In this document: in pieces, positions 1 through 64,000 of the stretch
Numbering within the stretch: the stretch's first letter is position 1
Layout: every line of letters begins with the position of its first letter
Assembly (NCBI RefSeq): GCF_014779715.1
Contig: NZ_JACXYU010000001.1
Location: 496,001 to 560,000, forward strand
Reading direction: 5' to 3'
Source of the DNA: Streptomyces chumphonensis
GTDB lineage: Bacteria; Actinomycetota; Actinomycetes; Streptomycetales; Streptomycetaceae
DNA length: 64,000 nucleotides
Position numbers and translations under genes: made by a program
The notes under the pieces: generated by a model
Databases searched by the model: none
The model's input: the letters and a program-made list of their open reading frames with translations, nothing else
What the model was told of the DNA's origin: nothing

Positions 1-1
1 C

Positions 2-58
2 CGCGACCGTGCCGAAGCGCTGCTCTCCGTACTGTCGCCGAAGGTCGTGAGCCGATGA
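2..58 (+). CDS. C-terminal end of an upstream operon gene (partial)
   Basis: The window opens inside a reading frame that can be read for 18 codons, ending RDRAEALLSVLSPKVVSR, before a TGA. That stop overlaps the ATG of the next gene in an ATGA arrangement. The overlap repeats the tight coupling seen through the following eight genes, so this is likely an earlier gene of the same operon. The fragment is too short to assign a family. Calling it coding is an inference from composition and from the overlap. Confidence 0.6.
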   Translation, partial: RDRAEALLSVLSPKVVSR

Positions 59-891
59 CCGGGATCACCGCCCCGCCGGCCACCGTCTCCTCCTACGCCG
101 AGCTCCTCCAGCGGGTACGCGGCGGTGACCTGGGGCCCGACCCGCGGACTCAGCGCATATCCGTCGCCTTCACCACACGCCAGTCCGTCCGGCACGACGG
201 ACGCGGCGGCGGCTACCGCAACGAGGTCCTGAGCCTTCGGCTGGCCGAGGCGACCGGGTCCTGCGCGGTGGAACCGGGCGAGCTGCCCGCCGACGCCGTC
301 GAGGACTGCGTCGGCGCCGACGTCGCCCGGCTCCTGGACCACGACCTGACGGCCGTGCGCGTGGCGGCACTCGACGCCTACCTGTCCCACGCCCTCCCGC
401 ACCAGCCCGCCCAGGGGGCCCGGGACTACCCGCTGCCCGCCGGGACCTCTCTGGAGAAGTCCCGGGCCCGCGCGCGGGCCGTCGTCGAACTCCTCGACGT
501 GCGGCGGGGAGGCACCGTTCTCGTCGTCGGGGTGGTGAACTCCCTGCTGGAGGCCCTGCGGGCCCGAGGGCTGAGGTACATCCCCTGCGACCTCAAGGGC
601 GGCACCACCGAATGGGGCGAACCCGTGCGCCGGGACGCCCCGGCGGAACTGGACCGCTGCGACGCCCTCCTCGCCTCCGGCATGACCCTCGGGAACGGCA
701 GCTTCGAGCCACTGCGTGAGCACGCGCTGCGCCACGGGAAACCACTGGTGATGTTCGCCCAGACGGGGAGCGCGGTGCTGCCGCGCCTCATCGGGGCGGG
801 GGTCAGCGCGGTGTGCGCGGAACCGTACCCCTTCTTCTGGCTCCACGGCGGCCCGGGAACCGTGCACCGCTACGGCGGAGCGCTCTCATGA
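55..891 (+). CDS. DUF364-type Rossmann-like protein (putative metal-chelation family)
   Basis: This 278-residue protein has an N-terminal alpha/beta region (about 1-120) followed by a Rossmann-like domain. The C-terminal half carries the GTVLVVGVVNSLL strand-loop and the ASGMTLGNGSFEPL segment (about 206-219), which match the DUF364 signature, where a TGxxLxNGT-like motif is usual. DUF364/DUF4213 proteins are annotated as putative heavy-metal chelation proteins and often lie beside metal or peptide ABC transporters; their reaction is not established. The start overlaps the preceding stop, and the stop overlaps the next ATG. The family call is from motif memory. Involvement in metal handling is inferred from the family and from the nickel/peptide-type importer downstream. 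Confidence 0.7.
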   Translation: MTGITAPPATVSSYAELLQRVRGGDLGPDPRTQRISVAFTTRQSVRHDGRGGGYRNEVLSLRLAEATGSCAVEPGELPADAVEDCVGADVARLLDHDLTAVRVAALDAYLSHALPHQPAQGARDYPLPAGTSLEKSRARARAVVELLDVRRGGTVLVVGVVNSLLEALRARGLRYIPCDLKGGTTEWGEPVRRDAPAELDRCDALLASGMTLGNGSFEPLREHALRHGKPLVMFAQTGSAVLPRLIGAGVSAVCAEPYPFFWLHGGPGTVHRYGGALS

Positions 892-1985
892 CCGCGGCCG
901 TACTCAGCCCCGCCGGGAACCGGGAGCTGCTCGCCCTGCTCGGCCGGACGCCGCTCGCCCGCGTCACCGCCGACCTGCCCTGCCCCCAGCCCGGCTTCTG
1001 GGCCAAGCTCGAAGGGCTCGGCGTCGGCGGAATGAAGGCGCGGGCGGCCGTCGCCATGCTGCTCGGCGCCCGGGAGCGCGGCGAGTTGGCGCCCGGCGCA
1101 CCCGTGGTGGAGTCCACCTCCGGCACCCTCGGCATCGGTCTCGCCTTCGCGGGCCAGGCGCTCGGGCACCCGGTCGTTCTCGTCGGCGACGCCGAACTGG
1201 AAGCCCCGATGCGGCAGTTGCTGCGCGCGTACGGGGTGCGACTGGAGCTGGTCGACCGGCCGGCCGACCCCGGTGGCTGGCAGGCCGCCCGACTGGCGCG
1301 GCTGCGCGAACTCCTGGCACGGCTCCCGGACGCCTACTGGCCCGACCAGTACAACAACCCGGACAACAACGCCGGATACGCCTCCCTCGCGGCGGAACTC
1401 GCCGCCCAGCTCGATCACCTCGACGTGCTGGTGTGCAGCGTGGGGACCGGCGGCCACAGCGCGGGCGTCGTCGCCCCGCTGCGCCGGTACTGGCCCGGCC
1501 TGCGGTTGATCGGCGTGGACGCCACCGGCTCGACGATCTTCGGGCAGCCTGCCCGGCCTCGGCTGATGCGGGGCCTGGGCAGCAGCATCCATCCCCGGAA
1601 CGTCGCCTACGAGGCGTTCGACGAGGTCCACTGGGTCGGGCCGGCCGAGGCCGCCGACACCTGCCGACGGCTGGCCAGGACCACGTTCGTCAGCGGCGGC
1701 TGGAGTACCGGTGCCGTGGCTCTCGTGGCCGCCTGGGCCGCGCGGGTCCACTCCGGTGCCGTCGTCGCGACCGTCTTCCCGGACGGCCCGCACCGCTACC
1801 TCGGAAGCGTCTACGACGACGACTTCACCGACGCCCACGGCCTCGACCTGAGCACGGCGGCGGCCCGCCCCGTCGAGATCCCGCATCCGCGCGCCGTGGA
1901 GGCGACCGGCTGGGTCAGGTGCCGGACGGTCACCGATCCGCTGGCCCCCGCCGCCGCCCCGCCGCCCTCGGGAGAACGCACGTGA
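888..1985 (+). CDS. PLP-dependent cysteine synthase-family enzyme
   Basis: A 365-residue fold-type II PLP enzyme of the cysteine synthase/cystathionine beta-synthase group. The likely PLP lysine is Lys50 in VGGMKARAA. ESTSGTLG (about 75-82) replaces the usual EPTSGNTG substrate loop, and VGTGGHSAG (about 184) is the phosphate-binding glycine loop. The diverged substrate loop argues against housekeeping CysK. Relatives in siderophore and diaminopropionate pathways (SbnA type) use the same chemistry for beta-replacement on a serine derivative. The ATG chosen overlaps the preceding stop. The in-frame start 75 bases upstream lies inside the previous gene and was rejected. The product is unknown; an amino-acid building block is the inference. 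Confidence 0.8.
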   Translation: MTAAVLSPAGNRELLALLGRTPLARVTADLPCPQPGFWAKLEGLGVGGMKARAAVAMLLGARERGELAPGAPVVESTSGTLGIGLAFAGQALGHPVVLVGDAELEAPMRQLLRAYGVRLELVDRPADPGGWQAARLARLRELLARLPDAYWPDQYNNPDNNAGYASLAAELAAQLDHLDVLVCSVGTGGHSAGVVAPLRRYWPGLRLIGVDATGSTIFGQPARPRLMRGLGSSIHPRNVAYEAFDEVHWVGPAEAADTCRRLARTTFVSGGWSTGAVALVAAWAARVHSGAVVATVFPDGPHRYLGSVYDDDFTDAHGLDLSTAAARPVEIPHPRAVEATGWVRCRTVTDPLAPAAAPPPSGERT

Positions 1986-3043
1986 AGCTCACCCAGCACA
2001 CCGTGCGCCTCCGGCTCACCGAGCCCCTGCGCATATCCCGCTCCACGATGGCGGCCCGCGACGCCGTCTGGGTCTCCGTCGAGCACGAGGGGCGGCAGGG
2101 CCACGGCGAAATCGTCACCAGCGTCTACTACGGCCTCGACGCCGCCGCCATCGCCCGGTGGCTGCGCGGAGCGGCCCGGGAGCTGGTCCGCTTCCCCGAC
2201 CCGGAGACCTGCCTCGCCGCGCTGCGCGACGGCGAGTGGCCCCCCGCCGACCTGCCGCCCGCCGTGGCGGCCGGGGTCGAGGCCGCGCTGCTCGACCTCT
2301 GCGGCAAGCGCGCGGACGTCCCGGCCCACCGGCTGCTCGGCGCCTCGGAGCCCCCGTCCGCCGCGACCGCGCGCACCATCGGCATCATCTCGCCGGGCAG
2401 GGCCGCGGCCCTGGCCGACCGCCTCGCACGCGACGGGTTCAGCGTCCTCAAGATCAAAGCGGGCGCCCCCGACCCGTACGACGACCTCGAACGCGTACGG
2501 GCCGTGCGCACCGTCGCGCCCCACGCGCGGTTGCTCCTCGACCCCAATGGCGCATGGACGGCCGAGACGGCGGCGGACTTCATCCCGCGCTTCGCGGAGC
2601 TGGGCGTCGAGGCCGTCGAGCAGCCCCTGGCCCCCGGCGACCCCGAGGCGCTGGCGAAGCTCGCCGAGCGTTCCCCGCTGCCCGTGATCGCGGACGAGGA
2701 CGCCGTCGGGCTGGAGGACGCCCGGCGGCTGGCCGGGCGGGTGCGGGGCGTCAACGTCAAACTCGCCAAGTGCGGTGGCGTCTTCGCCGCGCTCCGCATC
2801 GCCGATCTCCTCCAGGGCAGCGGTACGGACCTGATGCTCGGCTGCCTGACCGCGAGCACCCTCGGCATCGCGCCCGCCGTGCACCTCGCCGACCGGGCCC
2901 GCTGGGCCGACCTGGACGGGCATCTGCTCCTGGCCCACGACCCGTGGAGCGGCATCGGCGGCGCGGACGGCACCGTCGCGGTGAGCGGTGGCCCCGGTCT
3001 CGGGGTCCGCCGTCGCGCCGACGAGGGGGCGGGGCGGGCGTGA
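1982..3043 (+). CDS. Enolase-superfamily dipeptide epimerase-like enzyme
   Basis: A 353-residue member of the muconate-lactonizing-enzyme/dipeptide-epimerase branch of the enolase superfamily. Visible catalytic features are the KIK pair (Lys157/Lys159), metal ligands Asp187 (LLLDPNGAW), Glu213 (EQPL) and Asp238 (ADED), and the second-side lysine in NVKLAKCGG (about 260-263). A C-terminal DLDGH segment resembles the DxD element of dipeptide epimerases. Such enzymes invert an alpha-carbon in a dipeptide or N-acyl amino acid. The GTG start overlaps the preceding stop (GTGA). Next to a cysteine-synthase-like enzyme and a methyltransferase it probably tailors an amino-acid-derived small molecule; the actual substrate cannot be read. 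Confidence 0.82.
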   Translation: MKLTQHTVRLRLTEPLRISRSTMAARDAVWVSVEHEGRQGHGEIVTSVYYGLDAAAIARWLRGAARELVRFPDPETCLAALRDGEWPPADLPPAVAAGVEAALLDLCGKRADVPAHRLLGASEPPSAATARTIGIISPGRAAALADRLARDGFSVLKIKAGAPDPYDDLERVRAVRTVAPHARLLLDPNGAWTAETAADFIPRFAELGVEAVEQPLAPGDPEALAKLAERSPLPVIADEDAVGLEDARRLAGRVRGVNVKLAKCGGVFAALRIADLLQGSGTDLMLGCLTASTLGIAPAVHLADRARWADLDGHLLLAHDPWSGIGGADGTVAVSGGPGLGVRRRADEGAGRA

Positions 3044-4299
3044 AGACGTGGCAGCAGGTGCGCGACTTCCCGCTCGCCATCCGACTCCTCCTGGTCAACC
3101 AACTCGGCGTGAACATCGGCTTCTACCTGCTGATCCCGTATCTCGCCGTCCACCTCACCGAGAACCTGGGCATGTCCGCCGCCGTCGTCGGCATCGTCCT
3201 GGGCGTCCGCAACCTGAGCCAGCAGGGCCTGTTCCTCATCGGCGGCTCCGCCTCCGACCGGCTCGGCGCGCGCGGCGTGATCATCGCGGGCTGCGCGCTG
3301 CGCACCGTCGGCTTCGGGTTGTTCGCGCTCGGCGACGGGCTGGCGGTCCTGCTCGCCGCCTCGGTGCTCAGCGGTCTGGCCGGGGCGCTGTTCAACCCGG
3401 CCGTCCGGGCCTACCTCGCCCTGGAGGCCGGCGAACGCAAGGCCGAGGCGTTCGCCCTCTTCAACGTGTTCGCCACCACCGGTGCCCTGATCGGCCCGCT
3501 GCTCGGCAGCGTCCTGCTGCTGGTCGACTTCCGCACCTCCGCGGTCACCGCCGCGGCCATCTTCGCGGTACTCACCGTCGCCCAGGCCCTGGTGCTGCCG
3601 CGCCGCGCGGCCGTACCGAGCGGGAACAGCGTCCTGGCCGACTGGCGTGAGGTCGTCGGCAACCGGGCCTTCGTGGCGTTCGCCCTCGCCATGGTCGGCC
3701 TGTTCACCATGGAGAACCAGCTGTACCTCCTCCTCCCCGACGGGGCCCGCAGGGCGACCGGTTGGGACGGGGCGGCGGGCCTGGTCTTCCTGACCGGCAC
3801 GCTCGCCAACCTGTGGCTGCAGCTGCGGATCACGCGGAGGCTGAAGGAACGGGGCAGCCGGGCGCGGTGGATCAGCGCGGGCCTGGCGCTGATGGCGCTC
3901 TCCTTCCTGCCGCCGATGCTCGTGACGGGCGGGGGCACCGCGCCGGGCGGCGTCGGCGAAGCCGTCCTGCGCTCGCTGCCCGTGCTGGCCGGGGCGCTGC
4001 TCCTGTACGCGGGCGTCATGGTCGCCCAGCCGTTCGTCATGGAGATGATCCCCGCCTTCGGCAGGCCCGAACTGACCGGCACCTACTTCGGGCTGTTCTA
4101 CGTGGTCTCGGGCATCGCCGCCGCGGTGGGCAACACCGTCGTCGGGTGGGCCATGGACGCGGGCGAGCGGGCGAGCGCGCCCTGGCTGCCGTGGGCGTGC
4201 TGCGTCGCCTTCGGTCTCACCTCCGCCGTCGGCGTCGCCTGGCTGCACCGCCTCCGGGCCCTTCCCGGCCGCCCCGCCCCGGCGGCCGCGACCGCATGA
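3040..4299 (+). CDS. MFS transporter, probable exporter
   Basis: A 419-residue major facilitator protein with about 12 hydrophobic segments and short cytoplasmic loops. The loop after TM2 contains SDRLGARG, a version of the MFS motif A (GxxxDRxGRR). The GTG start overlaps the previous stop; the longer reading frame upstream is out of context, inside the epimerase gene. Its place between biosynthetic enzymes and a complete importer suggests that it exports the product of the preceding enzymes. That role is inference from context. Confidence 0.85.
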   Translation: MKTWQQVRDFPLAIRLLLVNQLGVNIGFYLLIPYLAVHLTENLGMSAAVVGIVLGVRNLSQQGLFLIGGSASDRLGARGVIIAGCALRTVGFGLFALGDGLAVLLAASVLSGLAGALFNPAVRAYLALEAGERKAEAFALFNVFATTGALIGPLLGSVLLLVDFRTSAVTAAAIFAVLTVAQALVLPRRAAVPSGNSVLADWREVVGNRAFVAFALAMVGLFTMENQLYLLLPDGARRATGWDGAAGLVFLTGTLANLWLQLRITRRLKERGSRARWISAGLALMALSFLPPMLVTGGGTAPGGVGEAVLRSLPVLAGALLLYAGVMVAQPFVMEMIPAFGRPELTGTYFGLFYVVSGIAAAVGNTVVGWAMDAGERASAPWLPWACCVAFGLTSAVGVAWLHRLRALPGRPAPAAATA

Positions 4300-4309
4300 G
4301 GAGACACGT

Positions 4310-5113
4310 ATGACCACCGACGCGACCGGCGGCAACCTGCTGACCGACAACCCGGCGCTCTACGAGGCCCGCTTCCCCGACCCCGAACGTCTCGCCGGCC
4401 GCTGGGCCGAGGACTGCCTGCGGCGGTACGGAGCCGGGCCGCGCGTCCTGGACACCGGGTGCGGCACCGGGCGGGACGCCGCGTACCTGCACCGGGCGGG
4501 GCGCACGGTCACCGGTGCCGACCTGTCCGAAGCGATGCTCGACCACGCCCGCGTCCACCACCCCGGACCCGGATACGTCACCGCCGACCTGCGCCTGTTC
4601 GACCTCGGGCAGGACACCTTCGACGCCGTGGTGTGCCTGGACAGCGCCCTGCTGTACTGCCACACCAACGACGAGCTCGACGGCTTCCTCGGCTCGTGCC
4701 GCCGTGCGTTGCGGCCCGGCGGTCTGCTGGTCGCCGAGATGCGCAACGGCGCCTTCTTCCTCGGCCGTACCGAGCTCCTCGACGCCCCCTCGGTCCACCG
4801 CTTCACCTGGCGGGGCGTCGGCTACCGCTCCACCACCACGTTGTCCGTGGACCGCGGCGCCCAACTGCTGCGCCGCACCCGGGTATGGACGGCGGACGAC
4901 GGCTCTCCGCCCACCGAGCAGCGGTCCGCGTGGCGCCTGCTCCTCCCGCAGGAGCTGCGTCATTTCCTGGCCGTCCACGGCTTCGAGGTCCTCGCCCTGC
5001 ACGACGGTCCGGGGCCGCGCACCGACCCGCCGTGGCGCGAGGGGGACCTCCCCCGGTCAACGGCCGACGCCGACCGGCTGCACCTCGTCGCCCGCCTCCA
5101 GCACGGCCTCTGA
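4310..5113 (+). CDS. Class I SAM-dependent methyltransferase
   Basis: A 267-residue Rossmann methyltransferase. SAM motif I is VLDTGCGTG (about 45-53), the acidic residue ending strand 2 is in VTGADLSEAML, and LRPGGLLVAEMRNG is the post-motif III region. A clear AGGAGA ribosome site precedes the ATG, with ten bases between it and the MFS stop. The acceptor is unknown. Within this operon it is most simply a tailoring enzyme acting on the amino-acid-derived product. Confidence 0.85.
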   Translation: MTTDATGGNLLTDNPALYEARFPDPERLAGRWAEDCLRRYGAGPRVLDTGCGTGRDAAYLHRAGRTVTGADLSEAMLDHARVHHPGPGYVTADLRLFDLGQDTFDAVVCLDSALLYCHTNDELDGFLGSCRRALRPGGLLVAEMRNGAFFLGRTELLDAPSVHRFTWRGVGYRSTTTLSVDRGAQLLRRTRVWTADDGSPPTEQRSAWRLLLPQELRHFLAVHGFEVLALHDGPGPRTDPPWREGDLPRSTADADRLHLVARLQHGL

Positions 5114-5178
5114 GCCCGCCCACCGTCCGCCGCCGCCCCCCACGGCCCTGTATCCGCTCGCACCGCAAGGACACCGCC

Positions 5179-6783
5179 ATGCACAAGACTCGCGCCTCCG
5201 CCCCCGTCGCGTCCCGCTTCCCGGAGCTGCGCCGCCGCGGCTTCCTCGCCGCCGCCGGAGGGGTGGCCGGTGTCGGCGCCCTGACGCTCGCCGGCTGCAC
5301 CGGCGGCTCCGCGTCCTCGGAGGCCGCCGCCGAGGAGGACGGCAAGCCGCGGCGCGGCGGACGGCTCCGCGCGGCCTTCGCGGGCGGAGGCGCCGGCGAG
5401 ACCCTGGACCCGCACCTGAGCAGCCTGTTCTCCGACGTGGCGCGGGCCAAGGCGCTCTTCGACAAGCTCGCCGACTACGGTCCGGACCTGTCGGCGCAGC
5501 CGAGGCTGGCGGCGTCGTGGGAGTCCGACGCCGGGCTGAAGCGCTGGACGGTCACGCTCCGCGAGGCGGAGTTCCACGACGGCCGGCCGGTCACCGCCGA
5601 GGACGTCCTCTACAGCTACCGCCGCATCGCGGACCCGGAGCAGGCGTTCCGCGCCAAGGCGTCGCTGGAACCCATCGACCTGGAGGCCAGCCGCGCCCTC
5701 GACGCGCGCACCGTCGAGTTCGTCCTCAAGCGTCCGACCGCCGAGTTCCCCAACGTGCTCGCCGCCTTCGGCGCCTACATCGTTCCCGAGGGCCCGCAGG
5801 ACTTCGACACGAAGCCCGTCGGCAGCGGACCGTTCCGCTTCATCTCCTTCGCACCCGGCCGCTCCGCCGTGTTCGCGCGCAACGACGCGTACTGGGAGGG
5901 GGCACCGCACCTCGACGAGTTGGAGATCGTCGTCGCCAACGAGGAGTCCGCCCGGATCAACGCCCTGCTGGGCGGCCAGGTCGAGTACGCGCACGAGCTC
6001 AACCCCACGACCGCCCGGGCGCACGAGGGGAAGGGCCGGATCGAGATCGTCCGGCTGCGCAACAGCGCCATGCAGGCGTTCGTCATGAAGACCGACCGGC
6101 CGCCCTTCGACGACCAGCGGGTTCGCGAGGCGTTCTTCCTCATCGCCGACCGCCGGGAACTGGTCGACGGCGCCCTCTCCGGCGCGGGCGAGGTCGGCAA
6201 CGACCTCTTCGGGAAGGGCTACGAGTACTACGCGGCCGACCTGCCCCAGCGCGAGCAGGATCTCGACCGGGCCCGGGCGCTGCTGAAGGAGGCCGGAGCC
6301 GAGAACCTCAAGGTCACCCTCGACACCTCGCCCGTCGCCTCGGGGTTCACCGAGGCCGCCACCATCTTCCGCGACCAGGCCGCCGAGGCCGGTGTCACCA
6401 TCACCGTCAAGACGGGCAGCAAGGACAGCTACTGGAAGGACATCCTCGACTCCGGGACGTTCGCCTCCTACCGCTCCGGAGCCATGCCCATCGAGGCACA
6501 CATCTCCCAGCGTCTGCTCACCGACTCCACGACCAACGCCACCAAATGGCAGCACGAGGACTTCGACGCCCTCTACCGGCAGGCCCAGTCCACCCAGGAC
6601 AAGGAGGAGCGCGCGGCCGTCTACGCGCGCATGCAGCGGCGTCTGCACGCCGAGGGCGGCTTCCTCATCTGGGGCTTCGGCGACTGGATCATCGGCACGG
6701 CGCGCACCGTCCGGGGCGTGGCGTCCAAGGCCCCCGCCAACTCCCTCGACTGGGCCCGCTTCGACAAGGTCTGGCTCGCGTGA
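5179..6783 (+). CDS. Peptide/nickel-type ABC transporter substrate-binding lipoprotein (Tat)
   Basis: A 534-residue family 5 extracellular solute-binding protein (DppA/OppA/NikA group). The N terminus carries a twin-arginine-type signal (RRRGFLA from about residue 18), a hydrophobic stretch and a lipobox LAGC with lipidated Cys40, so it is exported folded and anchored outside the membrane. The GGRLRAAFAGG, ETLDPHLSS and FHDGRPVTAEDVLYSYRR segments are typical of the family. The ATG chosen gives this complete signal peptide. It is followed by two permeases and a double ATPase, each overlapping the previous stop. Family 5 binders take peptides, nickel chelates or opine metallophores, and the neighbouring enzymes favour a chelate or modified amino acid. 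Confidence 0.9.
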   Translation: MHKTRASAPVASRFPELRRRGFLAAAGGVAGVGALTLAGCTGGSASSEAAAEEDGKPRRGGRLRAAFAGGGAGETLDPHLSSLFSDVARAKALFDKLADYGPDLSAQPRLAASWESDAGLKRWTVTLREAEFHDGRPVTAEDVLYSYRRIADPEQAFRAKASLEPIDLEASRALDARTVEFVLKRPTAEFPNVLAAFGAYIVPEGPQDFDTKPVGSGPFRFISFAPGRSAVFARNDAYWEGAPHLDELEIVVANEESARINALLGGQVEYAHELNPTTARAHEGKGRIEIVRLRNSAMQAFVMKTDRPPFDDQRVREAFFLIADRRELVDGALSGAGEVGNDLFGKGYEYYAADLPQREQDLDRARALLKEAGAENLKVTLDTSPVASGFTEAATIFRDQAAEAGVTITVKTGSKDSYWKDILDSGTFASYRSGAMPIEAHISQRLLTDSTTNATKWQHEDFDALYRQAQSTQDKEERAAVYARMQRRLHAEGGFLIWGFGDWIIGTARTVRGVASKAPANSLDWARFDKVWLA

Positions 6784-7733
6784 GCGGAGTCCGCTCCTGG
6801 GTGGTACGGCGGCTGCTGCTCGGCCTCGGCCAGACGGCGGCCGTCGTCCTGCTCGTCTTCGCCCTGACCGAGGCGCTGCCGGGGGACGCGGCCGTGGTGC
6901 TCGCCGGTGACCAGCCCGACCCGGACCGGATCGCCGCCATCCGCGAGGCCATGGAGCTGGACCGTCCCGCGCACGAACGTCTCCTGGACTGGGCGGCCGG
7001 GCTGCTGCACGGCGACTTCGGCACCTCACTCGTCTCCGACCGGCCCGTCTCCACGTATCTCGCGGACGGTTTCGGACCGACGCTGCTCCTCGCCGGCCTG
7101 ACGGTGGCACTGCTGGTGCCGACCGGGGTGGGCCTCGGGGTGCTGGCCGCCCGCCACGAGGGCCGGTTCGTCGACCGGCTGGTCAGCTCGACGACGCTGG
7201 GCGTCTACGCGGTGCCGGAGTTCGCCTTCGGCGTGCTGCTGATCACCGTGTTCGCGCTGCGCCTCGGCTGGCTGCCGCCGACCGCCGTGGGCTACGGCAC
7301 GGACCTCCTGGGCCATCCGGCGGCGCTCGTGCTGCCCGTCGTCGTGCTGCTGTCGCGGCCGGTGTGCTCCCTGGCCCGCCTGGTGCGCGCCGGCATGATC
7401 GACGCGCTCGACTCCCCGTACGTCGCGCACGCCCGGCGGTACGGCCTGTCGGGCGTGCGCCTGCGGTACGCCCACGCGCTGCCCAACGCGGTGGCGCCCG
7501 CCGCCCAGCAACTGGCCCGCACGATCGACTGGCTGCTGGGCGGCGTCATCGTCGTGGAGGCGCTGTTCGTGATCCCCGGGCTCGGCACCGTACTGATCAA
7601 CGCCGTGGCCGAGCGTGACGTGCCCGTGGTGCAGGGCCTCGCGGTGGTCTTCGGACTCTCCACCGTCGTCCTCAACCTGGGGGCCGACCTGGTCACCCAC
7701 CGCCTCACCCCTCGGGCGGGGGTGGCCGCATGA
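6780..7733 (+). CDS. ABC transporter permease (DppB/NikB type)
   Basis: A 317-residue inner-membrane permease with about six transmembrane segments and the conserved DppB/OppB features: GDFGTSLVSDRPV after the first periplasmic loop, and the EAA-like coupling region around YVAHARRYGLSG followed by HALPNAVAP. The GTG start overlaps the substrate-binding protein stop by four bases, and its own stop overlaps the next ATG. It forms the membrane channel with the next gene product. Confidence 0.9.
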   Translation: MSGVRSWVVRRLLLGLGQTAAVVLLVFALTEALPGDAAVVLAGDQPDPDRIAAIREAMELDRPAHERLLDWAAGLLHGDFGTSLVSDRPVSTYLADGFGPTLLLAGLTVALLVPTGVGLGVLAARHEGRFVDRLVSSTTLGVYAVPEFAFGVLLITVFALRLGWLPPTAVGYGTDLLGHPAALVLPVVVLLSRPVCSLARLVRAGMIDALDSPYVAHARRYGLSGVRLRYAHALPNAVAPAAQQLARTIDWLLGGVIVVEALFVIPGLGTVLINAVAERDVPVVQGLAVVFGLSTVVLNLGADLVTHRLTPRAGVAA

Positions 7734-8515
7734 GGTCCCGCGCCGCACTCGGCGTCCTGGTCATGGGCGTGCCGCTCGCGCTGGCCCTGCTGGGGCCGCT
7801 CTTCGCGGGGGAGCCGGGCCCGCGGGCCGCGTCGTTCACGCTCGGGAACGGGCACTGGCTCGGCACCGACTTCACCGGCCGCGACGTGGGCCGCGAGATC
7901 CTGCTCGGCGGCCGGTCGGTGGTGCTCGTCGCCCTCGCCGCGACGCTGCTCGCCTACGTGGTGGCGCTGCCACTCGGCCTGATCGGCGCGCTGACCCACC
8001 GGACCTGGCTGGAGGAGCTGCTGATGCGGCCGCTGGACGTCCTGCTGGCCGTTCCCTCGCTGCTGATGATCCTGCTCGTGGCCTCGGTCCTCACCCCGGA
8101 CGCCACCGGCCTCGCGCTGCTGGTGGCCCTGGTCAACATCCCGGACGCCGCGCGGATCGTCCGGGCGGCGGCCGCGGAGGCGGCGTCGCGCCCGGCGGTC
8201 GAGGCGCTCCGCATGCAGGGCGAGACCTGGTGGCGGATGGCCGTCGGCTACGTCGGCAGGTCGGTCGCCCGGACGCTCGCCGCCGACGCGGGCGTCCGGC
8301 TGACCGGGGTGCTGTACCTCGTGGCGACGGCGGCGTTCCTGGGCGTCGGCGTCGCCCCCGACGCCTCCGACTGGGCCGTGATGGTGGACCGCAACCGCAC
8401 GGGACTGTTCGTGCAGCCCTGGGCCGTCGTGGTGCCCGCACTGCTGATCGTCGCATTGACCATGGGGGGCAACCTGCTCTTCGACGCCCTGCTGGAGAAG
8501 AGGAGGCGGGTGTGA
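7730..8515 (+). CDS. ABC transporter permease (DppC/NikC type)
   Basis: A 261-residue permease with about six transmembrane helices. It contains the HWLGTDFTGRDVGREILLGGR segment, whose GTDxxGRD core is diagnostic of DppC/OppC/NikC subunits. The EAA loop is the EALRMQGETWWRMA region. It pairs with the preceding DppB-type subunit. Start and stop overlap both neighbours (ATGA and GTGA). Confidence 0.9.
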   Translation: MRSRAALGVLVMGVPLALALLGPLFAGEPGPRAASFTLGNGHWLGTDFTGRDVGREILLGGRSVVLVALAATLLAYVVALPLGLIGALTHRTWLEELLMRPLDVLLAVPSLLMILLVASVLTPDATGLALLVALVNIPDAARIVRAAAAEAASRPAVEALRMQGETWWRMAVGYVGRSVARTLAADAGVRLTGVLYLVATAAFLGVGVAPDASDWAVMVDRNRTGLFVQPWAVVVPALLIVALTMGGNLLFDALLEKRRRV

Positions 8516-10038
8516 CCGTCGTCGCCGAGATCAGGAAGCTGCGCGTCGAGACGGGCGGTCGGGCGATCGTCGACGGAGTGGACGTGCGACTGGTGGCCGG
8601 GCGGATCACCGCACTCGTCGGTGCGTCCGGCAGCGGCAAGACCACCACGGGGCTCGCGCTGCTCGGCGCGTACCCGGCCGGCGCGCGGGTGTCCGGTGAG
8701 GTGCGCACGGTGGACGGGCTCGTCGGATACGTGCCCCAGCACCCGGGTGCCGTCCTCAACCCCGCCCGCCGCGCCGGCGCCCTCCTGCACGACATCGCCC
8801 GGGTCCAGACCCGGGCGATGCCCCGGGCCGAGCGCCGGGCCGCCGCCCGGGAACGGGTGCTGCACGCGCTCTCCCTCGCCCAGCTCCCCGACGGCGAGAC
8901 TCTGCTGCGGCGCTACCCGCACCAGCTCTCCGGCGGGCAGCAGCAGCGGCTCGTGCTGGCCCAGGCGCTGCTGGTCGGCGCCCGGGTCGTCGTCGCGGAC
9001 GAACCGACCACCGGACAGGACGCGCTGACCAAGCGCCGTGTCGTCGACCAGCTGGCGGAGGTCGCCCGGCAGGGCATCGCGGTGCTGCTGCTCAGCCACG
9101 ACCTCGACGTCGTACAGGCCCTCGCCGACGAGGTCCTCGTCATGCGGGACGGCAACGTCGTGGAGTCGGGCCCGGCGGACCGCCTGTGGCACGCGCCACG
9201 GCACCCGTGGACCCGCGAGCTCCTCGCCACGCCCCCGGCGAGCGCCGGCCCGGCGCCGGCCGAAGGGGCCGGCCCCGTACTCCAGGTCCGCGACCTCACC
9301 GCCCGGCACGGCGGCACCGTCGTGCTCCGTGCCGACGTCCTCAGCCTCGGCGCGGGCGGGTGCCTGGCCGTCGTCGGCCGTTCCGGCAGCGGCAAGACGA
9401 CCCTCGCCCGCTGCCTGGCCGGGCTCCACCGTGACCACGACGGTGACGTCCTGCTGGACGGAGTGCCCCTGCCGCGCAGCCTCCGCGCCCGCAGCCGCGG
9501 CCAACTGGCCTCCGTCCAGTACGTCTTCCAGGACGCGCGGGCCGCGTTCGACGAGCACCGACCGGTGGTGGACCAGGTGGCCCGCACGGCGGTGCGACTG
9601 CGCGGCGTGGCCCCGGACCGGGCGCGGGCCGAGGCGCTGGACGCCCTCGCCGGTCTCGGCCTGACCGGGGAACCGGTCCGGCGCGGACCGGACGAGCTCT
9701 CCGGCGGCGAGCTCCAGCGGGCGGCCCTGGCGCGAGCGGTGCTGGCCCGGCCGCAGGTCCTCGTCTGCGACGAGATCACCTCCGGTCTCGACACGGTGAC
9801 CCGGCGTTCCCTCCTGGACGTGCTCGCCGCGCTGCGGCGCACGCGTCCGGACATGGGTCTGATCCTCATCACCCACGACCTGGACGTGGCGGCCCTGGCG
9901 ACGCACGTCGTCGTCCTGGACGGCGGCGAGCTCGTGGAGCAGGGGCCGACCCGCGAGGTACTGTCCAGGCCCCGGCACCCGTTCACGGTCTCGCTCACGG
10001 AGACCTCGGCGCTGCTGACGGCTCGGGCACGGGTCTGA
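8512..10038 (+). CDS. Double-domain ABC ATPase (DppD-DppF fusion type)
   Basis: A 508-residue protein with two complete nucleotide-binding domains in one chain. Walker A motifs are GASGSGKTT (about 37-45) and GRSGSGKTT (about 288-296). Signature motifs are LSGGQQQR (about 138) and LSGGELQR (about 396). Walker B regions are VVVADEPTTG and VLVCDEITSG. In most family members these are two polypeptides, so the importer here needs only four genes. The operon apparently ends with this gene; 80 bases without a recognisable gene separate it from the next regulator. Confidence 0.92.
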   Translation: MTVVAEIRKLRVETGGRAIVDGVDVRLVAGRITALVGASGSGKTTTGLALLGAYPAGARVSGEVRTVDGLVGYVPQHPGAVLNPARRAGALLHDIARVQTRAMPRAERRAAARERVLHALSLAQLPDGETLLRRYPHQLSGGQQQRLVLAQALLVGARVVVADEPTTGQDALTKRRVVDQLAEVARQGIAVLLLSHDLDVVQALADEVLVMRDGNVVESGPADRLWHAPRHPWTRELLATPPASAGPAPAEGAGPVLQVRDLTARHGGTVVLRADVLSLGAGGCLAVVGRSGSGKTTLARCLAGLHRDHDGDVLLDGVPLPRSLRARSRGQLASVQYVFQDARAAFDEHRPVVDQVARTAVRLRGVAPDRARAEALDALAGLGLTGEPVRRGPDELSGGELQRAALARAVLARPQVLVCDEITSGLDTVTRRSLLDVLAALRRTRPDMGLILITHDLDVAALATHVVVLDGGELVEQGPTREVLSRPRHPFTVSLTETSALLTARARV

Positions 10039-10106
10039 GGACGGGGTCGGAACGACTCCGCGCCAGCGGTCGGGAACGCCCTCTGGGGTGGGGGACGGGG
10101 CCCGAT

Positions 10107-10112
10107 TATCGT
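10107..10112 (+). promoter_or_regulatory. -10 element (TATCGT) for a probable leaderless transcript
   Basis: TATCGT fits the Streptomyces TANNNT -10 consensus and ends six bases before the ATG of the LysR gene. No ribosome-binding sequence lies between. This implies transcription starting at or next to the A of the start codon. Confidence 0.5.
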
Positions 10113-10118
10113 TCGGGC

Positions 10119-11024
10119 ATGTTCGAATCGCGGCACATCAAGACGTTCCACGAGGTCGTGCGGACCGGGTCCTACACGGCCGCGGCCCGGGCGCTCGGCT
10201 ATACCCAGCCCGCGATCACCCAGCAGATCAAGGCGCTCGAACGGGCCGTGGGCGCGCCGCTGTTCGTCCGGGTGGGGCGGCGCATGCGGCTGACCGAGGC
10301 CGGGGAGACGCTGGCGCGGCACGCGGGCGTCATCCTGGACACGATGGCCGTCGCCCACCAGCAGATGCGGGCGCTGCGGGGGCTGCGGACCGGGCGGGTG
10401 CGGGTGTGCGCGTTCCCCAGCGCGGGGGCGACGCTCGTCCCGGAGGCGCTGGCGCGGCTGGCGGCGGGCCGCGCCGGCGTCCGCGTCGAGCTCCAGGAGA
10501 GCGAACCGCCGGACTCCCTGCACCGCGTGGTGCGGGGCGCGTGCGACATCGCGCTGGCCTTCACCTATCCCGGGCTGCACGAGGAGGTGCCGCCGGAGCT
10601 GGTGGAGATCCCGCTGCTGGAGGACCAGCTGACGGTCCTGCTGCCCGCCGGGCACGCCATGGCCCGCCGCCGGGCGGTGAAGCTCGCCGAGCTGGCGGAC
10701 GAGCGCTGGATCGCGGGCTGCCTGCGCTGCCGGACCAACTTCCTCCACGAGTGCGCCGAGTTGGGCTTCGCCCCCGACATCGTCTTCACCACGGACGACA
10801 ACCTGGTGGTGCAGAGCCTGGTCGCCGAGGGGCTGGGCATCGCGATGATGCCGGGGCTCGTCCTGTCGTTCCTGGTGCACCGCAAGGTCGTCGGGCGGGC
10901 ACTGGACCCGGCGTCGCGACGCCAGATATCCGCTTATGTGCTGCGGGAGCACCTGGAGGTGCCGGCCACGGCGCTCGTGCTTGACGAGCTGAGATCCGTG
11001 GCGGCGAACCGGGTCGGCTGCTGA
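10119..11024 (+). CDS. LysR-family transcriptional regulator (YeiE/CysB-like context)
   Basis: A 301-residue LysR-type regulator with an N-terminal winged helix-turn-helix (SYTAAARALGYTQPAITQQIKALE, residues about 17-40) and a C-terminal inducer-binding domain with typical hinge and VAEGLGIAMMPG segments. It is followed on the same strand by a cysteine dioxygenase and a YeiH-family transporter. In Escherichia coli the LysR protein YeiE sits with yeiH, so control of this sulfur module is more likely than control of the upstream ABC operon. The start shows no ribosome site but an appropriately placed TATCGT. Confidence 0.85.
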   Translation: MFESRHIKTFHEVVRTGSYTAAARALGYTQPAITQQIKALERAVGAPLFVRVGRRMRLTEAGETLARHAGVILDTMAVAHQQMRALRGLRTGRVRVCAFPSAGATLVPEALARLAAGRAGVRVELQESEPPDSLHRVVRGACDIALAFTYPGLHEEVPPELVEIPLLEDQLTVLLPAGHAMARRRAVKLAELADERWIAGCLRCRTNFLHECAELGFAPDIVFTTDDNLVVQSLVAEGLGIAMMPGLVLSFLVHRKVVGRALDPASRRQISAYVLREHLEVPATALVLDELRSVAANRVGC

Positions 11025-11110
11025 CCCCCACCCGTTCCATAAGCACATGTTGGGGGAAGGCGAAAGAACCCTCGTTGGACGTGATGGCAGGGCGGCGGGA
11101 CGCTTTCGCC

Positions 11111-11686
11111 ATGACCCCCTCAACCGACTCCACCGCCTTCGGAACCCGCACCACCGACCGCCTCACCGGTCTGGTCGACGAGATCCGCGACGTCGTCGGC
11201 CGGGGCCTGCCGCCCGACATCACCGCCTACCTCGTGGGCGAGAGGCTGGGCCCCCACCTGGGCACAGCGGACCTGCTCACCCCGCAGCAGCGGGAGGGCG
11301 ACCCCGAGCACTACCGCCAGCACCTCCTGCACGCCGAACCGGGCGGCGGGTTCTCCGTCGTGGCGCTGGTGTGGCTCCCCGGGCAGCGCACGTCGGTGCA
11401 CGACCACGTCTCGTGGTGCGTGACCGGTGTCCACGAGGGCGAGGAGCGGGAACGCCGCTACCGGCTCGTGCCCGCGACGACCAACGGCGGCCGGGCCCGC
11501 CTCGTCGCCACCGAGGAGGTGGTGAACCCGCGCGGCGCCGTGTGCGGCTTCGCCCCTCCCGGCGACATCCACCGCGTGTGGAACGGGTGCGCGGACACCG
11601 CGATATCCCTGCACGTCTACGGCGCCGACATCTCCCGGCTGGGCACCAGCGTCCGGCGCGTCTACGACGTCCCCGCCGACCGCTGA
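11111..11686 (+). CDS. Cysteine dioxygenase-type cupin
   Basis: A 191-residue cupin of the cysteine dioxygenase group. Iron ligands are visible as the His97/His99 pair in TSVHDHVSW and a later histidine near 154 in PPGDIHRVWNG. The enzyme class oxidises cysteine to cysteine sulfinate, which breaks down to pyruvate and sulfite. The in-frame ATG 36 bases upstream gives an extra MDVMAGRRDAFA that does not look conserved, so the internal ATG was chosen; neither start has a strong ribosome site. The stop TGA shares its final A with the ATG of the transporter gene that follows, indicating coupled expression with a presumed sulfite/sulfate exporter. Confidence 0.82.
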   Translation: MTPSTDSTAFGTRTTDRLTGLVDEIRDVVGRGLPPDITAYLVGERLGPHLGTADLLTPQQREGDPEHYRQHLLHAEPGGGFSVVALVWLPGQRTSVHDHVSWCVTGVHEGEERERRYRLVPATTNGGRARLVATEEVVNPRGAVCGFAPPGDIHRVWNGCADTAISLHVYGADISRLGTSVRRVYDVPADR

Positions 11687-12801
11687 TGGCGGCACCGGCC
11701 GCCCGCGCCGCCCGCGCCGACGCGCCGCGCGGCGTCCGGTGGGCCGTTCGGCGCGGCGCGGGGCACGGCGCGGGACGAGGTGTGCGGGGCGCGGGGCGCG
11801 GACCGGAGCGCGCCGCCGGGCCGCTGCCGGGGCTCGCCCTCGTCGCGGCGGGCGTCTGCGCCGCGTTCGGCGTGCACCTGCTGGTGCCGACCGTGCCCGT
11901 GCTCACCGCCGCGATGGTCCTGGGCGTGGCCGTCGCCCACCTGCCGCGCGCGGGCCGCTTCGCGCGCGGCCGGGGACGGCCCGGGCTCTCGCTGGCCGGG
12001 CGGCGCCTCATGCGGCTCGGCATCGTCCTCCTGGGCCTCGAACTGAGCCTCGGCCAGGTGCTGGACCTGGGCTGGGGGACGGCCACGATGGTGGTCGGCG
12101 TGGTCGTCGCGACCTTCTTCGGCACCCTGTGGCTGGGGCGCAGGCTCGGGCTGACCGGCGATCAGCCGCTGCTCGTCGCGACCGGCTACGCGATCTGCGG
12201 CGCGTCCGCGATCGGGGCCGTGAGCGAGGTGCGGCGCAGCGACGAGCGCGATGTCGCGGCCTCCGTCGCGCTGGTGACGCTGTGCGGCACGCTGGCCATC
12301 GCCGTCCTGCCGCTGCTGCACCAGCCGCTGGGCCTGAGCGACGCGGAGTTCGGTCGCTGGGTGGGGGCCGGCGTCCACGACGTGGGGCAGGTCGTGGCCA
12401 CGGCGCAGACCGCCGGGTCGGCGGCCCTGGGCGAGGCCGTGCTGGTGAAACTCCTGCGCGTGGTCCTGCTCGCCCCGCTGGTCGCCGTGCTGGCCGGCCT
12501 GGTGGCGCGCCGCCGCACCGGCGGTGCGGCGGGGGTGCGGCGCCCGCCGCCGGTGCCGCTGTTCGTCGCCGGTTTCCTCGCCGCCGCCGCCCTGCGCACC
12601 ACCGGCGTCCTGCCGGGGGGTCTCCTGGAGGGCGCCGCCACGGTCCGCGAGGTCCTGCTCGCCGCCGCGCTGTTCGGCCTCGGCAGCGGCGTCTTCCTGC
12701 CCGCGCTGACCGGGACGGGACGTCGCATGGCCGCCTTGGGGGCGGCCGCCTGGGTCGTCGTCGCGGGGCTGTCCTACGGGGGCGTGCTGCTCACGGCGTG
12801 A
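11686..12801 (+). CDS. YeiH-family (UPF0324) putative sulfite/sulfate exporter
   Basis: A 371-residue polytopic membrane protein with about ten hydrophobic segments. GYAICGASAIGAVSEV and VGAGVHDVGQVVATAQTAG are strong YeiH/UPF0324 signatures. The first 45 residues are Ala/Arg/Gly-rich and unusual; a later start is possible, but this ATG overlaps the dioxygenase stop. Family members are annotated as putative sulfate exporters and linked to sulfite tolerance. Coupling to cysteine dioxygenase gives a plausible route for disposing of oxidised sulfur. Confidence 0.85.
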   Translation: MAAPAARAARADAPRGVRWAVRRGAGHGAGRGVRGAGRGPERAAGPLPGLALVAAGVCAAFGVHLLVPTVPVLTAAMVLGVAVAHLPRAGRFARGRGRPGLSLAGRRLMRLGIVLLGLELSLGQVLDLGWGTATMVVGVVVATFFGTLWLGRRLGLTGDQPLLVATGYAICGASAIGAVSEVRRSDERDVAASVALVTLCGTLAIAVLPLLHQPLGLSDAEFGRWVGAGVHDVGQVVATAQTAGSAALGEAVLVKLLRVVLLAPLVAVLAGLVARRRTGGAAGVRRPPPVPLFVAGFLAAAALRTTGVLPGGLLEGAATVREVLLAAALFGLGSGVFLPALTGTGRRMAALGAAAWVVVAGLSYGGVLLTA

Positions 12802-12813
12802 CGCGGCCGGGGC

Positions 12814-13179
12814 TCACGCCCGGCGGCGCAGGGCCTCCCGCACGGCGTCGTCGGTGCGGGCCACGAGCGCCGTGCCGTCGTCGGCCGTGATGATCGGCCG
12901 CTGGATCAGGCGCGGGTGGGCGGCGAGCGCCGCCGTCCACTTCGGCCGGGTCGCCGCGTCGCGCGGCCAGTCCCGCAGCCCCAGCTCCCGCGCGACCGGC
13001 TCCTGGACGCGGGTGACGTCCCACGGTTCCAGGCCGAGGCGGGCCAGGACGGCCTCCAGCTCGGCCTCGCTCGGCGGGTCCTCCAGGTACCTGCGGACCG
13101 TGTACCCGGCACCGGCCGCGTCGAGCCGGGTGAGGGCGCTACGGCACTTCGAGCAGGCGGGGTTGATCCAGATCTCCAT
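12814..13179 (-). CDS. ArsC/Spx-type thioredoxin-fold protein
   Basis: A 121-residue arsenate reductase-like protein. The chosen ATG places the redox motif at the N terminus as MEIWINPACSKCRSAL, with a CxxC pair at residues 9 and 12. The C-terminal QRPIITADDGTALVARTD is the conserved RPIxxxxxxxxxGRP-like region, with the final arginine-proline altered. Longer upstream starts add no recognisable sequence. It is convergent with the YeiH gene, 12 bases apart. It may be a glutaredoxin-dependent reductase or a YffB-like protein; arsenate specificity cannot be claimed. Confidence 0.8.
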   Translation of the reverse strand: MEIWINPACSKCRSALTRLDAAGAGYTVRRYLEDPPSEAELEAVLARLGLEPWDVTRVQEPVARELGLRDWPRDAATRPKWTAALAAHPRLIQRPIITADDGTALVARTDDAVREALRRRA

Positions 13180-13226
13180 GCGGGCCCACTCTACGGCGGG
13201 GGCAGCGGGGTTCGTACGCCCCGGTG

Positions 13227-13240
13227 TTACCTGCTGGTAA
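13227..13240. promoter_or_regulatory. Inverted repeat, possible operator
   Basis: TTACC-TGCT-GGTAA is a perfect 5+4+5 palindrome about 48 bases upstream of the ArsC-like gene and about 100 bases upstream of the divergent SPW gene. The position suits an operator for either gene; the cognate regulator is unknown. Confidence 0.4.
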
Positions 13241-13341
13241 GTCACGATTTCGCCGGAAAAGTGTCGTTCTCGTCTTGTCAGGCGCACAATGAAAGCGCGG
13301 CCAAGGCTTGCGTATCCAAGCTCTGAAGGGGGCGAGTCGAA

Positions 13342-13785
13342 ATGGCCTCAGTCTCACACCGGCGGGGTGACCTGGCCGGTCACCCCGACGCCACCGAAAT
13401 GCGGGAACGCTACGATCGCGTGCTCGGCGGCAGGGACGTGGCGCTGGTGGACGGGCCGGTCTTCCTGCTCGGTCTGTACTGCGCCGTGTCCCCCTGGGTC
13501 GTGCACTTCTCCGGCAACCAGGCGTCGCTGACGACCCACAACCTCATCATCGGTATCGCCCTCGGGCTGATGGCGCTCGGCTTCACCATGGCGCCGGACC
13601 GGATGTACGGCCTGAGCTGGGCGATCTGCGCGGTGGGCGCATGGCTCATCATCTCACCGTGGGTGGTGGGAACCAGCCCGGACGCGGGCGTCGTCCTGAA
13701 CCAGGTCATCGTCGGCGGTGTCGCCTTCCTCCTGGGTCTGGCCTGCGCCGCGACGGCGATGCGCGTCAAGCGGGCGAACGGCTGA
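13342..13785 (+). CDS. SPW-repeat membrane protein
   Basis: A 147-residue protein with four hydrophobic segments and two SPW repeats, YCAVSPWVVHFSGN (about 50) and ISPWVVGTSPD (about 105), diagnostic of the SPW-repeat family. Function in the family is unknown; the protein sits in the cytoplasmic membrane. The start ATG is preceded by an AAGGGGGCGAG ribosome site. It appears to be transcribed alone. Confidence 0.85.
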   Translation: MASVSHRRGDLAGHPDATEMRERYDRVLGGRDVALVDGPVFLLGLYCAVSPWVVHFSGNQASLTTHNLIIGIALGLMALGFTMAPDRMYGLSWAICAVGAWLIISPWVVGTSPDAGVVLNQVIVGGVAFLLGLACAATAMRVKRANG

Positions 13786-13969
13786 CCGGAGCCGTCCCGC
13801 ACGGGGCGGCGGCCCGGTCCACGCGTGAACGTCCACCCATCCCCCTGTGGCAGACGGGAGGTTTCCCACCGCGGCGGCGCCGCTCCCCCTCTCCAGCCCG
13901 ATGCGGAGCGGCGCCGCCGCCTGTCCGGACCGGCCCGGGCGGGGAGTGCGCCCCCGTAGGCTGGCCCGC

Positions 13970-14692
13970 ATGGCTCTGCGGACCACTGCGGCGGTGGGGG
14001 CGGCGCTCGGCGTCCTCGGCGCGGCCCAATGGCTGGGCGTCCGGGCGCCCCGGCGCGCCCGGCCCGGGGTCGCCCTCACGGCGACGGCCGCGTTGCTCGG
14101 CGTCGCCCGCGCGGCGGGGCTCGGCCGCGACGACCTCGGTCTCGCACCGTCACGGCTGCGGGCGGGCGCGCGGCTCGGGGGCGCGCCCGCCGCCCTCGTG
14201 GGCGTCGGGTACGCCGCCGGTGCGGCGCTGCCGGCGACGCGCGCGCTCTTCGCGGACCGCAGGGCCGCCCGGACCCTCCCCGGCGCGCTGCGCCAAGCCC
14301 TCGTCGACGTTCCGCTCGGCACCGTCCTGCTGGAGGAAACCGGCTTCCGGGCCGTGCTGCCCGCCCTGCTGCGCGAGCGGTGCGGCGCGGCGGGCGCGGA
14401 CGCCGTCGCAGCCGCCCTGTTCGGGCTGTGGCACGTCGTGCCGTCCGGCGCGCTGGTCGAGGCGAACCCGGCCCTGGCCCGCGCCTCCGGGGGTGGCGCG
14501 CGTCCAGGCCGGGCCGCCACGGCGGCGGGCAACGTCGTGGTCACCGCCGCCGGGGGCGCGCTGTTCGGGCTGCTGCGGCGGCGCAGCGGCAGCCTGCTGG
14601 CCCCCGCCCTGACGCACACCGCGCTCAACGCGTTCGGGTACCTCGCGGCGTACGCGGTGCGACGCGCGGGGGCTCCGTCCCGTCCCCGGTGA
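13970..14692 (+). CDS. CPBP-family intramembrane metalloprotease
   Basis: A 240-residue membrane protein of the CAAX protease and bacteriocin-processing (CPBP/Abi) family. Motif 1 is LLEETGFRAVL (EExxR type), motif 2 is AALFGLWHVV (FxxxH type), and the third conserved segment is ALTHTALNAFG, supplying zinc-binding histidine and asparagine. Start choice: TAGGCT lies seven bases before this ATG and no ribosome site is evident, which suggests a leaderless message; an upstream in-frame start was rejected. The 3' end overlaps the convergent LysR gene by 68 bases. The substrate is unknown. Confidence 0.8.
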   Translation: MALRTTAAVGAALGVLGAAQWLGVRAPRRARPGVALTATAALLGVARAAGLGRDDLGLAPSRLRAGARLGGAPAALVGVGYAAGAALPATRALFADRRAARTLPGALRQALVDVPLGTVLLEETGFRAVLPALLRERCGAAGADAVAAALFGLWHVVPSGALVEANPALARASGGGARPGRAATAAGNVVVTAAGGALFGLLRRRSGSLLAPALTHTALNAFGYLAAYAVRRAGAPSRPR

Positions 14693-15566
14693 GGTGGTCG
14701 GTGAGGATGCGGCGCAGCTCCCGGGCCGCCCGGGGCGGGGAGACGTCCGAGCGGTGGGCCACCGAGATCGTGCGGTGCAGTCCGGGCGGGGCCAGCGGCG
14801 TCGTCCGCAGCCCCGAGCGGTCGGCCACCATGCGCGGCACGACGGCGAGCCCGAGGCCGGCCCGGACGAAGCCGAGCACGGCGTCCATCTCGCCGCCCTC
14901 CACGCTGAACCGGGGCTCGAAACCGGCCGCGCGGCACGCGGAGAGCGTCAGCTCGCGCAGGTCGTAGCCGTGCCGGAACATCACCAGCGGCCGGTCCCGC
15001 AACGCGGCGACGTGGAGCCGCTTCCCGGCCGTGGGCGCGGGACCGGTCGGGGCCGACACGACGACCAACTCCTCCCGCAGCAGCTCGGCCGTGACGAGCG
15101 CGGGCGCCTGGCCGGGCAGGGGGGTGATGACGAGCGCCAGGTCCAGCTCCCCGGCGGCCAGGACGGCGACCAGATCGCGCGAGCCGCCCTCGTGCACGAG
15201 GAGTTCCACGCCCGGGTAGCGGTCGTGGAAGACGCGCAGCACGTCGGGCACGACGCTGGCGCACAGGCTGGGCGGGGCGCCGAGCCGGACCCGGCCGCGG
15301 CGCAGCAGGGCGACCTCCTGCACCTCCCGGCGTGCGGTCTCGGTGTCGGCGAGGATGCGGCGGGCCAGGGGCAGCAGCGCCTCCCCCGCGTCGGTGAGGC
15401 TCACGTGCCCGCGCGCCCGGTGGAACAGCTCCGTGCCCAGCTCGCGCTCCAGTGAGCGGATCTGCTGGGACAGCGACGGCTGGGCGACGTGCTCGCGCTG
15501 GGCGGCGCGGGTGAAGTGCCGGGTGTCGGCCACGGCGGCGAAGTAGCGGAGCTGCTGGAGCTGCAT
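14625..15566 (-). CDS. LysR-family regulator, probable repressor/activator of sdhCAB
   Basis: A 313-residue LysR regulator with an N-terminal helix-turn-helix (HFTRAAQREHVAQPSLSQQIRSLE, about 17-40) and a C-terminal co-inducer domain. It is transcribed divergently from sdhC with 95 bases between the starts, and that gap contains a palindrome of LysR type. The C-terminal 25 residues are Pro/Arg/Thr-rich and overlap the convergent protease gene, so they may be a late extension. The inducer is unknown; a C4-dicarboxylate would fit the neighbouring operon. Confidence 0.88.
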   Translation of the reverse strand: MQLQQLRYFAAVADTRHFTRAAQREHVAQPSLSQQIRSLERELGTELFHRARGHVSLTDAGEALLPLARRILADTETARREVQEVALLRRGRVRLGAPPSLCASVVPDVLRVFHDRYPGVELLVHEGGSRDLVAVLAAGELDLALVITPLPGQAPALVTAELLREELVVVSAPTGPAPTAGKRLHVAALRDRPLVMFRHGYDLRELTLSACRAAGFEPRFSVEGGEMDAVLGFVRAGLGLAVVPRMVADRSGLRTTPLAPPGLHRTISVAHRSDVSPPRAARELRRILTDHLTGDGTEPPRVAPRTPRGTRTR

Positions 15567-15587
15567 GGGCCCATGCTAGATGCGCTC

Positions 15588-15602
15588 ATAGGAGGTGCCT
15601 AT
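15588..15602. promoter_or_regulatory. LysR-type operator between regulator and sdhC
   Basis: ATAGG-AGGTG-CCTAT is a perfect 5+5+5 inverted repeat with the T-N11-A layout bound by LysR regulators. It lies 22 bases upstream of the regulator start and 60 bases upstream of sdhC, suited to autoregulation together with control of the divergent operon. Confidence 0.6.
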
Positions 15603-15648
15603 CGTCATGAGCCGTTTCATGTCTTGGACGGATCACGGTCGGCGCTTC

Positions 15649-15654
15649 TAGCGT
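15649..15654 (+). promoter_or_regulatory. -10 element (TAGCGT) of sdhC, leaderless-type
   Basis: TAGCGT fits TANNNT and ends seven bases before the sdhC ATG, with no ribosome site between. A TTGGAC 19 bases further upstream could serve as the -35 element. Confidence 0.5.
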
Positions 15655-15661
15655 CATCGGC

Positions 15662-16366
15662 ATGGCACCGGCGACGAGGACCGACACCCGTCCCTCCACC
15701 GTGACGCTGATCTGGCGCACGACCGTGGGCAAGAAGGCCGTCATGGCCGTGACCGGCGTGGCGATGCTGCTGTATCTGGTCGTGCACATGCTGGGCAACC
15801 TCAAGATCTTCTTCGGCCCCGAGGACTTCAACGGGTACGCGCACTGGCTGCGCACCCTCGGCGAACCCTTCCTGCGCTACGAGTGGTTCCTGTGGTTCGC
15901 CCGCGCGGGCCTGCTCGCGTCCGTCGTGCTGCACGGGCTGGCGGCGTACCAGCTCACCCGGCTCGACCGGGCCGCCCGCCCGGTCGCCTACGTGCACCGG
16001 GACGCCCGCCGCGACTACGCCACCCGCACGATGCGCTGGGGCGGCGTGATCCTCGCGCTGTTCGTCGTCTGGCACATCCTCGACCTCACGACGGGCACCG
16101 TGAACCCGCGCGGCGAGGCCGGCAACCCGTACGGGAACGTCGTCGCCACCTTCAGCACCTGGTACGGCAACACCATCTACTGCGTGGCCATGCTCGCCGT
16201 CGGGCTGCACGTGCGGCACGGCCTGCTCAGCGCCGGACGCACGCTCGGCGCCGTCGGCCGCCGCTCCCAGCACGCCGTGCGCGTCGCCTCCGAGACGCTC
16301 GCCCTCACCCTGACCGCCGGCTTCCTCGCCGTCCCCCTCGCCGTCATGACCGGAGTGGTGAACTGA
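15662..16366 (+). CDS. sdhC: Succinate dehydrogenase cytochrome b subunit
   Basis: A 234-residue single-polypeptide, five-helix cytochrome b subunit of the type B (Bacillus/Wolinella-like) succinate dehydrogenase/fumarate reductase. Conserved features are [23 protein letters not shown] near the N terminus, with a heme-ligand histidine, and further histidines in [22 protein letters not shown] and GLHVRHGLL, enough for two b hemes. It anchors the catalytic SdhAB pair and passes electrons to menaquinone. sdhA starts two bases downstream. Confidence 0.9.
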
Positions 16367-16367
16367 G

Positions 16368-18337
<1,970 letters not shown>

Positions 18338-18341
<4 letters not shown>

Positions 18342-19081
18342 GGCTCACCCTGCGCGTCTGGCGACAGGCCGGTCCGGACGCCCCCGGCCGGATGGCCCGC
18401 TACGAGGTCACCGACGTCTCCCCCGACATGTCCTTCCTCGAAGTGCTCGACACCCTCAACGAGGAGCTGACCCTGCGCGGGGAGGAGCCCGTGGCGTTCG
18501 ACCACGACTGCCGGGAGGGCATCTGCGGTGCCTGCGGCGTGGTCGTGAACGGGCAGGCCCACGGGCCGGAACGCACGACGGCCTGCCAGCTCCACATGCG
18601 GCACTTCGCCGACGGCGACACCATCGACGTCGAGCCGTGGCGGGCGGCGGCCTTCCCCGTCGTCAAGGACCTCATGGTCGACCGCTCGGCGCTCGACCGC
18701 ATCGTCGCCTCCGGCGGCTACGTCACCGCCCCCACCGGCAGCGCCCCCGAGGCGCACGCCATGCCGGTGCCCAAGGAGGACGCCGAGCGGGCCTTCGAGA
18801 ACGCCGCGTGCATCGGCTGCGGGGCCTGCGTGGCCGCCTGTCCGAACGGCTCGGCCATGCTGTTCACCGCGGCCAAGGCCGAGCACCTCGGCGCGCTCCC
18901 GCAGGGGCGGGTGGAGGGGGACCGGCGCGTGCTGGCCATGGTGGAGACGATGGACGACGAGGGCTTCGGCGGCTGCACGAACACCGGCGCGTGCGCGACG
19001 GCCTGCCCCAAGGGCATCCCGCTGCCCTCGATCGCCGCGATGAACCGCGGCTTCCTCGCGGCGGCCCGCCGGGCCCGCTGA
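18338..19081 (+). CDS. sdhB: Succinate dehydrogenase iron-sulfur subunit
   Basis: A 247-residue ferredoxin-type subunit. [10 protein letters not shown] plus a later cysteine (TTACQLHM) ligates the plant-type [2Fe-2S] centre. [13 protein letters not shown] and [14 protein letters not shown] supply the cysteines for the [4Fe-4S] and [3Fe-4S] centres. It transfers electrons from the flavin to the cytochrome b. The ATG overlaps the sdhA stop, so expression is coupled. Streptomyces usually also carries a separate multi-subunit sdhABCD; this compact operon is probably the second, LysR-controlled enzyme. Confidence 0.93.
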
Positions 19082-19113
19082 GCGCCCGGTCACCGGGACG
19101 CTTCCGGGGCCCC

Positions 19114-19878
19114 TCAGGCCTCCCGGCCGCGCCCTCCTCCGACGCCCCCCGCGGGCGCGGGGGCCGGGGCGCCGGAGAGGACGTCCCGGGGCGTGAGCAG
19201 CGTGGCCGGGGACCCGGCGGGCGGGTCGAGCGCCGCCGCGACCTTCGGCGGCATGGCGGCGGGGTCGAGCAGCCCCCGGGTGACGGCGGCGGTCAGGGCG
19301 TGCCAGTCCCCCGCGCGGCGGAGCATCGCGTGGTCGCTGCCCGCCAGGACGACGCCGCAGGCGCGGGCCCCGGCCGCGCGGGCCCGGGAGGCCAGGCTCC
19401 AGGTGCCCCGGGGGTCGGTCATGCGGTCGCTCTCGTCGTGCAGCAGCACCAGGCCGCGTCCCGCGAGGTGGGCGACGGGCTCACCGGCCGGACACCACGG
19501 CGCGAGCCCCACGACGCCGCGCACCTGCGGGTGGCCGCCGACCCGCAGCGCCGCCCGGCCGCCCATGGAGTGCCCCACCAGCACCACGGGCACGTCCCCG
19601 AGCTCCTCCACGAGGGCCTCCAGCGCCACCGCGGCGTCCCGCGCGGCGTCCGCCCGCTCGCCGTTCCAGCCCCGGTGGCGGTAGCGCACGCGCGCGACGA
19701 CGGGCCGTTCGGCCGCGCAGGAGCGGGCGACGGCCCGGGCGAAGGGCCGCATGCGCAGACCCGGCAGGTTCCAGCGCGGGGGCGGCTCCAGCGCGTCCGA
19801 CCGCCCTCCGTGCAGGAGCAGCACGAGGGCGCCGGGGCGCGCCGGGCGTACGAAGGTCGCGTAGCGAGGATGATCCAC
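19114..19878 (-). CDS. Alpha/beta hydrolase
   Basis: A 254-residue alpha/beta hydrolase. LVLLLHGG is the oxyanion-hole segment, GHSMGGRAA is the nucleophile elbow with the catalytic serine, LLHDESDRMTD carries the acidic residue and GSDHAML the catalytic histidine. No signal peptide is seen. The C-terminal 30 residues are Ala/Pro/Gly-rich. Substrate unknown; an esterase or lipase-like role is likely. It converges with sdhB. Confidence 0.8.
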   Translation of the reverse strand: MDHPRYATFVRPARPGALVLLLHGGRSDALEPPPRWNLPGLRMRPFARAVARSCAAERPVVARVRYRHRGWNGERADAARDAAVALEALVEELGDVPVVLVGHSMGGRAALRVGGHPQVRGVVGLAPWCPAGEPVAHLAGRGLVLLHDESDRMTDPRGTWSLASRARAAGARACGVVLAGSDHAMLRRAGDWHALTAAVTRGLLDPAAMPPKVAAALDPPAGSPATLLTPRDVLSGAPAPAPAGGVGGGRGREA

Positions 19879-20031
19879 CGGTGGGCTGCCTAACTGTCCG
19901 GGGCGGGCGCGCTGCGCGGTGCAGCGTATCCACCAACGACCACACCGGTGATTCGGTGCCCGGCGCCCCGCGGACGGGTCCGGATCGTGACGGCCCGGAC
20001 GGACGGGCGGCGGCCCGCGTCGGCGGCGGGC

Positions 20032-20406
20032 TCAGCGCTCGCGGGGGGTGCGCAGCAGCGCCGCCAGCGTGAGGGAGCCCCAGCCCACCGACACGGCCAC
20101 GGCGGCCGAGCGCTTGATCCCGCGCGGGAGGGTGGCGCCGAGGAGCGCGGCGTCGCCGAAGTCCGCGGCGACGCGCAGGGCCGTGGCCGTCCGCAGCGTC
20201 CGCTCGTCGCGGGCGGTGAGCATGGCCAGGCCGCTCGCGGCGTCCCGCCACACCAGGGGGCGCAGCGAGACCGCCGTGTCCGGCGCCGTCCGCCCCGCCT
20301 CGTCCACCAGGCCGGCCGACCGGGCCAGCAGCTGGGGGCGGGCGGTGAGCAGCAGGCCGTACGCGGTCGTGGCGGCCCCGATCAGCCGCAGGAGTTTCGT
20401 GTCCAC
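20032..20406 (-). CDS. Small membrane protein of unknown function
   Basis: A 124-residue protein with two to three hydrophobic stretches (LIGAATTAYGLLLTA near the N terminus and AAVAVSVGWGSLTLAALL near the C terminus). It lies 58 bases downstream of the sigma-factor gene on the same strand and may be co-transcribed with it. The fold resembles small DoxX/DUF4267-like membrane proteins, but I do not recognise the family with certainty. Confidence 0.65.
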   Translation of the reverse strand: MDTKLLRLIGAATTAYGLLLTARPQLLARSAGLVDEAGRTAPDTAVSLRPLVWRDAASGLAMLTARDERTLRTATALRVAADFGDAALLGATLPRGIKRSAAVAVSVGWGSLTLAALLRTPRER

Positions 20407-20464
20407 CGTCGCCTTCCCTGTGTCGTGTGTCGCGGGTCGTGGGTCGCGCGGGCCGCGCGCCGGG

Positions 20465-21463
20465 TCACCCCCGGTCGGCCGGGAGGGACTCCGGCAGGCC
20501 GAAGGTGGCGAACAGCCGCGTGTCGAAGAAGGCGGCGACGTGCGAGACGCCGCCCTGCGCGAGCGTGAGGACCTGGAGGTGGAAGGGCTGGAAGGTGCCG
20601 TCCTCCGCCCGCATGTAGAGGCCGAAGGCGGGCTGGCCGTTGGCCCCCGCCGGGATCAGCCGCATCTCGCCGGGGCCGCCCGGGCAGCGGGTTCCGATGA
20701 GCTCGCCGACGGCGGCCGGCCCCTGGTACCAGCCGGTGAACGGCGGCATCTCCCAGACGACCTCCTGGCTGAGGAGCCGCACGATCTCCGCGACGTCCTT
20801 CACCTCGAAGGCGGCGACGTAGCGCTCCAGCAGTTCGCGGCGCTCCCCGTGGCCGGGCTCGGTCACCGTGTCCTCGGCGGGCGCGATCTGCTTGAGCTGG
20901 GCGCGGGCACGCTGCAGGGCGCTGTTCACCGACGCCGTCGAGGTCTCCAGCAGCTCGGCGACCTCGGCGGCGCGCCACTTGAGGACGTCCCGCAGCAGCA
21001 GGACGGCCCGCTGCCGGGCGGGCAGGTGCTGCAGGGCGGCCACGAACGCCAGCCGGACGCTCTCGCGGGAGGTGACGACGGCCGCCGGGTCGGCGCCGTC
21101 GGCACCGACCAGGGCGTCGGGCACGGGTTCCAGCCACGGCACCTCGCCCTGCTCGACCAGTTCGTCCGAGGGGTCGGAACTGGGCGCGCCGAGGCCGGTG
21201 GGCAGCGGGCGCCTGCTGCGGCTCTCCAGGGCGTCCAGGCAGGTATTGGTGGCGATCCGGTGCAGCCAGGTGCGCATCGAGGAGCGGCCCTCGAAGCGGT
21301 CGTACGCGCGCCAGGCCCGCAGGTAGGTCTCCTGCACGAGGTCCTCGGCGTCGTGCACGGAGCCCAGCATGCGGTAGCAGTGGGCCAGCAGCTCCCGCCG
21401 GAAGGGGTCGGCCAGACGGGGGAAGTCCTCGCTGACCCGGGTCTTCGTCGGGTTCTCCGCCAT
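20465..21463 (-). CDS. ECF-type RNA polymerase sigma factor with C-terminal SnoaL-like domain
   Basis: A 332-residue group 4 sigma factor. Region 2 contains YRMLGSVHDAEDLVQETYLRAWRAYDRFEGRSSMRTWLHRIATN; region 4 contains ALQHLPARQRAVLLLRDVLKWRAAEVAELLETSTASVNSALQRAR. After about residue 195 a SnoaL/NTF2-like domain follows (ERYVAAFEVKDVAEIVRLLSQ), typical of TIGR02960/SigG-like factors, where the extra domain modulates activity without a classical membrane anti-sigma. The ATG chosen begins MAENPTKT, after a GAGGGCGGGACG ribosome site; 72 extra upstream codons in the same frame were rejected. The regulon is unknown. Confidence 0.85.
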   Translation of the reverse strand: MAENPTKTRVSEDFPRLADPFRRELLAHCYRMLGSVHDAEDLVQETYLRAWRAYDRFEGRSSMRTWLHRIATNTCLDALESRSRRPLPTGLGAPSSDPSDELVEQGEVPWLEPVPDALVGADGADPAAVVTSRESVRLAFVAALQHLPARQRAVLLLRDVLKWRAAEVAELLETSTASVNSALQRARAQLKQIAPAEDTVTEPGHGERRELLERYVAAFEVKDVAEIVRLLSQEVVWEMPPFTGWYQGPAAVGELIGTRCPGGPGEMRLIPAGANGQPAFGLYMRAEDGTFQPFHLQVLTLAQGGVSHVAAFFDTRLFATFGLPESLPADRG

Positions 21464-21635
21464 CGTCCCGCCCTCTCCTCGCCCGGAATCCCCGGTCGGT
21501 GTCGCGATGCCCGCCATCCTCGCAGAAGGCAGTGACAACGGCCCGCGCTGAAGGGCGGCGGCGGTACGTGCGGCCGCTCCGGGCGCCCGCGTCCGCGAGG
21601 GGGGTTCACCGTGCGGAGGCAAGTCGTCGGCACAG

Positions 21636-21649
21636 TGTGACGTGTCACA
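21636..21649. promoter_or_regulatory. Perfect palindrome TGTGACGTGTCACA, Crp-like operator
   Basis: This 6+2+6 inverted repeat contains GTG-N6-CAC, the half-site layout reported for actinobacterial Crp-family regulators. It lies 102 bases upstream of the oxygenase operon and 172 bases from the divergent sigma-factor start. Its regulator is not identified. Confidence 0.5.
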
Positions 21650-21750
21650 GACAAGCAGGCCCGCCTGTGGGAACTTCAACTCCGCTACCCCTCAGTACAG
21701 TTGCCGGACCAACGGCTCGCGACGCCCTGCCCACGCCCGGAGAGGACCGC

Positions 21751-22629
21751 ATGAGCACTCTGGAAGGCACGACCTCCGACACCCTTGAGGGCATCGTCGA
21801 CACCGCGCGGTACCCGCTGTCGGACCTCGCGAGCGCCGCGGGCCGGGAGGTCCTGGCCCGCGCGCGGCGGGACCTGGCCCGCGACGGCTGCACCGTCCTG
21901 CCGGACTTCGTCCGCCCCGACCTGCGCGCAGTGCTGCGGCGTGAGGGCGCCGCCATGGCCCCTCGGGCCTACGTCGACGTCGAGACCGTCAACGTCTACA
22001 ACGTCGACGTCGGCGCCGAACTGCCCGAGGGGCACCCCGGCCGCCGCACGTTCCTGCGGGGCAACGCCTTCGTCGCCCGGGACCGCGTGCCCGGCGACGC
22101 CCTCATCAGCCGCCTGTACTCCCACCCCGCCTTCCAGGGGTTCGTGGCCGCCTGCTTCGGGCTGCCCGCCCTGCACGAGCTGGCCGACCCGCTGTCCGGA
22201 CTCGTCCTCAACGTCGTCGCGCCCGGCATGGAGCACCCCTGGCACTTCGACACCAACGAGTTCACCGTCAGCATGCTGACCCAGGAGCCGCGGGCGGGCG
22301 GCGTCTTCGAGTACTGCCCGGGCATCCGGTCCGCCGAGGACGAGTGCTTCGAGGACGTGCGCGCCGTCCTCGACGGCCGGGGCGAGCGGCTCGTCCGCCG
22401 ACTCCCGCTGCACCCGGGGGACCTCCAGCTCTTCCAGGGGCGCTACGCGCTCCACCGGGTCAGTCCCGTGGGCGGCGACACCGCCCGGCACTCGGCCATC
22501 TTCGCCTACAGCGAGCGACCCGGGGTGATCGGCAGCGTCGCCCGCACCCGGCAGCTCTTCGGTCGCGTCCTGCCCGCACACCTGGCGGCCGAGGGCCGCG
22601 CCGTCCGGGGCGACCGGCTGCTCGACTGA
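21751..22629 (+). CDS. Non-heme Fe(II)/2-oxoglutarate-type oxygenase
   Basis: A 292-residue cupin-fold oxygenase. The iron triad is visible as HPWHFDTNEF (HxD) and a distal histidine in GRYALHRVSPV, with an arginine in ARHSAIFAYSE placed to bind 2-oxoglutarate. It resembles the group that contains amino-acid halogenases of the BesD/HalD type, but the aspartate that halogenases replace by Gly/Ala is present, so hydroxylation is expected. Start: AGAGGACCGC precedes this ATG; 84 upstream in-frame codons overlap the regulatory palindrome and were rejected. It heads an operon with a methyltransferase and a carnitine/choline acyltransferase. The substrate is unknown. Confidence 0.75.
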   Translation: MSTLEGTTSDTLEGIVDTARYPLSDLASAAGREVLARARRDLARDGCTVLPDFVRPDLRAVLRREGAAMAPRAYVDVETVNVYNVDVGAELPEGHPGRRTFLRGNAFVARDRVPGDALISRLYSHPAFQGFVAACFGLPALHELADPLSGLVLNVVAPGMEHPWHFDTNEFTVSMLTQEPRAGGVFEYCPGIRSAEDECFEDVRAVLDGRGERLVRRLPLHPGDLQLFQGRYALHRVSPVGGDTARHSAIFAYSERPGVIGSVARTRQLFGRVLPAHLAAEGRAVRGDRLLD

Positions 22630-22658
22630 CACCCACCGCACCCTCGGAGGCCGTCCCT

Positions 22659-23483
22659 GTGCGTTTCGACGCGACCGGCAAAGTCTCGCTCGACCACATC
22701 TACACCCAGCCCGACCCGCGCCCCTACTTCACCGCACTCCGCCCGCTCGGCTACACCGTCCCGCAGCACGCCAAGCCCTACTTCGCGAAGCTGGTCCGGG
22801 AGTACCGCGACACCCACGGCGTCGCGGTGCCGCAGGTGCTGGACGTCGGCTGCTCGTACGGCATCAACGCCGCGCTGCTGAAGCAGGACACGACGATGGA
22901 GGCGCTGTACGAGCACTACGCCCCCGGTGGCGAGGACCGGCGCACCCGCGCCGACCTGCTGGCCGAGGACCGCGCGCGGGCGCGCTCCCGGCACCCGGCC
23001 CCGGTCCGGGTCGTCGGGCTGGACACCTCCGCCGAGGCCCTGTCCTACGCGGTGCGGGCCGGTCACCTCGACGACGCCGTCCACGCCGACCTGGAGCGGG
23101 AGGAGCCCACGGCCGCGCAGCGGGAGCTCCTCGCGGGCACCGACCTGGTCGTCTCCACCGGCTGCCTCGGCTACGTCACCGAGCGCACCCTGACGCGCGT
23201 CGTCCGCGCGCAGGGCGGGCGCCGCCCGTGGATGGCCCACTTCGTGCTGCGGATGTTCCCCTTCGACCCCATCGCGCGGGCCCTGGCCGCGCTCGGCTAC
23301 CGCACCACCCGCGTCGAGGGCCTCTTCCCGCAGCGGCGCTTCGCCTCCGCGCAGGAGCAGGAGCGCGTGCTGGCCGGCATGGCGGCCGCCGGCGTGGCGC
23401 CCGGCGACCTCGAAGCGGACGGCTGGTTCGCCGCACAGCTTTTCCTCTCCCGTCCCGACGAACCGAAACGAGAGCGTCCTTGA
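22659..23483 (+). CDS. SAM-dependent methyltransferase
   Basis: A 274-residue class I methyltransferase-like protein. VLDVGCSYGINAALL is motif I, with the third motif glycine replaced by serine-tyrosine; GLDTSAEALSYAV carries the ribose-binding acid; DLVVSTGCLGYV is the motif II region. The GTG start has CTCGGAGG nine bases upstream. The stop overlaps the TTG start of the acyltransferase. Methylation of an amine to a betaine would fit the neighbours, but this is inference. Confidence 0.75.
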   Translation: MRFDATGKVSLDHIYTQPDPRPYFTALRPLGYTVPQHAKPYFAKLVREYRDTHGVAVPQVLDVGCSYGINAALLKQDTTMEALYEHYAPGGEDRRTRADLLAEDRARARSRHPAPVRVVGLDTSAEALSYAVRAGHLDDAVHADLEREEPTAAQRELLAGTDLVVSTGCLGYVTERTLTRVVRAQGGRRPWMAHFVLRMFPFDPIARALAALGYRTTRVEGLFPQRRFASAQEQERVLAGMAAAGVAPGDLEADGWFAAQLFLSRPDEPKRERP

Positions 23484-25252
23484 AGAGCATCTTCGCCCGC
23501 GAGGCCGAACTGCCCCGCGTGCCCCTGCCCACCCTGGAGGAGAGCTGCGAGCGGTTCCTCACCTGGTGCGCGCCGCTGCTGACCGACGAGGGACAGGCCG
23601 CCACCGAGGCGGAGGTGGCGGCCTTCCGGGGGCCGGGCGGCCCCGGCCCCGAGCTGCACGCCGCCCTGAGCGCGTACGACGCGAGCGAGGGCGTGCACAG
23701 CTGGCTCGACACGTTCTGGCCCTACCGCTACCTCGGCCGCCGGGACCGGATCGCGCTGAACGCCAACTTCTTCTTCCTGTTCGAGGACGCCGAAGCGGCC
23801 CAGGTGCCGCGCGCCGCCGGTCTTGTCGCCGCCGCCCTGGACCACAAGCGGCGGCTCGACGAGGACCTCGTGCCGCCCGCGACGCAGCGCGGCGTGCCGC
23901 AGTCCATGGTCCAGAGCGCCTACCTGTTCTCCACCACCCGCATCCCCGGCGCCGAGCAGGACACCGTCCGCGCCCCGTGGAGCGAGGCGTGGCCGGGACC
24001 GTCCGACGCCCGCCACATCGTCGTGCTGCACCGGGGCCATCTGGTGCGCATGGACGTCCTCGGCCCCGACGGCGTCCCGCACGACCTGGCGGACCTCGAA
24101 GCGGGCCTGCGGCACGTGATGCGGACGGCCACCGCCCCCGAGCCCTTCCCCGTCGGCCATCTCACCACGCTGGCGCGCGCCGAGTGGGCGAGCGCGCGGA
24201 CCTCCCTCCAGGCCCTCGACCCGGGCAACGCCGAGGCACTGGAGGACATCGAGACCGCCCTGTTCTGCCTCTGCCTGGAGGACGTCGCCCCCGACGGGAC
24301 CAAAGCCGCCTGCGACGAGCTGCTGCACGGCGACCGGGGCAACCGCTGGTTCGACAAGGCCGTGTCCCTGGTGGTGTTCGCCGACGGCCGCGCGGGCATC
24401 AACGTCGAGCACTGCGAGCTGGACGGCACGACCGTCCTCGGCTTCGTCGACGCCCTGCTGGAGAGCCCCGCCGAGGAGCGGGCCCGCGCGTCGGGGGCCC
24501 GCTCACAGGGCCTGCCCGCCGTGCGTCCGCTCGACTTCACCCTGGACGCGGCGCTGCGCGCCCGCGTCACCGAGGCCGCTGCCTCCTTCGCCGAGCACGG
24601 CGCCGCCACGGCCACCGCCACCGTCGCGTTCGACGACTTCGGCAGCGCCGCCGCCAAGGCCCTCGGCGTCTCCCCCGACGCCTTCGTCCAGTGCGCCTAC
24701 CAGCTCGCGCACCAGCGCGCGAAGGGGCACCTGGGCGCGACGTACGAGTCGATCGCGACCCGCCAGTACCGGTACGGGCGCACCGAGGCGATGCGCGTCG
24801 TCACCCCTCAGATGCAGGCGTTCGTGAGCGCGATGGAGGACCCGGGGGCCGACGCGGAGACCCGTCGCGCCGCCTTCCACGCGGCCGCCGCGGCCCACGT
24901 GACCCGGGCCCGGCAGTGCCAGACCGGCCAGGCCCCCGAGCAGCACCTGTGGGAGCTGGAGCTGATCCAGCGCCGCCGGGGCGGCCCCCAGCCCGCCCTG
25001 TTCCGCTCCCCCGGCTGGCTGACGATGCGCGCCGACCACCTGAGCACCAGCTCCGCCCCCTCCACCCACATCCAGTACTTCGGCTTCGGTTCGACGAGCC
25101 CGCAGTGCATCGGCGTGGCGTACGTGCTGCTCCCCGACCGTTTCCACGTCTACCTGAGCACGCCCCGGCCGGTCGCCGCCGCGATGGAGACCTTCGCCGA
25201 CGCCCTGCGGGAGGCCGTCGCCCAGCTCCGGGCGCTGCTCACCCCGTCCTGA
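23480..25252 (+). CDS. Choline/carnitine O-acyltransferase family protein
   Basis: A 590-residue member of the carnitine/choline acyltransferase family, otherwise mainly eukaryotic. The early PxLPxPxLExTxxxYL-like motif appears as LPRVPLPTLEESCERFL. The catalytic histidine lies in GINVEHCELDGTT, the counterpart of NxEHSxxDG. QYFGFGSTSPQCIGVAYVLLPD corresponds to the C-terminal S-T-S/GYG substrate region. Such enzymes move acyl groups between CoA and a hydroxylated quaternary amine. The TTG start overlaps the methyltransferase stop (TTGA). With a hydroxylase and a methyltransferase, an acylated carnitine-like product is a reasonable hypothesis. Confidence 0.88.
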   Translation: MKSIFAREAELPRVPLPTLEESCERFLTWCAPLLTDEGQAATEAEVAAFRGPGGPGPELHAALSAYDASEGVHSWLDTFWPYRYLGRRDRIALNANFFFLFEDAEAAQVPRAAGLVAAALDHKRRLDEDLVPPATQRGVPQSMVQSAYLFSTTRIPGAEQDTVRAPWSEAWPGPSDARHIVVLHRGHLVRMDVLGPDGVPHDLADLEAGLRHVMRTATAPEPFPVGHLTTLARAEWASARTSLQALDPGNAEALEDIETALFCLCLEDVAPDGTKAACDELLHGDRGNRWFDKAVSLVVFADGRAGINVEHCELDGTTVLGFVDALLESPAEERARASGARSQGLPAVRPLDFTLDAALRARVTEAAASFAEHGAATATATVAFDDFGSAAAKALGVSPDAFVQCAYQLAHQRAKGHLGATYESIATRQYRYGRTEAMRVVTPQMQAFVSAMEDPGADAETRRAAFHAAAAAHVTRARQCQTGQAPEQHLWELELIQRRRGGPQPALFRSPGWLTMRADHLSTSSAPSTHIQYFGFGSTSPQCIGVAYVLLPDRFHVYLSTPRPVAAAMETFADALREAVAQLRALLTPS

Positions 25253-25325
25253 CCCCGTCCCCGATCCCCCGTCGCCCCCGGTCGGCCGCTCCACTGCGGG
25301 CGGTCGACCGGCCGCTTCCGGGCCG

Positions 25326-26522
25326 TCACCAGGCCTCGTTCTCCGCCCCGCCCGGCCCCTCGGCCCGTCGGCGCAGCCGCAGCGCGAGGAGCGGGAAGAC
25401 CAGGACCGACACCATGGCCGCGCCCACCAGCGCCGCCGCCTCGTCCGTCCCGATGCGGTCGTCGTCGAGCCCGATGGTGGTGATGGCGACCACCAGCGGC
25501 AGGCACGTCGAAGCGTGCAGCATCAGCGCCCCGCGCTCGGGAACGGTGAGGTCGCGCGGCGCCGCCCAGAGCACCGGAAGGCCGCGCACCACGAGGAAGA
25601 GCAGGAGGAACGTCGGCACCAGGAGCAGCGCCCGGCCACCGGACAACAGCGCGTCGAGGTCGAACTCGATGCCGGTGACGACGAAGAACAGCGGCACCAG
25701 GAAACCGAAGCCCATCGCCTCCACCTTGCCCAGCACCTCCTCGCTGCTCCCGGGCACGGCGGCCAGGACCAGCCGCGTCAGCAGGCCCGCCGCGAACGCC
25801 CCCAGCAGGGCGTCCAGACCGAACGCCGCCGAGAGGGCCAGCATCGAGAACAGCAGCAGCATGACGAAGCGCACCGCGAACTGCCCGCTCGTGTGCAGCG
25901 TCCTCGCCACGAGATCCGCGAACCACGGGCGCCGGGGCCGCATCGCCCACAGCACCGCGACCGCCGTGATCACGGCGAAGACCACCAGCAGCGCCGCCGA
26001 CTCCACCGGCTGACGCCCGCTCAGGAGCAGCGCGATGGCGATGATCGGCCCGAACTCCCCGACCGCCCCGAAGGCGAGGACGACCCTGCCGAACCGGCCG
26101 TCCAGCTCCCCCACGTCCCGCAGGATCGGCAGGATCGTTCCCAGCGCGGTGCTGGTCAGCGCGGTACCGAGCACGAAGGACTTGTCGATGTCCGCCCCCG
26201 TGAGCAGCAGGGCGATCCCGAGGCCCAGGCCCAGCGCGAGGAGCCAGGCTCCCGCCGAGCGCCGCATCGTGCCGCCCCGCACCTCGTCCAGGCCCAGCTC
26301 GTAGCCCGCGAGGAAGATGAGCATGGCCAACCCCAGGTCGGCCAAGGTGTCCAGCACCCGGCTCGAGTGGGCCCAGCCCAGGACGGCCGGGCCGATCAGC
26401 ACGCCCAGTCCGATCTCGAAGATGACCAGCGGCACGCGGACCCGGCGGCCGAGCCGGTAGGCCAGCAGGGGCGCCAGGACCGCCGCCGCCATGATCAGGA
26501 TCAGGGTCTCCGGATGCTCCAT
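25326..26522 (-). CDS. Cation:proton antiporter (CPA2/KefB-type)
   Basis: A 398-residue membrane protein with about 12 hydrophobic segments, of the monovalent cation:proton antiporter-2 family. GLGVLIGPAVLGW in TM2 and FLAGYELGLDEV in TM3-4 are typical of KefB-like exchangers, and LTSTALGTILPIL is the ion-binding helix region. No C-terminal RCK/TrkA domain is present. It converges with the acyltransferase and is followed 62 bases on by the helR stop. The transported ion (K+ or Na+) cannot be told. Confidence 0.85.
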   Translation of the reverse strand: MEHPETLILIMAAAVLAPLLAYRLGRRVRVPLVIFEIGLGVLIGPAVLGWAHSSRVLDTLADLGLAMLIFLAGYELGLDEVRGGTMRRSAGAWLLALGLGLGIALLLTGADIDKSFVLGTALTSTALGTILPILRDVGELDGRFGRVVLAFGAVGEFGPIIAIALLLSGRQPVESAALLVVFAVITAVAVLWAMRPRRPWFADLVARTLHTSGQFAVRFVMLLLFSMLALSAAFGLDALLGAFAAGLLTRLVLAAVPGSSEEVLGKVEAMGFGFLVPLFFVVTGIEFDLDALLSGGRALLLVPTFLLLFLVVRGLPVLWAAPRDLTVPERGALMLHASTCLPLVVAITTIGLDDDRIGTDEAAALVGAAMVSVLVFPLLALRLRRRAEGPGGAENEAW

Positions 26523-26584
26523 GCCCGCATTGTCCAGGAATCACCTGATGATGCCGGTAGCTGCCACCGAGCGGCAGACGGGTT

Positions 26585-28744
26585 TCAGGAGCCGGAGAGG
26601 ACGACGAGCCGCCGCGTGGCCCGCGTCATGGCGACGTAGCGGTCGACCGCCCCCGCCACACCCGCCCCGAACGCCTCCGGTTCCACGAGGACCACCAGGT
26701 CGAACTCCAACCCCTTCGCCAGCTCCGGCGTCAGCGACCGCACCCGGGGCGTCGCCCGGAACGTCGGGTCGCCGATGACGCACGCGGTCCCCTCGACGTG
26801 CTCGGCGAGCCAGTCCGCCAGCAGCGGCCCCAACTCCGCCACGTCCCCGTAGACCACCGGCACCCCGCTTCCCCGCACGGACGTGGGCACGTTGGCGTCC
26901 GGCGACACCGCCCGGATCACGGGCTCGGCCTCGGCCATGACCTCCTTGGGCGTCCGGTAGTTGACGCTCAGCGACGCCACCTCGATCCGGTCGAACCCGA
27001 GCCGCCCCAACCGCTCCCGCCACGACTCCGGGAAGCCCCGCCGCGCCTGCGCCCGGTCCCCCACGACGGTGAAGCTGCGCGACGGACACCGCAGGAGCAG
27101 CATCCGCCACTCCGCGTCCGTCAGCTCCTGCGCCTCGTCCACGACGACGTGCGCGAACGGCCCGGCGAGCAGGTCCGGTTCGACGCCGGGCGCTTCGCCG
27201 CCGTCGGCCAGCGCGGCGCGCAGGTCCGCGCCGTGCAGCATCGTCACGACGCCCTCGCCGTCGTCGTCGCTCGCCAGCAGCGTGTCGACGACGGCGGACA
27301 TCCGCGCGCGTTCGGCGGCCCGGGCCGCCGCCTGCCGCCGGTCGCGCCGCGACGCCTCCGGGTCGCCCAGCCGCTGCCGGGCGGCGTCCAGGAACGGCAG
27401 GTCGGAGACGGTCCACGCCTGCGCGTCGGCCCGCCGCAACGCCCGGACCTCCGCCGGGTCGAGCCAGGGCGCGCACCGGCGCAGGTAGGCGGGCACCGAC
27501 CACAGGTCCCCGACGAGGTCGGCCGCCTCGATCAGCGGCCACGCACGGTGGAGGGCCGTCAGCAACTCCCGGCCGCGCCGCAGCGAACGGCGCAGCACCT
27601 CGGCCGGGACGTCGTCCGGAACGCCGTCGGCCCGCTCCTCCACCACGACCGCGAGCAGCTCGTCCAGGATCGGCCCGTGCGCCTCGTTGTGCGGCGTCCC
27701 CGGCTCCACCGCCGCGAAGGCCCGCGCCCACTCCCCGGGCCCCAGCCGCACGTCACCCAGCTCCGTCGCCACCGTCGTCACCTCGGCGGGCGGCTCCTCG
27801 TAGAAGCCGACGGCGGCCTCGACCGCCCCGACCAGGCGGGCCGAGGACTTCAGCCGCGCCACCTCCGGATCGGCCTCGGCGACCGCCGTGGCGCCCTCGG
27901 GGACCAGGTGCCGCAGCGTGCACGTCCGCACCCCCTCCTCCCCGAGGCTCGGCAGCACGTCGGCCACGTACCCCAGATACGGCTCGTGCGGGCCGACGAA
28001 CAGCACTCCGCCCCTGCGGTGGCCCAGACGCGGGTCGGAGTGCAGCAGGTAGGCGGCGCGGTGCAGGGCGACGACCGTCTTGCCCGTGCCCGGGCCCCCG
28101 TCGACGACGAGCGCGCCCCGGGAACCGGCCCGGATGACGGCGTCCTGATCCGCCTGGATCGTGCCCAGCACGTCCCGCATCCGCGCCGAGCGGTGCGCGC
28201 CCAGGCTCGCGACGAACGCCGACTGGTCGTCCAGCGCGGCGTGCCCGGCCAGCCCCTCCGAGGTGAACACCTCGTCCCAGTAGTCGCTGACCCGTCCCCC
28301 CGTCCAGCGGTAGCGGCGGCGGGCGGCCAGCCCCATCGGGTCGGCGTGGGTGGCTCCGAAGAAGGGCTCGGCGGCCGGTGAACGCCAGTCGAGCAGCAAC
28401 CGGCGTCCCGCGCCGTCGGTGAGCCCGACCCGTCCGACGTACACCGGCTCACCGCCGTCGGCGCCCACCATGCGTCCGAGGCACAGGTCCCGGCCGAAAC
28501 GGCGCAGCGCACCCAGCCGACCGGTCAGCCGGTGCACCTCCGCGTCCCGGTCCATCGCCTGCCGCCCGGCCCCGCCCGGCGCCCGGCGCGCGACGTCCAG
28601 CCGGGCGGACACCTCGGCGACCGACTCCGACAGGCACGCCGCCAGGGCCGCGAAGTGCCGCTCGTCGTCGGCGATCAGTTCCGGGGCGGCCTTGGCCGCG
28701 CGGTGATCCGGCAGGTCGAAGGCACTGCTGGTCAAGGTGTTCAC
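26585..28744 (-). CDS. helR: HelR, RNA polymerase-recycling helicase-like ATPase linked to rifamycin resistance
   Basis: A 719-residue UvrD/Rep-type superfamily 1 ATPase. Walker A is GGPGTGKTVVALH, Walker B is VVVDEAQELT, and the C-terminal helicase motifs include SVNYRTPKEVM and YVAMTRATRRLVVL. HelR removes stalled or rifamycin-bound RNA polymerase from DNA and supports rifamycin tolerance in Streptomyces. The GTG start (MNTLTSSAFDLPD) has GCGGAG upstream; about 150 further in-frame codons run through the promoter region and were rejected. An exact rifamycin-associated element lies about 146 bases upstream, which strongly supports the identification. Confidence 0.9.
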   Translation of the reverse strand: MNTLTSSAFDLPDHRAAKAAPELIADDERHFAALAACLSESVAEVSARLDVARRAPGGAGRQAMDRDAEVHRLTGRLGALRRFGRDLCLGRMVGADGGEPVYVGRVGLTDGAGRRLLLDWRSPAAEPFFGATHADPMGLAARRRYRWTGGRVSDYWDEVFTSEGLAGHAALDDQSAFVASLGAHRSARMRDVLGTIQADQDAVIRAGSRGALVVDGGPGTGKTVVALHRAAYLLHSDPRLGHRRGGVLFVGPHEPYLGYVADVLPSLGEEGVRTCTLRHLVPEGATAVAEADPEVARLKSSARLVGAVEAAVGFYEEPPAEVTTVATELGDVRLGPGEWARAFAAVEPGTPHNEAHGPILDELLAVVVEERADGVPDDVPAEVLRRSLRRGRELLTALHRAWPLIEAADLVGDLWSVPAYLRRCAPWLDPAEVRALRRADAQAWTVSDLPFLDAARQRLGDPEASRRDRRQAAARAAERARMSAVVDTLLASDDDGEGVVTMLHGADLRAALADGGEAPGVEPDLLAGPFAHVVVDEAQELTDAEWRMLLLRCPSRSFTVVGDRAQARRGFPESWRERLGRLGFDRIEVASLSVNYRTPKEVMAEAEPVIRAVSPDANVPTSVRGSGVPVVYGDVAELGPLLADWLAEHVEGTACVIGDPTFRATPRVRSLTPELAKGLEFDLVVLVEPEAFGAGVAGAVDRYVAMTRATRRLVVLSGS

Positions 28745-28889
28745 GTCATCAGCTCCGCTCGGGGTGTGCGCCCGCGCCGGTCGCGCGCGGCCGGGCCCGG
28801 AGGACCGGCGTGGTGCGCCCGGCGCCCCCGCGCCCCCGTGGGCCGCACCACGCCGTCCGGTCCAGGCCGAGGATTCTGCGCCACCGACG

Positions 28890-28908
28890 GGGCCTTGCCG
28901 CAAGCCCC
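28890..28908 (-). promoter_or_regulatory. Rifamycin-associated element (RAE) upstream of helR
   Basis: Read on the helR strand the sequence is GGGGCTTGCGGCAAGGCCC, identical to the 19-bp rifamycin-associated element known from rifamycin-inducible resistance genes of actinomycetes. It sits about 146 bases before the helR start, in the 364-base gap between helR and terD. I see nothing else recognisable in that gap. Confidence 0.9.
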
Positions 28909-29108
28909 CCGGTGCGCTATACGTTGAGAGTGGCAAGGAGCGTGCGACCTCCTTGCCTTTCGTCTTTCTCCCCGCACTCCAGTCGCCACCCCAGCCACCA
29001 CCCCGGTCACCGCCCGGTCCCCACTTCGCGTCACCGCGACGTGACACCATGGCCAATACGCCTGTGTCCTGGTGCAGTTGACCCTGGACCGTACGAGAGG
29101 GGAATCCG

Positions 29109-29639
29109 GTGAGCAATCCCAACAAGGGGCTGGGCAAGGTCGAGGTGGCGCTCAAGTGGGATCCGAGCGCCGCCGACGCCCCCGACCACGACCTCGACAT
29201 CATCGCCGCCGTCTACGGCACGGACGACCTCCACGGGACGCCCGCCTACCTGGCGCACTTCGACAGCCGCTCCCCCGACGGCACCATCACCCTCGGCAGG
29301 GACAGCCGCAACGGCCGCGGCTTCGGCGTCGACGAGTCGATGACCCTGGAGCTGGACCGCCTCTCCTCCCGGTACGGACGCGTGGTCGTCGGCGTCGCCA
29401 TCCAGCAGGGCGGCGGCCGGGTGACGTTCGCCGACATCGCCCGCCCCCGGTGCACCGTCAGCGAGGGCTACACCGAACTGCAGAACCACGACTTCACCGA
29501 CGTCCCCGACGCGACCGCCGCGACGCTGGTGGAGTTCGTCCGCGACTCCGGCGGCCCCTGGACGCGGCGCGAGGCCGTGCGCGGCTTCGACACCGACCCC
29601 CAGTCCTTCACCCGACTCATGGGCACCCAACCCACCTGA
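29109..29639 (+). CDS. TerD-family calcium-binding stress protein
   Basis: A 176-residue TerD domain protein. The signature is visible as VEVALKWDPS at the start, DHDLDIIAAVYGTDD (the acidic calcium-binding loop), and LDRLSSRYGRVVVGVAIQQGG followed by VTFADIARPRCTV. Acidic residues around DESMTLELD complete the second calcium site. TerD proteins act in tellurite, phage and general stress phenotypes, often in multiple paralogues in Streptomyces; this one stands alone. The GTG start has GAGAGGGGAATCC upstream. A strong hairpin follows the stop. Confidence 0.9.
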   Translation: MSNPNKGLGKVEVALKWDPSAADAPDHDLDIIAAVYGTDDLHGTPAYLAHFDSRSPDGTITLGRDSRNGRGFGVDESMTLELDRLSSRYGRVVVGVAIQQGGGRVTFADIARPRCTVSEGYTELQNHDFTDVPDATAATLVEFVRDSGGPWTRREAVRGFDTDPQSFTRLMGTQPT

Positions 29640-29700
29640 CGGCAACGGGGAGGGCACCCTCTCTCTCGCCCACCGTCAGCCCGGATGCTGCCGGAAGCGG

Positions 29701-29742
29701 CCGTCGGCCGTGCCTTCCGACAAGGAACGACACGGCCGACGG
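29701..29742 (+). terminator. Hairpin terminator downstream of terD
   Basis: CCGTCGGCCGTG and CACGGCCGACGG form a perfect 12-bp stem around an 18-base loop, about 60 bases after the terD stop. No T-run follows, as is common in Streptomyces. Confidence 0.75.
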
Positions 29743-29992
29743 ACGGGAGCGGACCACTCAGGCCACACGACGGCGAACCGACATCAGCGGCACGTCGTCC
29801 GTCTCCGCCGCACCACAACCTTCCGCCGCAGTAACGAACGTGAGGCGGGAGGCGCACCGTCAACACCTCCGATCCCGATCAGGGTGCTTCGGCTCCGCTC
29901 GTAGCGGCACGCCGCCGCTGAACGCTGAGTGGTGCTGCCCGGTGATGTGTTGCCGTCCGGCGAGCACCACCGAGCCTCGGGTGCGAGGCCGT

Positions 29993-30240
29993 CAGGCGAA
30001 CAGCGGTGTCGGCCGCTCGCTGTCGTGGATCAGGTCGATGCTCCCGAAGCGGGCCTCGTCGTGGTCCGGGCCGAGGGCGGCGACCGCCTTGCGGACACCT
30101 TCCTCGGGAAAGGGCCTGACCGATGGACGTGCCCGACCGGGCAGGTTGCCTCAGGGAGGAGAGACGGCCCGGTCGGCTACGCGGCGGAAGCGAGATCGCT
30201 CGTAGAATTCCGCCGGTGGGCCGTGCCGCAGCCGGCACAC
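29993..30240 (-). pseudogene. Decayed reading frame remnants, first part GNAT-like
   Basis: On the minus strand one frame first reads PAEFYERSRFRRVADRAV, which resembles the end of a GNAT acetyltransferase (FYERxGFxxV), then a TGA. It continues in the same frame as GVRKAVAALGPDHDEARFGS with a natural-looking stop. The open region starts abruptly at the promoter side of the cupin gene and has no start codon or ribosome site. It is best read as leftover C-terminal pieces of one or two genes. The remainder of 29743-30295 shows no recognisable gene. Confidence 0.4.
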
Positions 30241-30295
30241 GTCAAGCACGCTCCACTCACGGGAACCGGGCCCAGAACACGGACGGAGCACTCTC

Positions 30296-31144
30296 ATGGC
30301 ACACGCGCACGTGGTCGAAGCGCTCAGCGCGGAGGATTTTCTGCGGAACCACCTGGAGCCCGGCCGGCCGGTCGTGGTGAGGAGAGCTCTGAACGACTGG
30401 AGGGTTCCCCCTCCCTGGGACCTACAGGATCTCAAGGAGCGCTTCCGCGACGCCGAGGTCTCACTTTTCGACACGCTCTTCACCCTCGAGGAAGTGGCCA
30501 CCTTCGGCGACTACGTCGACGAGCACACCGGTCAGGGGGACGCCGGGATACCGCCCTATCTGCGCTGGTTCACCCAGCAGAGCCATGATCAGATGATCGT
30601 CGCCGATGACGCGTTCGCGGAACTCGCGGACGACTGGTCGATGCCGTCCTGGCTGCCCGAGGGGGACTATCTGCTCCCGCCGGCCGCCGGGCCCGTGAAC
30701 GCCTCCCGTGACCGCTTCCCAGCGCGGGGCATGTTCGTCTGCGGCCAGGGCGGGCGGACGCGCCTGCACGTCGACCCCTGGGCCAGCGACGCGTGCCTGT
30801 GTCAGGTGACCGGCAGGAAGCGCTTCATCATGTACGGCCCGGAGACCGGCGAGTTCCTGACGGACTCGGAGGGCGGCACCGTGGATCTCGACCACCCCGA
30901 CGAGAGCAGGTTCCCCCGCTGGAAACAGGCGGTGCCCACGCTCGACGAGGTCCTCTCGCCGGGAGACGCCGTCTTCATCCCCCAGGGCTGGTATCACACG
31001 GCCATCGCGCTCGATGACAGCGTCTCCCTCACCTGGAACTTCACCCATCGGGTGCACGAGGAGCGGTTCGAGACCTTTCTCCGGTCCGGCGGCGGTGAGG
31101 ACCCCGTCATCCGCTTTTTCCTTGAGGACGTTGACCAGGGGTAG
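30296..31144 (+). CDS. JmjC-type cupin (Fe/2-oxoglutarate hydroxylase-like)
   Basis: A 282-residue cupin-like protein of the JmjC/FIH hydroxylase group. VVVRRALNDW near residue 30 is the typical PVVIRG-like opening. GRTRLHVDPWASDACLCQVTG gives the HxD iron ligands and GWYHTAIALDDSVSLTWNF the distal histidine, with the double-stranded beta-helix. Family members hydroxylate protein side chains or modify small molecules with 2-oxoglutarate. The ATG is preceded by GGACGGAG. It is flanked by broken genes in an accessory stretch and its substrate cannot be guessed. Confidence 0.8.
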   Translation: MAHAHVVEALSAEDFLRNHLEPGRPVVVRRALNDWRVPPPWDLQDLKERFRDAEVSLFDTLFTLEEVATFGDYVDEHTGQGDAGIPPYLRWFTQQSHDQMIVADDAFAELADDWSMPSWLPEGDYLLPPAAGPVNASRDRFPARGMFVCGQGGRTRLHVDPWASDACLCQVTGRKRFIMYGPETGEFLTDSEGGTVDLDHPDESRFPRWKQAVPTLDEVLSPGDAVFIPQGWYHTAIALDDSVSLTWNFTHRVHEERFETFLRSGGGEDPVIRFFLEDVDQG

Positions 31145-31147
31145 GGG

Positions 31148-31781
31148 TGCGAAGCCGACCCCCACGGCCACGCTGCCTGGATGATGCGTGCGCTCGCACA
31201 CCAGTCGCTGAGCCTCAAGCAGTCCCACCACTGCGTCGACCTCGTCGAAGGCGCTCTACACACAGGTCTCGGCCACGTCGACGGCCAGACCGAGGCCCTC
31301 CTCCACATCACCCACGCCCGCGCCTACGCCGCCGTGGACGAGAACCCGTCGGCCGCAGAAGCCCTCCTCGCTGCCGAAGACGCCCCCTACGAGACGACGG
31401 CACCCAGCCCAGCTACTCACGCGTCGGCGGCCCCACTGCCGGCACCGTGGCCAGCCGCACCGCCCGCACGCTGACGGACCTCGCGGACCACATCGGCACC
31501 GAACGGCAGCACCGGGACGCCCTCACCCGCTGGGAGCCCCGAGAAGTACAGGCGTCCACGCCTTCACCCACGCCGCCCTCGGGGACAGCCTCGCCGCCCA
31601 GGCCCGTGCCGACGAAGCCGTCGCCGCCTGGACCCAGGCCCTGGTCCTCATGGAGGGCATGACCTCCGACCGGACCCGGAAGGCGATCACCTCGATCCGC
31701 TCCACCCTTGCGATCTACCAGCACGGCCGCGTTCCCGGCGCCGCCGATCTCGCCCGTCGCGCCCGCGAGGCCCTCGCCTAA
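31148..31781 (+). pseudogene. Remnant of a TPR-type transcriptional regulator, frameshifted
   Basis: Three consecutive reading frames make up one Streptomyces TPR regulator-like sequence. The first reads AAWMMRALAHQSLSLKQ and on to SAAEALLAAEDA (to about 31390). The second reads DGTQPSYSRVGGPTAGTVA and on to DALTRWEPREVQA (to about 31550). The third reads HAALGDSLAAQARADEAVAA and on to AADLARRAREALA before a TAA. Two frameshifts and a missing N-terminal helix-turn-helix show it is dead. The intact protein would be a cytoplasmic regulator of the XRE/TPR kind. It begins immediately after the cupin stop codon, marking a deletion or insertion boundary. Confidence 0.7.
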
Positions 31782-31815
31782 CATGCCCAACAACCCGCCC
31801 GACGAAGGGAACAAC

Positions 31816-32313
31816 GTGACCCAGCAGACCGACGACCAGCCGAAGGCCCTCGGGCCGGCGCTCGAATCGATGACCCTGCTGGTCGCCGCCGTCATCGTCC
31901 ACGACAAGGCCACCAACCGCATCGTCCTCCTCCAGCGCAGTGAAAACGCCAAGTTCGCCCAAGGCATGTGGGACCTCCCCGTCGGCAAGAGCGAACCGGG
32001 CGAGCCCATCACCGAAACGGCAGTCCGCGAACTCCACGAGGAGGCGGGCCTCACCGTGAAGCCCGAGTCCCTCAAGGTCGCCCACATCATCCACCGCGCC
32101 TGGGGCGTCGAAGCCCCCAACGGCTTCCTCACGGTCGTCTTCGCCGCCCACGAATGGTCCGGCGAACCCGAGAACCGCGAACCCCGCAAGCACGCCCAAG
32201 TCCGCTGGGTCGACGCCGACGCCATTCCCGAAGCCTTCGTCGACACCACCGCCAGCGCCCTCCACCGATATCTCACCGGAGGTCCGGACGTCTCCCTCGA
32301 CGGCTGGCGATAG
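31816..32313 (+). CDS. Nudix hydrolase
   Basis: A 165-residue Nudix protein. The Nudix box GKSEPGEPITETAVRELHEEAGL matches GX5EX7REUXEEXGU completely, with the metal-binding REL-EE glutamates. LLVAAVIVHDKATNRIVLLQRS is the entry strand pair. GTG was chosen because GAAGGGA lies five bases upstream; an ATG 33 bases earlier, two bases after the regulator remnant, is the alternative. It hydrolyses a nucleoside diphosphate-linked compound. Substrate unknown. Confidence 0.85.
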   Translation: MTQQTDDQPKALGPALESMTLLVAAVIVHDKATNRIVLLQRSENAKFAQGMWDLPVGKSEPGEPITETAVRELHEEAGLTVKPESLKVAHIIHRAWGVEAPNGFLTVVFAAHEWSGEPENREPRKHAQVRWVDADAIPEAFVDTTASALHRYLTGGPDVSLDGWR

Positions 32314-33068
32314 AGGCGCCAGCTGCGGCCCCACCGGTTGCTCGGGCAGACCCTTCACCACTCGAAATCGGCAACCGAGATCGACCGCATGATGACCGAA
32401 CCAGTCGCCAGGGGCATCCCCACCCCGTGGCCGACACCACCGCCCCCATGCGAGAGCCCAAGGGGCATTGCGAGCAATTCGCCCAATGTCGCATCTCATT
32501 CATCATGTCGTAGTCGTTGCGTTTCCCTGGGGGACTGCCCTTGAATGTGGATGGCCAGGGGCTGGATGAGCAGCTTCGCCCCGCCCATCCTCGGCAGCGA
32601 CGACCAGTCATGGGATCGGCCGCACCGATGGGTTGCGACGGTGAGCCGCTCCCGAGTCAGCTTGCGAACAAGGACTGGTGGGGGCTCGCGCAGCTCGGAA
32701 GGCGTTTGCCATGTAACGGCGGCGGCCCCCTGCTCGCGCTTCCCCCGCAGGCGACGACGCCAGGCTCGCAACTCCGCATATCAGGGCGGCACTCCGACCG
32801 GACAAAGGGCGACGGTCGCGATGGAACATGCCGCAAAGATCGTCCAGGCGCTCCAACCCCTTCCCGAGGCCACGAGCGGTTAACGACAACGCCCATGCGG
32901 CGGGACAGTCAGTCCCAGCCAGTGATCACATCGGAGACCCCCAAGTGTCCGCACACAGTCCGCAGGACACCCGATCAGGACCATCGGCCCCATCGCCAGC
33001 CATCAGAAAAAGGCCGGTTCAGCGCCCCCGGAGGGAAAATTCCCGCGGGTCACCGACCTGGCCGACCA
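32314..33068. other. Gap without recognisable genes
   Basis: About 750 bases with no supported gene. Short open frames exist on both strands, but none has a ribosome site, Streptomyces-like third-position GC bias or a recognisable domain. Local composition is less GC-rich than the flanks, for example around 32490-32520. The stretch probably represents degraded transferred DNA. It ends at the CTAG of an IS-like inverted repeat. Confidence 0.5.
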
Positions 33069-33084
33069 CTAGGGGGTGTCTGAC
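33069..33084 (+). repeat. IS5-type terminal repeat copy, outer left
   Basis: CTAGGGGGTGTCTGAC matches the complement of the right end of the transposase element, CTAGGGCCTGTCTGAC, at 14 of 16 positions, and carries the CTAG typical of IS427-group targets. It lies on the far side of the methyltransferase gene from the transposase. Confidence 0.6.
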
Positions 33085-33163
33085 AATTCCGGTCTGATCA
33101 GCGAGATTCGGCTGAGCTGGCAATCCGGAGGTACGCCGATCGGCTGGGGGGACTGGGCAGTGG

Positions 33164-33793
33164 CTACGAACGGCGGGCCAGTAGATGGGCGTCGAGGAAG
33201 CCCCGATCAGAGGCTGGATCGTGGAGCAGCCGGGCGAAGGGATCGAGCCCAGCATCGCCCAGCAGTTCGGCGAGGCGATCCACCGGCCAGCTGTAGGCGG
33301 GCGCCACCTTGTGGTCGAACCGGACCGGTTCTTGTCCGTCAGTCCCGAAGAAGGAGACCAGGATCAGACCGTCCCGTGCCAGGACGCGTACCTGTTCGGC
33401 GAGCAGCTCCGGTAGTTCTCCCGGAGGGGTGTGAATCATTGAGTAGTGGGCCAGTACGCCGCCGAGCGCGGCGTCCTCGATCGGCAGGGACTCCATCCGC
33501 GCCTCTTGGAAGCGGAGCGCCGGATGGGCCTGCCGGGCGTGGTCGACCATGCCGGGGGCAAGGTCGAGTCCGAAGGCGTCCAGGCCGAGTTCGTGGAGCA
33601 TGGCTGTCAGATGTCCGGGCCCGCACCCGACGTCCGCTGTCCGCAGCTTGCCCGTCGCGCGCACCAGTTCGGCGAAGGTGCCGATCATGGCCCGGGAGAA
33701 AGGCTGTGTCTCCAGCCGGTTCGCGAACAGCGATGCGTACAGCTCGACGACACCGTCGTAGGCCGTCCTGGTCTCGTCCTGATGATTCGCCAC
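33164..33793 (-). CDS. SAM-dependent methyltransferase next to an IS element
   Basis: A 209-residue class I methyltransferase. The fold opens with ETRTAYDGVVELYASLF; motif I is TADVGCGPGHLTAML, followed by GLDLAPGMVDHARQ, and ALGGVLAHYSMIHTPP is the motif II region, all typical of Streptomyces small-molecule methyltransferases. The GTG start gives a complete domain; the frame remains open further upstream but into the IS element. Its start is only 11 bases from the inner IS end, so its native promoter is probably lost or replaced. The substrate is unknown. Confidence 0.75.
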   Translation of the reverse strand: MANHQDETRTAYDGVVELYASLFANRLETQPFSRAMIGTFAELVRATGKLRTADVGCGPGHLTAMLHELGLDAFGLDLAPGMVDHARQAHPALRFQEARMESLPIEDAALGGVLAHYSMIHTPPGELPELLAEQVRVLARDGLILVSFFGTDGQEPVRFDHKVAPAYSWPVDRLAELLGDAGLDPFARLLHDPASDRGFLDAHLLARRS

Positions 33794-33803
33794 GGGCAGG
33801 ACC

Positions 33804-34721
33804 CTATAGCCGGTCTGATAATTGATCTTGTGGCAGGTCGAGGTGAGTTGACGGATGCGGCATGGAGGCGGATAGAGCCCCTTCTGCCTCAGGTGGACGG
33901 ACGGGGCCGTCCGTGGCGTGATCACCGGCAGGTGGTCAACGGGGTGCTGTGGCGGCTGCGGACCGGCGCTCCGTGGCGGGATCTTCCCGACCGGGTCGGG
34001 CCGTGGCAGACCGCCTACGAGCGGTTCGCCCGCTGGGAGGCGGACGGCACCTGGGCACGGTTGCTGAAGCACGTTCAGGTCCGCGATGACGCGGTGGTCC
34101 GGGTGGAATGGACCGTCTCCGTCGACTCCACCAGCACGCAGTCGGCGCCCGCAAAAGGGGGATGCGAACGGCGACGAACTGGAAGATCCGGGGCGCTCGC
34201 AGGCGCGCCAGGCCCTCGGACGCTCCCGAGGCGGACTGACCACCAAAGTCCATCTCGCCGTCGATGGCCGGGGCCTGCCCCTGTCGATTGTGCTCACGCC
34301 CGGCAACGTCAACGACGCGACGGCGTTCGGCCAGGTCCTCGACGGCATCCGCACCCCGCGCCTCGGCACGGGCCGCCCGCGCACGACACCGGACCGCGTG
34401 CTGGGTGACAAGGCGTATTCCAGCAGGGCCATCCGCCATCTGCTGAGGCGCCGGGGCATCGCTGCCACGATCCCCGAGCGCCGCGACCAGGCGGCGAACC
34501 GGCACCGACGCGGAGCCCTCGGCGGCCGACCGCCGGCCTTCGACAAGGTCACCTACCGCGACCGCAACGTCGTCGAACGATGCTTCGCCCGCCTCAAGCA
34601 GTTCCGCGCGATCGCGACCCGGTTCGACAAGCTCGGCGACCGCTACCGTGCCGGAGTTGTCCTGGCTTCCTTGATCCGCTGGCTCCGCGAGTCCACGGAT
34701 CATTCGTCAGACAGGCCCTAG
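33804..34721 (+). mobile_element. IS5-family (IS427-like) insertion sequence, probably inactive
   Basis: About 918 bp, the usual size of this group. The right end is GTCAGACAGGCCCTAG. The inner left end CTATAGCCGGTCTGAT matches its complement only partly (about 18 of 25 positions over the longer alignment). CTAG at the right end fits YTAR target preference. It carries a single transposase in two overlapping frames. A second, better-matching left end lies at 33069, so the true outer boundary is uncertain. Confidence 0.65.
33830..34721 (+). pseudogene. IS5-family transposase with a disabling deletion
   Basis: The N-terminal frame reads RGELTDAAWRRIEPLLPQVD, RTGAPWRDLPDRVGPWQTAY and VSVDSTST, with the first DDE aspartate in VDST. 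The C-terminal frame reads GRSRGGLTTKVHLAVDGRG, TPGNVNDATAF, VLGDKAYSS (second Asp) and RDRNVVERCFARLKQF (Glu). AAAAGGGGG at 34153-34161 is the typical site of programmed -1 slippage for this group. However, the sequence just upstream (CACCAGCACGCAGTCGGCGC) encodes the expected HQHAVGARKRG only in the third frame. About 3n+1 bases after VDST seem to be lost, so normal slippage no longer joins the two halves. Confidence 0.75.
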
Positions 34722-34767
34722 GAGACGAAAGAAGGATGCCGCCGCGCGAGAAGCCTGGATGAGCTGG

Positions 34768-34802
34768 CGAGGGCCGCTACCCCACCATGAGGTAGCGGCC
34801 CT
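34768..34802. terminator. Hairpin between IS element and glnA
   Basis: GAGGGCCGCTAC and GTAGCGGCCCTC form a perfect 12-bp stem with an 11-base loop. It lies 160 bases beyond the glnA stop and just outside the IS right end, so it may terminate either transcript. No T-run follows. Confidence 0.6.
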
Positions 34803-34963
34803 CACTGATGCTTCTGACATCAGATCAGAACACTGGCCGGGCGTGCGCACTCCGTGCACAAGAGGGTGGAAATCAAGCGGTGACGGTGAGAACTACCGAG
34901 GAGAGTTTCCACAGGTCACAGGCCGTTCCCAGGGCTTTCGCCCAAGTCACCCGGCGGGGCTCT

Positions 34964-36379
34964 TTAGATGTCGAAGTAGAGCTCGAACTCGTGGGGGTGC
35001 GGGCGGAGCTGCATCGGGGCGATCTCGTTGGTGCGCTTGTAGTCGATCCAGGTCTCGATGAGGTCGCTCGTGAAGACGCCGCCGGCCTGCAGGTACTCGT
35101 TGTCCTCCTCCAGGGCGTCGAGGACGGCCGGGAGGGAGGTGGGCACCTGCGGGACGCCCGCGTGCTCCTCGGGGGCGAGCTCGTAGAGGTCCTTGTCGAT
35201 CGGCTCGGCCGGCTCGATCTTGTTCTTCACGCCGTCCAGGCCGGCCATCAGGAGGGCGGCGAAGGCCAGGTACGGGTTGGAGGACGGGTCCGGGGCGCGG
35301 AACTCGACGCGCTTGGCCTTCGGGTTCGAGCCGGTGATCGGGATACGCATCGCGGCGGAGCGGTTGCGCTGCGAGTAGACCAGGTTGACCGGCGCCTCGA
35401 AGCCGGGCACCAGGCGGTGGTAGGAGTTCACCGTCGGGTTGGTGAAGGCCAGCAGCGAGGGGGCGTGCTTGAGGATGCCGCCGATGTAGTAGCGGGCGGT
35501 GTCCGAGAGGCCCGCGTAGCCCTGCTCGTCGTAGAAGAGGGGCTCGCCGCCGCTCCACAGGGACTGGTGGACGTGCATGCCGGAGCCGTTGTCGCCGAAG
35601 ATCGGCTTGGGCATGAAGGTGGCGGTCTTGTTGTTGCGCCAGGCGACGTTCTTCACGATGTACTTGAAGAGCATCAGGTCGTCGGCGGCGGCGAGGAGCG
35701 TGTTGAACTTGTAGTTGATCTCGGCCTGACCGGCGGTGCCCACCTCGTGGTGCTGGCGCTCGACCTCCAGGCCGGCCTTGGCCAGCTCCAGGGAGATCTC
35801 GGCGCGCAGGTCGGCGAAGTGGTCGACCGGCGGGGCCGGGAAGTAGCCGCCCTTGTAGCGGACCTTGTACCCGCGGTTGCCGCCGTCCTCGATCGCGCCG
35901 GTGTTCCAGGCGCCGGCCACGGAGTCGATGTGGTAGTAGCCGGCGTTGGCCTTGGTCTCGAAGCGGACGTCGTCGAAGACGTAGAACTCCGCCTCGGGGC
36001 CGAAGAAGGCGGTGTCGGCGATGCCGGAGGATGCGAGGTAGGCCTCGGCCTTCTTCGCCACGTTCCGCGGGTCACGGCTGTACTGCTCGCCGGTGATCGG
36101 GTCGTGGATGAAGAAGTTGACGTTGAGGGTGGCGTCCTTGCGGAACGGGTCCAGGCGGGCGGTGGACAGGTCGGCGACGAGCGCCATGTCCGACTCGTGG
36201 ATGGCCTGGAAGCCGCGGATCGAGGAGCCGTCGAACATCAGGTTCTCGGCCGGGTCGAACGTGGCGGCCGGCACCGTGAAGTGCTGCATGATCCCGGGAA
36301 GGTCGCAGAAGCGGACGTCGACGAATTTCACGTCGTTGTCCGAGATGAACTTCTTCGCTTCGTCGGCGTTCTGGAACAT
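34964..36379 (-). CDS. glnA: Glutamine synthetase type I
   Basis: A 471-residue GSI-beta glutamine synthetase making glutamine from glutamate, ammonia and ATP as a dodecamer. Signatures: [25 protein letters not shown]-like [22 protein letters not shown], and NRSAAMRIP. The adenylylation tyrosine is Tyr399 in DLYELAPEE, so GlnE-type control is expected. The ATG follows a GGAGGACTTGG ribosome site. A four-element GlnR box lies about 100-135 bases upstream. The synteny (glnA, RDD protein, DUF4191 protein, lipA, lipB) is the usual Streptomyces order. Confidence 0.97.
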
Positions 36380-36475
36380 CCAAGTCCTCCTAGTCCCGCC
36401 TCGACGGGACGGGATTGCAGCTTAAGGTCGCAGCCCAGTGCGGTGGTCCGCTGGGCTCGACCCTAGGCATGCGGG

Positions 36476-36513
36476 ATTTCTCCAGCATGACCCGATTGTT
36501 TCGCCGATGTTAA
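36476..36513 (-). promoter_or_regulatory. GlnR binding region upstream of glnA
   Basis: On the glnA strand the order is TTAAC-n6-GAAAC-n6-GTCAT-n6-GAAAT. This is the alternating gTnAC/GaAAC four-box arrangement with six-base spacers recognised by the nitrogen regulator GlnR. Two of the four boxes have a single mismatch. Confidence 0.85.
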
Positions 36514-36623
36514 CCGGGTCGCTCCGGTTTCGGCTGGTGCGGCGCTTGAGGCTCGCGGGGTCCGCCGCGTCGTATACCTCCGGGGTCCGCCCGGTCGCCG
36601 TCGGGTGCCTGGGCCGTCCGGGT

Positions 36624-36629
36624 TACCGT
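36624..36629 (+). promoter_or_regulatory. -10 element (TACCGT), leaderless-type
   Basis: TACCGT fits TANNNT and ends six bases before the GTG of the RDD gene, with no ribosome site. Confidence 0.45.
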
Positions 36630-36635
36630 GGTCGG

Positions 36636-37106
36636 GTGGACAAAAGGCAGGCAATCGGATCATGGCTGTCCGGCCCGCAGGCCGCGGCCGAGGACTTGCT
36701 GGGCGCGGACTTCGGCTACCGCGGTGAGCGGCTGGGGCTGCCCCGGGAGGGGCCCGGGTCGGTCGCGCCCACCGGGCGCCGGATCGGCGCCGTCTTCATC
36801 GACTGGATGCTGTGCCTGCTGATCGGGTACGGGCTGCTGTCCGGCGACGGCATGTCGAGCGCGGGCAACTGGGCGCTGCTCGTCTTCGGGGTGATGTCGC
36901 TGCTGCTGGTGGGCACGCTGGGCTTCACTCCGGGCAAGCGGCTGCTGGGCCTGCGGGTGGTCTCGGTGCAGGGCGGGCGGCTGACGTTCCCCAGGGCGGC
37001 GCTGCGGACGGCCCTGCTGCTCCTGTTCATCCCGGCGGTGGTGTGGGACCGCGACGCGCGGGGGCTGCACGACCGGCTGGCGCACGCGGTGCAGGTCCGC
37101 ATGTGA
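36636..37106 (+). CDS. RDD-family membrane protein
   Basis: A 156-residue RDD protein. APTGRRIGAVFIDWMLCLLI carries the Arg and Asp of the first transmembrane segment, GFTPGKRLLGLRVV is the conserved cytoplasmic loop, and DRDARGLHDRLAHAVQV is the C-terminal RDD/LHD element. Three membrane segments are seen. It is divergent from glnA, as in other Streptomyces. The GTG start has a TACCGT -10 element six bases upstream. The molecular role is unknown; the family may handle ions or lipids. Confidence 0.88.
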   Translation: MDKRQAIGSWLSGPQAAAEDLLGADFGYRGERLGLPREGPGSVAPTGRRIGAVFIDWMLCLLIGYGLLSGDGMSSAGNWALLVFGVMSLLLVGTLGFTPGKRLLGLRVVSVQGGRLTFPRAALRTALLLLFIPAVVWDRDARGLHDRLAHAVQVRM

Positions 37107-37152
37107 GACGGGCGCCGGGCGCGCGCCGGGGCCCGGTGCGCGCACGGCGCGG

Positions 37153-37200
37153 AACGGCCGTGGGGCCCGCCGGAGGTTCCGGTCGGGCCCCACGGCCGTT
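37153..37200. terminator. Strong bidirectional hairpin terminator
   Basis: AACGGCCGTGGGGCCCG and its exact complement form a 17-bp stem; the 14-base loop contains a further CCGG/CCGG pairing. It lies between the convergent RDD and DUF4191 genes and can serve both. Confidence 0.88.
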
Positions 37201-37222
37201 GGTTCGGGTCCGTCGGTGCGGT

Positions 37223-37921
37223 TCAGCGGCGGCCGCCGCCGCTGGGTCCCTTCGGCATCCGCATACCCTTCGGCATGGGGCCTTTGGGAATCGGCATATT
37301 GCTCATCAGGTCCCCGACGGCCCGGAGCCGGTCGTTGACCTCCGTCACCTGTGAGCCCGCGAGGACGCGCGGCTTCTTGACGATCGTCGTGCGCAGCTTC
37401 TTGAGCGGCACCTCGCCCTCGCCGTTGCCGACGATGATCTGGTGCACGGGGACGTCGCCCAGCAGGCGCGCCATCTTCCGCTTCTCGGACCCCAGCAGGT
37501 TCCGCAGCCGGTTCGGGTTGCCCTCGGCCACGAGGACGACGCCGGGGCGGCCGACCGCCCGGTGGACGACGTCCTGGCTGCGGTTGATCGCGACGGCCGG
37601 GGTGACGTTCCACCCCCGCCCGATGTTGTCCAGTACCGCCGCCGCCGCTCCGGGCTGGCCCTCCATCTGTCCGAAGGCCGCCCGCTCGGCGCGGCGCCCG
37701 AAGACGATCGCCACCGCGAGGAAGGCCAGCAGGAATCCGAGGATGCCCAGGTAGATCGGGTGCCCGATCAGGAAGCCGATCGCGAGGACGACGCCGAAGG
37801 TGATCAGCCCCACGCCCAGCAGGATGAACCCGATCCAGCGATCAGCCCGCCGGGTCATCGTGTAGGTCAGGCCGATCTGCTTGAGTCGCCCTGGGGTCTC
37901 GGATTGTTCCTTCCTCGCCAT
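37223..37921 (-). CDS. DUF4191 membrane protein
   Basis: A 232-residue protein with two adjacent transmembrane helices near the N terminus (WIGFILLGVGLITFGVVLA and YLGILGFLLAFLAVAIVF). A cytoplasmic domain with GRGWNVTPAVAINRSQDVVHR and RPGVVLVAEG follows. This is the DUF4191 architecture, conserved next to lipA in actinobacteria. The C-terminal 25 residues are a Met/Pro/Lys/Gly-rich tail of PMPKGMRMPKG type. No function is established. It lies ten bases downstream of the next small gene on the same strand and is probably co-transcribed with it. Confidence 0.85.
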   Translation of the reverse strand: MARKEQSETPGRLKQIGLTYTMTRRADRWIGFILLGVGLITFGVVLAIGFLIGHPIYLGILGFLLAFLAVAIVFGRRAERAAFGQMEGQPGAAAAVLDNIGRGWNVTPAVAINRSQDVVHRAVGRPGVVLVAEGNPNRLRNLLGSEKRKMARLLGDVPVHQIIVGNGEGEVPLKKLRTTIVKKPRVLAGSQVTEVNDRLRAVGDLMSNMPIPKGPMPKGMRMPKGPSGGGRR

Positions 37922-37931
37922 AGGGGGAAGT

Positions 37932-38156
37932 TTACGTGGCCTCGGAAGTGCCTTCCGCTGCGGCCTCCAGGACGTGGGCGGCCTCCCTGCGGTCCCGGGC
38001 CCGGCGGCGGTCCTCCAGGACGGAGGTCCAGGCGTTGCGGCGGGCCGTGGCGTGGCCGCCGCGCAGCAGGACGGACTCCAGGGCCAGCAGCGCCGTGGAG
38101 AGGCCGGGACGGCCGGGGGTCACCGTGACGTCGTCGCGAACGGGGCGGGGCGGCAT
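37932..38156 (-). CDS. Small conserved hypothetical protein
   Basis: A 74-residue protein beginning MPPRPVRDDVTVTPGRPG, followed by an amphipathic Leu/Arg-rich region (STALLALESVLLRGG) and a charged helix (SVLEDRRRARDRREAAHVLE). GGAGGAACAGTC directly precedes the ATG, which decides the start over an upstream in-frame ATG. It has no recognisable domain. Position between the DUF4191 gene and lipA is the usual Streptomyces arrangement. Confidence 0.7.
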   Translation of the reverse strand: MPPRPVRDDVTVTPGRPGLSTALLALESVLLRGGHATARRNAWTSVLEDRRRARDRREAAHVLEAAAEGTSEAT

Positions 38157-38328
38157 GACTGTTCCTCCACGAGGAGTGGCGTCGGCATACGCGGTACGTG
38201 ACAACAGCATCACCGAACGGTGTTACCACCGTATGACCGGACGGTCAAAACGGACGAACGGTTTTCCCGCAGGGGGCCGCACCCCGACGGCCCGCGCGCA
38301 TGGCTGGTCGGCCGACTCGGGCGGGCGC

Positions 38329-38380
38329 GGTGGCCCGGCGCCGGGCCACCGGCCGTCAGGCGCCGGGCCACCGGCCGTCA
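38329..38380. terminator. Duplicated 22-bp palindromic terminator after lipA
   Basis: A 22-base unit beginning GGCGCCGGGCCACCGG occurs twice in direct tandem (38337-38358 and 38359-38380). The second copy includes the lipA stop codon. The sequence from 38329 to 38350 is itself a perfect 22-base palindrome (GGTGGCCCGGC plus complement). The arrangement can form alternative stable hairpins at the end of lipA. Confidence 0.7.
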
Positions 38381-39322
38381 GGCGGCGGAGGACGCCTCCG
38401 CGCGGCGGTCGATCGCCTGCTGGTAGAGGCGGCCGGCGCGGTAGGACGAGCGGACCAGGGGGCCGGACATGACGCCGGCGTAGCCCATCTCCTCCGCCTC
38501 CTCCTGGAGCTCCACGAACTCGTGCGGCTTGACCCAGCGCTCGACGGGGTGGTGGCGCGGCGTGGGGCGCAGGTACTGCGTGATCGTGATGAGCTCGCAG
38601 CCCGCGTCGTGCAGGTCGCGCAGGGCCTGGCTGACCTCTTCGCGGGTCTCGCCCATGCCGAGGATGAGGTTCGACTTGGTGACGAGGCCGTCCTCGCGGG
38701 CGCGGGTGATGACCTCCAGCGACCGCTCGTAGCGGAAGGCCGGGCGGATGCGCTTGAAGATGCGCGGCACGGTCTCGACGTTGTGGGCCAGCACCTCGGG
38801 GCGGGAGGAGAAGACCTCCGCCAGCTGCTCGGGCACGGCGTTGAAGTCGGGGATGAGCAGCTCGACGCCCGTGCCGGGCATGAGGGCGTGGATCTGGCGG
38901 ACCGTTTCGGCGTAGAGCCAGGATCCGCCGTCCTCCAGGTCGTCGCGGGCGACGCCGGTGATGGTGGCGTACCGCAGCTCCATCTGCTGGACGGACTCGG
39001 CGACGCGACGCGGCTCGTCGCGGTCCAGCTCGGCCGGCTTGCCGGTGTCGATCTGGCAGAAGTCGCAGCGCCGGGTGCACTGCTCACCGCCGATGAGGAA
39101 CGTCGCCTCGCGGTCCTCCCAGCACTCGAAGATGTTGGGGCAGCCCGCCTCCTGGCAGACCGTGTGCAGCCCCTCCCGCTTCACCAGGGACTGAAGGGCG
39201 TTGTACTCCGGCCCCATCTTGGCCCGGGTCTTGATCCACTCGGGCTTGCGCTCGATGGGGGTCTGGCTGTTGCGGACCTCCAGTCGGAGCATCTTGCGAC
39301 CGTCGGGTGCGACAGCGGACAC
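38378..39322 (-). CDS. lipA: Lipoyl synthase
   Basis: A 314-residue radical-SAM lipoyl synthase that inserts two sulfurs into protein-bound octanoyl groups. The auxiliary cluster motif is [12 protein letters not shown]. The radical-SAM motif is [17 protein letters not shown]-like [14 protein letters not shown] and GLMVGLGET-like [12 protein letters not shown] are conserved. The arginine-serine-tyrosine end of the family appears as VRSSYRAG. The GTG start ([15 protein letters not shown]) has GAGGAGCCGGAC upstream; a longer frame was rejected. It lies downstream of lipB on the same strand. Confidence 0.95.
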
Positions 39323-39459
39323 GTCCGGCTCCTCAGGTTTCGATTCCTCGGCGCGTCCCAGGGTACGCCCCGTCTTCGGTGGTCCTCCCACCACGTCCGG
39401 CCAGGTGATCGCAGGACGGCACGACACGGCGGCTACCCGCCGGTAGAACGTCCGTGCGA

Positions 39460-40251
39460 TCAGACCGCGCGCGGCAGCGGCACGGACTCCTCCAGGACGA
39501 CCCGCAGGTGCTTCTCGACGACCGGCAGCACCTCGGTGACGCTCACCGGGCGGCCGAGCTCCCCGGAGAGCGAGGTGACGCCCGCGTCCCGGATGCCGCA
39601 GGGCACGATGCGGTCGAAGGAGGTGTTGTCGGAATCACAGTTCAGGGAGAAGCCGTGCATGGTGACGCCCTTGGCGACGCGGATGCCGATGGCGGCGAGC
39701 TTGCGGTCCTCGCCGCGCTGGCCGGCGTTGGAGGGCGCGTACTCCGGACCCATGAGACGGGTGTCGTACTCCTCGTCCTGGAGGCGGGGGTCGAAGTCCA
39801 GCGCGAGGCCGCCCAGTGACGGGCCGCCCTCGCCCTCCCCCGTCGGCGCGCCGAGGACCCAGACGCCGCTGCGGCCCTCCAGCCGGGAGGTCTCCAGGCC
39901 GAACTCGGCGCAGGTGCGGATCAGCGCCTCCTCCAGGCGGCGCACGTGCGCGACGACGTCGACCGGGCGCGGGAGCTTCAGGATCGGGTAGCCGACGAGC
40001 TGGCCGGGACCGTGCCAGGTGATCTTGCCGCCGCGGTCCACGTCGACGACCGGAGTGCCGTCCAGCGGGCGCTCGCTCTCCAGGGTGCGGCGCCCTGCGG
40101 TGTAGACGGGTCGGTGCTCCAGCAGCAGGCACGTGTCGGGGATCTCGTCCGCGAACCGCGCGGCGTGCACCTCCCGCTGCCGCTCCCACGCCTCGCGGTA
40201 GTCCACGGCGTCCGCGCCGAAGCCCAGGTGGACGTAGGCCAGCTCACTCAC
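39460..40251 (-). CDS. lipB: Octanoyl-ACP:protein octanoyltransferase
   Basis: A 263-residue Lip[28 protein letters not shown] and [22 protein letters not shown] match the family; the last contains the catalytic lysine, and the nucleophilic cysteine is in FDRIVPCGI. It transfers octanoate from ACP to lipoyl domains, the substrate of LipA. An insertion of about 20 residues ([20 protein letters not shown]) interrupts the usual core after residue 145. The GTG start follows GAGGAGCGGCC. A 9-base tandem repeat sits immediately upstream. Confidence 0.94.
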
Positions 40252-40262
40252 GGCCGCTCCTC

Positions 40263-40316
40263 TTCTCGACGTTCTCGACGTTCGCGCCGTTCTCGCCGTT
40301 CTCGACGTTCGCGCCC
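40263..40316. repeat. Six imperfect tandem 9-base repeats upstream of lipB
   Basis: Units in order: TTCTCGACG, TTCTCGACG, TTCGCGCCG, TTCTCGCCG, TTCTCGACG, TTCGCGCCC. The array begins 12 bases from the lipB start codon, so it lies in the 5' leader or promoter. The rest of the 299-base gap to the next gene shows no other element I recognise. Confidence 0.85.
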
Positions 40317-40550
40317 TTTCACAGGACGTTCTCGTCCGGCGGCGCCGACGCACCCGCCCCCTCACTCTACGGCGGCACCCGAACGGGGTACGGCGGTGGC
40401 CGCGCCGTACGGAACCGTTCCTGCCTCACACGTACGGATGAATACCGGGGGTCACTCTGCATATGCCCTGCTCAGAGGGCTAAGTTCACGCCCGTTCCGC
40501 AGGGCGCCCAGGCGTCCCCACCGTCCGAGGGGCAGGAGACCGCACAGCCG

Positions 40551-42116
40551 ATGCCAACGGAACCACCCGGGACCCGACCGTCCCCGCAGCGCACCCACAA
40601 CCGGCAGCTCGCCGCACTCATCGCCGAGGCGGGATTCTCCAACGCGGGCCTCGCCCGGCGCGTGGACCAGCTGGGCCTGGAACACGGGCTCGACCTGCGC
40701 TACGACAAGACGTCCGTCACCCGGTGGCTGCGCGGCCAGCAACCACGCGGCACCACACCCGCCCTGATCGCCGAGGTCTTCACCCGACGGCTGGGCCGTC
40801 GCCTGTCCGCCCAGGACCTCGGCCTCGATCCGTGCGCCCCGGTCTACGCCGGGCTCGAGTTCGCCGCGACGAGCGCGGAGGCCGTGGACATCGTGAGCGG
40901 CCTGTGGCGCAAGGACGCCGGCAGCCACCGCGAACTGCGGAAGATCGCGTTCACCCCCGCCGGCCTCGTCGTGCCCAGCCGGGACTGGCTGATCGGCCGC
41001 CCCGACGACCGGGTGGGACGCGGAGAGCCCGCGCCGCAACCGCCCCCCGCCCGCGTCCCGGTGCAGGGCAGCCGGGTCGGACCGCTCGCCGGCGGGCCCG
41101 GCGTTGGGCTGTCCGGCGGCGGACCGCTCGGCGGCGTGCCGCCGGGCGGCCGGGCGCCGCGCACGGAGCGGCCGGAGCGGCCGGAGCTGGTGGAACGCTG
41201 CCCGGGGCAGCGGGTCACCGCCGGCGATGTGACGGCGCTGCGCTCCGTCGCGGACCTGTTCCACGCGCTGGACGAGGCGCACGGCGGCGGCCACGCCCGG
41301 CAGGCGCTGGTGCGGTACCTGGAGCACGAGGCCGAGCCGATGCTGCGCGGCACCTTCGGGGACGCGCTCGGCCGACGGCTGTTCGCGGCGGCGGCCGACC
41401 TGACGCGGCTCGCGGGGTGGACGGCGTACGACGTCGCCGCGCACGGGCTGGCACAGCGGTACTACGTGCAGGCCCTGCGGCTCTCGCAGGCGGCCGGGGA
41501 CCGGCCGTACGGCGCGTACGTGCTGGCGACGATGAGCGCGCAGGCGGTCTACCTGGGGCACGGCCGGGAGGCGGTGCAGCTGGCGCGGGTGGCGCAGCAG
41601 GGGGTGGGTCCGGGCGGGCCGGCCGCCGTGCAGGGTCTGCTGCACGCGGTGGAGGCGCGCGGGCACGCCCTGCTGGGCGAGGCACGCTCGGCCGCGGCGG
41701 CGCTGACCCGCGCGGAACGCGCTCTGGAGACGATGGGGCGGGACCGGGACGAGGGGGAGGGGCAGTGGGCGCGGGCGTTCGACGAGGCCCGCTTCGCCGA
41801 CGAGTCGGGTCACTGCCACCGGGACCTCCAGCAGTACCGGACGGCCGCGCAGCATTCCGAGCGGGCGCTGCGGCTGCGCGGTGGCGGGCCGGGGCGCGGG
41901 ACGGTGCTCAGTCGGCTCGTGCTGGCGACGGCCCGCCTGGGGCTGGGCGAGATCGACGGGGCGTGCGAGCTGGCGGCGGAGGCGGCGGGCGGCGCGTTCG
42001 AGCTGCGCTCGATGCGGGCCCACGAGTACGTGCGGGACTTCGAGCGCCGGCTGGAGCCCTACCGGGACACGGCTGCCGCACGCGGGTACCGCGAACGCGT
42101 CGCGGCCTTCGGCTGA
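40551..42116 (+). CDS. TPR-type regulatory protein with N-terminal helix-turn-helix
   Basis: A 521-residue protein. Residues about 16-75 form an XRE-like helix-turn-helix region (LIAEAGFSNAGLARRVDQLG and YDKTSVTRWLRGQQPRG). A Gly/Pro-rich linker follows (about 160-205), then helical TPR-like repeats (LFHALDEAHGGGHARQALVR, AQRYYVQALRLSQAAGD, AVQLARVAQQGVG). This is the architecture of Streptomyces NsdA-like regulators of development and antibiotic production. Its location beside lipB is conserved in the genus. No ligand can be read. Confidence 0.75.
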   Translation: MPTEPPGTRPSPQRTHNRQLAALIAEAGFSNAGLARRVDQLGLEHGLDLRYDKTSVTRWLRGQQPRGTTPALIAEVFTRRLGRRLSAQDLGLDPCAPVYAGLEFAATSAEAVDIVSGLWRKDAGSHRELRKIAFTPAGLVVPSRDWLIGRPDDRVGRGEPAPQPPPARVPVQGSRVGPLAGGPGVGLSGGGPLGGVPPGGRAPRTERPERPELVERCPGQRVTAGDVTALRSVADLFHALDEAHGGGHARQALVRYLEHEAEPMLRGTFGDALGRRLFAAAADLTRLAGWTAYDVAAHGLAQRYYVQALRLSQAAGDRPYGAYVLATMSAQAVYLGHGREAVQLARVAQQGVGPGGPAAVQGLLHAVEARGHALLGEARSAAAALTRAERALETMGRDRDEGEGQWARAFDEARFADESGHCHRDLQQYRTAAQHSERALRLRGGGPGRGTVLSRLVLATARLGLGEIDGACELAAEAAGGAFELRSMRAHEYVRDFERRLEPYRDTAAARGYRERVAAFG

Positions 42117-42127
42117 CGCTCGCACCC

Positions 42128-42179
42128 GTCACCCGGATAGCGGAGGCAGGCCATGCCCGGCGGGCGCTATCCGGGTGAC
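42128..42179. promoter_or_regulatory. 14-bp inverted repeat upstream of the S66 peptidase gene
   Basis: GTCACCCGGATAGC and its exact complement GCTATCCGGGTGAC are separated by 24 bases. The right arm overlaps the expected -35 region of the peptidase gene, while the left arm starts 12 bases after the TPR-regulator stop. It may act as an operator, a terminator, or both. Confidence 0.55.
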
Positions 42180-42198
42180 GCCGTGCGGGCCCGGCGGC

Positions 42199-42204
42199 TA
42201 GCGT
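42199..42204 (+). promoter_or_regulatory. -10 element (TAGCGT), leaderless-type
   Basis: TAGCGT ends six bases before the ATG of the S66 peptidase gene, without an intervening ribosome site. Confidence 0.5.
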
Positions 42205-42210
42205 GCGGGA

Positions 42211-43278
42211 ATGGTTGCCTCAGTGGAACCGGCGACGGAGCCGGTGTATCCGCCCAAGCCCCGGCCCGGGGACCGCGTCGCGGTGGTCTCGCCCTCCGGC
42301 GGGCTCGGAGAAACGTTCCCGCTGCCCTACGAGCTCGGGCTGCGGCGGCTGCGCGAGGAGTTCGGGCTCGACGTCGTCGAGTACCCGGGCAGCCGGGCGG
42401 CGGGGCTCGGGCCCGCCGAGCGGGCGGCGGAGCTGCACGCGGCGTTCACGGACCCGACGGTGAAGGCGCTGATCGCCACCATCGGGGGTGACGACCAGAT
42501 CACCGTCCTGCCGCACCTGGACGCCGCGTTGGTACGGGCGCACCCGAAGCCGTTCCTCGGGTACAGCGACAACACGAACCTGCTGGCGTGGCTCAGCCGG
42601 TCGGCGGGCGTCGTCGGCTACCACGGCGGCAGCGTGATGGTGGAGTTCGGACGGCCGGGGCGGATGAGCGGGCTGACGAGCCGTTCGCTGCGGGCGGCGC
42701 TGTTCACCTCGGGCCCGTTCGAGCTGCGGGAGTCGCCGGTGTACGGGGACGTGAACACGCCGTGGGACGACCCCGCGACGTTCGCGGCCGAGCCGCGCAT
42801 GGACCCGTGCGACGGCTGGTGGTGGCACGAGCCGCACCGTGTGGTGGAGGGCCGGGGCTGGGGCGGCTGCCTGGAGATCCTGGCGTGGCTGCTGATGGCC
42901 GACCGGGAGACGGAGCCGGCGGAGCACTACGACGGCCGGGTGCTGTTCCTGGAGACCTCGGAGGAGCTGCCGCGCGCCGAGGAGGTCTACCGGACACTGC
43001 GCGCGATGGGTGAGCGCGGGCTGCTGCGTCGCTTCCCCGCCCTGCTGATGGCCCGGGCCCGCACGACGTCCGTGTTCGACCGGCGGGACGACGGGGCCCG
43101 CGCCCGCTACCGCGCCGAGCAGCGGGCCGCGGTGCTGCGGGCCCTGCGGGAGTACGCGCCGGAGACGATGGCGGTCTTCGACGTGGACTTCGGCCACACG
43201 GACCCGCAGCAGGTGCTGCCCCACGGCGGGACGATCCGGGTGGACGGCCCGGCCCGGCGGATCACCGTGACGTACTGA
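42211..43278 (+). CDS. S66-family peptidase (LD-carboxypeptidase/MccF-like)
   Basis: A 355-residue S66 serine peptidase. The nucleophile is Ser119 in GYSDNTNLL, the acid is Glu222 in GGCLEILAWLL, and the histidine is His329 in DFGHTDPQQ. The length and the WDDP/WWWHEP insertion resemble the MccF group, which inactivates microcin C-like peptidyl-nucleotides, rather than periplasmic-recycling LdcA; no signal peptide is present. Either peptidoglycan tetrapeptide recycling or self-protection is possible. The ATG sits seven bases after TAGCGT. Confidence 0.85.
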   Translation: MVASVEPATEPVYPPKPRPGDRVAVVSPSGGLGETFPLPYELGLRRLREEFGLDVVEYPGSRAAGLGPAERAAELHAAFTDPTVKALIATIGGDDQITVLPHLDAALVRAHPKPFLGYSDNTNLLAWLSRSAGVVGYHGGSVMVEFGRPGRMSGLTSRSLRAALFTSGPFELRESPVYGDVNTPWDDPATFAAEPRMDPCDGWWWHEPHRVVEGRGWGGCLEILAWLLMADRETEPAEHYDGRVLFLETSEELPRAEEVYRTLRAMGERGLLRRFPALLMARARTTSVFDRRDDGARARYRAEQRAAVLRALREYAPETMAVFDVDFGHTDPQQVLPHGGTIRVDGPARRITVTY

Positions 43279-43280
43279 AC

Positions 43281-43311
43281 CCGGCGGGCCCGGCGCCGCC
43301 CCGCCCGCCGG
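43281..43311. terminator. Hairpin between convergent genes
   Basis: CCGGCGGGC and GCCCGCCGG pair over 9 bp around a 13-base GC-rich loop, two bases after the S66 peptidase stop and nine bases from the oxidoreductase stop. Flanking GGCCCGGCG repeats may extend it. Confidence 0.65.
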
Positions 43312-43320
43312 GCCCGGCGC

Positions 43321-44199
43321 TCACCGCAGCCGGGCTTCCGCGGCGGCCAGGATCTCCGTGACGCGCAGCGCGTACGCGGCGTCGCAGGGGTGCGGCTCCT
43401 CCGCGAGGAGCGCGTCCACCGCCGCGGCGAAGGCGACGGGGGCGGGCTCCTCCCGCTCCGGCAGGCAGACGACGCCGGAGGTCCCCCGCAGTTCGGCGAC
43501 GACCCCGGCGGCGGCCGGGGGCACCGAGTGGGTGACGGTCACGGTGCTGGAGGCCCCGCCGGTGTGGCGCAGCGCCAGGTGGACGGTGTCGCCGGGGCCG
43601 CGCGCTGCGGTGACGGCGTCCGGGTCGTCCGGGTCGACGTCGCCGAGCACGGCGGTCAGCACGGACAGGGCGTGCGGGCCGACGTCCCACAGCGCGCCCT
43701 TCTCGCGCCGCCAGGGCGAGGCGGTGTAGGGGCTGTCGGCGCCCCCGAAGACGGGTGAGTACCAGTCGGCGCGGCCGGTGAACCAGTCGCCGGTGACACG
43801 CTGTTCGGCTATCCAGCGGGCGGAGGTCGGAGCGAAGCGGAGGGTGAAGAAGACGACGGAGCGCACCCCGGCCCGGCGGACGGCGTCGGCGACCTGCCGG
43901 GCCCCGGGCACGGTGGTGGCCAGCGGCTTGTCGAGCAGCAGGTGCTTGCCCGCCGCCGCGGCGCGCACGGCGAGCCCCGCCTGGACGTCGGGCGGCAGGG
44001 CGACGGCGACGGCGTCGCAGTCGGCGAACAGGTCGTCGACGTCGGTGTGGGCGCGCGTGCCGTGGCGTTCGGCGAGCGCGGCGGCGGCCTCGGGACGCCG
44101 CCCCCACACCCCGGCCAGCTCGGCGTGCGGGTGGGCGGCGAGGGCGAGGGCGTGGGTGCGCTCGGCCCACGGCCCGGTGCCCAGGAGGCCGAACCTCAC
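43321..44199 (-). CDS. Gfo/Idh/MocA-family oxidoreductase
   Basis: A 292-residue NAD(P)-dependent oxidoreductase. The Rossmann opening is RFGLLGTGPWAERTHALAL, and the catalytic lysine lies in KHLLLDKPLATT. The C-terminal domain contains GALWDVGPHALSVLTAVLG with the conserved histidine. It probably oxidises or reduces a sugar or inositol-type alcohol. The start overlaps the stop of the upstream tautomerase gene by four bases, so the two are coupled. Substrate unknown. Confidence 0.85.
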   Translation of the reverse strand: MRFGLLGTGPWAERTHALALAAHPHAELAGVWGRRPEAAAALAERHGTRAHTDVDDLFADCDAVAVALPPDVQAGLAVRAAAAGKHLLLDKPLATTVPGARQVADAVRRAGVRSVVFFTLRFAPTSARWIAEQRVTGDWFTGRADWYSPVFGGADSPYTASPWRREKGALWDVGPHALSVLTAVLGDVDPDDPDAVTAARGPGDTVHLALRHTGGASSTVTVTHSVPPAAAGVVAELRGTSGVVCLPEREEPAPVAFAAAVDALLAEEPHPCDAAYALRVTEILAAAEARLR

Positions 44200-44582
44200 G
44201 CGAGCACCCCCTTCTCGCGGGCGTCCTCCTGGTGGGCGACGTACGCCTGCCGGTCCATGTCGGTGATGTGGACGGAGAGGTCCAGACGGCGGCCCGCGGC
44301 GGGGCCGATCCGCCGACGGGCCAGGTCCATGACCGAGCGGGCCAGCTCCGTCTTCGCCTCCTGGGTACGGCCGGACAGGACGGCGACCTCAATGTGGACC
44401 ATGTCGACCTCCCCGTCCCCGTCGGCGATGACGCACTCCTCGATGCGGCGGAAGCGCGTCTTGCAGGCGGCGACCGAAGCGCCGATGGCGCCCTCGGTGA
44501 CGGCGTGCAGCTCCTTGCCGAACGCGGCGCGGTCGAAGGCGGCGGCGAGCGGCGCCGCGTAGTCGACGGTGATCTGCGGCAC
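44196..44582 (-). CDS. 5-carboxymethyl-2-hydroxymuconate isomerase-like tautomerase
   Basis: A 128-residue tautomerase-superfamily protein starting MPQITVDYA, so Pro2 becomes the N-terminal catalytic proline. FGKELHAVTEGAIGASVAACKTRF and VHIEVAVLSGRTQEAKTEL match the CHMI family (HpcD-like). In aromatic degradation this enzyme isomerises a homoprotocatechuate ring-cleavage product. No other genes of that pathway are nearby, so its role here is open. It is divergent from glnII. Confidence 0.8.
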   Translation of the reverse strand: MPQITVDYAAPLAAAFDRAAFGKELHAVTEGAIGASVAACKTRFRRIEECVIADGDGEVDMVHIEVAVLSGRTQEAKTELARSVMDLARRRIGPAAGRRLDLSVHITDMDRQAYVAHQEDAREKGVLA

Positions 44583-44680
44583 GGTGGAGACCTCCCATGG
44601 GATGCGCGGTACAGGCCCAGACTACGGGGGCGTCCCCCCTCCGGACCTCCAGTCCCGCTCGTGGTGTCCCGGAGAGCGAT

Positions 44681-44718
44681 GTCACCGCCGTTTAACGGCC
44701 GGGCAACTGCCGGGAAAC
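44681..44718 (+). promoter_or_regulatory. GlnR binding region upstream of glnII
   Basis: GTCAC-n6-TTAAC-n6-GCAAC-n6-GAAAC has the four-box, six-base-spacer GlnR pattern; the second and third boxes deviate from consensus. It lies 62-100 bases before the glnII start. Confidence 0.8.
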
Positions 44719-44780
44719 CGCCCGCGCCGACAGTGACGGCAGCGCGACATCCGCACCGAGCTGCCGAAGGACACCGCCAC

Positions 44781-45800
44781 GTGAGCTACAAGGCCGAGTA
44801 CATCTGGATCGACGGCACCGAGCCGACCGCCAAGCTGCGGTCCAAGACGAAGATCCTCGCCGACGGCGCCGAGCCGCCCGTGTGGGGCTTCGACGGCTCC
44901 AGCACCGGCCAGGCGGAGGGGCACGCGTCCGATCTCGTGCTCAAGCCCGTCGCCTCCTATCCGGACCCGCTCCGCGGCGGGGCGCACCGGCTCGTGCTGT
45001 GCGAGGTCTTCACGACCGACGACCGGCCGCACGCCTCGAACACCCGGGCCCTGCTGCGCCCGCCGGCCGAGAAGTACGCCGCGCAGGAGCCCGTCTTCGG
45101 CATCGAGCAGGAGTACACCTTCTTCGACGGCGCCCGCCCGCTCGGCTTCCCCGAGGGCGGGTTCCCCGCCCCGCAGGGCGGCTACTACTGCGGGGTCGGC
45201 GCGGACGAGATCTTCGGCCGCGAGATCGTCGAGCGGCACCTCGACAACTGCCTGGCCGCGGGGCTCGGCATCAGCGGCATCAACGCCGAGGTGATGCCGG
45301 GGCAGTGGGAGTTCCAGGTCGGCCCGCTCGCGCCGCTGGAGGTCTCCGACCAGCTGTGGGTCGCCCGCTGGCTGCTGTACCGCACGGCCGAGGAGCACGG
45401 TGTCTCCGCGACGCTCGACCCCAAGCCGGCCAAGGGCGACTGGAACGGCGCCGGCGCGCACACCAACTTCTCCACCCGGGCCATGCGCGAGGGCTACGAC
45501 GCGATCGTCGCCGCCTGCGAGGCCCTGGGCAAGGGCGACAAGCCCGCCGAGCACATCCGACGGTACGGCGCGGGCGTCGAGGCGCGGCTGACCGGTGCCC
45601 ACGAGACGGCCCCCTGGAACGAGTACAGCTACGGCGTCTCCGACCGGGGCGCCTCGGTGCGCATCCCGTGGCAGGTCGAGGTGGACAAGAAGGGCTACAT
45701 CGAGGACCGCCGCCCGAACGCCAACATCGACCCGTACGTCGTCACGCGGCTGCTGGTGGAGACGTGCTGCGCGGAGCTGGAGGCGCTGGACCTCGTCTGA
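44781..45800 (+). CDS. glnII: Glutamine synthetase type II (eukaryotic-like)
   Basis: A 339-residue GSII. Signatures are YIWIDGTEPTAKLRSKTKI, WGFDGSSTGQAEGHASD, FGIEQEYTFF, GINAEVMPGQWEFQVGP, GAGAHTNFST and NANIDPYVVTRLLVETC, all typical of the shorter, non-adenylylated enzyme. It catalyses ATP-dependent amidation of glutamate and backs up GlnA. The GTG start was chosen because the protein begins as in other GSII (MSYKAEYIWIDG); the longer open frame upstream runs through the GlnR box. A T-tailed terminator follows. Confidence 0.96.
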   Translation: MSYKAEYIWIDGTEPTAKLRSKTKILADGAEPPVWGFDGSSTGQAEGHASDLVLKPVASYPDPLRGGAHRLVLCEVFTTDDRPHASNTRALLRPPAEKYAAQEPVFGIEQEYTFFDGARPLGFPEGGFPAPQGGYYCGVGADEIFGREIVERHLDNCLAAGLGISGINAEVMPGQWEFQVGPLAPLEVSDQLWVARWLLYRTAEEHGVSATLDPKPAKGDWNGAGAHTNFSTRAMREGYDAIVAACEALGKGDKPAEHIRRYGAGVEARLTGAHETAPWNEYSYGVSDRGASVRIPWQVEVDKKGYIEDRRPNANIDPYVVTRLLVETCCAELEALDLV

Positions 45801-45892
45801 GCCGCACGCGGCCACGGCCGCGCCGGGGTGCGGCGGTGCGGCGCCGAGCTGGGGAGGGACCCGGCGCCACCGTGCCGTGGTCCGGCATCATG

Positions 45893-45933
45893 GCACGGGC
45901 GGGACGTTTCTCCCCCCGCCCGTGCGGGTTTTT
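45893..45933 (+). terminator. Rho-independent terminator of glnII
   Basis: GCACGGGCGGG and CCCGCCCGTGC form a perfect 11-bp stem with an 11-base loop, followed by GGGTTTTTG. It is the only T-tailed terminator I see in the window. Confidence 0.92.
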
Positions 45934-46015
45934 GTCACCGAGGTCCCGAAGCCGGCCCGACCCCGCCCGGCGGTGGCATCCGTGACCGACGCGGAGTTCG
46001 CTCGTTCAGCTGAAC

Positions 46016-48013
46016 GTGGCTCTGAAGGATGCGACCTCTTCCCCGTCCCCGTCCGCCGGTCCCGTGGATGTCGAGCGGGCCGAGGCGGCGCTCGTCGAGC
46101 ACTACCCGCGGCTGGTGCGCCTCGGCTATCTGCTGCTGCCCCCCGCGCTCGGTCGGCACCGCAGATCGCTGACCGCGCACGCCCTGGCGCAGAGCGCCCT
46201 GCCGCGCGGCAGGGTGGCCAAGGAGAAGCCGCCGCTGCCCGCGCAGCGCGGGTCCGGCCCGGCTTCCGCGTCCGCCGGGGGCGTCGACACCGAGTACGCC
46301 TACCTGCGGATGCGCGTGGTGCGCGGTGCGCTGGCGGCGCCGCGCCCGCCCCGGCTGGGCCGGTGGGAACTGGGCTGGCTGCCCCGGAGGCGTCCCCTGC
46401 TTCCGCAGGTGGCGGGTCTGCGGCTGTTCCCCGGGGCGGGCGGCGCGGACGAGGTGGCGCTCGAACAGGCCCTCTCGGCCGTCAGCGGGCCGGGCCGTGC
46501 GGCCTTCGTGCTGCGGGGTCTGGAAGGGCTCGGCGACGGGGACGTGGTCCGGCTCCTGGACGCGGCGGGGGTCGCCGCGCCCGAGGAGGCGCTGACCGAG
46601 GCGAACGGCGTGCGGGTACCGGCCGGCAGCCGGGACCGTCCGCTGCTGGAGTCCCCCGAGTTCGACGCCTGTTCGCTCCAGGCGCGGCCCACGGACCTGA
46701 TGCGGCGGCGCCAGCACGGCCGGGCGGCCCTCGTGGCGGCCGTGGCGCTCGGGGTGTGCGGCATCCTGCTCGGCGTCCCCGGGGACGGCTGGGGGCGGGA
46801 CGGCGCGGCGGCCCCCCTCTACGCGCGGAACCTCTCGGCGGAGCTCGCGCTGGATCCGGCGAAGCTCACCCGCGTCGAACCCGCCGCCTGGCGGGACGCC
46901 TCCCGCTCCGACCACGCGGTCTGGCCGACCCGGGGCGAGCTGGCCGAGGACCGGGAGCTGCTGCGGCGGGCCCTCGCGGTGTGGGCGCGGCCGGGCGAGG
47001 GGGTGGCGGTGACGGCGACGCCGGGCACGGCCCCAGGCCCGGCGGCCGGCCCCCCGCAGCTGCTCTACGCGGGCGTGGTGGACGGCGCCTCGGTGGTGCT
47101 GCTGCACGACGGACTGCGGGTCGTCCGGTACGCCGAGCCACGGGACGGGACGGAGGGCCCGGTGGCGCTGGACTTCGCCCGCACGGACGCGGCCTCGGAC
47201 GCGTCGGCCGGCGCCGTCCTGCTGACCCGCAGCGACGGCAACGCGCGCTACCTCATGGCCCCCTGGGTGACCGGGCTGGCGGTCACCGACCTGCTCAACC
47301 CGGGCGACACCGGCACCCCCGTCAAGCGCCGCGCCGACGGCGTCACCGAGCCCGTGACCAGCCCTCCGCTGGGGCAGCAGACGTGCACGGCCTGGTCCGC
47401 GCTGCGCGTCTCCTCGGCCGGACGCGAGGACCCGTACCTGGTGACGGACCTCGGCGAGATCACCCCGGCGCACCTCACCTACGGGGAGCCGGGCGCGGCG
47501 CCGAAGGACCCGCTGAGTGCCGACGCGGAGGCGGCGCTCGCCCGCACGGCGTGCCAGCTGTCCTCGGTGGCCACCGCCGGGGTGCGCACGGTCAACACCT
47601 GGGCCTTCGCGACCCAGGAGCTGCCCGAGGACAACGGCACCGGCCGCTGGGTCTGCGCCCGCGCGGAGACCTGGCGCGGCACGGGTTCGCGGGCGTCGGT
47701 GCAGTTCCTGCCGCCCGCCGACGACCCGGCCACGCCCGGCGCCGTGACGGTGCGGGTCGAGGACCGTCCGGCGTGCGGCCCCCGCGAGCCGCGGGTGCTC
47801 AGCGGCGTGCTGTGGAAGGCCGCGGGCGGCACCTGGTACCTGCTGGCGGCGGGCAGCTCCGAGGTCACCTCGATCACGGCCTCGGGGGACGTCGAGGCCA
47901 GCGCCGAGGGCCGGCTGCTGGCCGCCGAGGCCACGCAGGGCGCCAAGGCGGACGTCACCGCGTCGCTGGAGGGCGGCGGAGAACTCAAGCCCCTGGCCGG
48001 TGAGGCGCCCTGA
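46016..48013 (+). CDS. Membrane-anchored protein with degenerate sigma-factor-like N terminus
   Basis: A 665-residue protein. Residues about 18-60 (RAEAALVEHYPRLVRLGYLLL) resemble ECF sigma region 2. Residues about 150-185 (LSAVSGPGRAAFVLRGLEGL and GDVVRLLDAAGV) resemble region 4. A single transmembrane helix (ALVAAVALGVCGILLGV, about 236-254) follows, with a 400-residue presumed extracytoplasmic part containing TCTAWSALRVSS and a few cysteines. It seems conserved beside glnII in Streptomyces, with no known function. The GTG start lacks an obvious ribosome site. The sigma resemblance is weak and could be structural only. Confidence 0.7.
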   Translation: MALKDATSSPSPSAGPVDVERAEAALVEHYPRLVRLGYLLLPPALGRHRRSLTAHALAQSALPRGRVAKEKPPLPAQRGSGPASASAGGVDTEYAYLRMRVVRGALAAPRPPRLGRWELGWLPRRRPLLPQVAGLRLFPGAGGADEVALEQALSAVSGPGRAAFVLRGLEGLGDGDVVRLLDAAGVAAPEEALTEANGVRVPAGSRDRPLLESPEFDACSLQARPTDLMRRRQHGRAALVAAVALGVCGILLGVPGDGWGRDGAAAPLYARNLSAELALDPAKLTRVEPAAWRDASRSDHAVWPTRGELAEDRELLRRALAVWARPGEGVAVTATPGTAPGPAAGPPQLLYAGVVDGASVVLLHDGLRVVRYAEPRDGTEGPVALDFARTDAASDASAGAVLLTRSDGNARYLMAPWVTGLAVTDLLNPGDTGTPVKRRADGVTEPVTSPPLGQQTCTAWSALRVSSAGREDPYLVTDLGEITPAHLTYGEPGAAPKDPLSADAEAALARTACQLSSVATAGVRTVNTWAFATQELPEDNGTGRWVCARAETWRGTGSRASVQFLPPADDPATPGAVTVRVEDRPACGPREPRVLSGVLWKAAGGTWYLLAAGSSEVTSITASGDVEASAEGRLLAAEATQGAKADVTASLEGGGELKPLAGEAP

Positions 48014-48198
48014 CGCCGCCACCCGCCGCACCCACCCGGCCGTAGGGCCGCCCGGACGCCCGTCGCCCCTCCCCGCGACGGGCGTCCGACACGTCCCCCA
48101 CGTCCGCCACCTCCGGCGGCTCCGGGACGCAGCACGGCGTGCGGCGCGGACGAGCCCGTCCGGCCGTGGGCGTCCGACGCTCGGCACACCGGCGCGGA

Positions 48199-48729
48199 TC
48201 AGTCCTCCTCCCCCTCCGGCGGCTCCGGTTCCCGCACGTACCAGAGATCGAGGACGTAGCTCTCCACCACCGGACAGTCCGCCCATGCCCGGCCGATACG
48301 GTCCGGGGACCAGTGCTCCGCGGCTCCTTGCGCGAGGCACCGGTTGTAGTGGTCGGCCGTGGCACGCCGCCCGGTCCACGAGGCGTGGCCCTCGTACACG
48401 CCGGGACGCGGGAGCCTCATGCCACCGGCCGGTCCGAGGGTGAACCGGTTGACGACGAGTTCACCGGTCGCGGACTCCAGGGTCACCGGGGTGCTGCCTT
48501 CACACGCGGCCGGGCTCGGCCGGGGACCGTCCCAGAGCCGGACGGTGACGCGGACCGGGATGTCGGGCTGGAGGCTGCGGAGGTAGAGGTGGTACCCGTT
48601 TCCGGCGACCACCCGGCTCCGGGAGAGTTTCAGCGCCTCGTCGTCACCGAGGAAGGCGTCGGCGTCGTACACCTCGATGACACCCCGGTCGGGACGCGCA
48701 CGCACCGTGTACTCGCTGACCAGCCGCAT
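48199..48729 (-). CDS. Hypothetical protein
   Basis: A 176-residue protein of mainly beta-rich composition. It begins MRLVSEYTVRARPDRGVIEV, and RVTVRLWDGPR and MRLPRPGVYEGHASWTGRR suggest a jelly-roll or sandwich fold. I do not recognise the family. AGGAGGCACGGC directly before the ATG fixes the start, although the frame is open further upstream. No signal peptide is present. It is divergent from the nitroreductase gene. Confidence 0.65.
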   Translation of the reverse strand: MRLVSEYTVRARPDRGVIEVYDADAFLGDDEALKLSRSRVVAGNGYHLYLRSLQPDIPVRVTVRLWDGPRPSPAACEGSTPVTLESATGELVVNRFTLGPAGGMRLPRPGVYEGHASWTGRRATADHYNRCLAQGAAEHWSPDRIGRAWADCPVVESYVLDLWYVREPEPPEGEED

Positions 48730-48925
48730 GCCGTGCCTCCTGTGGACGGACGACGTGATCTCCCGGAGAGGACTTGCGCAGCCTAGTGGCCGGCGCCGTC
48801 GGGGAGGGTCGCGGGGAGGAGAAACGTTGCGCCTCACGCGGGTCCATCGCGTCTCGACCAGGGCACCATCCGGCCTGCCCAGGATGGCGGTGCTTTGTCT
48901 CGACGTGAAAGGTGCGCCGCTCCCC

Positions 48926-49576
48926 ATGAACGCTCCGGTTCCCCCCTCGGTCTCCGATGCCATCCGGGCCCGCCGTAGCTTGCGTCACTACTCCTCCCGG
49001 CCCGTCCCGCCGGAGCAGTTGGGCGAGTTGCTCGACCTCGCGCTGGAGGCGCCGTCGAGCTGGAACTACCAGAGCCGGTCCATCGTCGTGGTCTCCGATC
49101 CGCAGGTGCGGGACGGGCTCGTCGCGGCGACCGGCGGGCAGCCGCAGCCGAGGGAGGCGCCGGTCACCCTGGTGTTCGTCGCCGAGAGCGCGGCCTGGGA
49201 GGGCGATCTCGACGACATCTACGCGCAGGCGCGCGAGCGCGGGGCCTGGAACGAGGCGTTCATCGCCTCGTTCCAGGAGGGCGGGCAGGCGTTCCAGCGG
49301 GATCTGGCCGAGCGCGGGCTGCTGCGGGAGTACGCGGTCAAGGACGCCATGATCGCCGCGTCGTTCTTCATGCTCGCCGCCGCCGAGGCCGGTCTGGGCA
49401 CCTCGCCGATGAACGGCTGGGACGAGCAGGAGGTCAAGAAGGTCATCGGCGTCGACGACCGGGACGACCTGGCCGTCGCCCTGGTGCTGGCGGTGGGCCA
49501 CCCGGCCGAGGAACGGGTCCACCCCGGGCGCCGGCCACGGGAGCGGAAGGTCTTCCACGACCGCTACGGCGGATGA
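48926..49576 (+). CDS. Nitroreductase-family flavoprotein
   Basis: A 216-residue nitroreductase. The FMN-binding opening is DAIRARRSLRHYSSRPVPPE, APSSWNYQSRSIVVV is the second FMN contact, and AASFFMLAAAEAGLGTSPMNG is the dimer helix with the GLGT/S loop. The AVGHPAEE segment carries the C-terminal FMN-phosphate region. Electron acceptors vary within the family. An in-frame ATG 42 bases upstream is an alternative start. It lies directly upstream of the C-nucleoside-type operon on the same strand, separated by about 170 bases, so a link is possible but unproven. Confidence 0.82.
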   Translation: MNAPVPPSVSDAIRARRSLRHYSSRPVPPEQLGELLDLALEAPSSWNYQSRSIVVVSDPQVRDGLVAATGGQPQPREAPVTLVFVAESAAWEGDLDDIYAQARERGAWNEAFIASFQEGGQAFQRDLAERGLLREYAVKDAMIAASFFMLAAAEAGLGTSPMNGWDEQEVKKVIGVDDRDDLAVALVLAVGHPAEERVHPGRRPRERKVFHDRYGG

Positions 49577-49749
49577 GCGCCGACGGCAACCACCCCACCG
49601 ACCGCGGTCCACGGCGCACACGGCCCCACACGTCCCCGCTGCGATCCGCGAGCCGTCAGGGCTCCCACGGGCCCCGACGTACCACCGGACGAAGAACCAC
49701 CCGAACCCCGGAAGATCCGCAAGTATCGGATGAGAGAGGCGTGTTGTCC

Positions 49750-50424
49750 GTGAAAAACCTGGTGCAAGTAGCAGGCGTCATCGATGCTGCCGAGGCGGCC
49801 ATGCTGGTCGAGGAGAAGACGGACTGGCTGGGCTTCCCGCTGCGGCTGCCGTCCGGCAAGGACGACATATCCGAGGCCGCCGCCACCGACATCATCTCCG
49901 GCCTGCGGCCCCCGCACGCCGGCGTGCTGATCAGCTACCTGACGAAGGCGGACGAGGTCGCCGCCTTCTGCTCCGAACTCGGCGTCAAGGCGGTGCAGTT
50001 GCACGGAGACGTGGAGACGGCGGAGCTGCGGGCGCTGAAGGCGGCCCGGCCCGACCTGTACGTGCTCAAGAGCCTGGTGGTCAAGGAGGACAACGCCGAC
50101 GAGCTGCTGAAGCTCGTGGACGAGGTCGCCGACTGTGTCGACATGTTCATCACCGACACCTTCAACCCGGCCACCGGCGCCAAGGGCGCGACCGGGCTGA
50201 CGCACGACTGGTCGGTCAGTGCCGAGCTGGTACGCCGCTCCCCCAAGCCGCTGATGATGGCCGGCGGCCTGAACCCGGACAACGTGGCGGAGGCGATCCG
50301 CCAGGTGCGGCCGGCCGCCGTGGACGCGCACACCGGGCTGGAGGGCGCGGACGGCCGCAAGGACCGCGCCAAGGTGCGGCGGTTCGTCAGCGAGTCGCGC
50401 CGCGCCTTCGCCGAGCTCGACTGA
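49750..50424 (+). CDS. Phosphoribosylanthranilate isomerase-like barrel lacking the catalytic cysteine
   Basis: A 224-residue TIM-barrel of the TrpF family. VKAVQLHGDVETAEL, ITDTFNPATGAKGATGLTHDW and LMMAGGLNPDNVAEAI are TrpF segments, the last two binding phosphate, and the aspartate of the second is present. The family's opening KICG, which holds the general-base cysteine, is VQVAG here, so normal PRAI Amadori chemistry is unlikely. Start choice is difficult: GAGAGAGG lies ten bases before this GTG and closer to an upstream TTG and GTG. As the first gene of the operon it may bind a phosphoribosylated intermediate. Confidence 0.8.
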   Translation: MKNLVQVAGVIDAAEAAMLVEEKTDWLGFPLRLPSGKDDISEAAATDIISGLRPPHAGVLISYLTKADEVAAFCSELGVKAVQLHGDVETAELRALKAARPDLYVLKSLVVKEDNADELLKLVDEVADCVDMFITDTFNPATGAKGATGLTHDWSVSAELVRRSPKPLMMAGGLNPDNVAEAIRQVRPAAVDAHTGLEGADGRKDRAKVRRFVSESRRAFAELD

Positions 50425-50510
50425 CGCCCCCGGGCTCCGGGGCGCAGGCCGGCTCGGCCGCGCCCCGGCCCCCGTACCGACGATCGTCACACCTCGGGGA
50501 GGGACCGATC

Positions 50511-51173
50511 ATGACGACGCACGCCAACGTTCACCTACTGCCCCAGACCGACCAGCTCCGCGCCCTGCACACGGTCATCCGGGACCGCGAGGCGCGCCGC
50601 GAGGACTTCGTCTTCCATGCGCGCCGCATCATCCGGATGCTCGTGGAGTCGGCCCTGGACCTGCTGCCCTTCGAGGAGCACGACGTCACCACCCCGGTGG
50701 GCGAGACGTACCGCGGACTGCGGTGCGCCGCGAAGCTCTGCGCGGTGCCGGTCATCCGGGCCGGGGAGAGCATGGAGGCGGAGGTGCGCGACGTCCTGCC
50801 GGGCGTCCGCATCGGCAAGGTGCTGATCCAGCGGGACAAGCAGACCAAGCTGCCGCACCTGTACTACTCCCACCTGCCCGACGACATCGCCGAGCGGCAC
50901 GTGCTGCTGCTGGAGCCGATGCTGGCCACCGGCGGCTCGGCGCTCGCGGCGATCGACGTCCTGACGAAGGCGGGCGTGCGGGAGGAGAACATCGTCTTCG
51001 TCAACTTCCTCACCTCGCCGGAGGGGCTGGAGAGGGTCATGGAGGCCCATCCCCGGCTGCGGCTGGTGACGTCCTCGGTCGAGGAGCGGCTCAACGAGCA
51101 CGCCTTCATGATCCCGGGCATCGGTGACTTCGGCGACCGCTACTTCGGCACCGTCGACTCGGGTGCGCGATGA
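50511..51173 (+). CDS. Uracil phosphoribosyltransferase-like protein
   Basis: A 220-residue PRTase similar to Upp. The PRPP loop is LLLEPMLATGGSALAAID (about 132-149). The C-terminal uracil-contact region is IPGIGDFGDRYFGT (about 200-213), very close to PGLGDAGDRxFGT of Upp. RAGESMEAEV and LIQRDKQTKLPHLYYSHLP correspond to the core RAG and RDxxT segments. GGGGAGGGACCG precedes the ATG. The stop overlaps the exporter start. As a second Upp paralogue inside a biosynthetic operon, it might ribosylate a pathway heterocycle or protect the host by salvage. Confidence 0.82.
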   Translation: MTTHANVHLLPQTDQLRALHTVIRDREARREDFVFHARRIIRMLVESALDLLPFEEHDVTTPVGETYRGLRCAAKLCAVPVIRAGESMEAEVRDVLPGVRIGKVLIQRDKQTKLPHLYYSHLPDDIAERHVLLLEPMLATGGSALAAIDVLTKAGVREENIVFVNFLTSPEGLERVMEAHPRLRLVTSSVEERLNEHAFMIPGIGDFGDRYFGTVDSGAR

Positions 51174-52231
51174 GCGGTCACCGCGTCATCGGGGACTCCG
51201 CGCTGACCGCGCTGGCTCCGGCCGTGTGGGGCAGCACGTACCTGGTGACGACGGAGCTGCTGCCGCCCGACCGGCCGCTGCTGGCGGCGATGATCCGGGC
51301 GCTGCCCGCCGGGCTGGTGCTGGTGGCCTTCGGGCGCACGCTGCCGCGCGGGGCGTGGTGGTGGCGGGCGCTGGTCCTCGGCGTGCTGAACATCGGCGCG
51401 TTCTTCTACCTGCTGTTCGTCGCCGCGTACCACCTGCCGGGCGGGGTGGCCGCGCTGGTGATGTCCGTGCAGCCCATGATCGTGCTGCTGCTCGGCGTCG
51501 GCCTGTTGCGGCAGCGGATCAGGGCGGTCCAGGTCGCCTCGTGCGCGCTGGGCGCCCTCGGTGTGGCGCTGCTGGTGCTCCAGCCACAGGCGGCGCTGGA
51601 CGCCGTCGGCGTCGCGGCCGGGCTGGGCGGCGCGCTGTGCATGGCGGCGGGCATCGTGTTCACCAAACGCTGGGGCCGGCCCGAGGGCGTCGGTCTGCTG
51701 ACGTTCACCGGGTGGCAGCTGACGTTCGGCGGTCTCGTGCTGCTGCCCGTGGCGCTGCTGGCCGAGGGGCTGCCCTCCGAGGTCACGGGCGAGAACGTCA
51801 CCGGCTTCCTGTACCTGAGCGTCATCGGCGCCCTGATCGCCTACGCGGTCTGGTTCCGCGGCATCGAGCGGCTGCCGGCCCTGGCCGTCTCCTTCCTCGC
51901 CTTCGCCAGTCCGCTCGCGGCGACGGTCCTCGGCTACGTCTTCCTCGGCGAGTCCCTGTCGGCGGCCCAGCTCGCCGGTGCGGCGGCCGTCGTCGCGGCC
52001 GTGGTCATGGCGCAGCCGAGGCCGTCCCGCCGGGGCGGCACCCGGGCGGGCGGGACACCCCCGCCCGCGCCGCAGGAGGCGCCCGCGGACGCGCCCCGGG
52101 AGGCGCCTGCGGACGGGCCGCAGGACGCCTCGGGTGAGGCGACGCGGCCGTCCGTCACCCCGCACCACCGTCCATCAGCCGATCAGGGGGATCTCCGTGG
52201 AGACAGAAAACTACGCACGCATTCTCTGTAG
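51170..52231 (+). CDS. EamA/DMT-family transporter, probable product exporter
   Basis: A 353-residue drug/metabolite transporter with ten hydrophobic helices in two EamA halves (WGSTYLVTTELLPPDRPL in the first; GGALCMAAGIVFTKRWGRP and ALIAYAVWFRGIERLPA in the second). The last 50 residues are an Ala/Pro-rich hydrophilic tail. The ATG overlaps the preceding stop, and the 3' end overlaps the NRPS start by 35 bases. Export of the nucleoside or pigment made by the operon is the likely role. Confidence 0.85.
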   Translation: MSGHRVIGDSALTALAPAVWGSTYLVTTELLPPDRPLLAAMIRALPAGLVLVAFGRTLPRGAWWWRALVLGVLNIGAFFYLLFVAAYHLPGGVAALVMSVQPMIVLLLGVGLLRQRIRAVQVASCALGALGVALLVLQPQAALDAVGVAAGLGGALCMAAGIVFTKRWGRPEGVGLLTFTGWQLTFGGLVLLPVALLAEGLPSEVTGENVTGFLYLSVIGALIAYAVWFRGIERLPALAVSFLAFASPLAATVLGYVFLGESLSAAQLAGAAAVVAAVVMAQPRPSRRGGTRAGGTPPPAPQEAPADAPREAPADGPQDASGEATRPSVTPHHRPSADQGDLRGDRKLRTHSL

Positions 52232-55200
52232 ACGCCTCGTCACCTGCCTGCCGAGCCTGCTGAACCAGCAGGCGGAGGCGCGGCCGGACGACATCGCCGT
52301 GGTGGCGCACGACCGGACGCTCAGCTACCAGGAGCTGTCCCGGACGAGCGGCCGGCTGGCGGCCTACCTCCACCACCTCGGCGCCCGGCCCGACGACTGC
52401 GTCGGCCTGTTCGTGGACCCGTCGGTGGAGCTGATGACGGGCGTGTGGGGCATCCTCGGCTCCGGGGCGGCCTACCTGCCGCTGTCCCCGGAGTACCCGG
52501 AGGACCGGCTGCGGTACATGATCGAGGACAGCCGGACCCGGATCGTGGTGACGGAGGAGGGCCTCGTCCCGCGGCTGCGGGCGCTCGCCCCGCAGGGCAC
52601 CCGGATCGTCACGGTGGCGGAGGCCGAGGAGTTCACCGGACCGCAGCCGCCGGCGCCGTGCCCGAGCACGCTCGCCTACGTCATCTACACCTCGGGCAGC
52701 ACCGGTAAGCCCAAGGGCGTGATGATCGAGCACAACAGCATCGTGGCGCAGATGCGGTGGCTGCTGACGAGCGGTCACCTGGGCCCGGAGACGACGGTGC
52801 TGCAGAAGACCCCGATGTCGTTCGACGCGGCCCAGTGGGAGATCCTCGCCCCCGCGACGGGCAGCCGCGTGGTCATGGGCACGCCCGGCATCTACCGCGA
52901 CCCGGAGGCGCTGGTCACGACCATCGCCAAGCACGAGGTGACGACGCTCCAGTGCGTCCCCACCCTGCTCCAGGCGCTGCTGGACACCGAGGCGCTGCCC
53001 GCGTGCACCAGCCTCCGGCGGGTCTTCTCCGGCGGTGAGGCGCTGTCCAACCAGCTCGCGCGGCAGTTCGCCGAGCAGCTGCCGGAGGCGTCGCTGGTCA
53101 ACCTCTACGGTCCGACCGAGTGCACCATCAACGCGACGGCGTACCTGGCGGACCCGGAGGTGCTGGAGGAGGGCGCCGGCTCGGTGCCCATCGGCATACC
53201 GGTGGACAGCACGCAGTGCTACATCCTCGACGCGAACATGGCCCCGGCGGGCATCGGGGAGACCGGCGAGCTGTACATCGGCGGCGTCCAGCTCGCCCGG
53301 GGGTACCTGCACAAGCCCGAGCAGACGCGGGAACGCTTCGTGGCGTCCCCGTTCGTGCCCACCGAGCGGCTCTACCGCACCGGGGACCTGGCCTCGTGGA
53401 ACCCGGACGGCACCATCCAGTTCGCGGGCCGGGCCGACAACCAGGTCAAGCTGCGCGGCTACCGGGTGGAGCTGGAGGAGATCGCCCTCGCGATCGAGGA
53501 GCACACCTGGGTGCGCCGGGCGGCGGCCCTGGTGACCGACGACGCGCGCACCGGGTTCCAGCGCCTGGTCGCCTGCGTGGAGCTGAACCCGAAGGAGGCC
53601 GCCCTGATGGACCAGGGCGTCCAGGGCGGCCACCACATGTCCAAGTCGAGCAAGCTCCAGGTCAAGGCGCAGCTGTCGGGCGCCGGGCTGCGCGAGGACG
53701 CCGGGGGGCGCCCGGTGCTGGCGCTGCCGGGCCGCGCGGAGCCGGCCGAGCAGCGGCGCCGCGCGTTCGCCCGCAAGACGTACCGCTTCTACGAGGGCGG
53801 CGACGTCACGCGGGAGGACCTGCTGCGGCTGCTGGCCCCGCGCGGCGGGGCGGCGCGCTCCCGCCCGCTGGAGGAGCTGACGCTTCCGGAGCTGGGCACG
53901 GCCCTGCGCTGGTTCGGCCAGTTCCACAGTGACGAGCGGCTGCTGCCGAAGTACGCGCACGCCTCCCCCGGCGCCCTGTACGCCACCCAGATGTACCTGG
54001 AGACCGGCGGGCTGGAGTGCGGCGTCGAGGCGGGCGTCTACTACTACCACCCGGCCGACCACACGCTGGTGGCGATACCCGGCACGCCCGAGGTGGCGCC
54101 CGGGCGGCTGGTGGTGCACTTCTCCGGCAAGCGCAGCGCGATCGAGCCGGTGTACAAGAACAACATCCGCGAGGTGCTGGAGTTCGAGGCCGGGCACATG
54201 GTCGGGCTCTTCGAGGAGGTGCTGCCGGAGTACGGGCTCGACATCCGTCCGCTGGAGTACCGGGAGTCGGTGCGCGAGCGGCTGGACGTGGCGGCCGAGG
54301 ACTACTACCTCGGCACCTTCGAGATCAGCGCCGCCGACGGGCGGCCCCAGGTGGACCCGACGGAGGTGTTCGTCCAGGCGCACGGCGACCGCGTCGCCGG
54401 GCTCCCCGAGGGCCAGTACCACTACGCGGACGGCGCGTTGGAGCGGATCTCGGACGAGCTGGTCCGGTCCCGGCACGTCATCGCGATCAACCAGGCCGTC
54501 TACGACCGGGCCGGCTTCGGCATCACGGCCGTGAGCCGGGCGCCGGAGCCGTGGCTGGAGTACGTGAGCCTGGGGGTCAAGCTGCACCACCTCCAGGCGT
54601 CCGGGCTCGGCCTGGGCCTCATGTCGGCGGGCTACAGCTCCAAGACGGGCAACCCGCTGCCGGCCGCACGGCGGATGGACGACGTCCTCACCGGCAGCGG
54701 CTTCGACACCGGCCCGCTGTACTTCTTCGTCGGCGGCCGGGTCAGCGAGGAGCAGCTGGCCAGCGAGGGCATGCACGAGGACGCGGTCCACATGAAGGGC
54801 CCGGCCGAGATGATCAAGGACGAGCTGGCCGGTATCCTGCCCGACTACATGCTGCCCAACCAGGTGCTCGTCCTGTCCGAGCTGCCGCTGACGGCGAACG
54901 GCAAGGTCGACTCCAAGGCGCTGGCCGCCTCCGACGCGGTCACCTCCGCCGAGGTCACCACGCCGTACGTGGCCCCGGCCACGCGGGCGGAGCGCTGGCT
55001 GGCCAAGGAGTGGGGCAGGGCCCTGAAGTACGACCACGTCTCGGTGGAGGACGACTTCTTCGCCTCCGGCGGCAACTCCCTCATCGCGGTGTCGCTGATC
55101 AACAAGGTGAACCGCGAGTTCGGGACGCGGCTGCCGATGCAGAGCGTCTTCCAGTGCCCGAAGCTGGGCGAGCTGGCGGCCCGCGTCGAGAACGACACGG

Positions 55201-56051
55201 AGGAGTCGTCCTCGCGGCTGCTGCTGCTCAACGGCCGCCCCGCGGAGGGTTCCCGTAAGCCGGAGGGCGGCGCGGCGAAGCGGCCCGTCTTCTGCTGGCC
55301 GGGGCTCGGCGGGTATCCGATGAACCTGCGGCTGCTGGGCGGCGAGGCCGGTGGCGGACGGCCGTTCTACGGCGTCCAGGCGTACGGCATCAACGCCGGC
55401 GAGGTGCCCTACCGGACGATCCGGGAGATGGCCTCGGCCGACGTCTCGGAGATCCTGTCCGTGCAGCCGGAGGGCCCCTACACCCTGTGGGGCTACTCCT
55501 TCGGCGCCCGGGTGGCGTTCGAGACGGCCTGGCAGCTGGAGCAGTTGGGCAAGGAGGTGGAGACCGTCCTGCTGATCTGCCCGGGCAACCCGAGCATCCG
55601 GTGGGCGGACGGCGACATGTTCGGCCGGCAGTCCTCGTTCGACAACCCGGCCTACGTGGCGATCCTGTTCTCCGTCTTCGTCGCCTCGCTCGGCGGTGAG
55701 GACCTGGAGCGCTGTCTCGCCAGGTCGCGTGACGAGGACAGCTTCGTGGACTTCATCCGGGAGGTCGTGCCCGCGCTGGACGAGCAGACGATCCGGCGGA
55801 TCACCCGCATCGTCGGCGAGACCTACCAGTTCGAGTACACCTTCGAGGAGATGGCCGAGCGCAGGCTGCGCGCCCCGGTGACGATCTTCCGCGCCACCGG
55901 GGACGAGTACTCGTTCATCGAGGACGGCACCATCGACGGCGACGGGCCCCGGCCCACCATCGTCGACCTCGACGGCGACCACTACAGCGTGCTCAAGGAA
56001 CAGGGCGTCGGCGAGCTGGCGTCGGCGATCCGCGAGCGCATCGGCGGCTGA
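52197..56051 (+). CDS. Single-module NRPS of indigoidine-synthetase type (A-Ox-T-TE)
   Basis: A 1284-residue NRPS, the same length as BpsA/IndC. Adenylation motifs are [11 protein letters not shown] (about 164), [29 protein letters not shown] and [11 protein letters not shown] (about 419). A flavin oxidase domain (about 470-865) is inserted before the last adenylation motif [10 protein letters not shown] (about 898). The carrier domain has [11 protein letters not shown] with Ser961, and the thioesterase GYSFGA with Ser1101 and a terminal DGDHYSVL histidine. Such enzymes activate, oxidise and cyclise L-glutamine. The GTG start (AGGGGG six bases upstream) overlaps the exporter gene; the longer frame was rejected. 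Confidence 0.93.
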
Positions 56052-56146
56052 GCCCGCGCCCGCCGCACCCGTACGCCACGCGTCCGGTGCCCCGCCCCGC
56101 GCGGCCGGGCACCGGGCGCGTCCGATCCACCTCAGGAGCAGCAGTC

Positions 56147-56377
56147 ATGCCCCACGTGAGCCTCAAGCACTACCCCCGCGAGTTCACACCCGAGCAGAAG
56201 CAGCGGCTGGCGGACGCCGTCACCCGCCTCGTCGTCGAGCACTTCGAGGTGCCGGAGAACGTCGTCTCCGTCGCCCTGGAGGCCGTCGACCCGGCGCAGT
56301 GGCCGGAGAGGGTCGACGCGCCGGAGATCAGCGCCCGTCCCGACCTGCTCATCAAGACCCCCGACTACGGAAACTGA
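56147..56377 (+). CDS. 4-oxalocrotonate tautomerase-family protein (PptA-like)
   Basis: A 76-residue small tautomerase starting [19 protein letters not shown], giving an N-terminal Pro after Met removal. [13 protein letters not shown] and [10 protein letters not shown] closely follow the layout of E. coli PptA. CAGGAGCAGCAGTC precedes the ATG. It could tautomerise a keto/enol or imide intermediate derived from the NRPS product. It sits between the NRPS and C-glycosidase genes on the same strand. Confidence 0.85.
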
Positions 56378-56388
56378 GGCGACACCCG

Positions 56389-57342
56389 ATGCCCGAACAC
56401 ACCGCCCCGCGCACCACGATCCCGCTGGAGTACGGCGAGGAGGTGCGGGAGGCCCTGCACGCCGGGGAGCCGGTCGTCGCCCTGGAGTCCAACGTCATCA
56501 CCCACGGCCTGGCCTACCCGGACAACGCGGCGACCGCGAAGAAGGTCGAGGACGCCGTCCGGGCGGGCGGCGCGGTCCCGGCGACGATCTGCGTCGACGA
56601 GGGCCGCGTCGTCGTCGGCATGAGCGAGGAGCGGATCGAGCGCTTCGCGCAGGCGTCCGGCATCCCGAAGGTCAGCAGCCGGGACCTGCCGGTCGTCCTC
56701 GCGCGCGGCGGGACGGGCGCGACGACGGTCGCCTCCTCGGTCGTCGCGGCCGAGCTGGCCGGTATCCCGTTCTTCTCGTCGGCCGGCATCGGCGGCGTCC
56801 ACCGGGGCGCCGAGGCGTCGATGGACGTCTCCTCCGACCTCATCCAGTTCACCCGCTCCAAGGTGGCCGTGGTGTGCGCCGGGGCGAAGATGATCCTCGA
56901 CCTGCGGCTGACGATGGAGTACCTGGAGACGCAGTGCGTCCCGGTGATCTCCTACCGCTCCGACGACTTCCCGGCCTTCTACTGCGTCTCCAGCGGCATC
57001 CGCAGCCCGCACCGGATCGACGACGCGGACGTGGTCGCGCGCGTCGTGGAGAACCACTGGGCGGCGGGCGCCCCCGGCGGCGTGCTGGTGACGACGCCGC
57101 CGCGCGCCGAGGACGCGGTGGACCGCGCCGAGACGGAGGCGGCCATCGCGGACGCGCTGGCGGCCGCCGAGCGCGACGGCGTCTCCGGCCAGGCGATCAC
57201 CAAGTACCTGATGCGCGCCGTCGACCGGGCCACCGACGGCCGGACGGCCGAGGCCAACATGGCCGTGCTGATCAGTACGGCGGAGGTCGGCGGGCGGCTC
57301 GCCGCCGCCCATGCCCGGCTGCGCCGCGCGCGGCCCTCCTGA
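56389..57342 (+). CDS. Pseudouridine-5'-phosphate glycosidase-family C-glycosynthase (PsuG/IndA-like)
   Basis: A 317-residue PsuG homologue. [14 protein letters not shown] gives Glu33, [17 protein letters not shown] gives the metal-site Asp146, and [21 protein letters not shown] gives Lys167, which in PsuG forms the Schiff base with ribose 5-phosphate. VGKESTPFLL of PsuG is GQAITKYLM here. PsuG reversibly makes or breaks the C-C bond between ribose 5-phosphate and uracil; homologues in C-nucleoside clusters join other heterocycles. It starts 11 bases after the tautomerase gene. No companion phosphatase (IndB/HAD) or PsuK gene is present in the window. Confidence 0.93.
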
Positions 57343-57389
57343 CACCGGCACCACCCACCACCCGACCCACCCACCGAAGGACGGTCCGC

Positions 57390-58475
57390 ATGACCACCAC
57401 CCCACCGCACGCCGCGCTGTTCGCGCCGCTGACCCTGGGCAAGATCGCCCTGCGCAACCGGCTCGTCATGGCGCCCATGACCCGCAACCGGGCGACCGTG
57501 GACGGCCTCGCCACGCCCCTGATGGCCGAGTACTACGCCCAGCGGGCGCAGGCCGGGCTCATCGTCACCGAGGGCGTGCAGCCCAGCCAGGTCGGCCAGG
57601 GCTTCCTCAACACCCCCGGCCTGCACACCGACGAGCAGACCGCGTCCTGGCGGCAGGTCACCGACGCCGTCCACGCCGCCGGGGGCCGCATCGTCGTGCA
57701 GCTGATGCACTCCGGGCGCATCGGCCACCCGTCCCTCTACCCGAGCGCCCACCGGTCCGTCGCGCCCTCGCCGCTGGCCGCCGGCGGGCAGTGCTTCACG
57801 CCGCAGGGGATGACGGACTACGAGGTGCCGCACGAGCTGACGGTCGAGGAGATCGCCGCCACCGTCGCGGACTTCGCCGACGCCTCCCGCCGGGCGGTGG
57901 ACGCCGGGTTCGACGGGGTCGAGCTGCACGCGGGAAACGGCTTCCTGCTGCACCAGTTCCTCTCCGACAACACCAACCACCGCACCGACGGCTACGGCGG
58001 CGACCTCGCCGGGCGCATCCGGCTCACCGTCGAGGTGGCCGAGGCCGCCGCCGAGGCGATCGGCGCCGACCGCGTCGGCCTGCGCGTCTCCCCGGCCAAC
58101 CCGTACAACGACATCGTCGAGGGCGACACCGACGAGCTGTACGGCGCGCTGCTGCCGGCGCTGCCACCGCTGGCCTTCCTCCACGTCATGGAGGCCCAGT
58201 GCCGCCCGGTGACGCGGACGGTGCGCGAGGTGTGGCAGGGCGCGCTCGTCCTCAACCCGCACCGGGACGCGCAGGCCGGCGCCGTCACCCCCGAGGTGGC
58301 CGCCGAGGCGCTGGAGGAGGGGCTGGCCGACGCCGTCGCCCTGGGCGCCCTGTTCCTGGCCAACCCGGACCTGCCCGCGCGCATCCGCGCCGGAGGCCCG
58401 TACAACACCCTGGACGAGGGCACCTTCTACGGCGGCGACCACCGGGGCTACACCGACTACCCGACCCTCGCGTGA
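57390..58475 (+). CDS. Old yellow enzyme-family ene-reductase
   Basis: A 361-residue FMN-dependent NemA-like reductase. LVMAPMTRNRAT is the FMN-binding start, VQLMHSGRIGHPSLYP holds the HxGR region, and His180/Asn183 in ELHAGNGFLLHQF bind the carbonyl of the substrate. DNTNHRTDGYGGDLAGRIRL is the conserved following loop. The family reduces activated C=C bonds such as maleimides, and can run in the oxidative direction. In this operon it may set the saturation of the imide or pyrrole ring. GAAGGACGGTCC precedes the ATG. Confidence 0.92.
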   Translation: MTTTPPHAALFAPLTLGKIALRNRLVMAPMTRNRATVDGLATPLMAEYYAQRAQAGLIVTEGVQPSQVGQGFLNTPGLHTDEQTASWRQVTDAVHAAGGRIVVQLMHSGRIGHPSLYPSAHRSVAPSPLAAGGQCFTPQGMTDYEVPHELTVEEIAATVADFADASRRAVDAGFDGVELHAGNGFLLHQFLSDNTNHRTDGYGGDLAGRIRLTVEVAEAAAEAIGADRVGLRVSPANPYNDIVEGDTDELYGALLPALPPLAFLHVMEAQCRPVTRTVREVWQGALVLNPHRDAQAGAVTPEVAAEALEEGLADAVALGALFLANPDLPARIRAGGPYNTLDEGTFYGGDHRGYTDYPTLA

Positions 58476-58519
58476 GCGTGCGGCAGGCTTCGGACCACCG
58501 GAAGGGCAGGACAGACCAC

Positions 58520-59494
58520 ATGAGCGGGACCGTGCAGCGCGAGGAGCGCAAACTCCTCCTCTTCTCCGGGCGTTCGCACCCGGAGCTGGCCGAGAACGTC
58601 GCGGCCCACCTCGGCACCGGCCTGGTGCCCACCAAGGCCGTCGACTTCGCCAACGGCGAGATCTACGTGCGCTACGAGGAGTCGGTGCGCGGCGCCGACT
58701 GCTTCCTCCTCCAGAGCCACACCGCCCCCATCAACAAGTGGATCATGGAACAGCTGATCATGATCGACGCGTTGAAGCGGGCCTCGGCGCGGAGCATCAC
58801 CGTCCTCGTGCCGTTCTACGGCTACGCCCGGCAGGACAAGAAGCACCTGGGGCGGGAGCCGATCTCGGCCCGGCTCATGGCCGACCTGCTCAGCTCGGCC
58901 GGCGCCGACCGCATCGTGACGGTGGACCTGCACACCGACCAGATCGTCGGCTTCTTCGACGGCCCGGTCGACCACCTGTTCGCCCTGCCCGTCCTCGCCG
59001 ACCACGTGCGCGGGCGCGTCGACGCCGACCGGCTCACCGTCGTCTCACCGGACGCGGGCCGGGTCCGCGTCGCCGACCACTGGTGCGACCGGCTGCACGC
59101 GCCGCTCGCCATCGTCCACAAGCGCCGCGACCCCCTCGTCCCCAACCGGGCGACGGTCCACGAGGTCGTCGGCGAGGTGGCGGGACGGGTCTGCGTGCTG
59201 GTCGACGACATGATCGACACCGCCGGGACCATCTGCGCGGCGGCCGACGCCCTGTACGCGCACGGCGCCGAACGCGTCATCGTCGCCGCGACGCACGGCA
59301 TCCTGTCCGGGCCGGCCCTGGACCGGCTGAAGAACTCCCGGGTCAGCGAGTTCGTCTTCACCGACACACTCCCCACCCCGGGCGAGGTGGAGCTGGACAA
59401 GATCACCGTGCTGTCGGTGGCCCCGCTGCTCGCCCACGCGGTGCGGGAGATCTTCGAGCACGGGTCGGTCGCCGCCCTCGTGGGCGACCTCTGA
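58520..59494 (+). CDS. Ribose-phosphate pyrophosphokinase (dedicated paralogue)
   Basis: A 324-residue PRPP synthetase. FANGEIYVRYEESVRG, VPFYGYARQDKKHLGREPISARLMADLL (ATP site), TVDLHTDQIVGFFD (metal site), VSPDAGRVRVADHW and VLVDDMIDTAGTI (PRPP loop) are all present. HKRRDPLVPNRATVHE is the flexible-loop lysine region, altered from the usual HKRR/DK-x-NVxEV. It converts ribose 5-phosphate and ATP to PRPP. A copy here, in addition to the expected housekeeping one, points to phosphoribosyl demand of the operon. CAGGACAGACCAC precedes the ATG. Confidence 0.92.
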   Translation: MSGTVQREERKLLLFSGRSHPELAENVAAHLGTGLVPTKAVDFANGEIYVRYEESVRGADCFLLQSHTAPINKWIMEQLIMIDALKRASARSITVLVPFYGYARQDKKHLGREPISARLMADLLSSAGADRIVTVDLHTDQIVGFFDGPVDHLFALPVLADHVRGRVDADRLTVVSPDAGRVRVADHWCDRLHAPLAIVHKRRDPLVPNRATVHEVVGEVAGRVCVLVDDMIDTAGTICAAADALYAHGAERVIVAATHGILSGPALDRLKNSRVSEFVFTDTLPTPGEVELDKITVLSVAPLLAHAVREIFEHGSVAALVGDL

Positions 59495-59502
59495 GACCGG
59501 CC

Positions 59503-59534
59503 ACCGCCCCCGGCCGGACGGCTCCGGGGGCGGT
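59503..59534 (+). terminator. Hairpin terminator of the C-nucleoside-type operon
   Basis: ACCGCCCCCGG and CCGGGGGCGGT form a perfect 11-bp stem with a 10-base loop, nine bases after the PRPP synthetase stop. It marks the end of the single-direction operon. Confidence 0.85.
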
Positions 59535-59556
59535 GTCGCGCTCGCCGCCGTCTCGT

Positions 59557-59562
59557 TAGGGT
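59557..59562 (+). promoter_or_regulatory. -10 element (TAGGGT), leaderless-type
   Basis: TAGGGT fits TANNNT and ends six bases before the TetR ATG, with no ribosome site. Confidence 0.5.
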
Positions 59563-59568
59563 GACCCC

Positions 59569-60258
59569 ATGGCTACCGGGGTACGACGCAGGATGGGTGT
59601 GGAGGAGCGGCGGCAGCAGCTCATCGCGGTGGCGCTGGAGCTGTTCAGTGAACGCTCACCCGAGGAGGTGTCCATCGACGACATCGCGTCGGCGGCCGGC
59701 ATCTCGCGCCCGCTGGTCTACCACTACTTCCCCGGCAAGCACAGCCTCTACGAAGCGGCGGTGCGCGTGGCGGCCGAGGAGCTGGTCGACCACTTCCAGG
59801 AGCCGCACGAAGGGCCGCTCGGCGCCCGGCTGCTGCGCGTGATGGGCCGTTACTTCGACTTCGTCGCGAAGAACGGCCCCGGCTTCTCCGCCCTGCTGCG
59901 CGGCGGCATGGCCATCGGCCCGGCCCACGCCAACGCCATGATCGACCACGTGCGCCAGCGCGCCTACGAGGAGCTGCTCGCCCACCTCGGGGTCGGCGCC
60001 CCCGGCCCCCGGCTGGCCCTCGTCATCCGTTCCTGGGTCGGCGTCGCCGAGACCACGGCGTTGACCTGGCTGGCGGACCGGGCCGTCCCCCGCGCCGAGC
60101 TGGAACGCCAACTCGTCCACGACTTCCTGGCGTTGGCGGCCGTCACCGCCACCACGGACGAGGAGACGGCCGCACTGGTGCGGCACGTCATCGCCCAGGA
60201 GCCGCCGGACAGCCCCTTCGCGGAGCTGGTGTCCCGGCTCGTCGCGCTCGTCGCCTGA
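59569..60258 (+). CDS. TetR-family transcriptional regulator
   Basis: A 229-residue TetR regulator. The helix-turn-helix is in SIDDIASAAGISRPLVYHYFPGKHSLYEAA (about 35-64). The C-terminal ligand domain contains FDFVAKNGPGFSALLRGG and VIRSWVGVAETTALTWLA. It follows the biosynthetic operon after a terminator and has its own leaderless-type promoter, so it may or may not control that operon. The ligand is unknown. A 14-base palindrome (GCCGTCCGGACGGC at 60289-60302) follows its stop. Confidence 0.88.
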   Translation: MATGVRRRMGVEERRQQLIAVALELFSERSPEEVSIDDIASAAGISRPLVYHYFPGKHSLYEAAVRVAAEELVDHFQEPHEGPLGARLLRVMGRYFDFVAKNGPGFSALLRGGMAIGPAHANAMIDHVRQRAYEELLAHLGVGAPGPRLALVIRSWVGVAETTALTWLADRAVPRAELERQLVHDFLALAAVTATTDEETAALVRHVIAQEPPDSPFAELVSRLVALVA

Positions 60259-60420
60259 ACCGCCGCCGACCCCCGCGCACCGGTGTCCGCCGTCCGGACG
60301 GCGTGCGCGCCGGGCCGCCGTGTCCTGCCCCGCCCGCTCCGTCGGCTGCGGAAGAGTGAACCCGGCTCCGACGGCGGGGTGCGCCCCGGCCGTCCGACCG
60401 ACCGACGGAGGTTCACGGAC

Positions 60421-60945
60421 ATGCGGCGACGGACGTACGGAAGGGCCGTGACGGCGGGTGCGGCGACCGCCGCGCTGCTCCTGGGCGGCTGCGGTGACGA
60501 CGGCGGCGACCAGGGGCCCCCGAGCCCCGGGGACGCCACCGGGCCCGCGACCGTCGCGGTGGAGTCCAGCCCGTACGGCGACATCCTGGTGGGCGAGGAC
60601 GGGTACGCGCTGTACCTGTTCGAGGCCGACTCCCCCGGCGCGTCCACCTGCGCCGACGCCTGCGCCGAGGTCTGGCCCCCACTGACCACGGACGGCGCAC
60701 CGGACGCGGGCGACCGGGTGGACGCCGACCTGCTGGGCACGATGGAACGCGCCGACGGCACCACCGGCGTCACCTACAACGACCACCCCCTGTACTACTA
60801 CGAGCCCGACACCGAGCCGGGCGACGTCGGCGGCCAGGCCATCGACGACTTCGGCGGGCTGTGGTACGTCGTCGGCCCGGACGGCGAGCCGATCGAGGAC
60901 GAGCGACCCGCCGACGAGGCGACCGACGAGCCGGGCCCCTACTAG
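60421..60945 (+). CDS. Secreted lipoprotein with COG4315-type repeats
   Basis: A 174-residue exported lipoprotein. The signal peptide has RRRTYGRAVTAG then a hydrophobic core and lipobox LLGGC (Cys about 24). Two copies of the Lipoprotein_15/COG4315 unit follow: ILVGEDGYALYLFEADSPGAS with CADACAEVWPPLTTDG, and a degenerate second copy with TYNDHPLYYYEPDTEPGD. The family is widespread and of unknown role, possibly redox or cell-surface related. GGAGGTTCACGGAC precedes the ATG. Confidence 0.85.
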   Translation: MRRRTYGRAVTAGAATAALLLGGCGDDGGDQGPPSPGDATGPATVAVESSPYGDILVGEDGYALYLFEADSPGASTCADACAEVWPPLTTDGAPDAGDRVDADLLGTMERADGTTGVTYNDHPLYYYEPDTEPGDVGGQAIDDFGGLWYVVGPDGEPIEDERPADEATDEPGPY

Positions 60946-60956
60946 CCCCCGCCCGC

Positions 60957-61107
60957 TCAGCTCCCGCGCTCACCCAGGACGCGGAAACCCGTCGCCCTCC
61001 GGGTCGAGGAGGGTCACCCGGGGCCGCCCGTCCCGCGCGGAGTCGACGCGGCGCGCACCGAGGGAGACCGGCCGCTCCACCTCGGCCACCGGAGGATCCG
61101 CCCCCGC
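60957..61107 (-). pseudogene. C-terminal remnant of a VOC-family (glyoxalase-like) gene
   Basis: The minus strand reads VAEVERPVSLGARRVDSARD, then RPRVTLLDPEGDG, the typical end of a VOC-domain protein. One extra G then shifts the frame, after which GFRVLGERGS and a stop complete the expected ending. No N-terminal part or start codon exists upstream. It is a decayed gene fragment filling the gap between the lipoprotein and SnoaL genes. Confidence 0.6.
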
Positions 61108-61152
61108 AGAGCCGCACGGGGAGCTCCGATCCCGTCGGTGCGTGGGGGCCCC

Positions 61153-61542
61153 TCAGGCGGACGCTTCGGCGGCGATCCGGTCGAACTGGGCGCCCATCGC
61201 CTCGGCGAGTGCCGTGGCGGCGGAGAGCGGCCGGACCATGACGGTGAACTCGTCGATCCTTCCCTCCTCGTCGAGATGGAGGAGGTCGCAGCCCTGGATC
61301 TGCCGCCCGTTGACGGTGGCGGTGAAGACGAACGCGTGGTCGCGGGAGCCCGGTTGCGTGATCTCGCGGACGTAGGTGAAGTCCTCGAAGACGCGCATCA
61401 CCCCACGGAGGATGGCGGCGGTGATCGCCTTGCCCGGGTAGGGCTTGAAGGCGACGGGGCTGACGAAGACGACGTCCTCGGCGAGCAGCGCCTCGACGGC
61501 GGCCGCGTCGCGGTCCTCGACGGCCTTGCGGAAGGGATGCAC
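61153..61542 (-). CDS. SnoaL/NTF2-like protein
   Basis: A 129-residue NTF2-fold protein. HPFRKAVEDRDAAAVEALLAEDVVFVSPVA is the entry helix-strand pair, and FVFTATVNGRQIQGCDLLHLDEEGRIDEFTV the sheet. Members include polyketide cyclases and small isomerases; substrate unknown. AGGAG lies seven bases before the chosen GTG; the adjacent upstream GTG and an earlier TTG are also in frame. It is divergent from a PadR regulator that probably controls it. Confidence 0.78.
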   Translation of the reverse strand: MHPFRKAVEDRDAAAVEALLAEDVVFVSPVAFKPYPGKAITAAILRGVMRVFEDFTYVREITQPGSRDHAFVFTATVNGRQIQGCDLLHLDEEGRIDEFTVMVRPLSAATALAEAMGAQFDRIAAEASA

Positions 61543-61679
61543 CACATCACTCCTGATCAATTAGTTGTCTAGGTGCATCGGAGACTATGACCGGGCGGCG
61601 TCGGCTGTCCATCCCCCGCGCACAGGCGGGGGCGTGGAGGACGCGAGGGACGCGCGGAGCGCGACGGGGATGGTCACTT

Positions 61680-61695
61680 CGTTGACTACTCAACG
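61680..61695. promoter_or_regulatory. Probable PadR operator
   Basis: CGTTGA-CTAC-TCAACG is a perfect 6+4+6 inverted repeat, 18 bases before the PadR start and upstream of the divergent SnoaL gene. It resembles the dyads of PadR-s1 regulators and would suit autorepression. Confidence 0.6.
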
Positions 61696-61701
61696 ATGCG
61701 C

Positions 61702-61707
61702 TAGCGT
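61702..61707 (+). promoter_or_regulatory. -10 element (TAGCGT), leaderless-type
   Basis: TAGCGT ends six bases before the PadR ATG, with no ribosome site between them; the inverted repeat lies just upstream. Confidence 0.5.
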
Positions 61708-61713
61708 GACCCC

Positions 61714-62310
61714 ATGGCACTGCGCAACGCTGTGATGGCCGCGCTCCTCGACGGAGAGGCGTCCGGGTACGACCTCGCCAAGAGCTTCGACGCCTCCGTC
61801 GCGAACTTCTGGAGGGCCACCCCCCAGCAGCTCTACCGGGAGCTGGACCGCATGGAACGCGAGGGGCTGATCACCGCGCGGGTCGTCCGGCAGGAGCGGC
61901 GCCCCGACAAGCGGCTCTTCTCGCTGACCGAGACCGGCCGGTCCGCCGTGCGCGCCTTCGTGGCCGAGCCGCCGGGCAGGCCGACCACGGTCCGCGACGA
62001 ACTGCTCGTCAAGGTGCAGTGCGCCGACGTCGGCGACGTCGAGGCCGTGCGGACGGCGCTCACCGCACGCCTGGAGTGGGCCGCGGCCAAGCTCGCCCGG
62101 TACGAGCGGCTCAGGGAGCGCCTCCTGAGCGGACGCACGGAGGACGAGTACTACGCGCAGGCCGAGCGGGTGGGGCCGTACCTGACGCTGCTGCGCGGCA
62201 TGGCGTTCGAGCGGGAGAACATCCGCTGGGGCGAGACCGCGCTCCGCGTCCTGGAACGCCGCACCGGCACCGCCGCCCGCGCACCGGAGCACACCGCCCC
62301 ACCGGAGTGA
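61714..62310 (+). CDS. PadR-family transcriptional regulator
   Basis: A 198-residue PadR regulator. The winged helix comprises NAVMAALLDGEASGYDLAKSF and TPQQLYRELDRMEREGLITAR, with RLFSLTETGRSAV the wing. The C-terminal helical dimerisation domain (about 90-180) includes LEWAAAKLARYERLRERLL and places it in the longer Vir-like subclass. It faces the SnoaL gene across a 171-base gap holding a dyad. The effector is unknown. Confidence 0.87.
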   Translation: MALRNAVMAALLDGEASGYDLAKSFDASVANFWRATPQQLYRELDRMEREGLITARVVRQERRPDKRLFSLTETGRSAVRAFVAEPPGRPTTVRDELLVKVQCADVGDVEAVRTALTARLEWAAAKLARYERLRERLLSGRTEDEYYAQAERVGPYLTLLRGMAFERENIRWGETALRVLERRTGTAARAPEHTAPPE

Positions 62311-62442
62311 CGGAACCGGCCCGGTCCGGCCCGGCCCGTCTGCGGCCGTCCCCCGCACGCCGGGTTCGCCGCCGGGCCGGGAGGGAAGTCTCCCCCGGAG
62401 TCCCGTGCGCGGCGTGACACGGGAACGGGACGCGGAGGCGAC

Positions 62443-62904
62443 ATGGCACGGCTGGGGTCGCGCGTCGCGGGGAGGGTGAACTTCGTGACCGGCGGGGTCG
62501 GTACCGGACGGACCGCGACACCGGTGATCGGCCACTCCTGCCGACTGGAGATCGAACGGCCGGAGAGCGGCAGCGTCGTGCGCGAGATCGCCTGCGGCCA
62601 CCCGACGTGCCGTCAGCGGCTGCGGGTGCACGGGCTGCGCGAGGCGCGGGCGCGCCGCCGCGGGATCGGGCCCGTGCCGGATCGCGCGAAGAGGGTGGGC
62701 GGAAGCCTCCCCATCGGCTCCCGCCCACCCGTATCCGTGCCGCGCCCGGACGGGCCACCCCTGACCGCCACCCGGCCGCTCCACGGCGCGGACCGGGTGA
62801 GCGGGCTTCGAACTCCCCGCCCACCCGGCCGTTCACCGGCCGGGGGCGCCGGGCCGGGCGCCCCCGGCCGGGGTCAGCAGTCCCCGGCGCGCTGCCAGGC
62901 GTAG
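62443..62904 (+). CDS. Possible small hypothetical protein
   Basis: A 153-codon frame with GCGGAGGCGAC before the ATG. The first 75 residues look protein-like (GHSCRLEIERPESGSVVREI, then ACGHPTCRQRLRVHG, with Cys/His pairs). The remainder is Pro/Arg/Gly-rich and runs through the trypsin-gene terminator into the 3' end of that convergent gene. Either the reading frame is real but ends in a meaningless extension, or it is spurious. Confidence 0.35.
   Translation: MARLGSRVAGRVNFVTGGVGTGRTATPVIGHSCRLEIERPESGSVVREIACGHPTCRQRLRVHGLREARARRRGIGPVPDRAKRVGGSLPIGSRPPVSVPRPDGPPLTATRPLHGADRVSGLRTPRPPGRSPAGGAGPGAPGRGQQSPARCQA
62836..62871 (-). terminator. Hairpin terminator of the trypsin gene
   Basis: CCGGCCGGGGGCGCC and its exact complement form a 15-bp stem with a 6-base loop, ending three bases beyond the trypsin stop. 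Confidence 0.88.
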
Positions 62905-63857
62905 CTCTGTCCGGGGACCTGGCCGTAGTTCCAGTAGGCGCTGCGCCACAGCCCGCCCTGGTAGGAGACCGTGCTGCCCGGCGCGTAGTACTCCTGCGGA
63001 CTCCACGCCCGGGCGTCGCACGGCTCGGGGTCCGGGCCCGGCCCGGTGCCGCCGACGTGCTGGCCTATCCAGGACCGGAACGCGGTGACGTCGGTGTAGA
63101 TCGTGGCGTCACCCGTTCCGCACGTCGAACCGTTCTGGCCCGCGCGGCTGGTCGCCCCGACGAGTTCCCAGCGGCCGTCCGCCCGGACCAGTGCCGGACC
63201 GCCGGAGTCGCCGTAGCACGCCGTGTCGCGCGTGGTGCCGTAGACGCACAGCTCGTTGCCGGGGTTGAAGCCCGCCGCGCACATGTGGTCCGGGTTGATC
63301 CGGGTGTCGAGTTGCTTGAGCATCCGGGGCGGGGTCTGCTGGCAGCCCTGCTGCGGACAGGTCTGCCCCCAGCCCAGCAGCCGGGTCTCGGTCCGCGCGG
63401 CCGGGGAGGAGGTGGCCAGGGCGACCGGTTGGTTCGACACCGCCCTGCTGAGCCGCATCAGCGCGATGTCGTGGTTGCCCGGAAGGCCGTGGTACGAGGG
63501 GTGCTTGACGATCCGGGAGACGGAGACGGTCGTCCCGCCGCTGGAGTTGTCGTGGGAGCCGATGCGCAGCTGGAAGCGGGAGGCCGGCATGGTCCCACCG
63601 CCCTGGTCGGTGACGCAGTGGGCCGCGGTCACGACCCACTCGTCGTCGACCAGCGATCCGCCGCAACCGTGACGCCCGTTGACCTGGAGGGACGTCATGA
63701 ACGGGTAGGACTCGGTCGCCTGACCGCCGCCCACGATGGGCTTGGGGGCTCCCCCGACGGGGGGCGACGGTGCGGCGTGCGCGGTGGCCGGTGCCGCGAG
63801 AGCGGCGGCCAGCAGCAGTGCGCTCAGCGCGCCGCGCAGGAGGGTACGGGGTCTCAT
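62874..63857 (-). CDS. Secreted trypsin-like serine protease with C-terminal chitin-binding-type domain
   Basis: A 327-residue exported S1 protease. A signal peptide (to about residue 28) and short propeptide precede IVGG at 41, the mature N terminus. The catalytic triad is His80 (VTAAHC), Asp130 (NHDIALMRL) and Ser218 (YGDSGGPAL). After a TGPGPDPEP linker, residues about 284-327 (AWSPQEYYAPGSTVSYQG, then LWRSAYW) form a CBM5/12-like carbohydrate-binding module. It would degrade protein near chitin or other polysaccharide. The ATG follows GAAGGAACCACGCT; a longer frame upstream was rejected. Confidence 0.92.
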   Translation of the reverse strand: MRPRTLLRGALSALLLAAALAAPATAHAAPSPPVGGAPKPIVGGGQATESYPFMTSLQVNGRHGCGGSLVDDEWVVTAAHCVTDQGGGTMPASRFQLRIGSHDNSSGGTTVSVSRIVKHPSYHGLPGNHDIALMRLSRAVSNQPVALATSSPAARTETRLLGWGQTCPQQGCQQTPPRMLKQLDTRINPDHMCAAGFNPGNELCVYGTTRDTACYGDSGGPALVRADGRWELVGATSRAGQNGSTCGTGDATIYTDVTAFRSWIGQHVGGTGPGPDPEPCDARAWSPQEYYAPGSTVSYQGGLWRSAYWNYGQVPGQSYAWQRAGDC

Positions 63858-64000
63858 AGCGTGGTTCCTTCGCACAGAGGTGAACGGAACGTGCCGTCCG
63901 GTGGGTGGGGGGTACCGCCGACCGGACATGAACTCACTATGGGAATCCGGTGACCTCCCGGATAATCCCAACCTCACATAAGGTCCCCCTATGGAGCTGG

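Follow-up and report, generated by a model that had tools for sequence, protein, structure and literature searches.

Eukaryotic carnitine synthesis, with its trimethyllysine and gamma-butyrobetaine hydroxylases, proceeds through methylation and 2-oxoglutarate-dependent hydroxylation, and is followed by O-acylation. The acyltransferases CrAT, CROT, CPT2 and ChAT (PF00755) and the HalD/BesD family (HalA, HalB, HalD, BesD and a BesD-like lysine hydroxylase) are the closest described relatives of two of the enzymes reported here. The window, a stretch of 64,000 nucleotides of Streptomyces chumphonensis DNA, carries genes for a hydroxylase (OX), a methyltransferase (MT) and an acyltransferase (CAT), all on the + strand and at the positions given by an earlier sequence-only reading:

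21751..22629, + strand: OX, ATG start, 292 aa; HalD/BesD-type Fe(II)/2-oxoglutarate hydroxylase (Pfam HalD above cut-off, model fold match)
22659..23483, + strand: MT, GTG start, 274 aa; class I SAM-dependent methyltransferase (AlphaFold model, nearest folds, operon clade)
23480..25252, + strand: CAT, TTG start, 590 aa; choline/carnitine-type O-acyltransferase (PF00755 and phmmer)
23480..23483, + strand: TTGA overlap shared by the CAT start codon and the MT stop codon (read in the sequence; homologue starts agree)

The overlap that had been taken as coupling the acyltransferase to the methyltransferase is present. The TTG start of CAT is supported by homologues, such as those of loci L033 and L071, whose first residue lies at approximately the same position. 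NCBIfam provided no name for OX, MT or CAT.

Conservation of the gene set

The OX-MT-CAT operon was confirmed to be real and to be conserved far outside the genome of the window. In 295 genomes of the genus, OX was detected in 33 and a CAT match in 34. The same 33 genomes carry both OX and a close CAT, and the 34th match, in G069, is distant (33%). This co-occurrence (Fisher p 1.7e-44, uncorrected for kinship), together with a collection scan in which CAT was present at 48/48 actinobacterial loci among the 80 OX loci kept, rules out a chance neighbourhood. PF00755 was matched in 19/200 genomes of the order of G343, and 17 of those 19 have OX. The cassette is carried by Streptomyces, Nocardia, Actinomadura, Amycolatopsis and their relatives. 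Co-occurrence of the three genes had been set beforehand as a point on which the proposal could fall, and the genome-context survey found them together in many genomes. Many soil bacteria have the gene trio side by side.

In a set of 83 loci, which leaves out L057 (distant CAT, MT 42%), MT is near OX-CAT in 73 and absent from the locus in 10. The 73 include L168 and L192, which have instead a sister-clade MT placed after CAT; L054, L175 and L211, in which MT and CAT are fused in one frame, were tallied as having both. An MT relative was found elsewhere in 9/10 of the genomes without MT at the locus, and for L206 no MT was found in the genome. Such an MT elsewhere was present in 7/7 genomes without a locus MT versus 55/262 (Fisher p 2.6e-5). 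G708 has MT and a CAT of the same Gln type (see below) without OX, and in G737, which lacks OX, such a CAT has no MT close by.

No larger conserved cluster was found among the 25 most frequent families of neighbouring genes. None of these has more than 14 members, and as far as shown each is restricted to a single genus or those next to it. Judged by eye, these families include hisG, hisE and metH-like genes in Nocardia and glnA-like genes in Streptomyces; a general ABC ATPase, at 6 loci in two genera, is an exception to the confinement.

The earlier statement that carnitine acyltransferases are mostly eukaryotic agrees with the rarity of PF00755 in the bacteria sampled, where it was matched in 5/396 genomes of the phylum of the window, one of these a weak fragment, and in 2/249 of the phylum to which a Paraburkholderia genome belongs (controls, 0/14). 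It was matched in 0/8 Pseudomonadota genomes with OX, for which the controls gave no match either, and a search for CAT on plasmids gave no match.

CAT has an altered acceptor site

CAT matched PF00755 over the full length of the profile (1-574 of 574; E 4e-158, 528 bits, cut-off 22.3), and phmmer matched it to CPT2, CROT, CrAT and ChAT chains with E down to 8.7e-70. The following residues were compared across the operon CATs:

24410..24424, + strand: CAT catalytic HxxxD (H311, D315), kept in 83/83
24941..24943, + strand: CAT Q488, in a column that is Arg in CrAT, CROT and CPT2 and Asn in ChAT (PDB alignments); Gln in 83/83 operon CATs
25079..25087, + strand: CAT F534 and F536, aligned with Met and Phe of CrAT and with Cys and Tyr of ChAT; F534 in 82/83, F536 in 83/83

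The histidine motif noted earlier in the acyltransferase is kept throughout, and CAT also has the STS motif of the family (S522, T523, S524; 83/83). One possible explanation is that CAT is a carnitine or choline acetyltransferase that buffers acyl-CoA, with OX and MT as unrelated neighbours. The full-length PF00755 match is consistent with this, as are Y422 and T435, which align with Tyr and Thr of CrAT and are kept in 83/83. We nevertheless consider this explanation very improbable, because the linkage of OX and CAT is near-perfect and because the carnitine-site Arg (R518 of CrAT) is Gln in 83/83, yet is retained in four bacterial CATs outside the operon group (L057, L073, L234 and L235). Since the Arg of the carnitine enzymes is replaced in all 83 CATs, the acceptor, judged from these alignments, is probably not carnitine. 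The pattern of choline acetyltransferase, with Asn in this column and Val at the neighbouring Thr column, was not found either, CAT having Gln488 and Thr435.

OX is a HalD-type hydroxylase and MT has a class I fold

OX scored 49.4 bits against Pfam HalD (PF23169, cut-off 26), which places it in the HalD/BesD family. Its score against TauD (PF02668) was 13 bits (cut-off 27, E 0.099), so that OX does not belong with the TauD-type trimethyllysine and butyrobetaine hydroxylases. The solved folds nearest to the OX model were HalB, HalA, BesD, HalD and a lysine hydroxylase (Z 20.4-21.3), and the next fold family gave Z 16.5. The residues compared across the OX sequences were:

22234..22236, + strand: OX H162; His in 83/83 of the actinobacterial clade, Gln in 32/32 of the Pseudomonadota clade
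22243..22251, + strand: OX HxD iron ligands H165 and D167, invariant in 115/115
22453-22455, + strand: OX distal H235, invariant in 115/115
22486-22488, + strand: OX R246, invariant in 115/115

The HxD motif described earlier as intact thus holds across the whole set. Asp167, an iron ligand and not Gly in 115/115 sequences, rules out a halogenase; as OX has HxD and not the HxG aligned in HalB, hydroxylation is expected rather than halogenation. The difference at position 162 suggests that the substrates of the two clades may differ. On the substrate residues of BesD, a search of PMC10187165 and PMC13244439 yielded nothing usable.

MT matched only general methyltransferase models in Pfam, every one under its cut-off. 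The folds nearest to its AlphaFold model (pLDDT 83.4) were class I methyltransferases (best Z 13.5), among which C-, N- and O-methyltransferases differ by no more than about one Z unit; assignment of function by fold was dropped, since this general fold carries no specificity. In the MT tree, from which the length filter removed L036 (its MT is in two frames), the MT of the window belongs to a 70-row operon clade. Twenty MT relatives outside the operon lie in mixed neighbourhoods and none of them adjoins OX or a close CAT.

These enzymes might instead act on a free basic amino acid, in which case OX would form a hydroxylysine- or hydroxyornithine-like product, MT would methylate its carboxylate or side chain and CAT would acylate the hydroxyl. 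Every solved enzyme listed for the OX fold group that has a named substrate was crystallised with lysine, ornithine or glycine, the MT fold is compatible with such a route and a methyl ester would suit a CAT site that has no carboxylate-binding Arg. However, the CAT-family acceptors of known structure are, by their molecule names, quaternary ammonium alcohols, and the sister OX clade described below adjoins betaine-type uptake genes, which makes this route from a free basic amino acid unlikely in our judgement.

Related hydroxylases adjoin betaine-type uptake genes

The OX tree, built from 30 of the 115 OX sequences and six plasmid relatives (with long branches among the latter), has a sister clade from Burkholderiaceae, Pseudomonas and Halomonadaceae. 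An M24 gene is present in 32/32 of the sister loci, and CAT and MT were found in none of the 32. An OpuAC-type (betaine/choline-type) binding protein is encoded in 19/32 and a BCCT-like transporter in 4, one of these without OpuAC, giving betaine-type uptake genes in 20/32 loci. A peptide/nickel-type SBP_bac_5 protein is encoded in 11/32, ten of them without OpuAC. Relatives from Pantoea, Klebsiella and Yersinia have no betaine gene beside OX. The M24 gene and the OpuAC-type binding protein of the sister loci suggest that the substrate of OX is betaine-type. For the OX of Caballeronia, an imported betaine is the predicted substrate. Among the actinobacteria, one OX-CAT locus (G827) supports this reading with a betaine/choline-type ABC transporter beside OX; against it stand the loci with SBP_bac_5 and the relatives from Pantoea, Klebsiella and Yersinia, and the commonest neighbour families of the cassettes contain no conserved betaine gene.

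Such a setting could also indicate a catabolic cassette, in which an external O-acyl or plain betaine is hydroxylated and CAT runs toward acyl-CoA. Beside the Pseudomonadota OX relatives lie genes for uptake and an M24 gene that resembles a hydrolase, and carnitine acyltransferases are reversible, according to PMC13255071. In contrast, apart from G827, no conserved transporter or hydrolase accompanies the actinobacterial cassette, and a methyl-adding methyltransferase is unexpected in breakdown. We regard a catabolic role as improbable.

Proposed pathway and comparison with known systems

Our preferred reading, which we hold tentatively and at just under an even chance, is that the cassette is a self-contained biosynthesis whose product is an amino-acid betaine, hydroxylated and N-methylated, that carries a short acyl chain in O-ester linkage, the acceptor probably not being carnitine. 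The analysis shows which genes stand together, how far they are conserved, to which families the enzymes belong and that their catalytic residues are intact; from this we infer a substrate class, an order of steps, N-methylation, an acyl length and donor and a biosynthetic direction. OX would place a hydroxyl on an unactivated carbon of a free amino acid or its betaine, in either case a small zwitterion, which is supported by the model comparison, the OX fold being that of free-amino-acid enzymes. MT would methylate the same molecule, most likely at nitrogen, making or completing a quaternary ammonium, and CAT would use acyl-CoA to esterify the new hydroxyl with a short acyl group, probably acetyl. 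The resulting O-acyl hydroxy-betaine would be formed in the manner of acetylcarnitine or acetylcholine. The linkage of OX with CAT, the recurrence of MT near them, fused to CAT or elsewhere in the genome, and the retained catalytic residues of CAT, with an aromatic residue in the ChAT Tyr/CrAT Phe column, speak for this reading. Against it speak the CATs of G708 and G737 without OX, L206 without MT, the difference at OX position 162 and the general fold of MT. The acylated, carnitine-like zwitterion of the sequence-only reading gains from the betaine-type uptake genes of the sister clade, and is weakened in its strict, carnitine-like form by the change of Arg to Gln at the acceptor site.

It is possible, although we would not give it an even chance, that the cassette is an undescribed actinobacterial pathway of three enzymes leading to O-acyl hydroxy-betaines of a new class, and that it arose when a HalD-fold betaine hydroxylase, common to betaine-use operons of Pseudomonadota, was joined to an acyltransferase of the carnitine type whose acceptor site has Gln in place of Arg. 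The operon was not found in the literature at the level of titles and the starts of abstracts, a scope that leaves out most subscription papers and preprints and gives weak evidence of novelty. In an acyltransferase family that is rare among the bacteria sampled, the close members go with a single hydroxylase and mostly with a single methyltransferase, and they share an invariant acceptor-site change. A small-molecule pathway not seen before is thereby concretely predicted for the genera that carry the cassette, and the residues provide an annotation rule for the subfamily, namely Gln488 in CAT and His162 versus Gln in OX.

The OX-M24 operons encode an OX that is 42-49% identical to that of the window (four aligned members), but they have the M24 gene without CAT or MT, and Gln at OX position 162 where the actinobacterial enzymes have His. 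OX shares the Pfam HalD match and the nearest solved folds with the HalD/BesD family, at only 15-20% identity and with HxD in place of the HxG of HalB. CAT has in common with CrAT, ChAT, CROT and CPT2 the full-length family match, the catalytic His and Asp, the STS motif and an aromatic residue in the ChAT Tyr/CrAT Phe column, whereas the Arg of CrAT, CROT and CPT2 and the Asn of ChAT are Gln, and the Met of CrAT and Gly of CPT2 are Phe. The likeness to eukaryotic carnitine synthesis is one of outline only, since OX is of the HalD and not the TauD type and the acceptor site of CAT is different. If the proposed pathway is correct, the cassette would give bacteria a counterpart to the chemistry of acetylcarnitine and acetylcholine.

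The hydroxylase, methyltransferase and acyltransferase genes form one operon

The sequence-only reading described an operon of a Fe(II)/2-oxoglutarate (2OG) hydroxylase of the HalD/BesD type (OX), a class I SAM-dependent methyltransferase (MT) and a choline/carnitine-type O-acyltransferase (CAT), with CAT translationally coupled to MT. The operon is indeed present, with the three genes arranged head to tail on one strand:

21751-22629, + strand: OX, over the Pfam HalD cut-off
22659-23483, + strand: MT, matched by general methyltransferase models alone, all below the Pfam cut-off
23480-25252, + strand: CAT, matched by PF00755 over its whole length
23480-23483, + strand: TTGA, MT stop/CAT start overlap, with the TTG start of CAT inside the MT stop

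CAT homologues begin at approximately the same residue in their alignment, and CAT is the one PF00755 match in this genome. Elsewhere in the window, a sigma-70 family factor whose C-terminal part is SnoaL-like runs divergently from the operon (20465-21463, - strand); a search of the other 33 loci gave no match beside them. A cupin_8/JmjC-type oxygenase-like protein is encoded 5 kb downstream from the CAT gene (30296-31144, + strand) and was likewise not found beside the other loci. AMP-binding, carrier and thioesterase domains occur together in a protein of 1284 aa (52197-56051, + strand).

OX and CAT are linked across actinobacterial genomes

A CAT match was found in 34 of 295 genus genomes, 33 close and one a 33% relative (G069). 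OX was present in 33/295, exactly the close-CAT genomes (Fisher p 1.7e-44, counted regardless of kinship), and the context read placed OX next to CAT, or to an MT adjoining CAT, in 32/32 other close-CAT genus loci. PF00755 was matched in 5/396 genomes of a phylum sample, one a weak fragment; OX-MT-CAT occurred in G343 and G522 of this sample, whose MTs were placed among Nocardia in the MT tree, and G430 has a lone CAT (29%). PF00755 was matched in 19/200 genomes of G343's order, 17 of them with OX. The OX check took 21 genomes and was positive in 17; OX was not found in G708, G737, G069 or G430. G737 has CAT alone in the stretch read, and G708 has CAT and MT side by side without OX (L232, 8382-10971). 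This pair has a Gln-type acceptor site and might represent the cassette in an older or reduced state.

A genome collection was scanned with a diverse OX alignment led by a Caballeronia protein. At least 594 stretches were obtained, of which 588 were confirmed; the best 80 of 588 were analysed, so the scan counts describe the 80 loci nearest this query. The 48 actinobacterial loci were from Nocardia, Amycolatopsis, Actinomadura, Spirillospora, Pseudonocardia, Actinokineospora, Gandjariella, Streptomyces and MAGs of Pseudonocardiales and Mycobacteriaceae; CAT was present in 48/48 and MT in 45/48. Neither CAT nor MT was found at the remaining 32 loci, all from Pseudomonadota (0/32). The genome-context survey proposed for the gene set found OX with CAT in the genus sample and at the actinobacterial scan loci alike. 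The flanks of the actinobacterial cassettes were clade-specific among the matches listed.

MT is mostly nearby, fused to CAT or elsewhere in the genome

The window, 32 genus loci, G343, G522 and the 48 scan loci (from the best 80 of 588) make up 83 actinobacterial OX-CAT loci. MT (METHYLTRANSFERASE) was near in 73 of these and absent from ten (L033, L035, L039, L045, L050, L055, L056, L182, L206 and L210). An MT relative was located elsewhere in 7/7 genus-sample genomes whose locus lacks MT, compared to 55/262 genomes without OX-CAT (Fisher p 2.6e-5); since these seven MTs span two clades, independent events number fewer than seven. The L182 and L210 genomes also have an MT relative elsewhere, and none was found in the L206 genome. 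In a tree of 93 MT sequences, 70 operon MTs formed one clade (100/100), and MTs located elsewhere, together with those following CAT in L168 and L192, fell in the other part. MT and CAT form one uninterrupted frame in L054, L175 and L211. The fusion, replacement and presence elsewhere of MT therefore argue that methylation is part of the pathway.

OX has an intact active site and a Pseudomonadota sister clade

The OX model (pLDDT 87.8) was nearest to HalB, HalA, BesD, HalD and a lysine hydroxylase (Z 20.4-21.3), followed by one further member of that fold group (18.1) and the next family (16.5). H165, D167, H235 and R246 were identical in 115/115 actinobacterial and Pseudomonadota OX sequences (80 from the best 80 of 588), so OX should hydroxylate; the HxD motif reported earlier is intact throughout. 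The residue at position 162, adjacent to the iron motif, separates the two groups, with His in 83/83 actinobacterial and Gln in 32/32 Pseudomonadota sequences.

The Pseudomonadota OX clade is sister to the actinobacterial clade. Neighbouring families were named by Pfam on example proteins. An M24 gene lies just downstream of OX in 32/32 of these loci (best 80 of 588), its product being closest to the DddP model yet far under the cut-off (329 and 347 bits vs 600). The stretches read include an OpuAC-type binding protein at 19/32, an SBP_bac_5-like protein at 11/32 (one together with OpuAC, at 23% identity) and BCCT-like proteins in 4/32. In Pantoea, Klebsiella and Yersinia, no betaine gene was observed next to OX. 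Distant plasmid OX relatives adjoin MTTB genes in Mesorhizobium, with a Rieske gene also nearby, and in a rhodobacterium. In Chromohalobacter L145 (9749-17799) and L164, a second 2OG oxygenase, from a different family, and an OpuAC protein come after OX and M24, with BCCT transporters on the opposite strand (two in L145); this looks like an undescribed betaine-use locus. On a Pseudomonas sp. MPC6 plasmid (L125, 5897-8852), an M24 gene has two divergent OX relatives next to it (38% and 39%).

The CAT acceptor site differs from that of carnitine enzymes

At the acceptor site (ACYLTRANSFERASE), Q488 of CAT aligns to Arg in the carnitine enzymes CrAT and CROT and to Asn in choline acetyltransferase (ChAT) in PDB alignments. 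F534 aligns to CrAT Met, which limits acyl length, and to ChAT Cys; CPT2 has Arg and Gly at these two columns. F536 aligns to CrAT Phe and to a ChAT Tyr that we take to be Tyr552. Q488, F536, Y422 and T435 were unvarying in the 83 operon CATs and F534 was Trp once (48 from the best 80 of 588). Gln at the Q488 column was also found in CATs of G708, G737, G789 and G827, whereas L057, L073, L234 and L235, four bacterial CATs that fall outside the group, have Arg there. In one study, Tyr552 is set against the pyridinium of a ligand, beside the catalytic His324 (PMC13255071). Judged by these residues, the acceptor would probably be an alcohol with a quaternary ammonium group, either without carnitine's carboxylate or presenting it differently, and the acyl group is probably short. 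The carnitine-like molecule first envisaged is weakened in its narrow sense by Gln in place of Arg in 83/83 CATs.

Two of the distant CATs lie in other surroundings. In L057 (G069, 63-16715), about 5 kb separates the 33% CAT from an MT relative (42%); by eye the region resembles an NRPS cluster that also encodes an aminotransferase, an adenylation protein and a protein like flavin-dependent halogenases. L234, from the Pseudomonadota-side genome G998 (1879-11961), holds a CAT relative (27%) whose neighbours are two methyltransferase-like genes and a large NRPS-like gene.

Proposed pathway and comparison with known systems

The enzyme families and residues of the cassette are observed directly; for substrate, order and direction, we infer that SAM-dependent methylation of an amino-acid-like molecule would most likely come first, followed by 2OG hydroxylation by OX and finally O-acylation from acyl-CoA by CAT. 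In one actinobacterial OX-CAT locus (G827), a betaine/choline-type ABC transporter lies beside OX (OpuAC match; proV model 344.3 bits vs 326.6), a single case that agrees with a betaine-type pathway, whose product would be an O-acyl ester of a hydroxylated, N-methylated amino-acid betaine. Neither the OX-MT-CAT cassette nor the Gln-type CAT subfamily was found in the portions of the literature searched; all three enzyme families of the cassette are already known.
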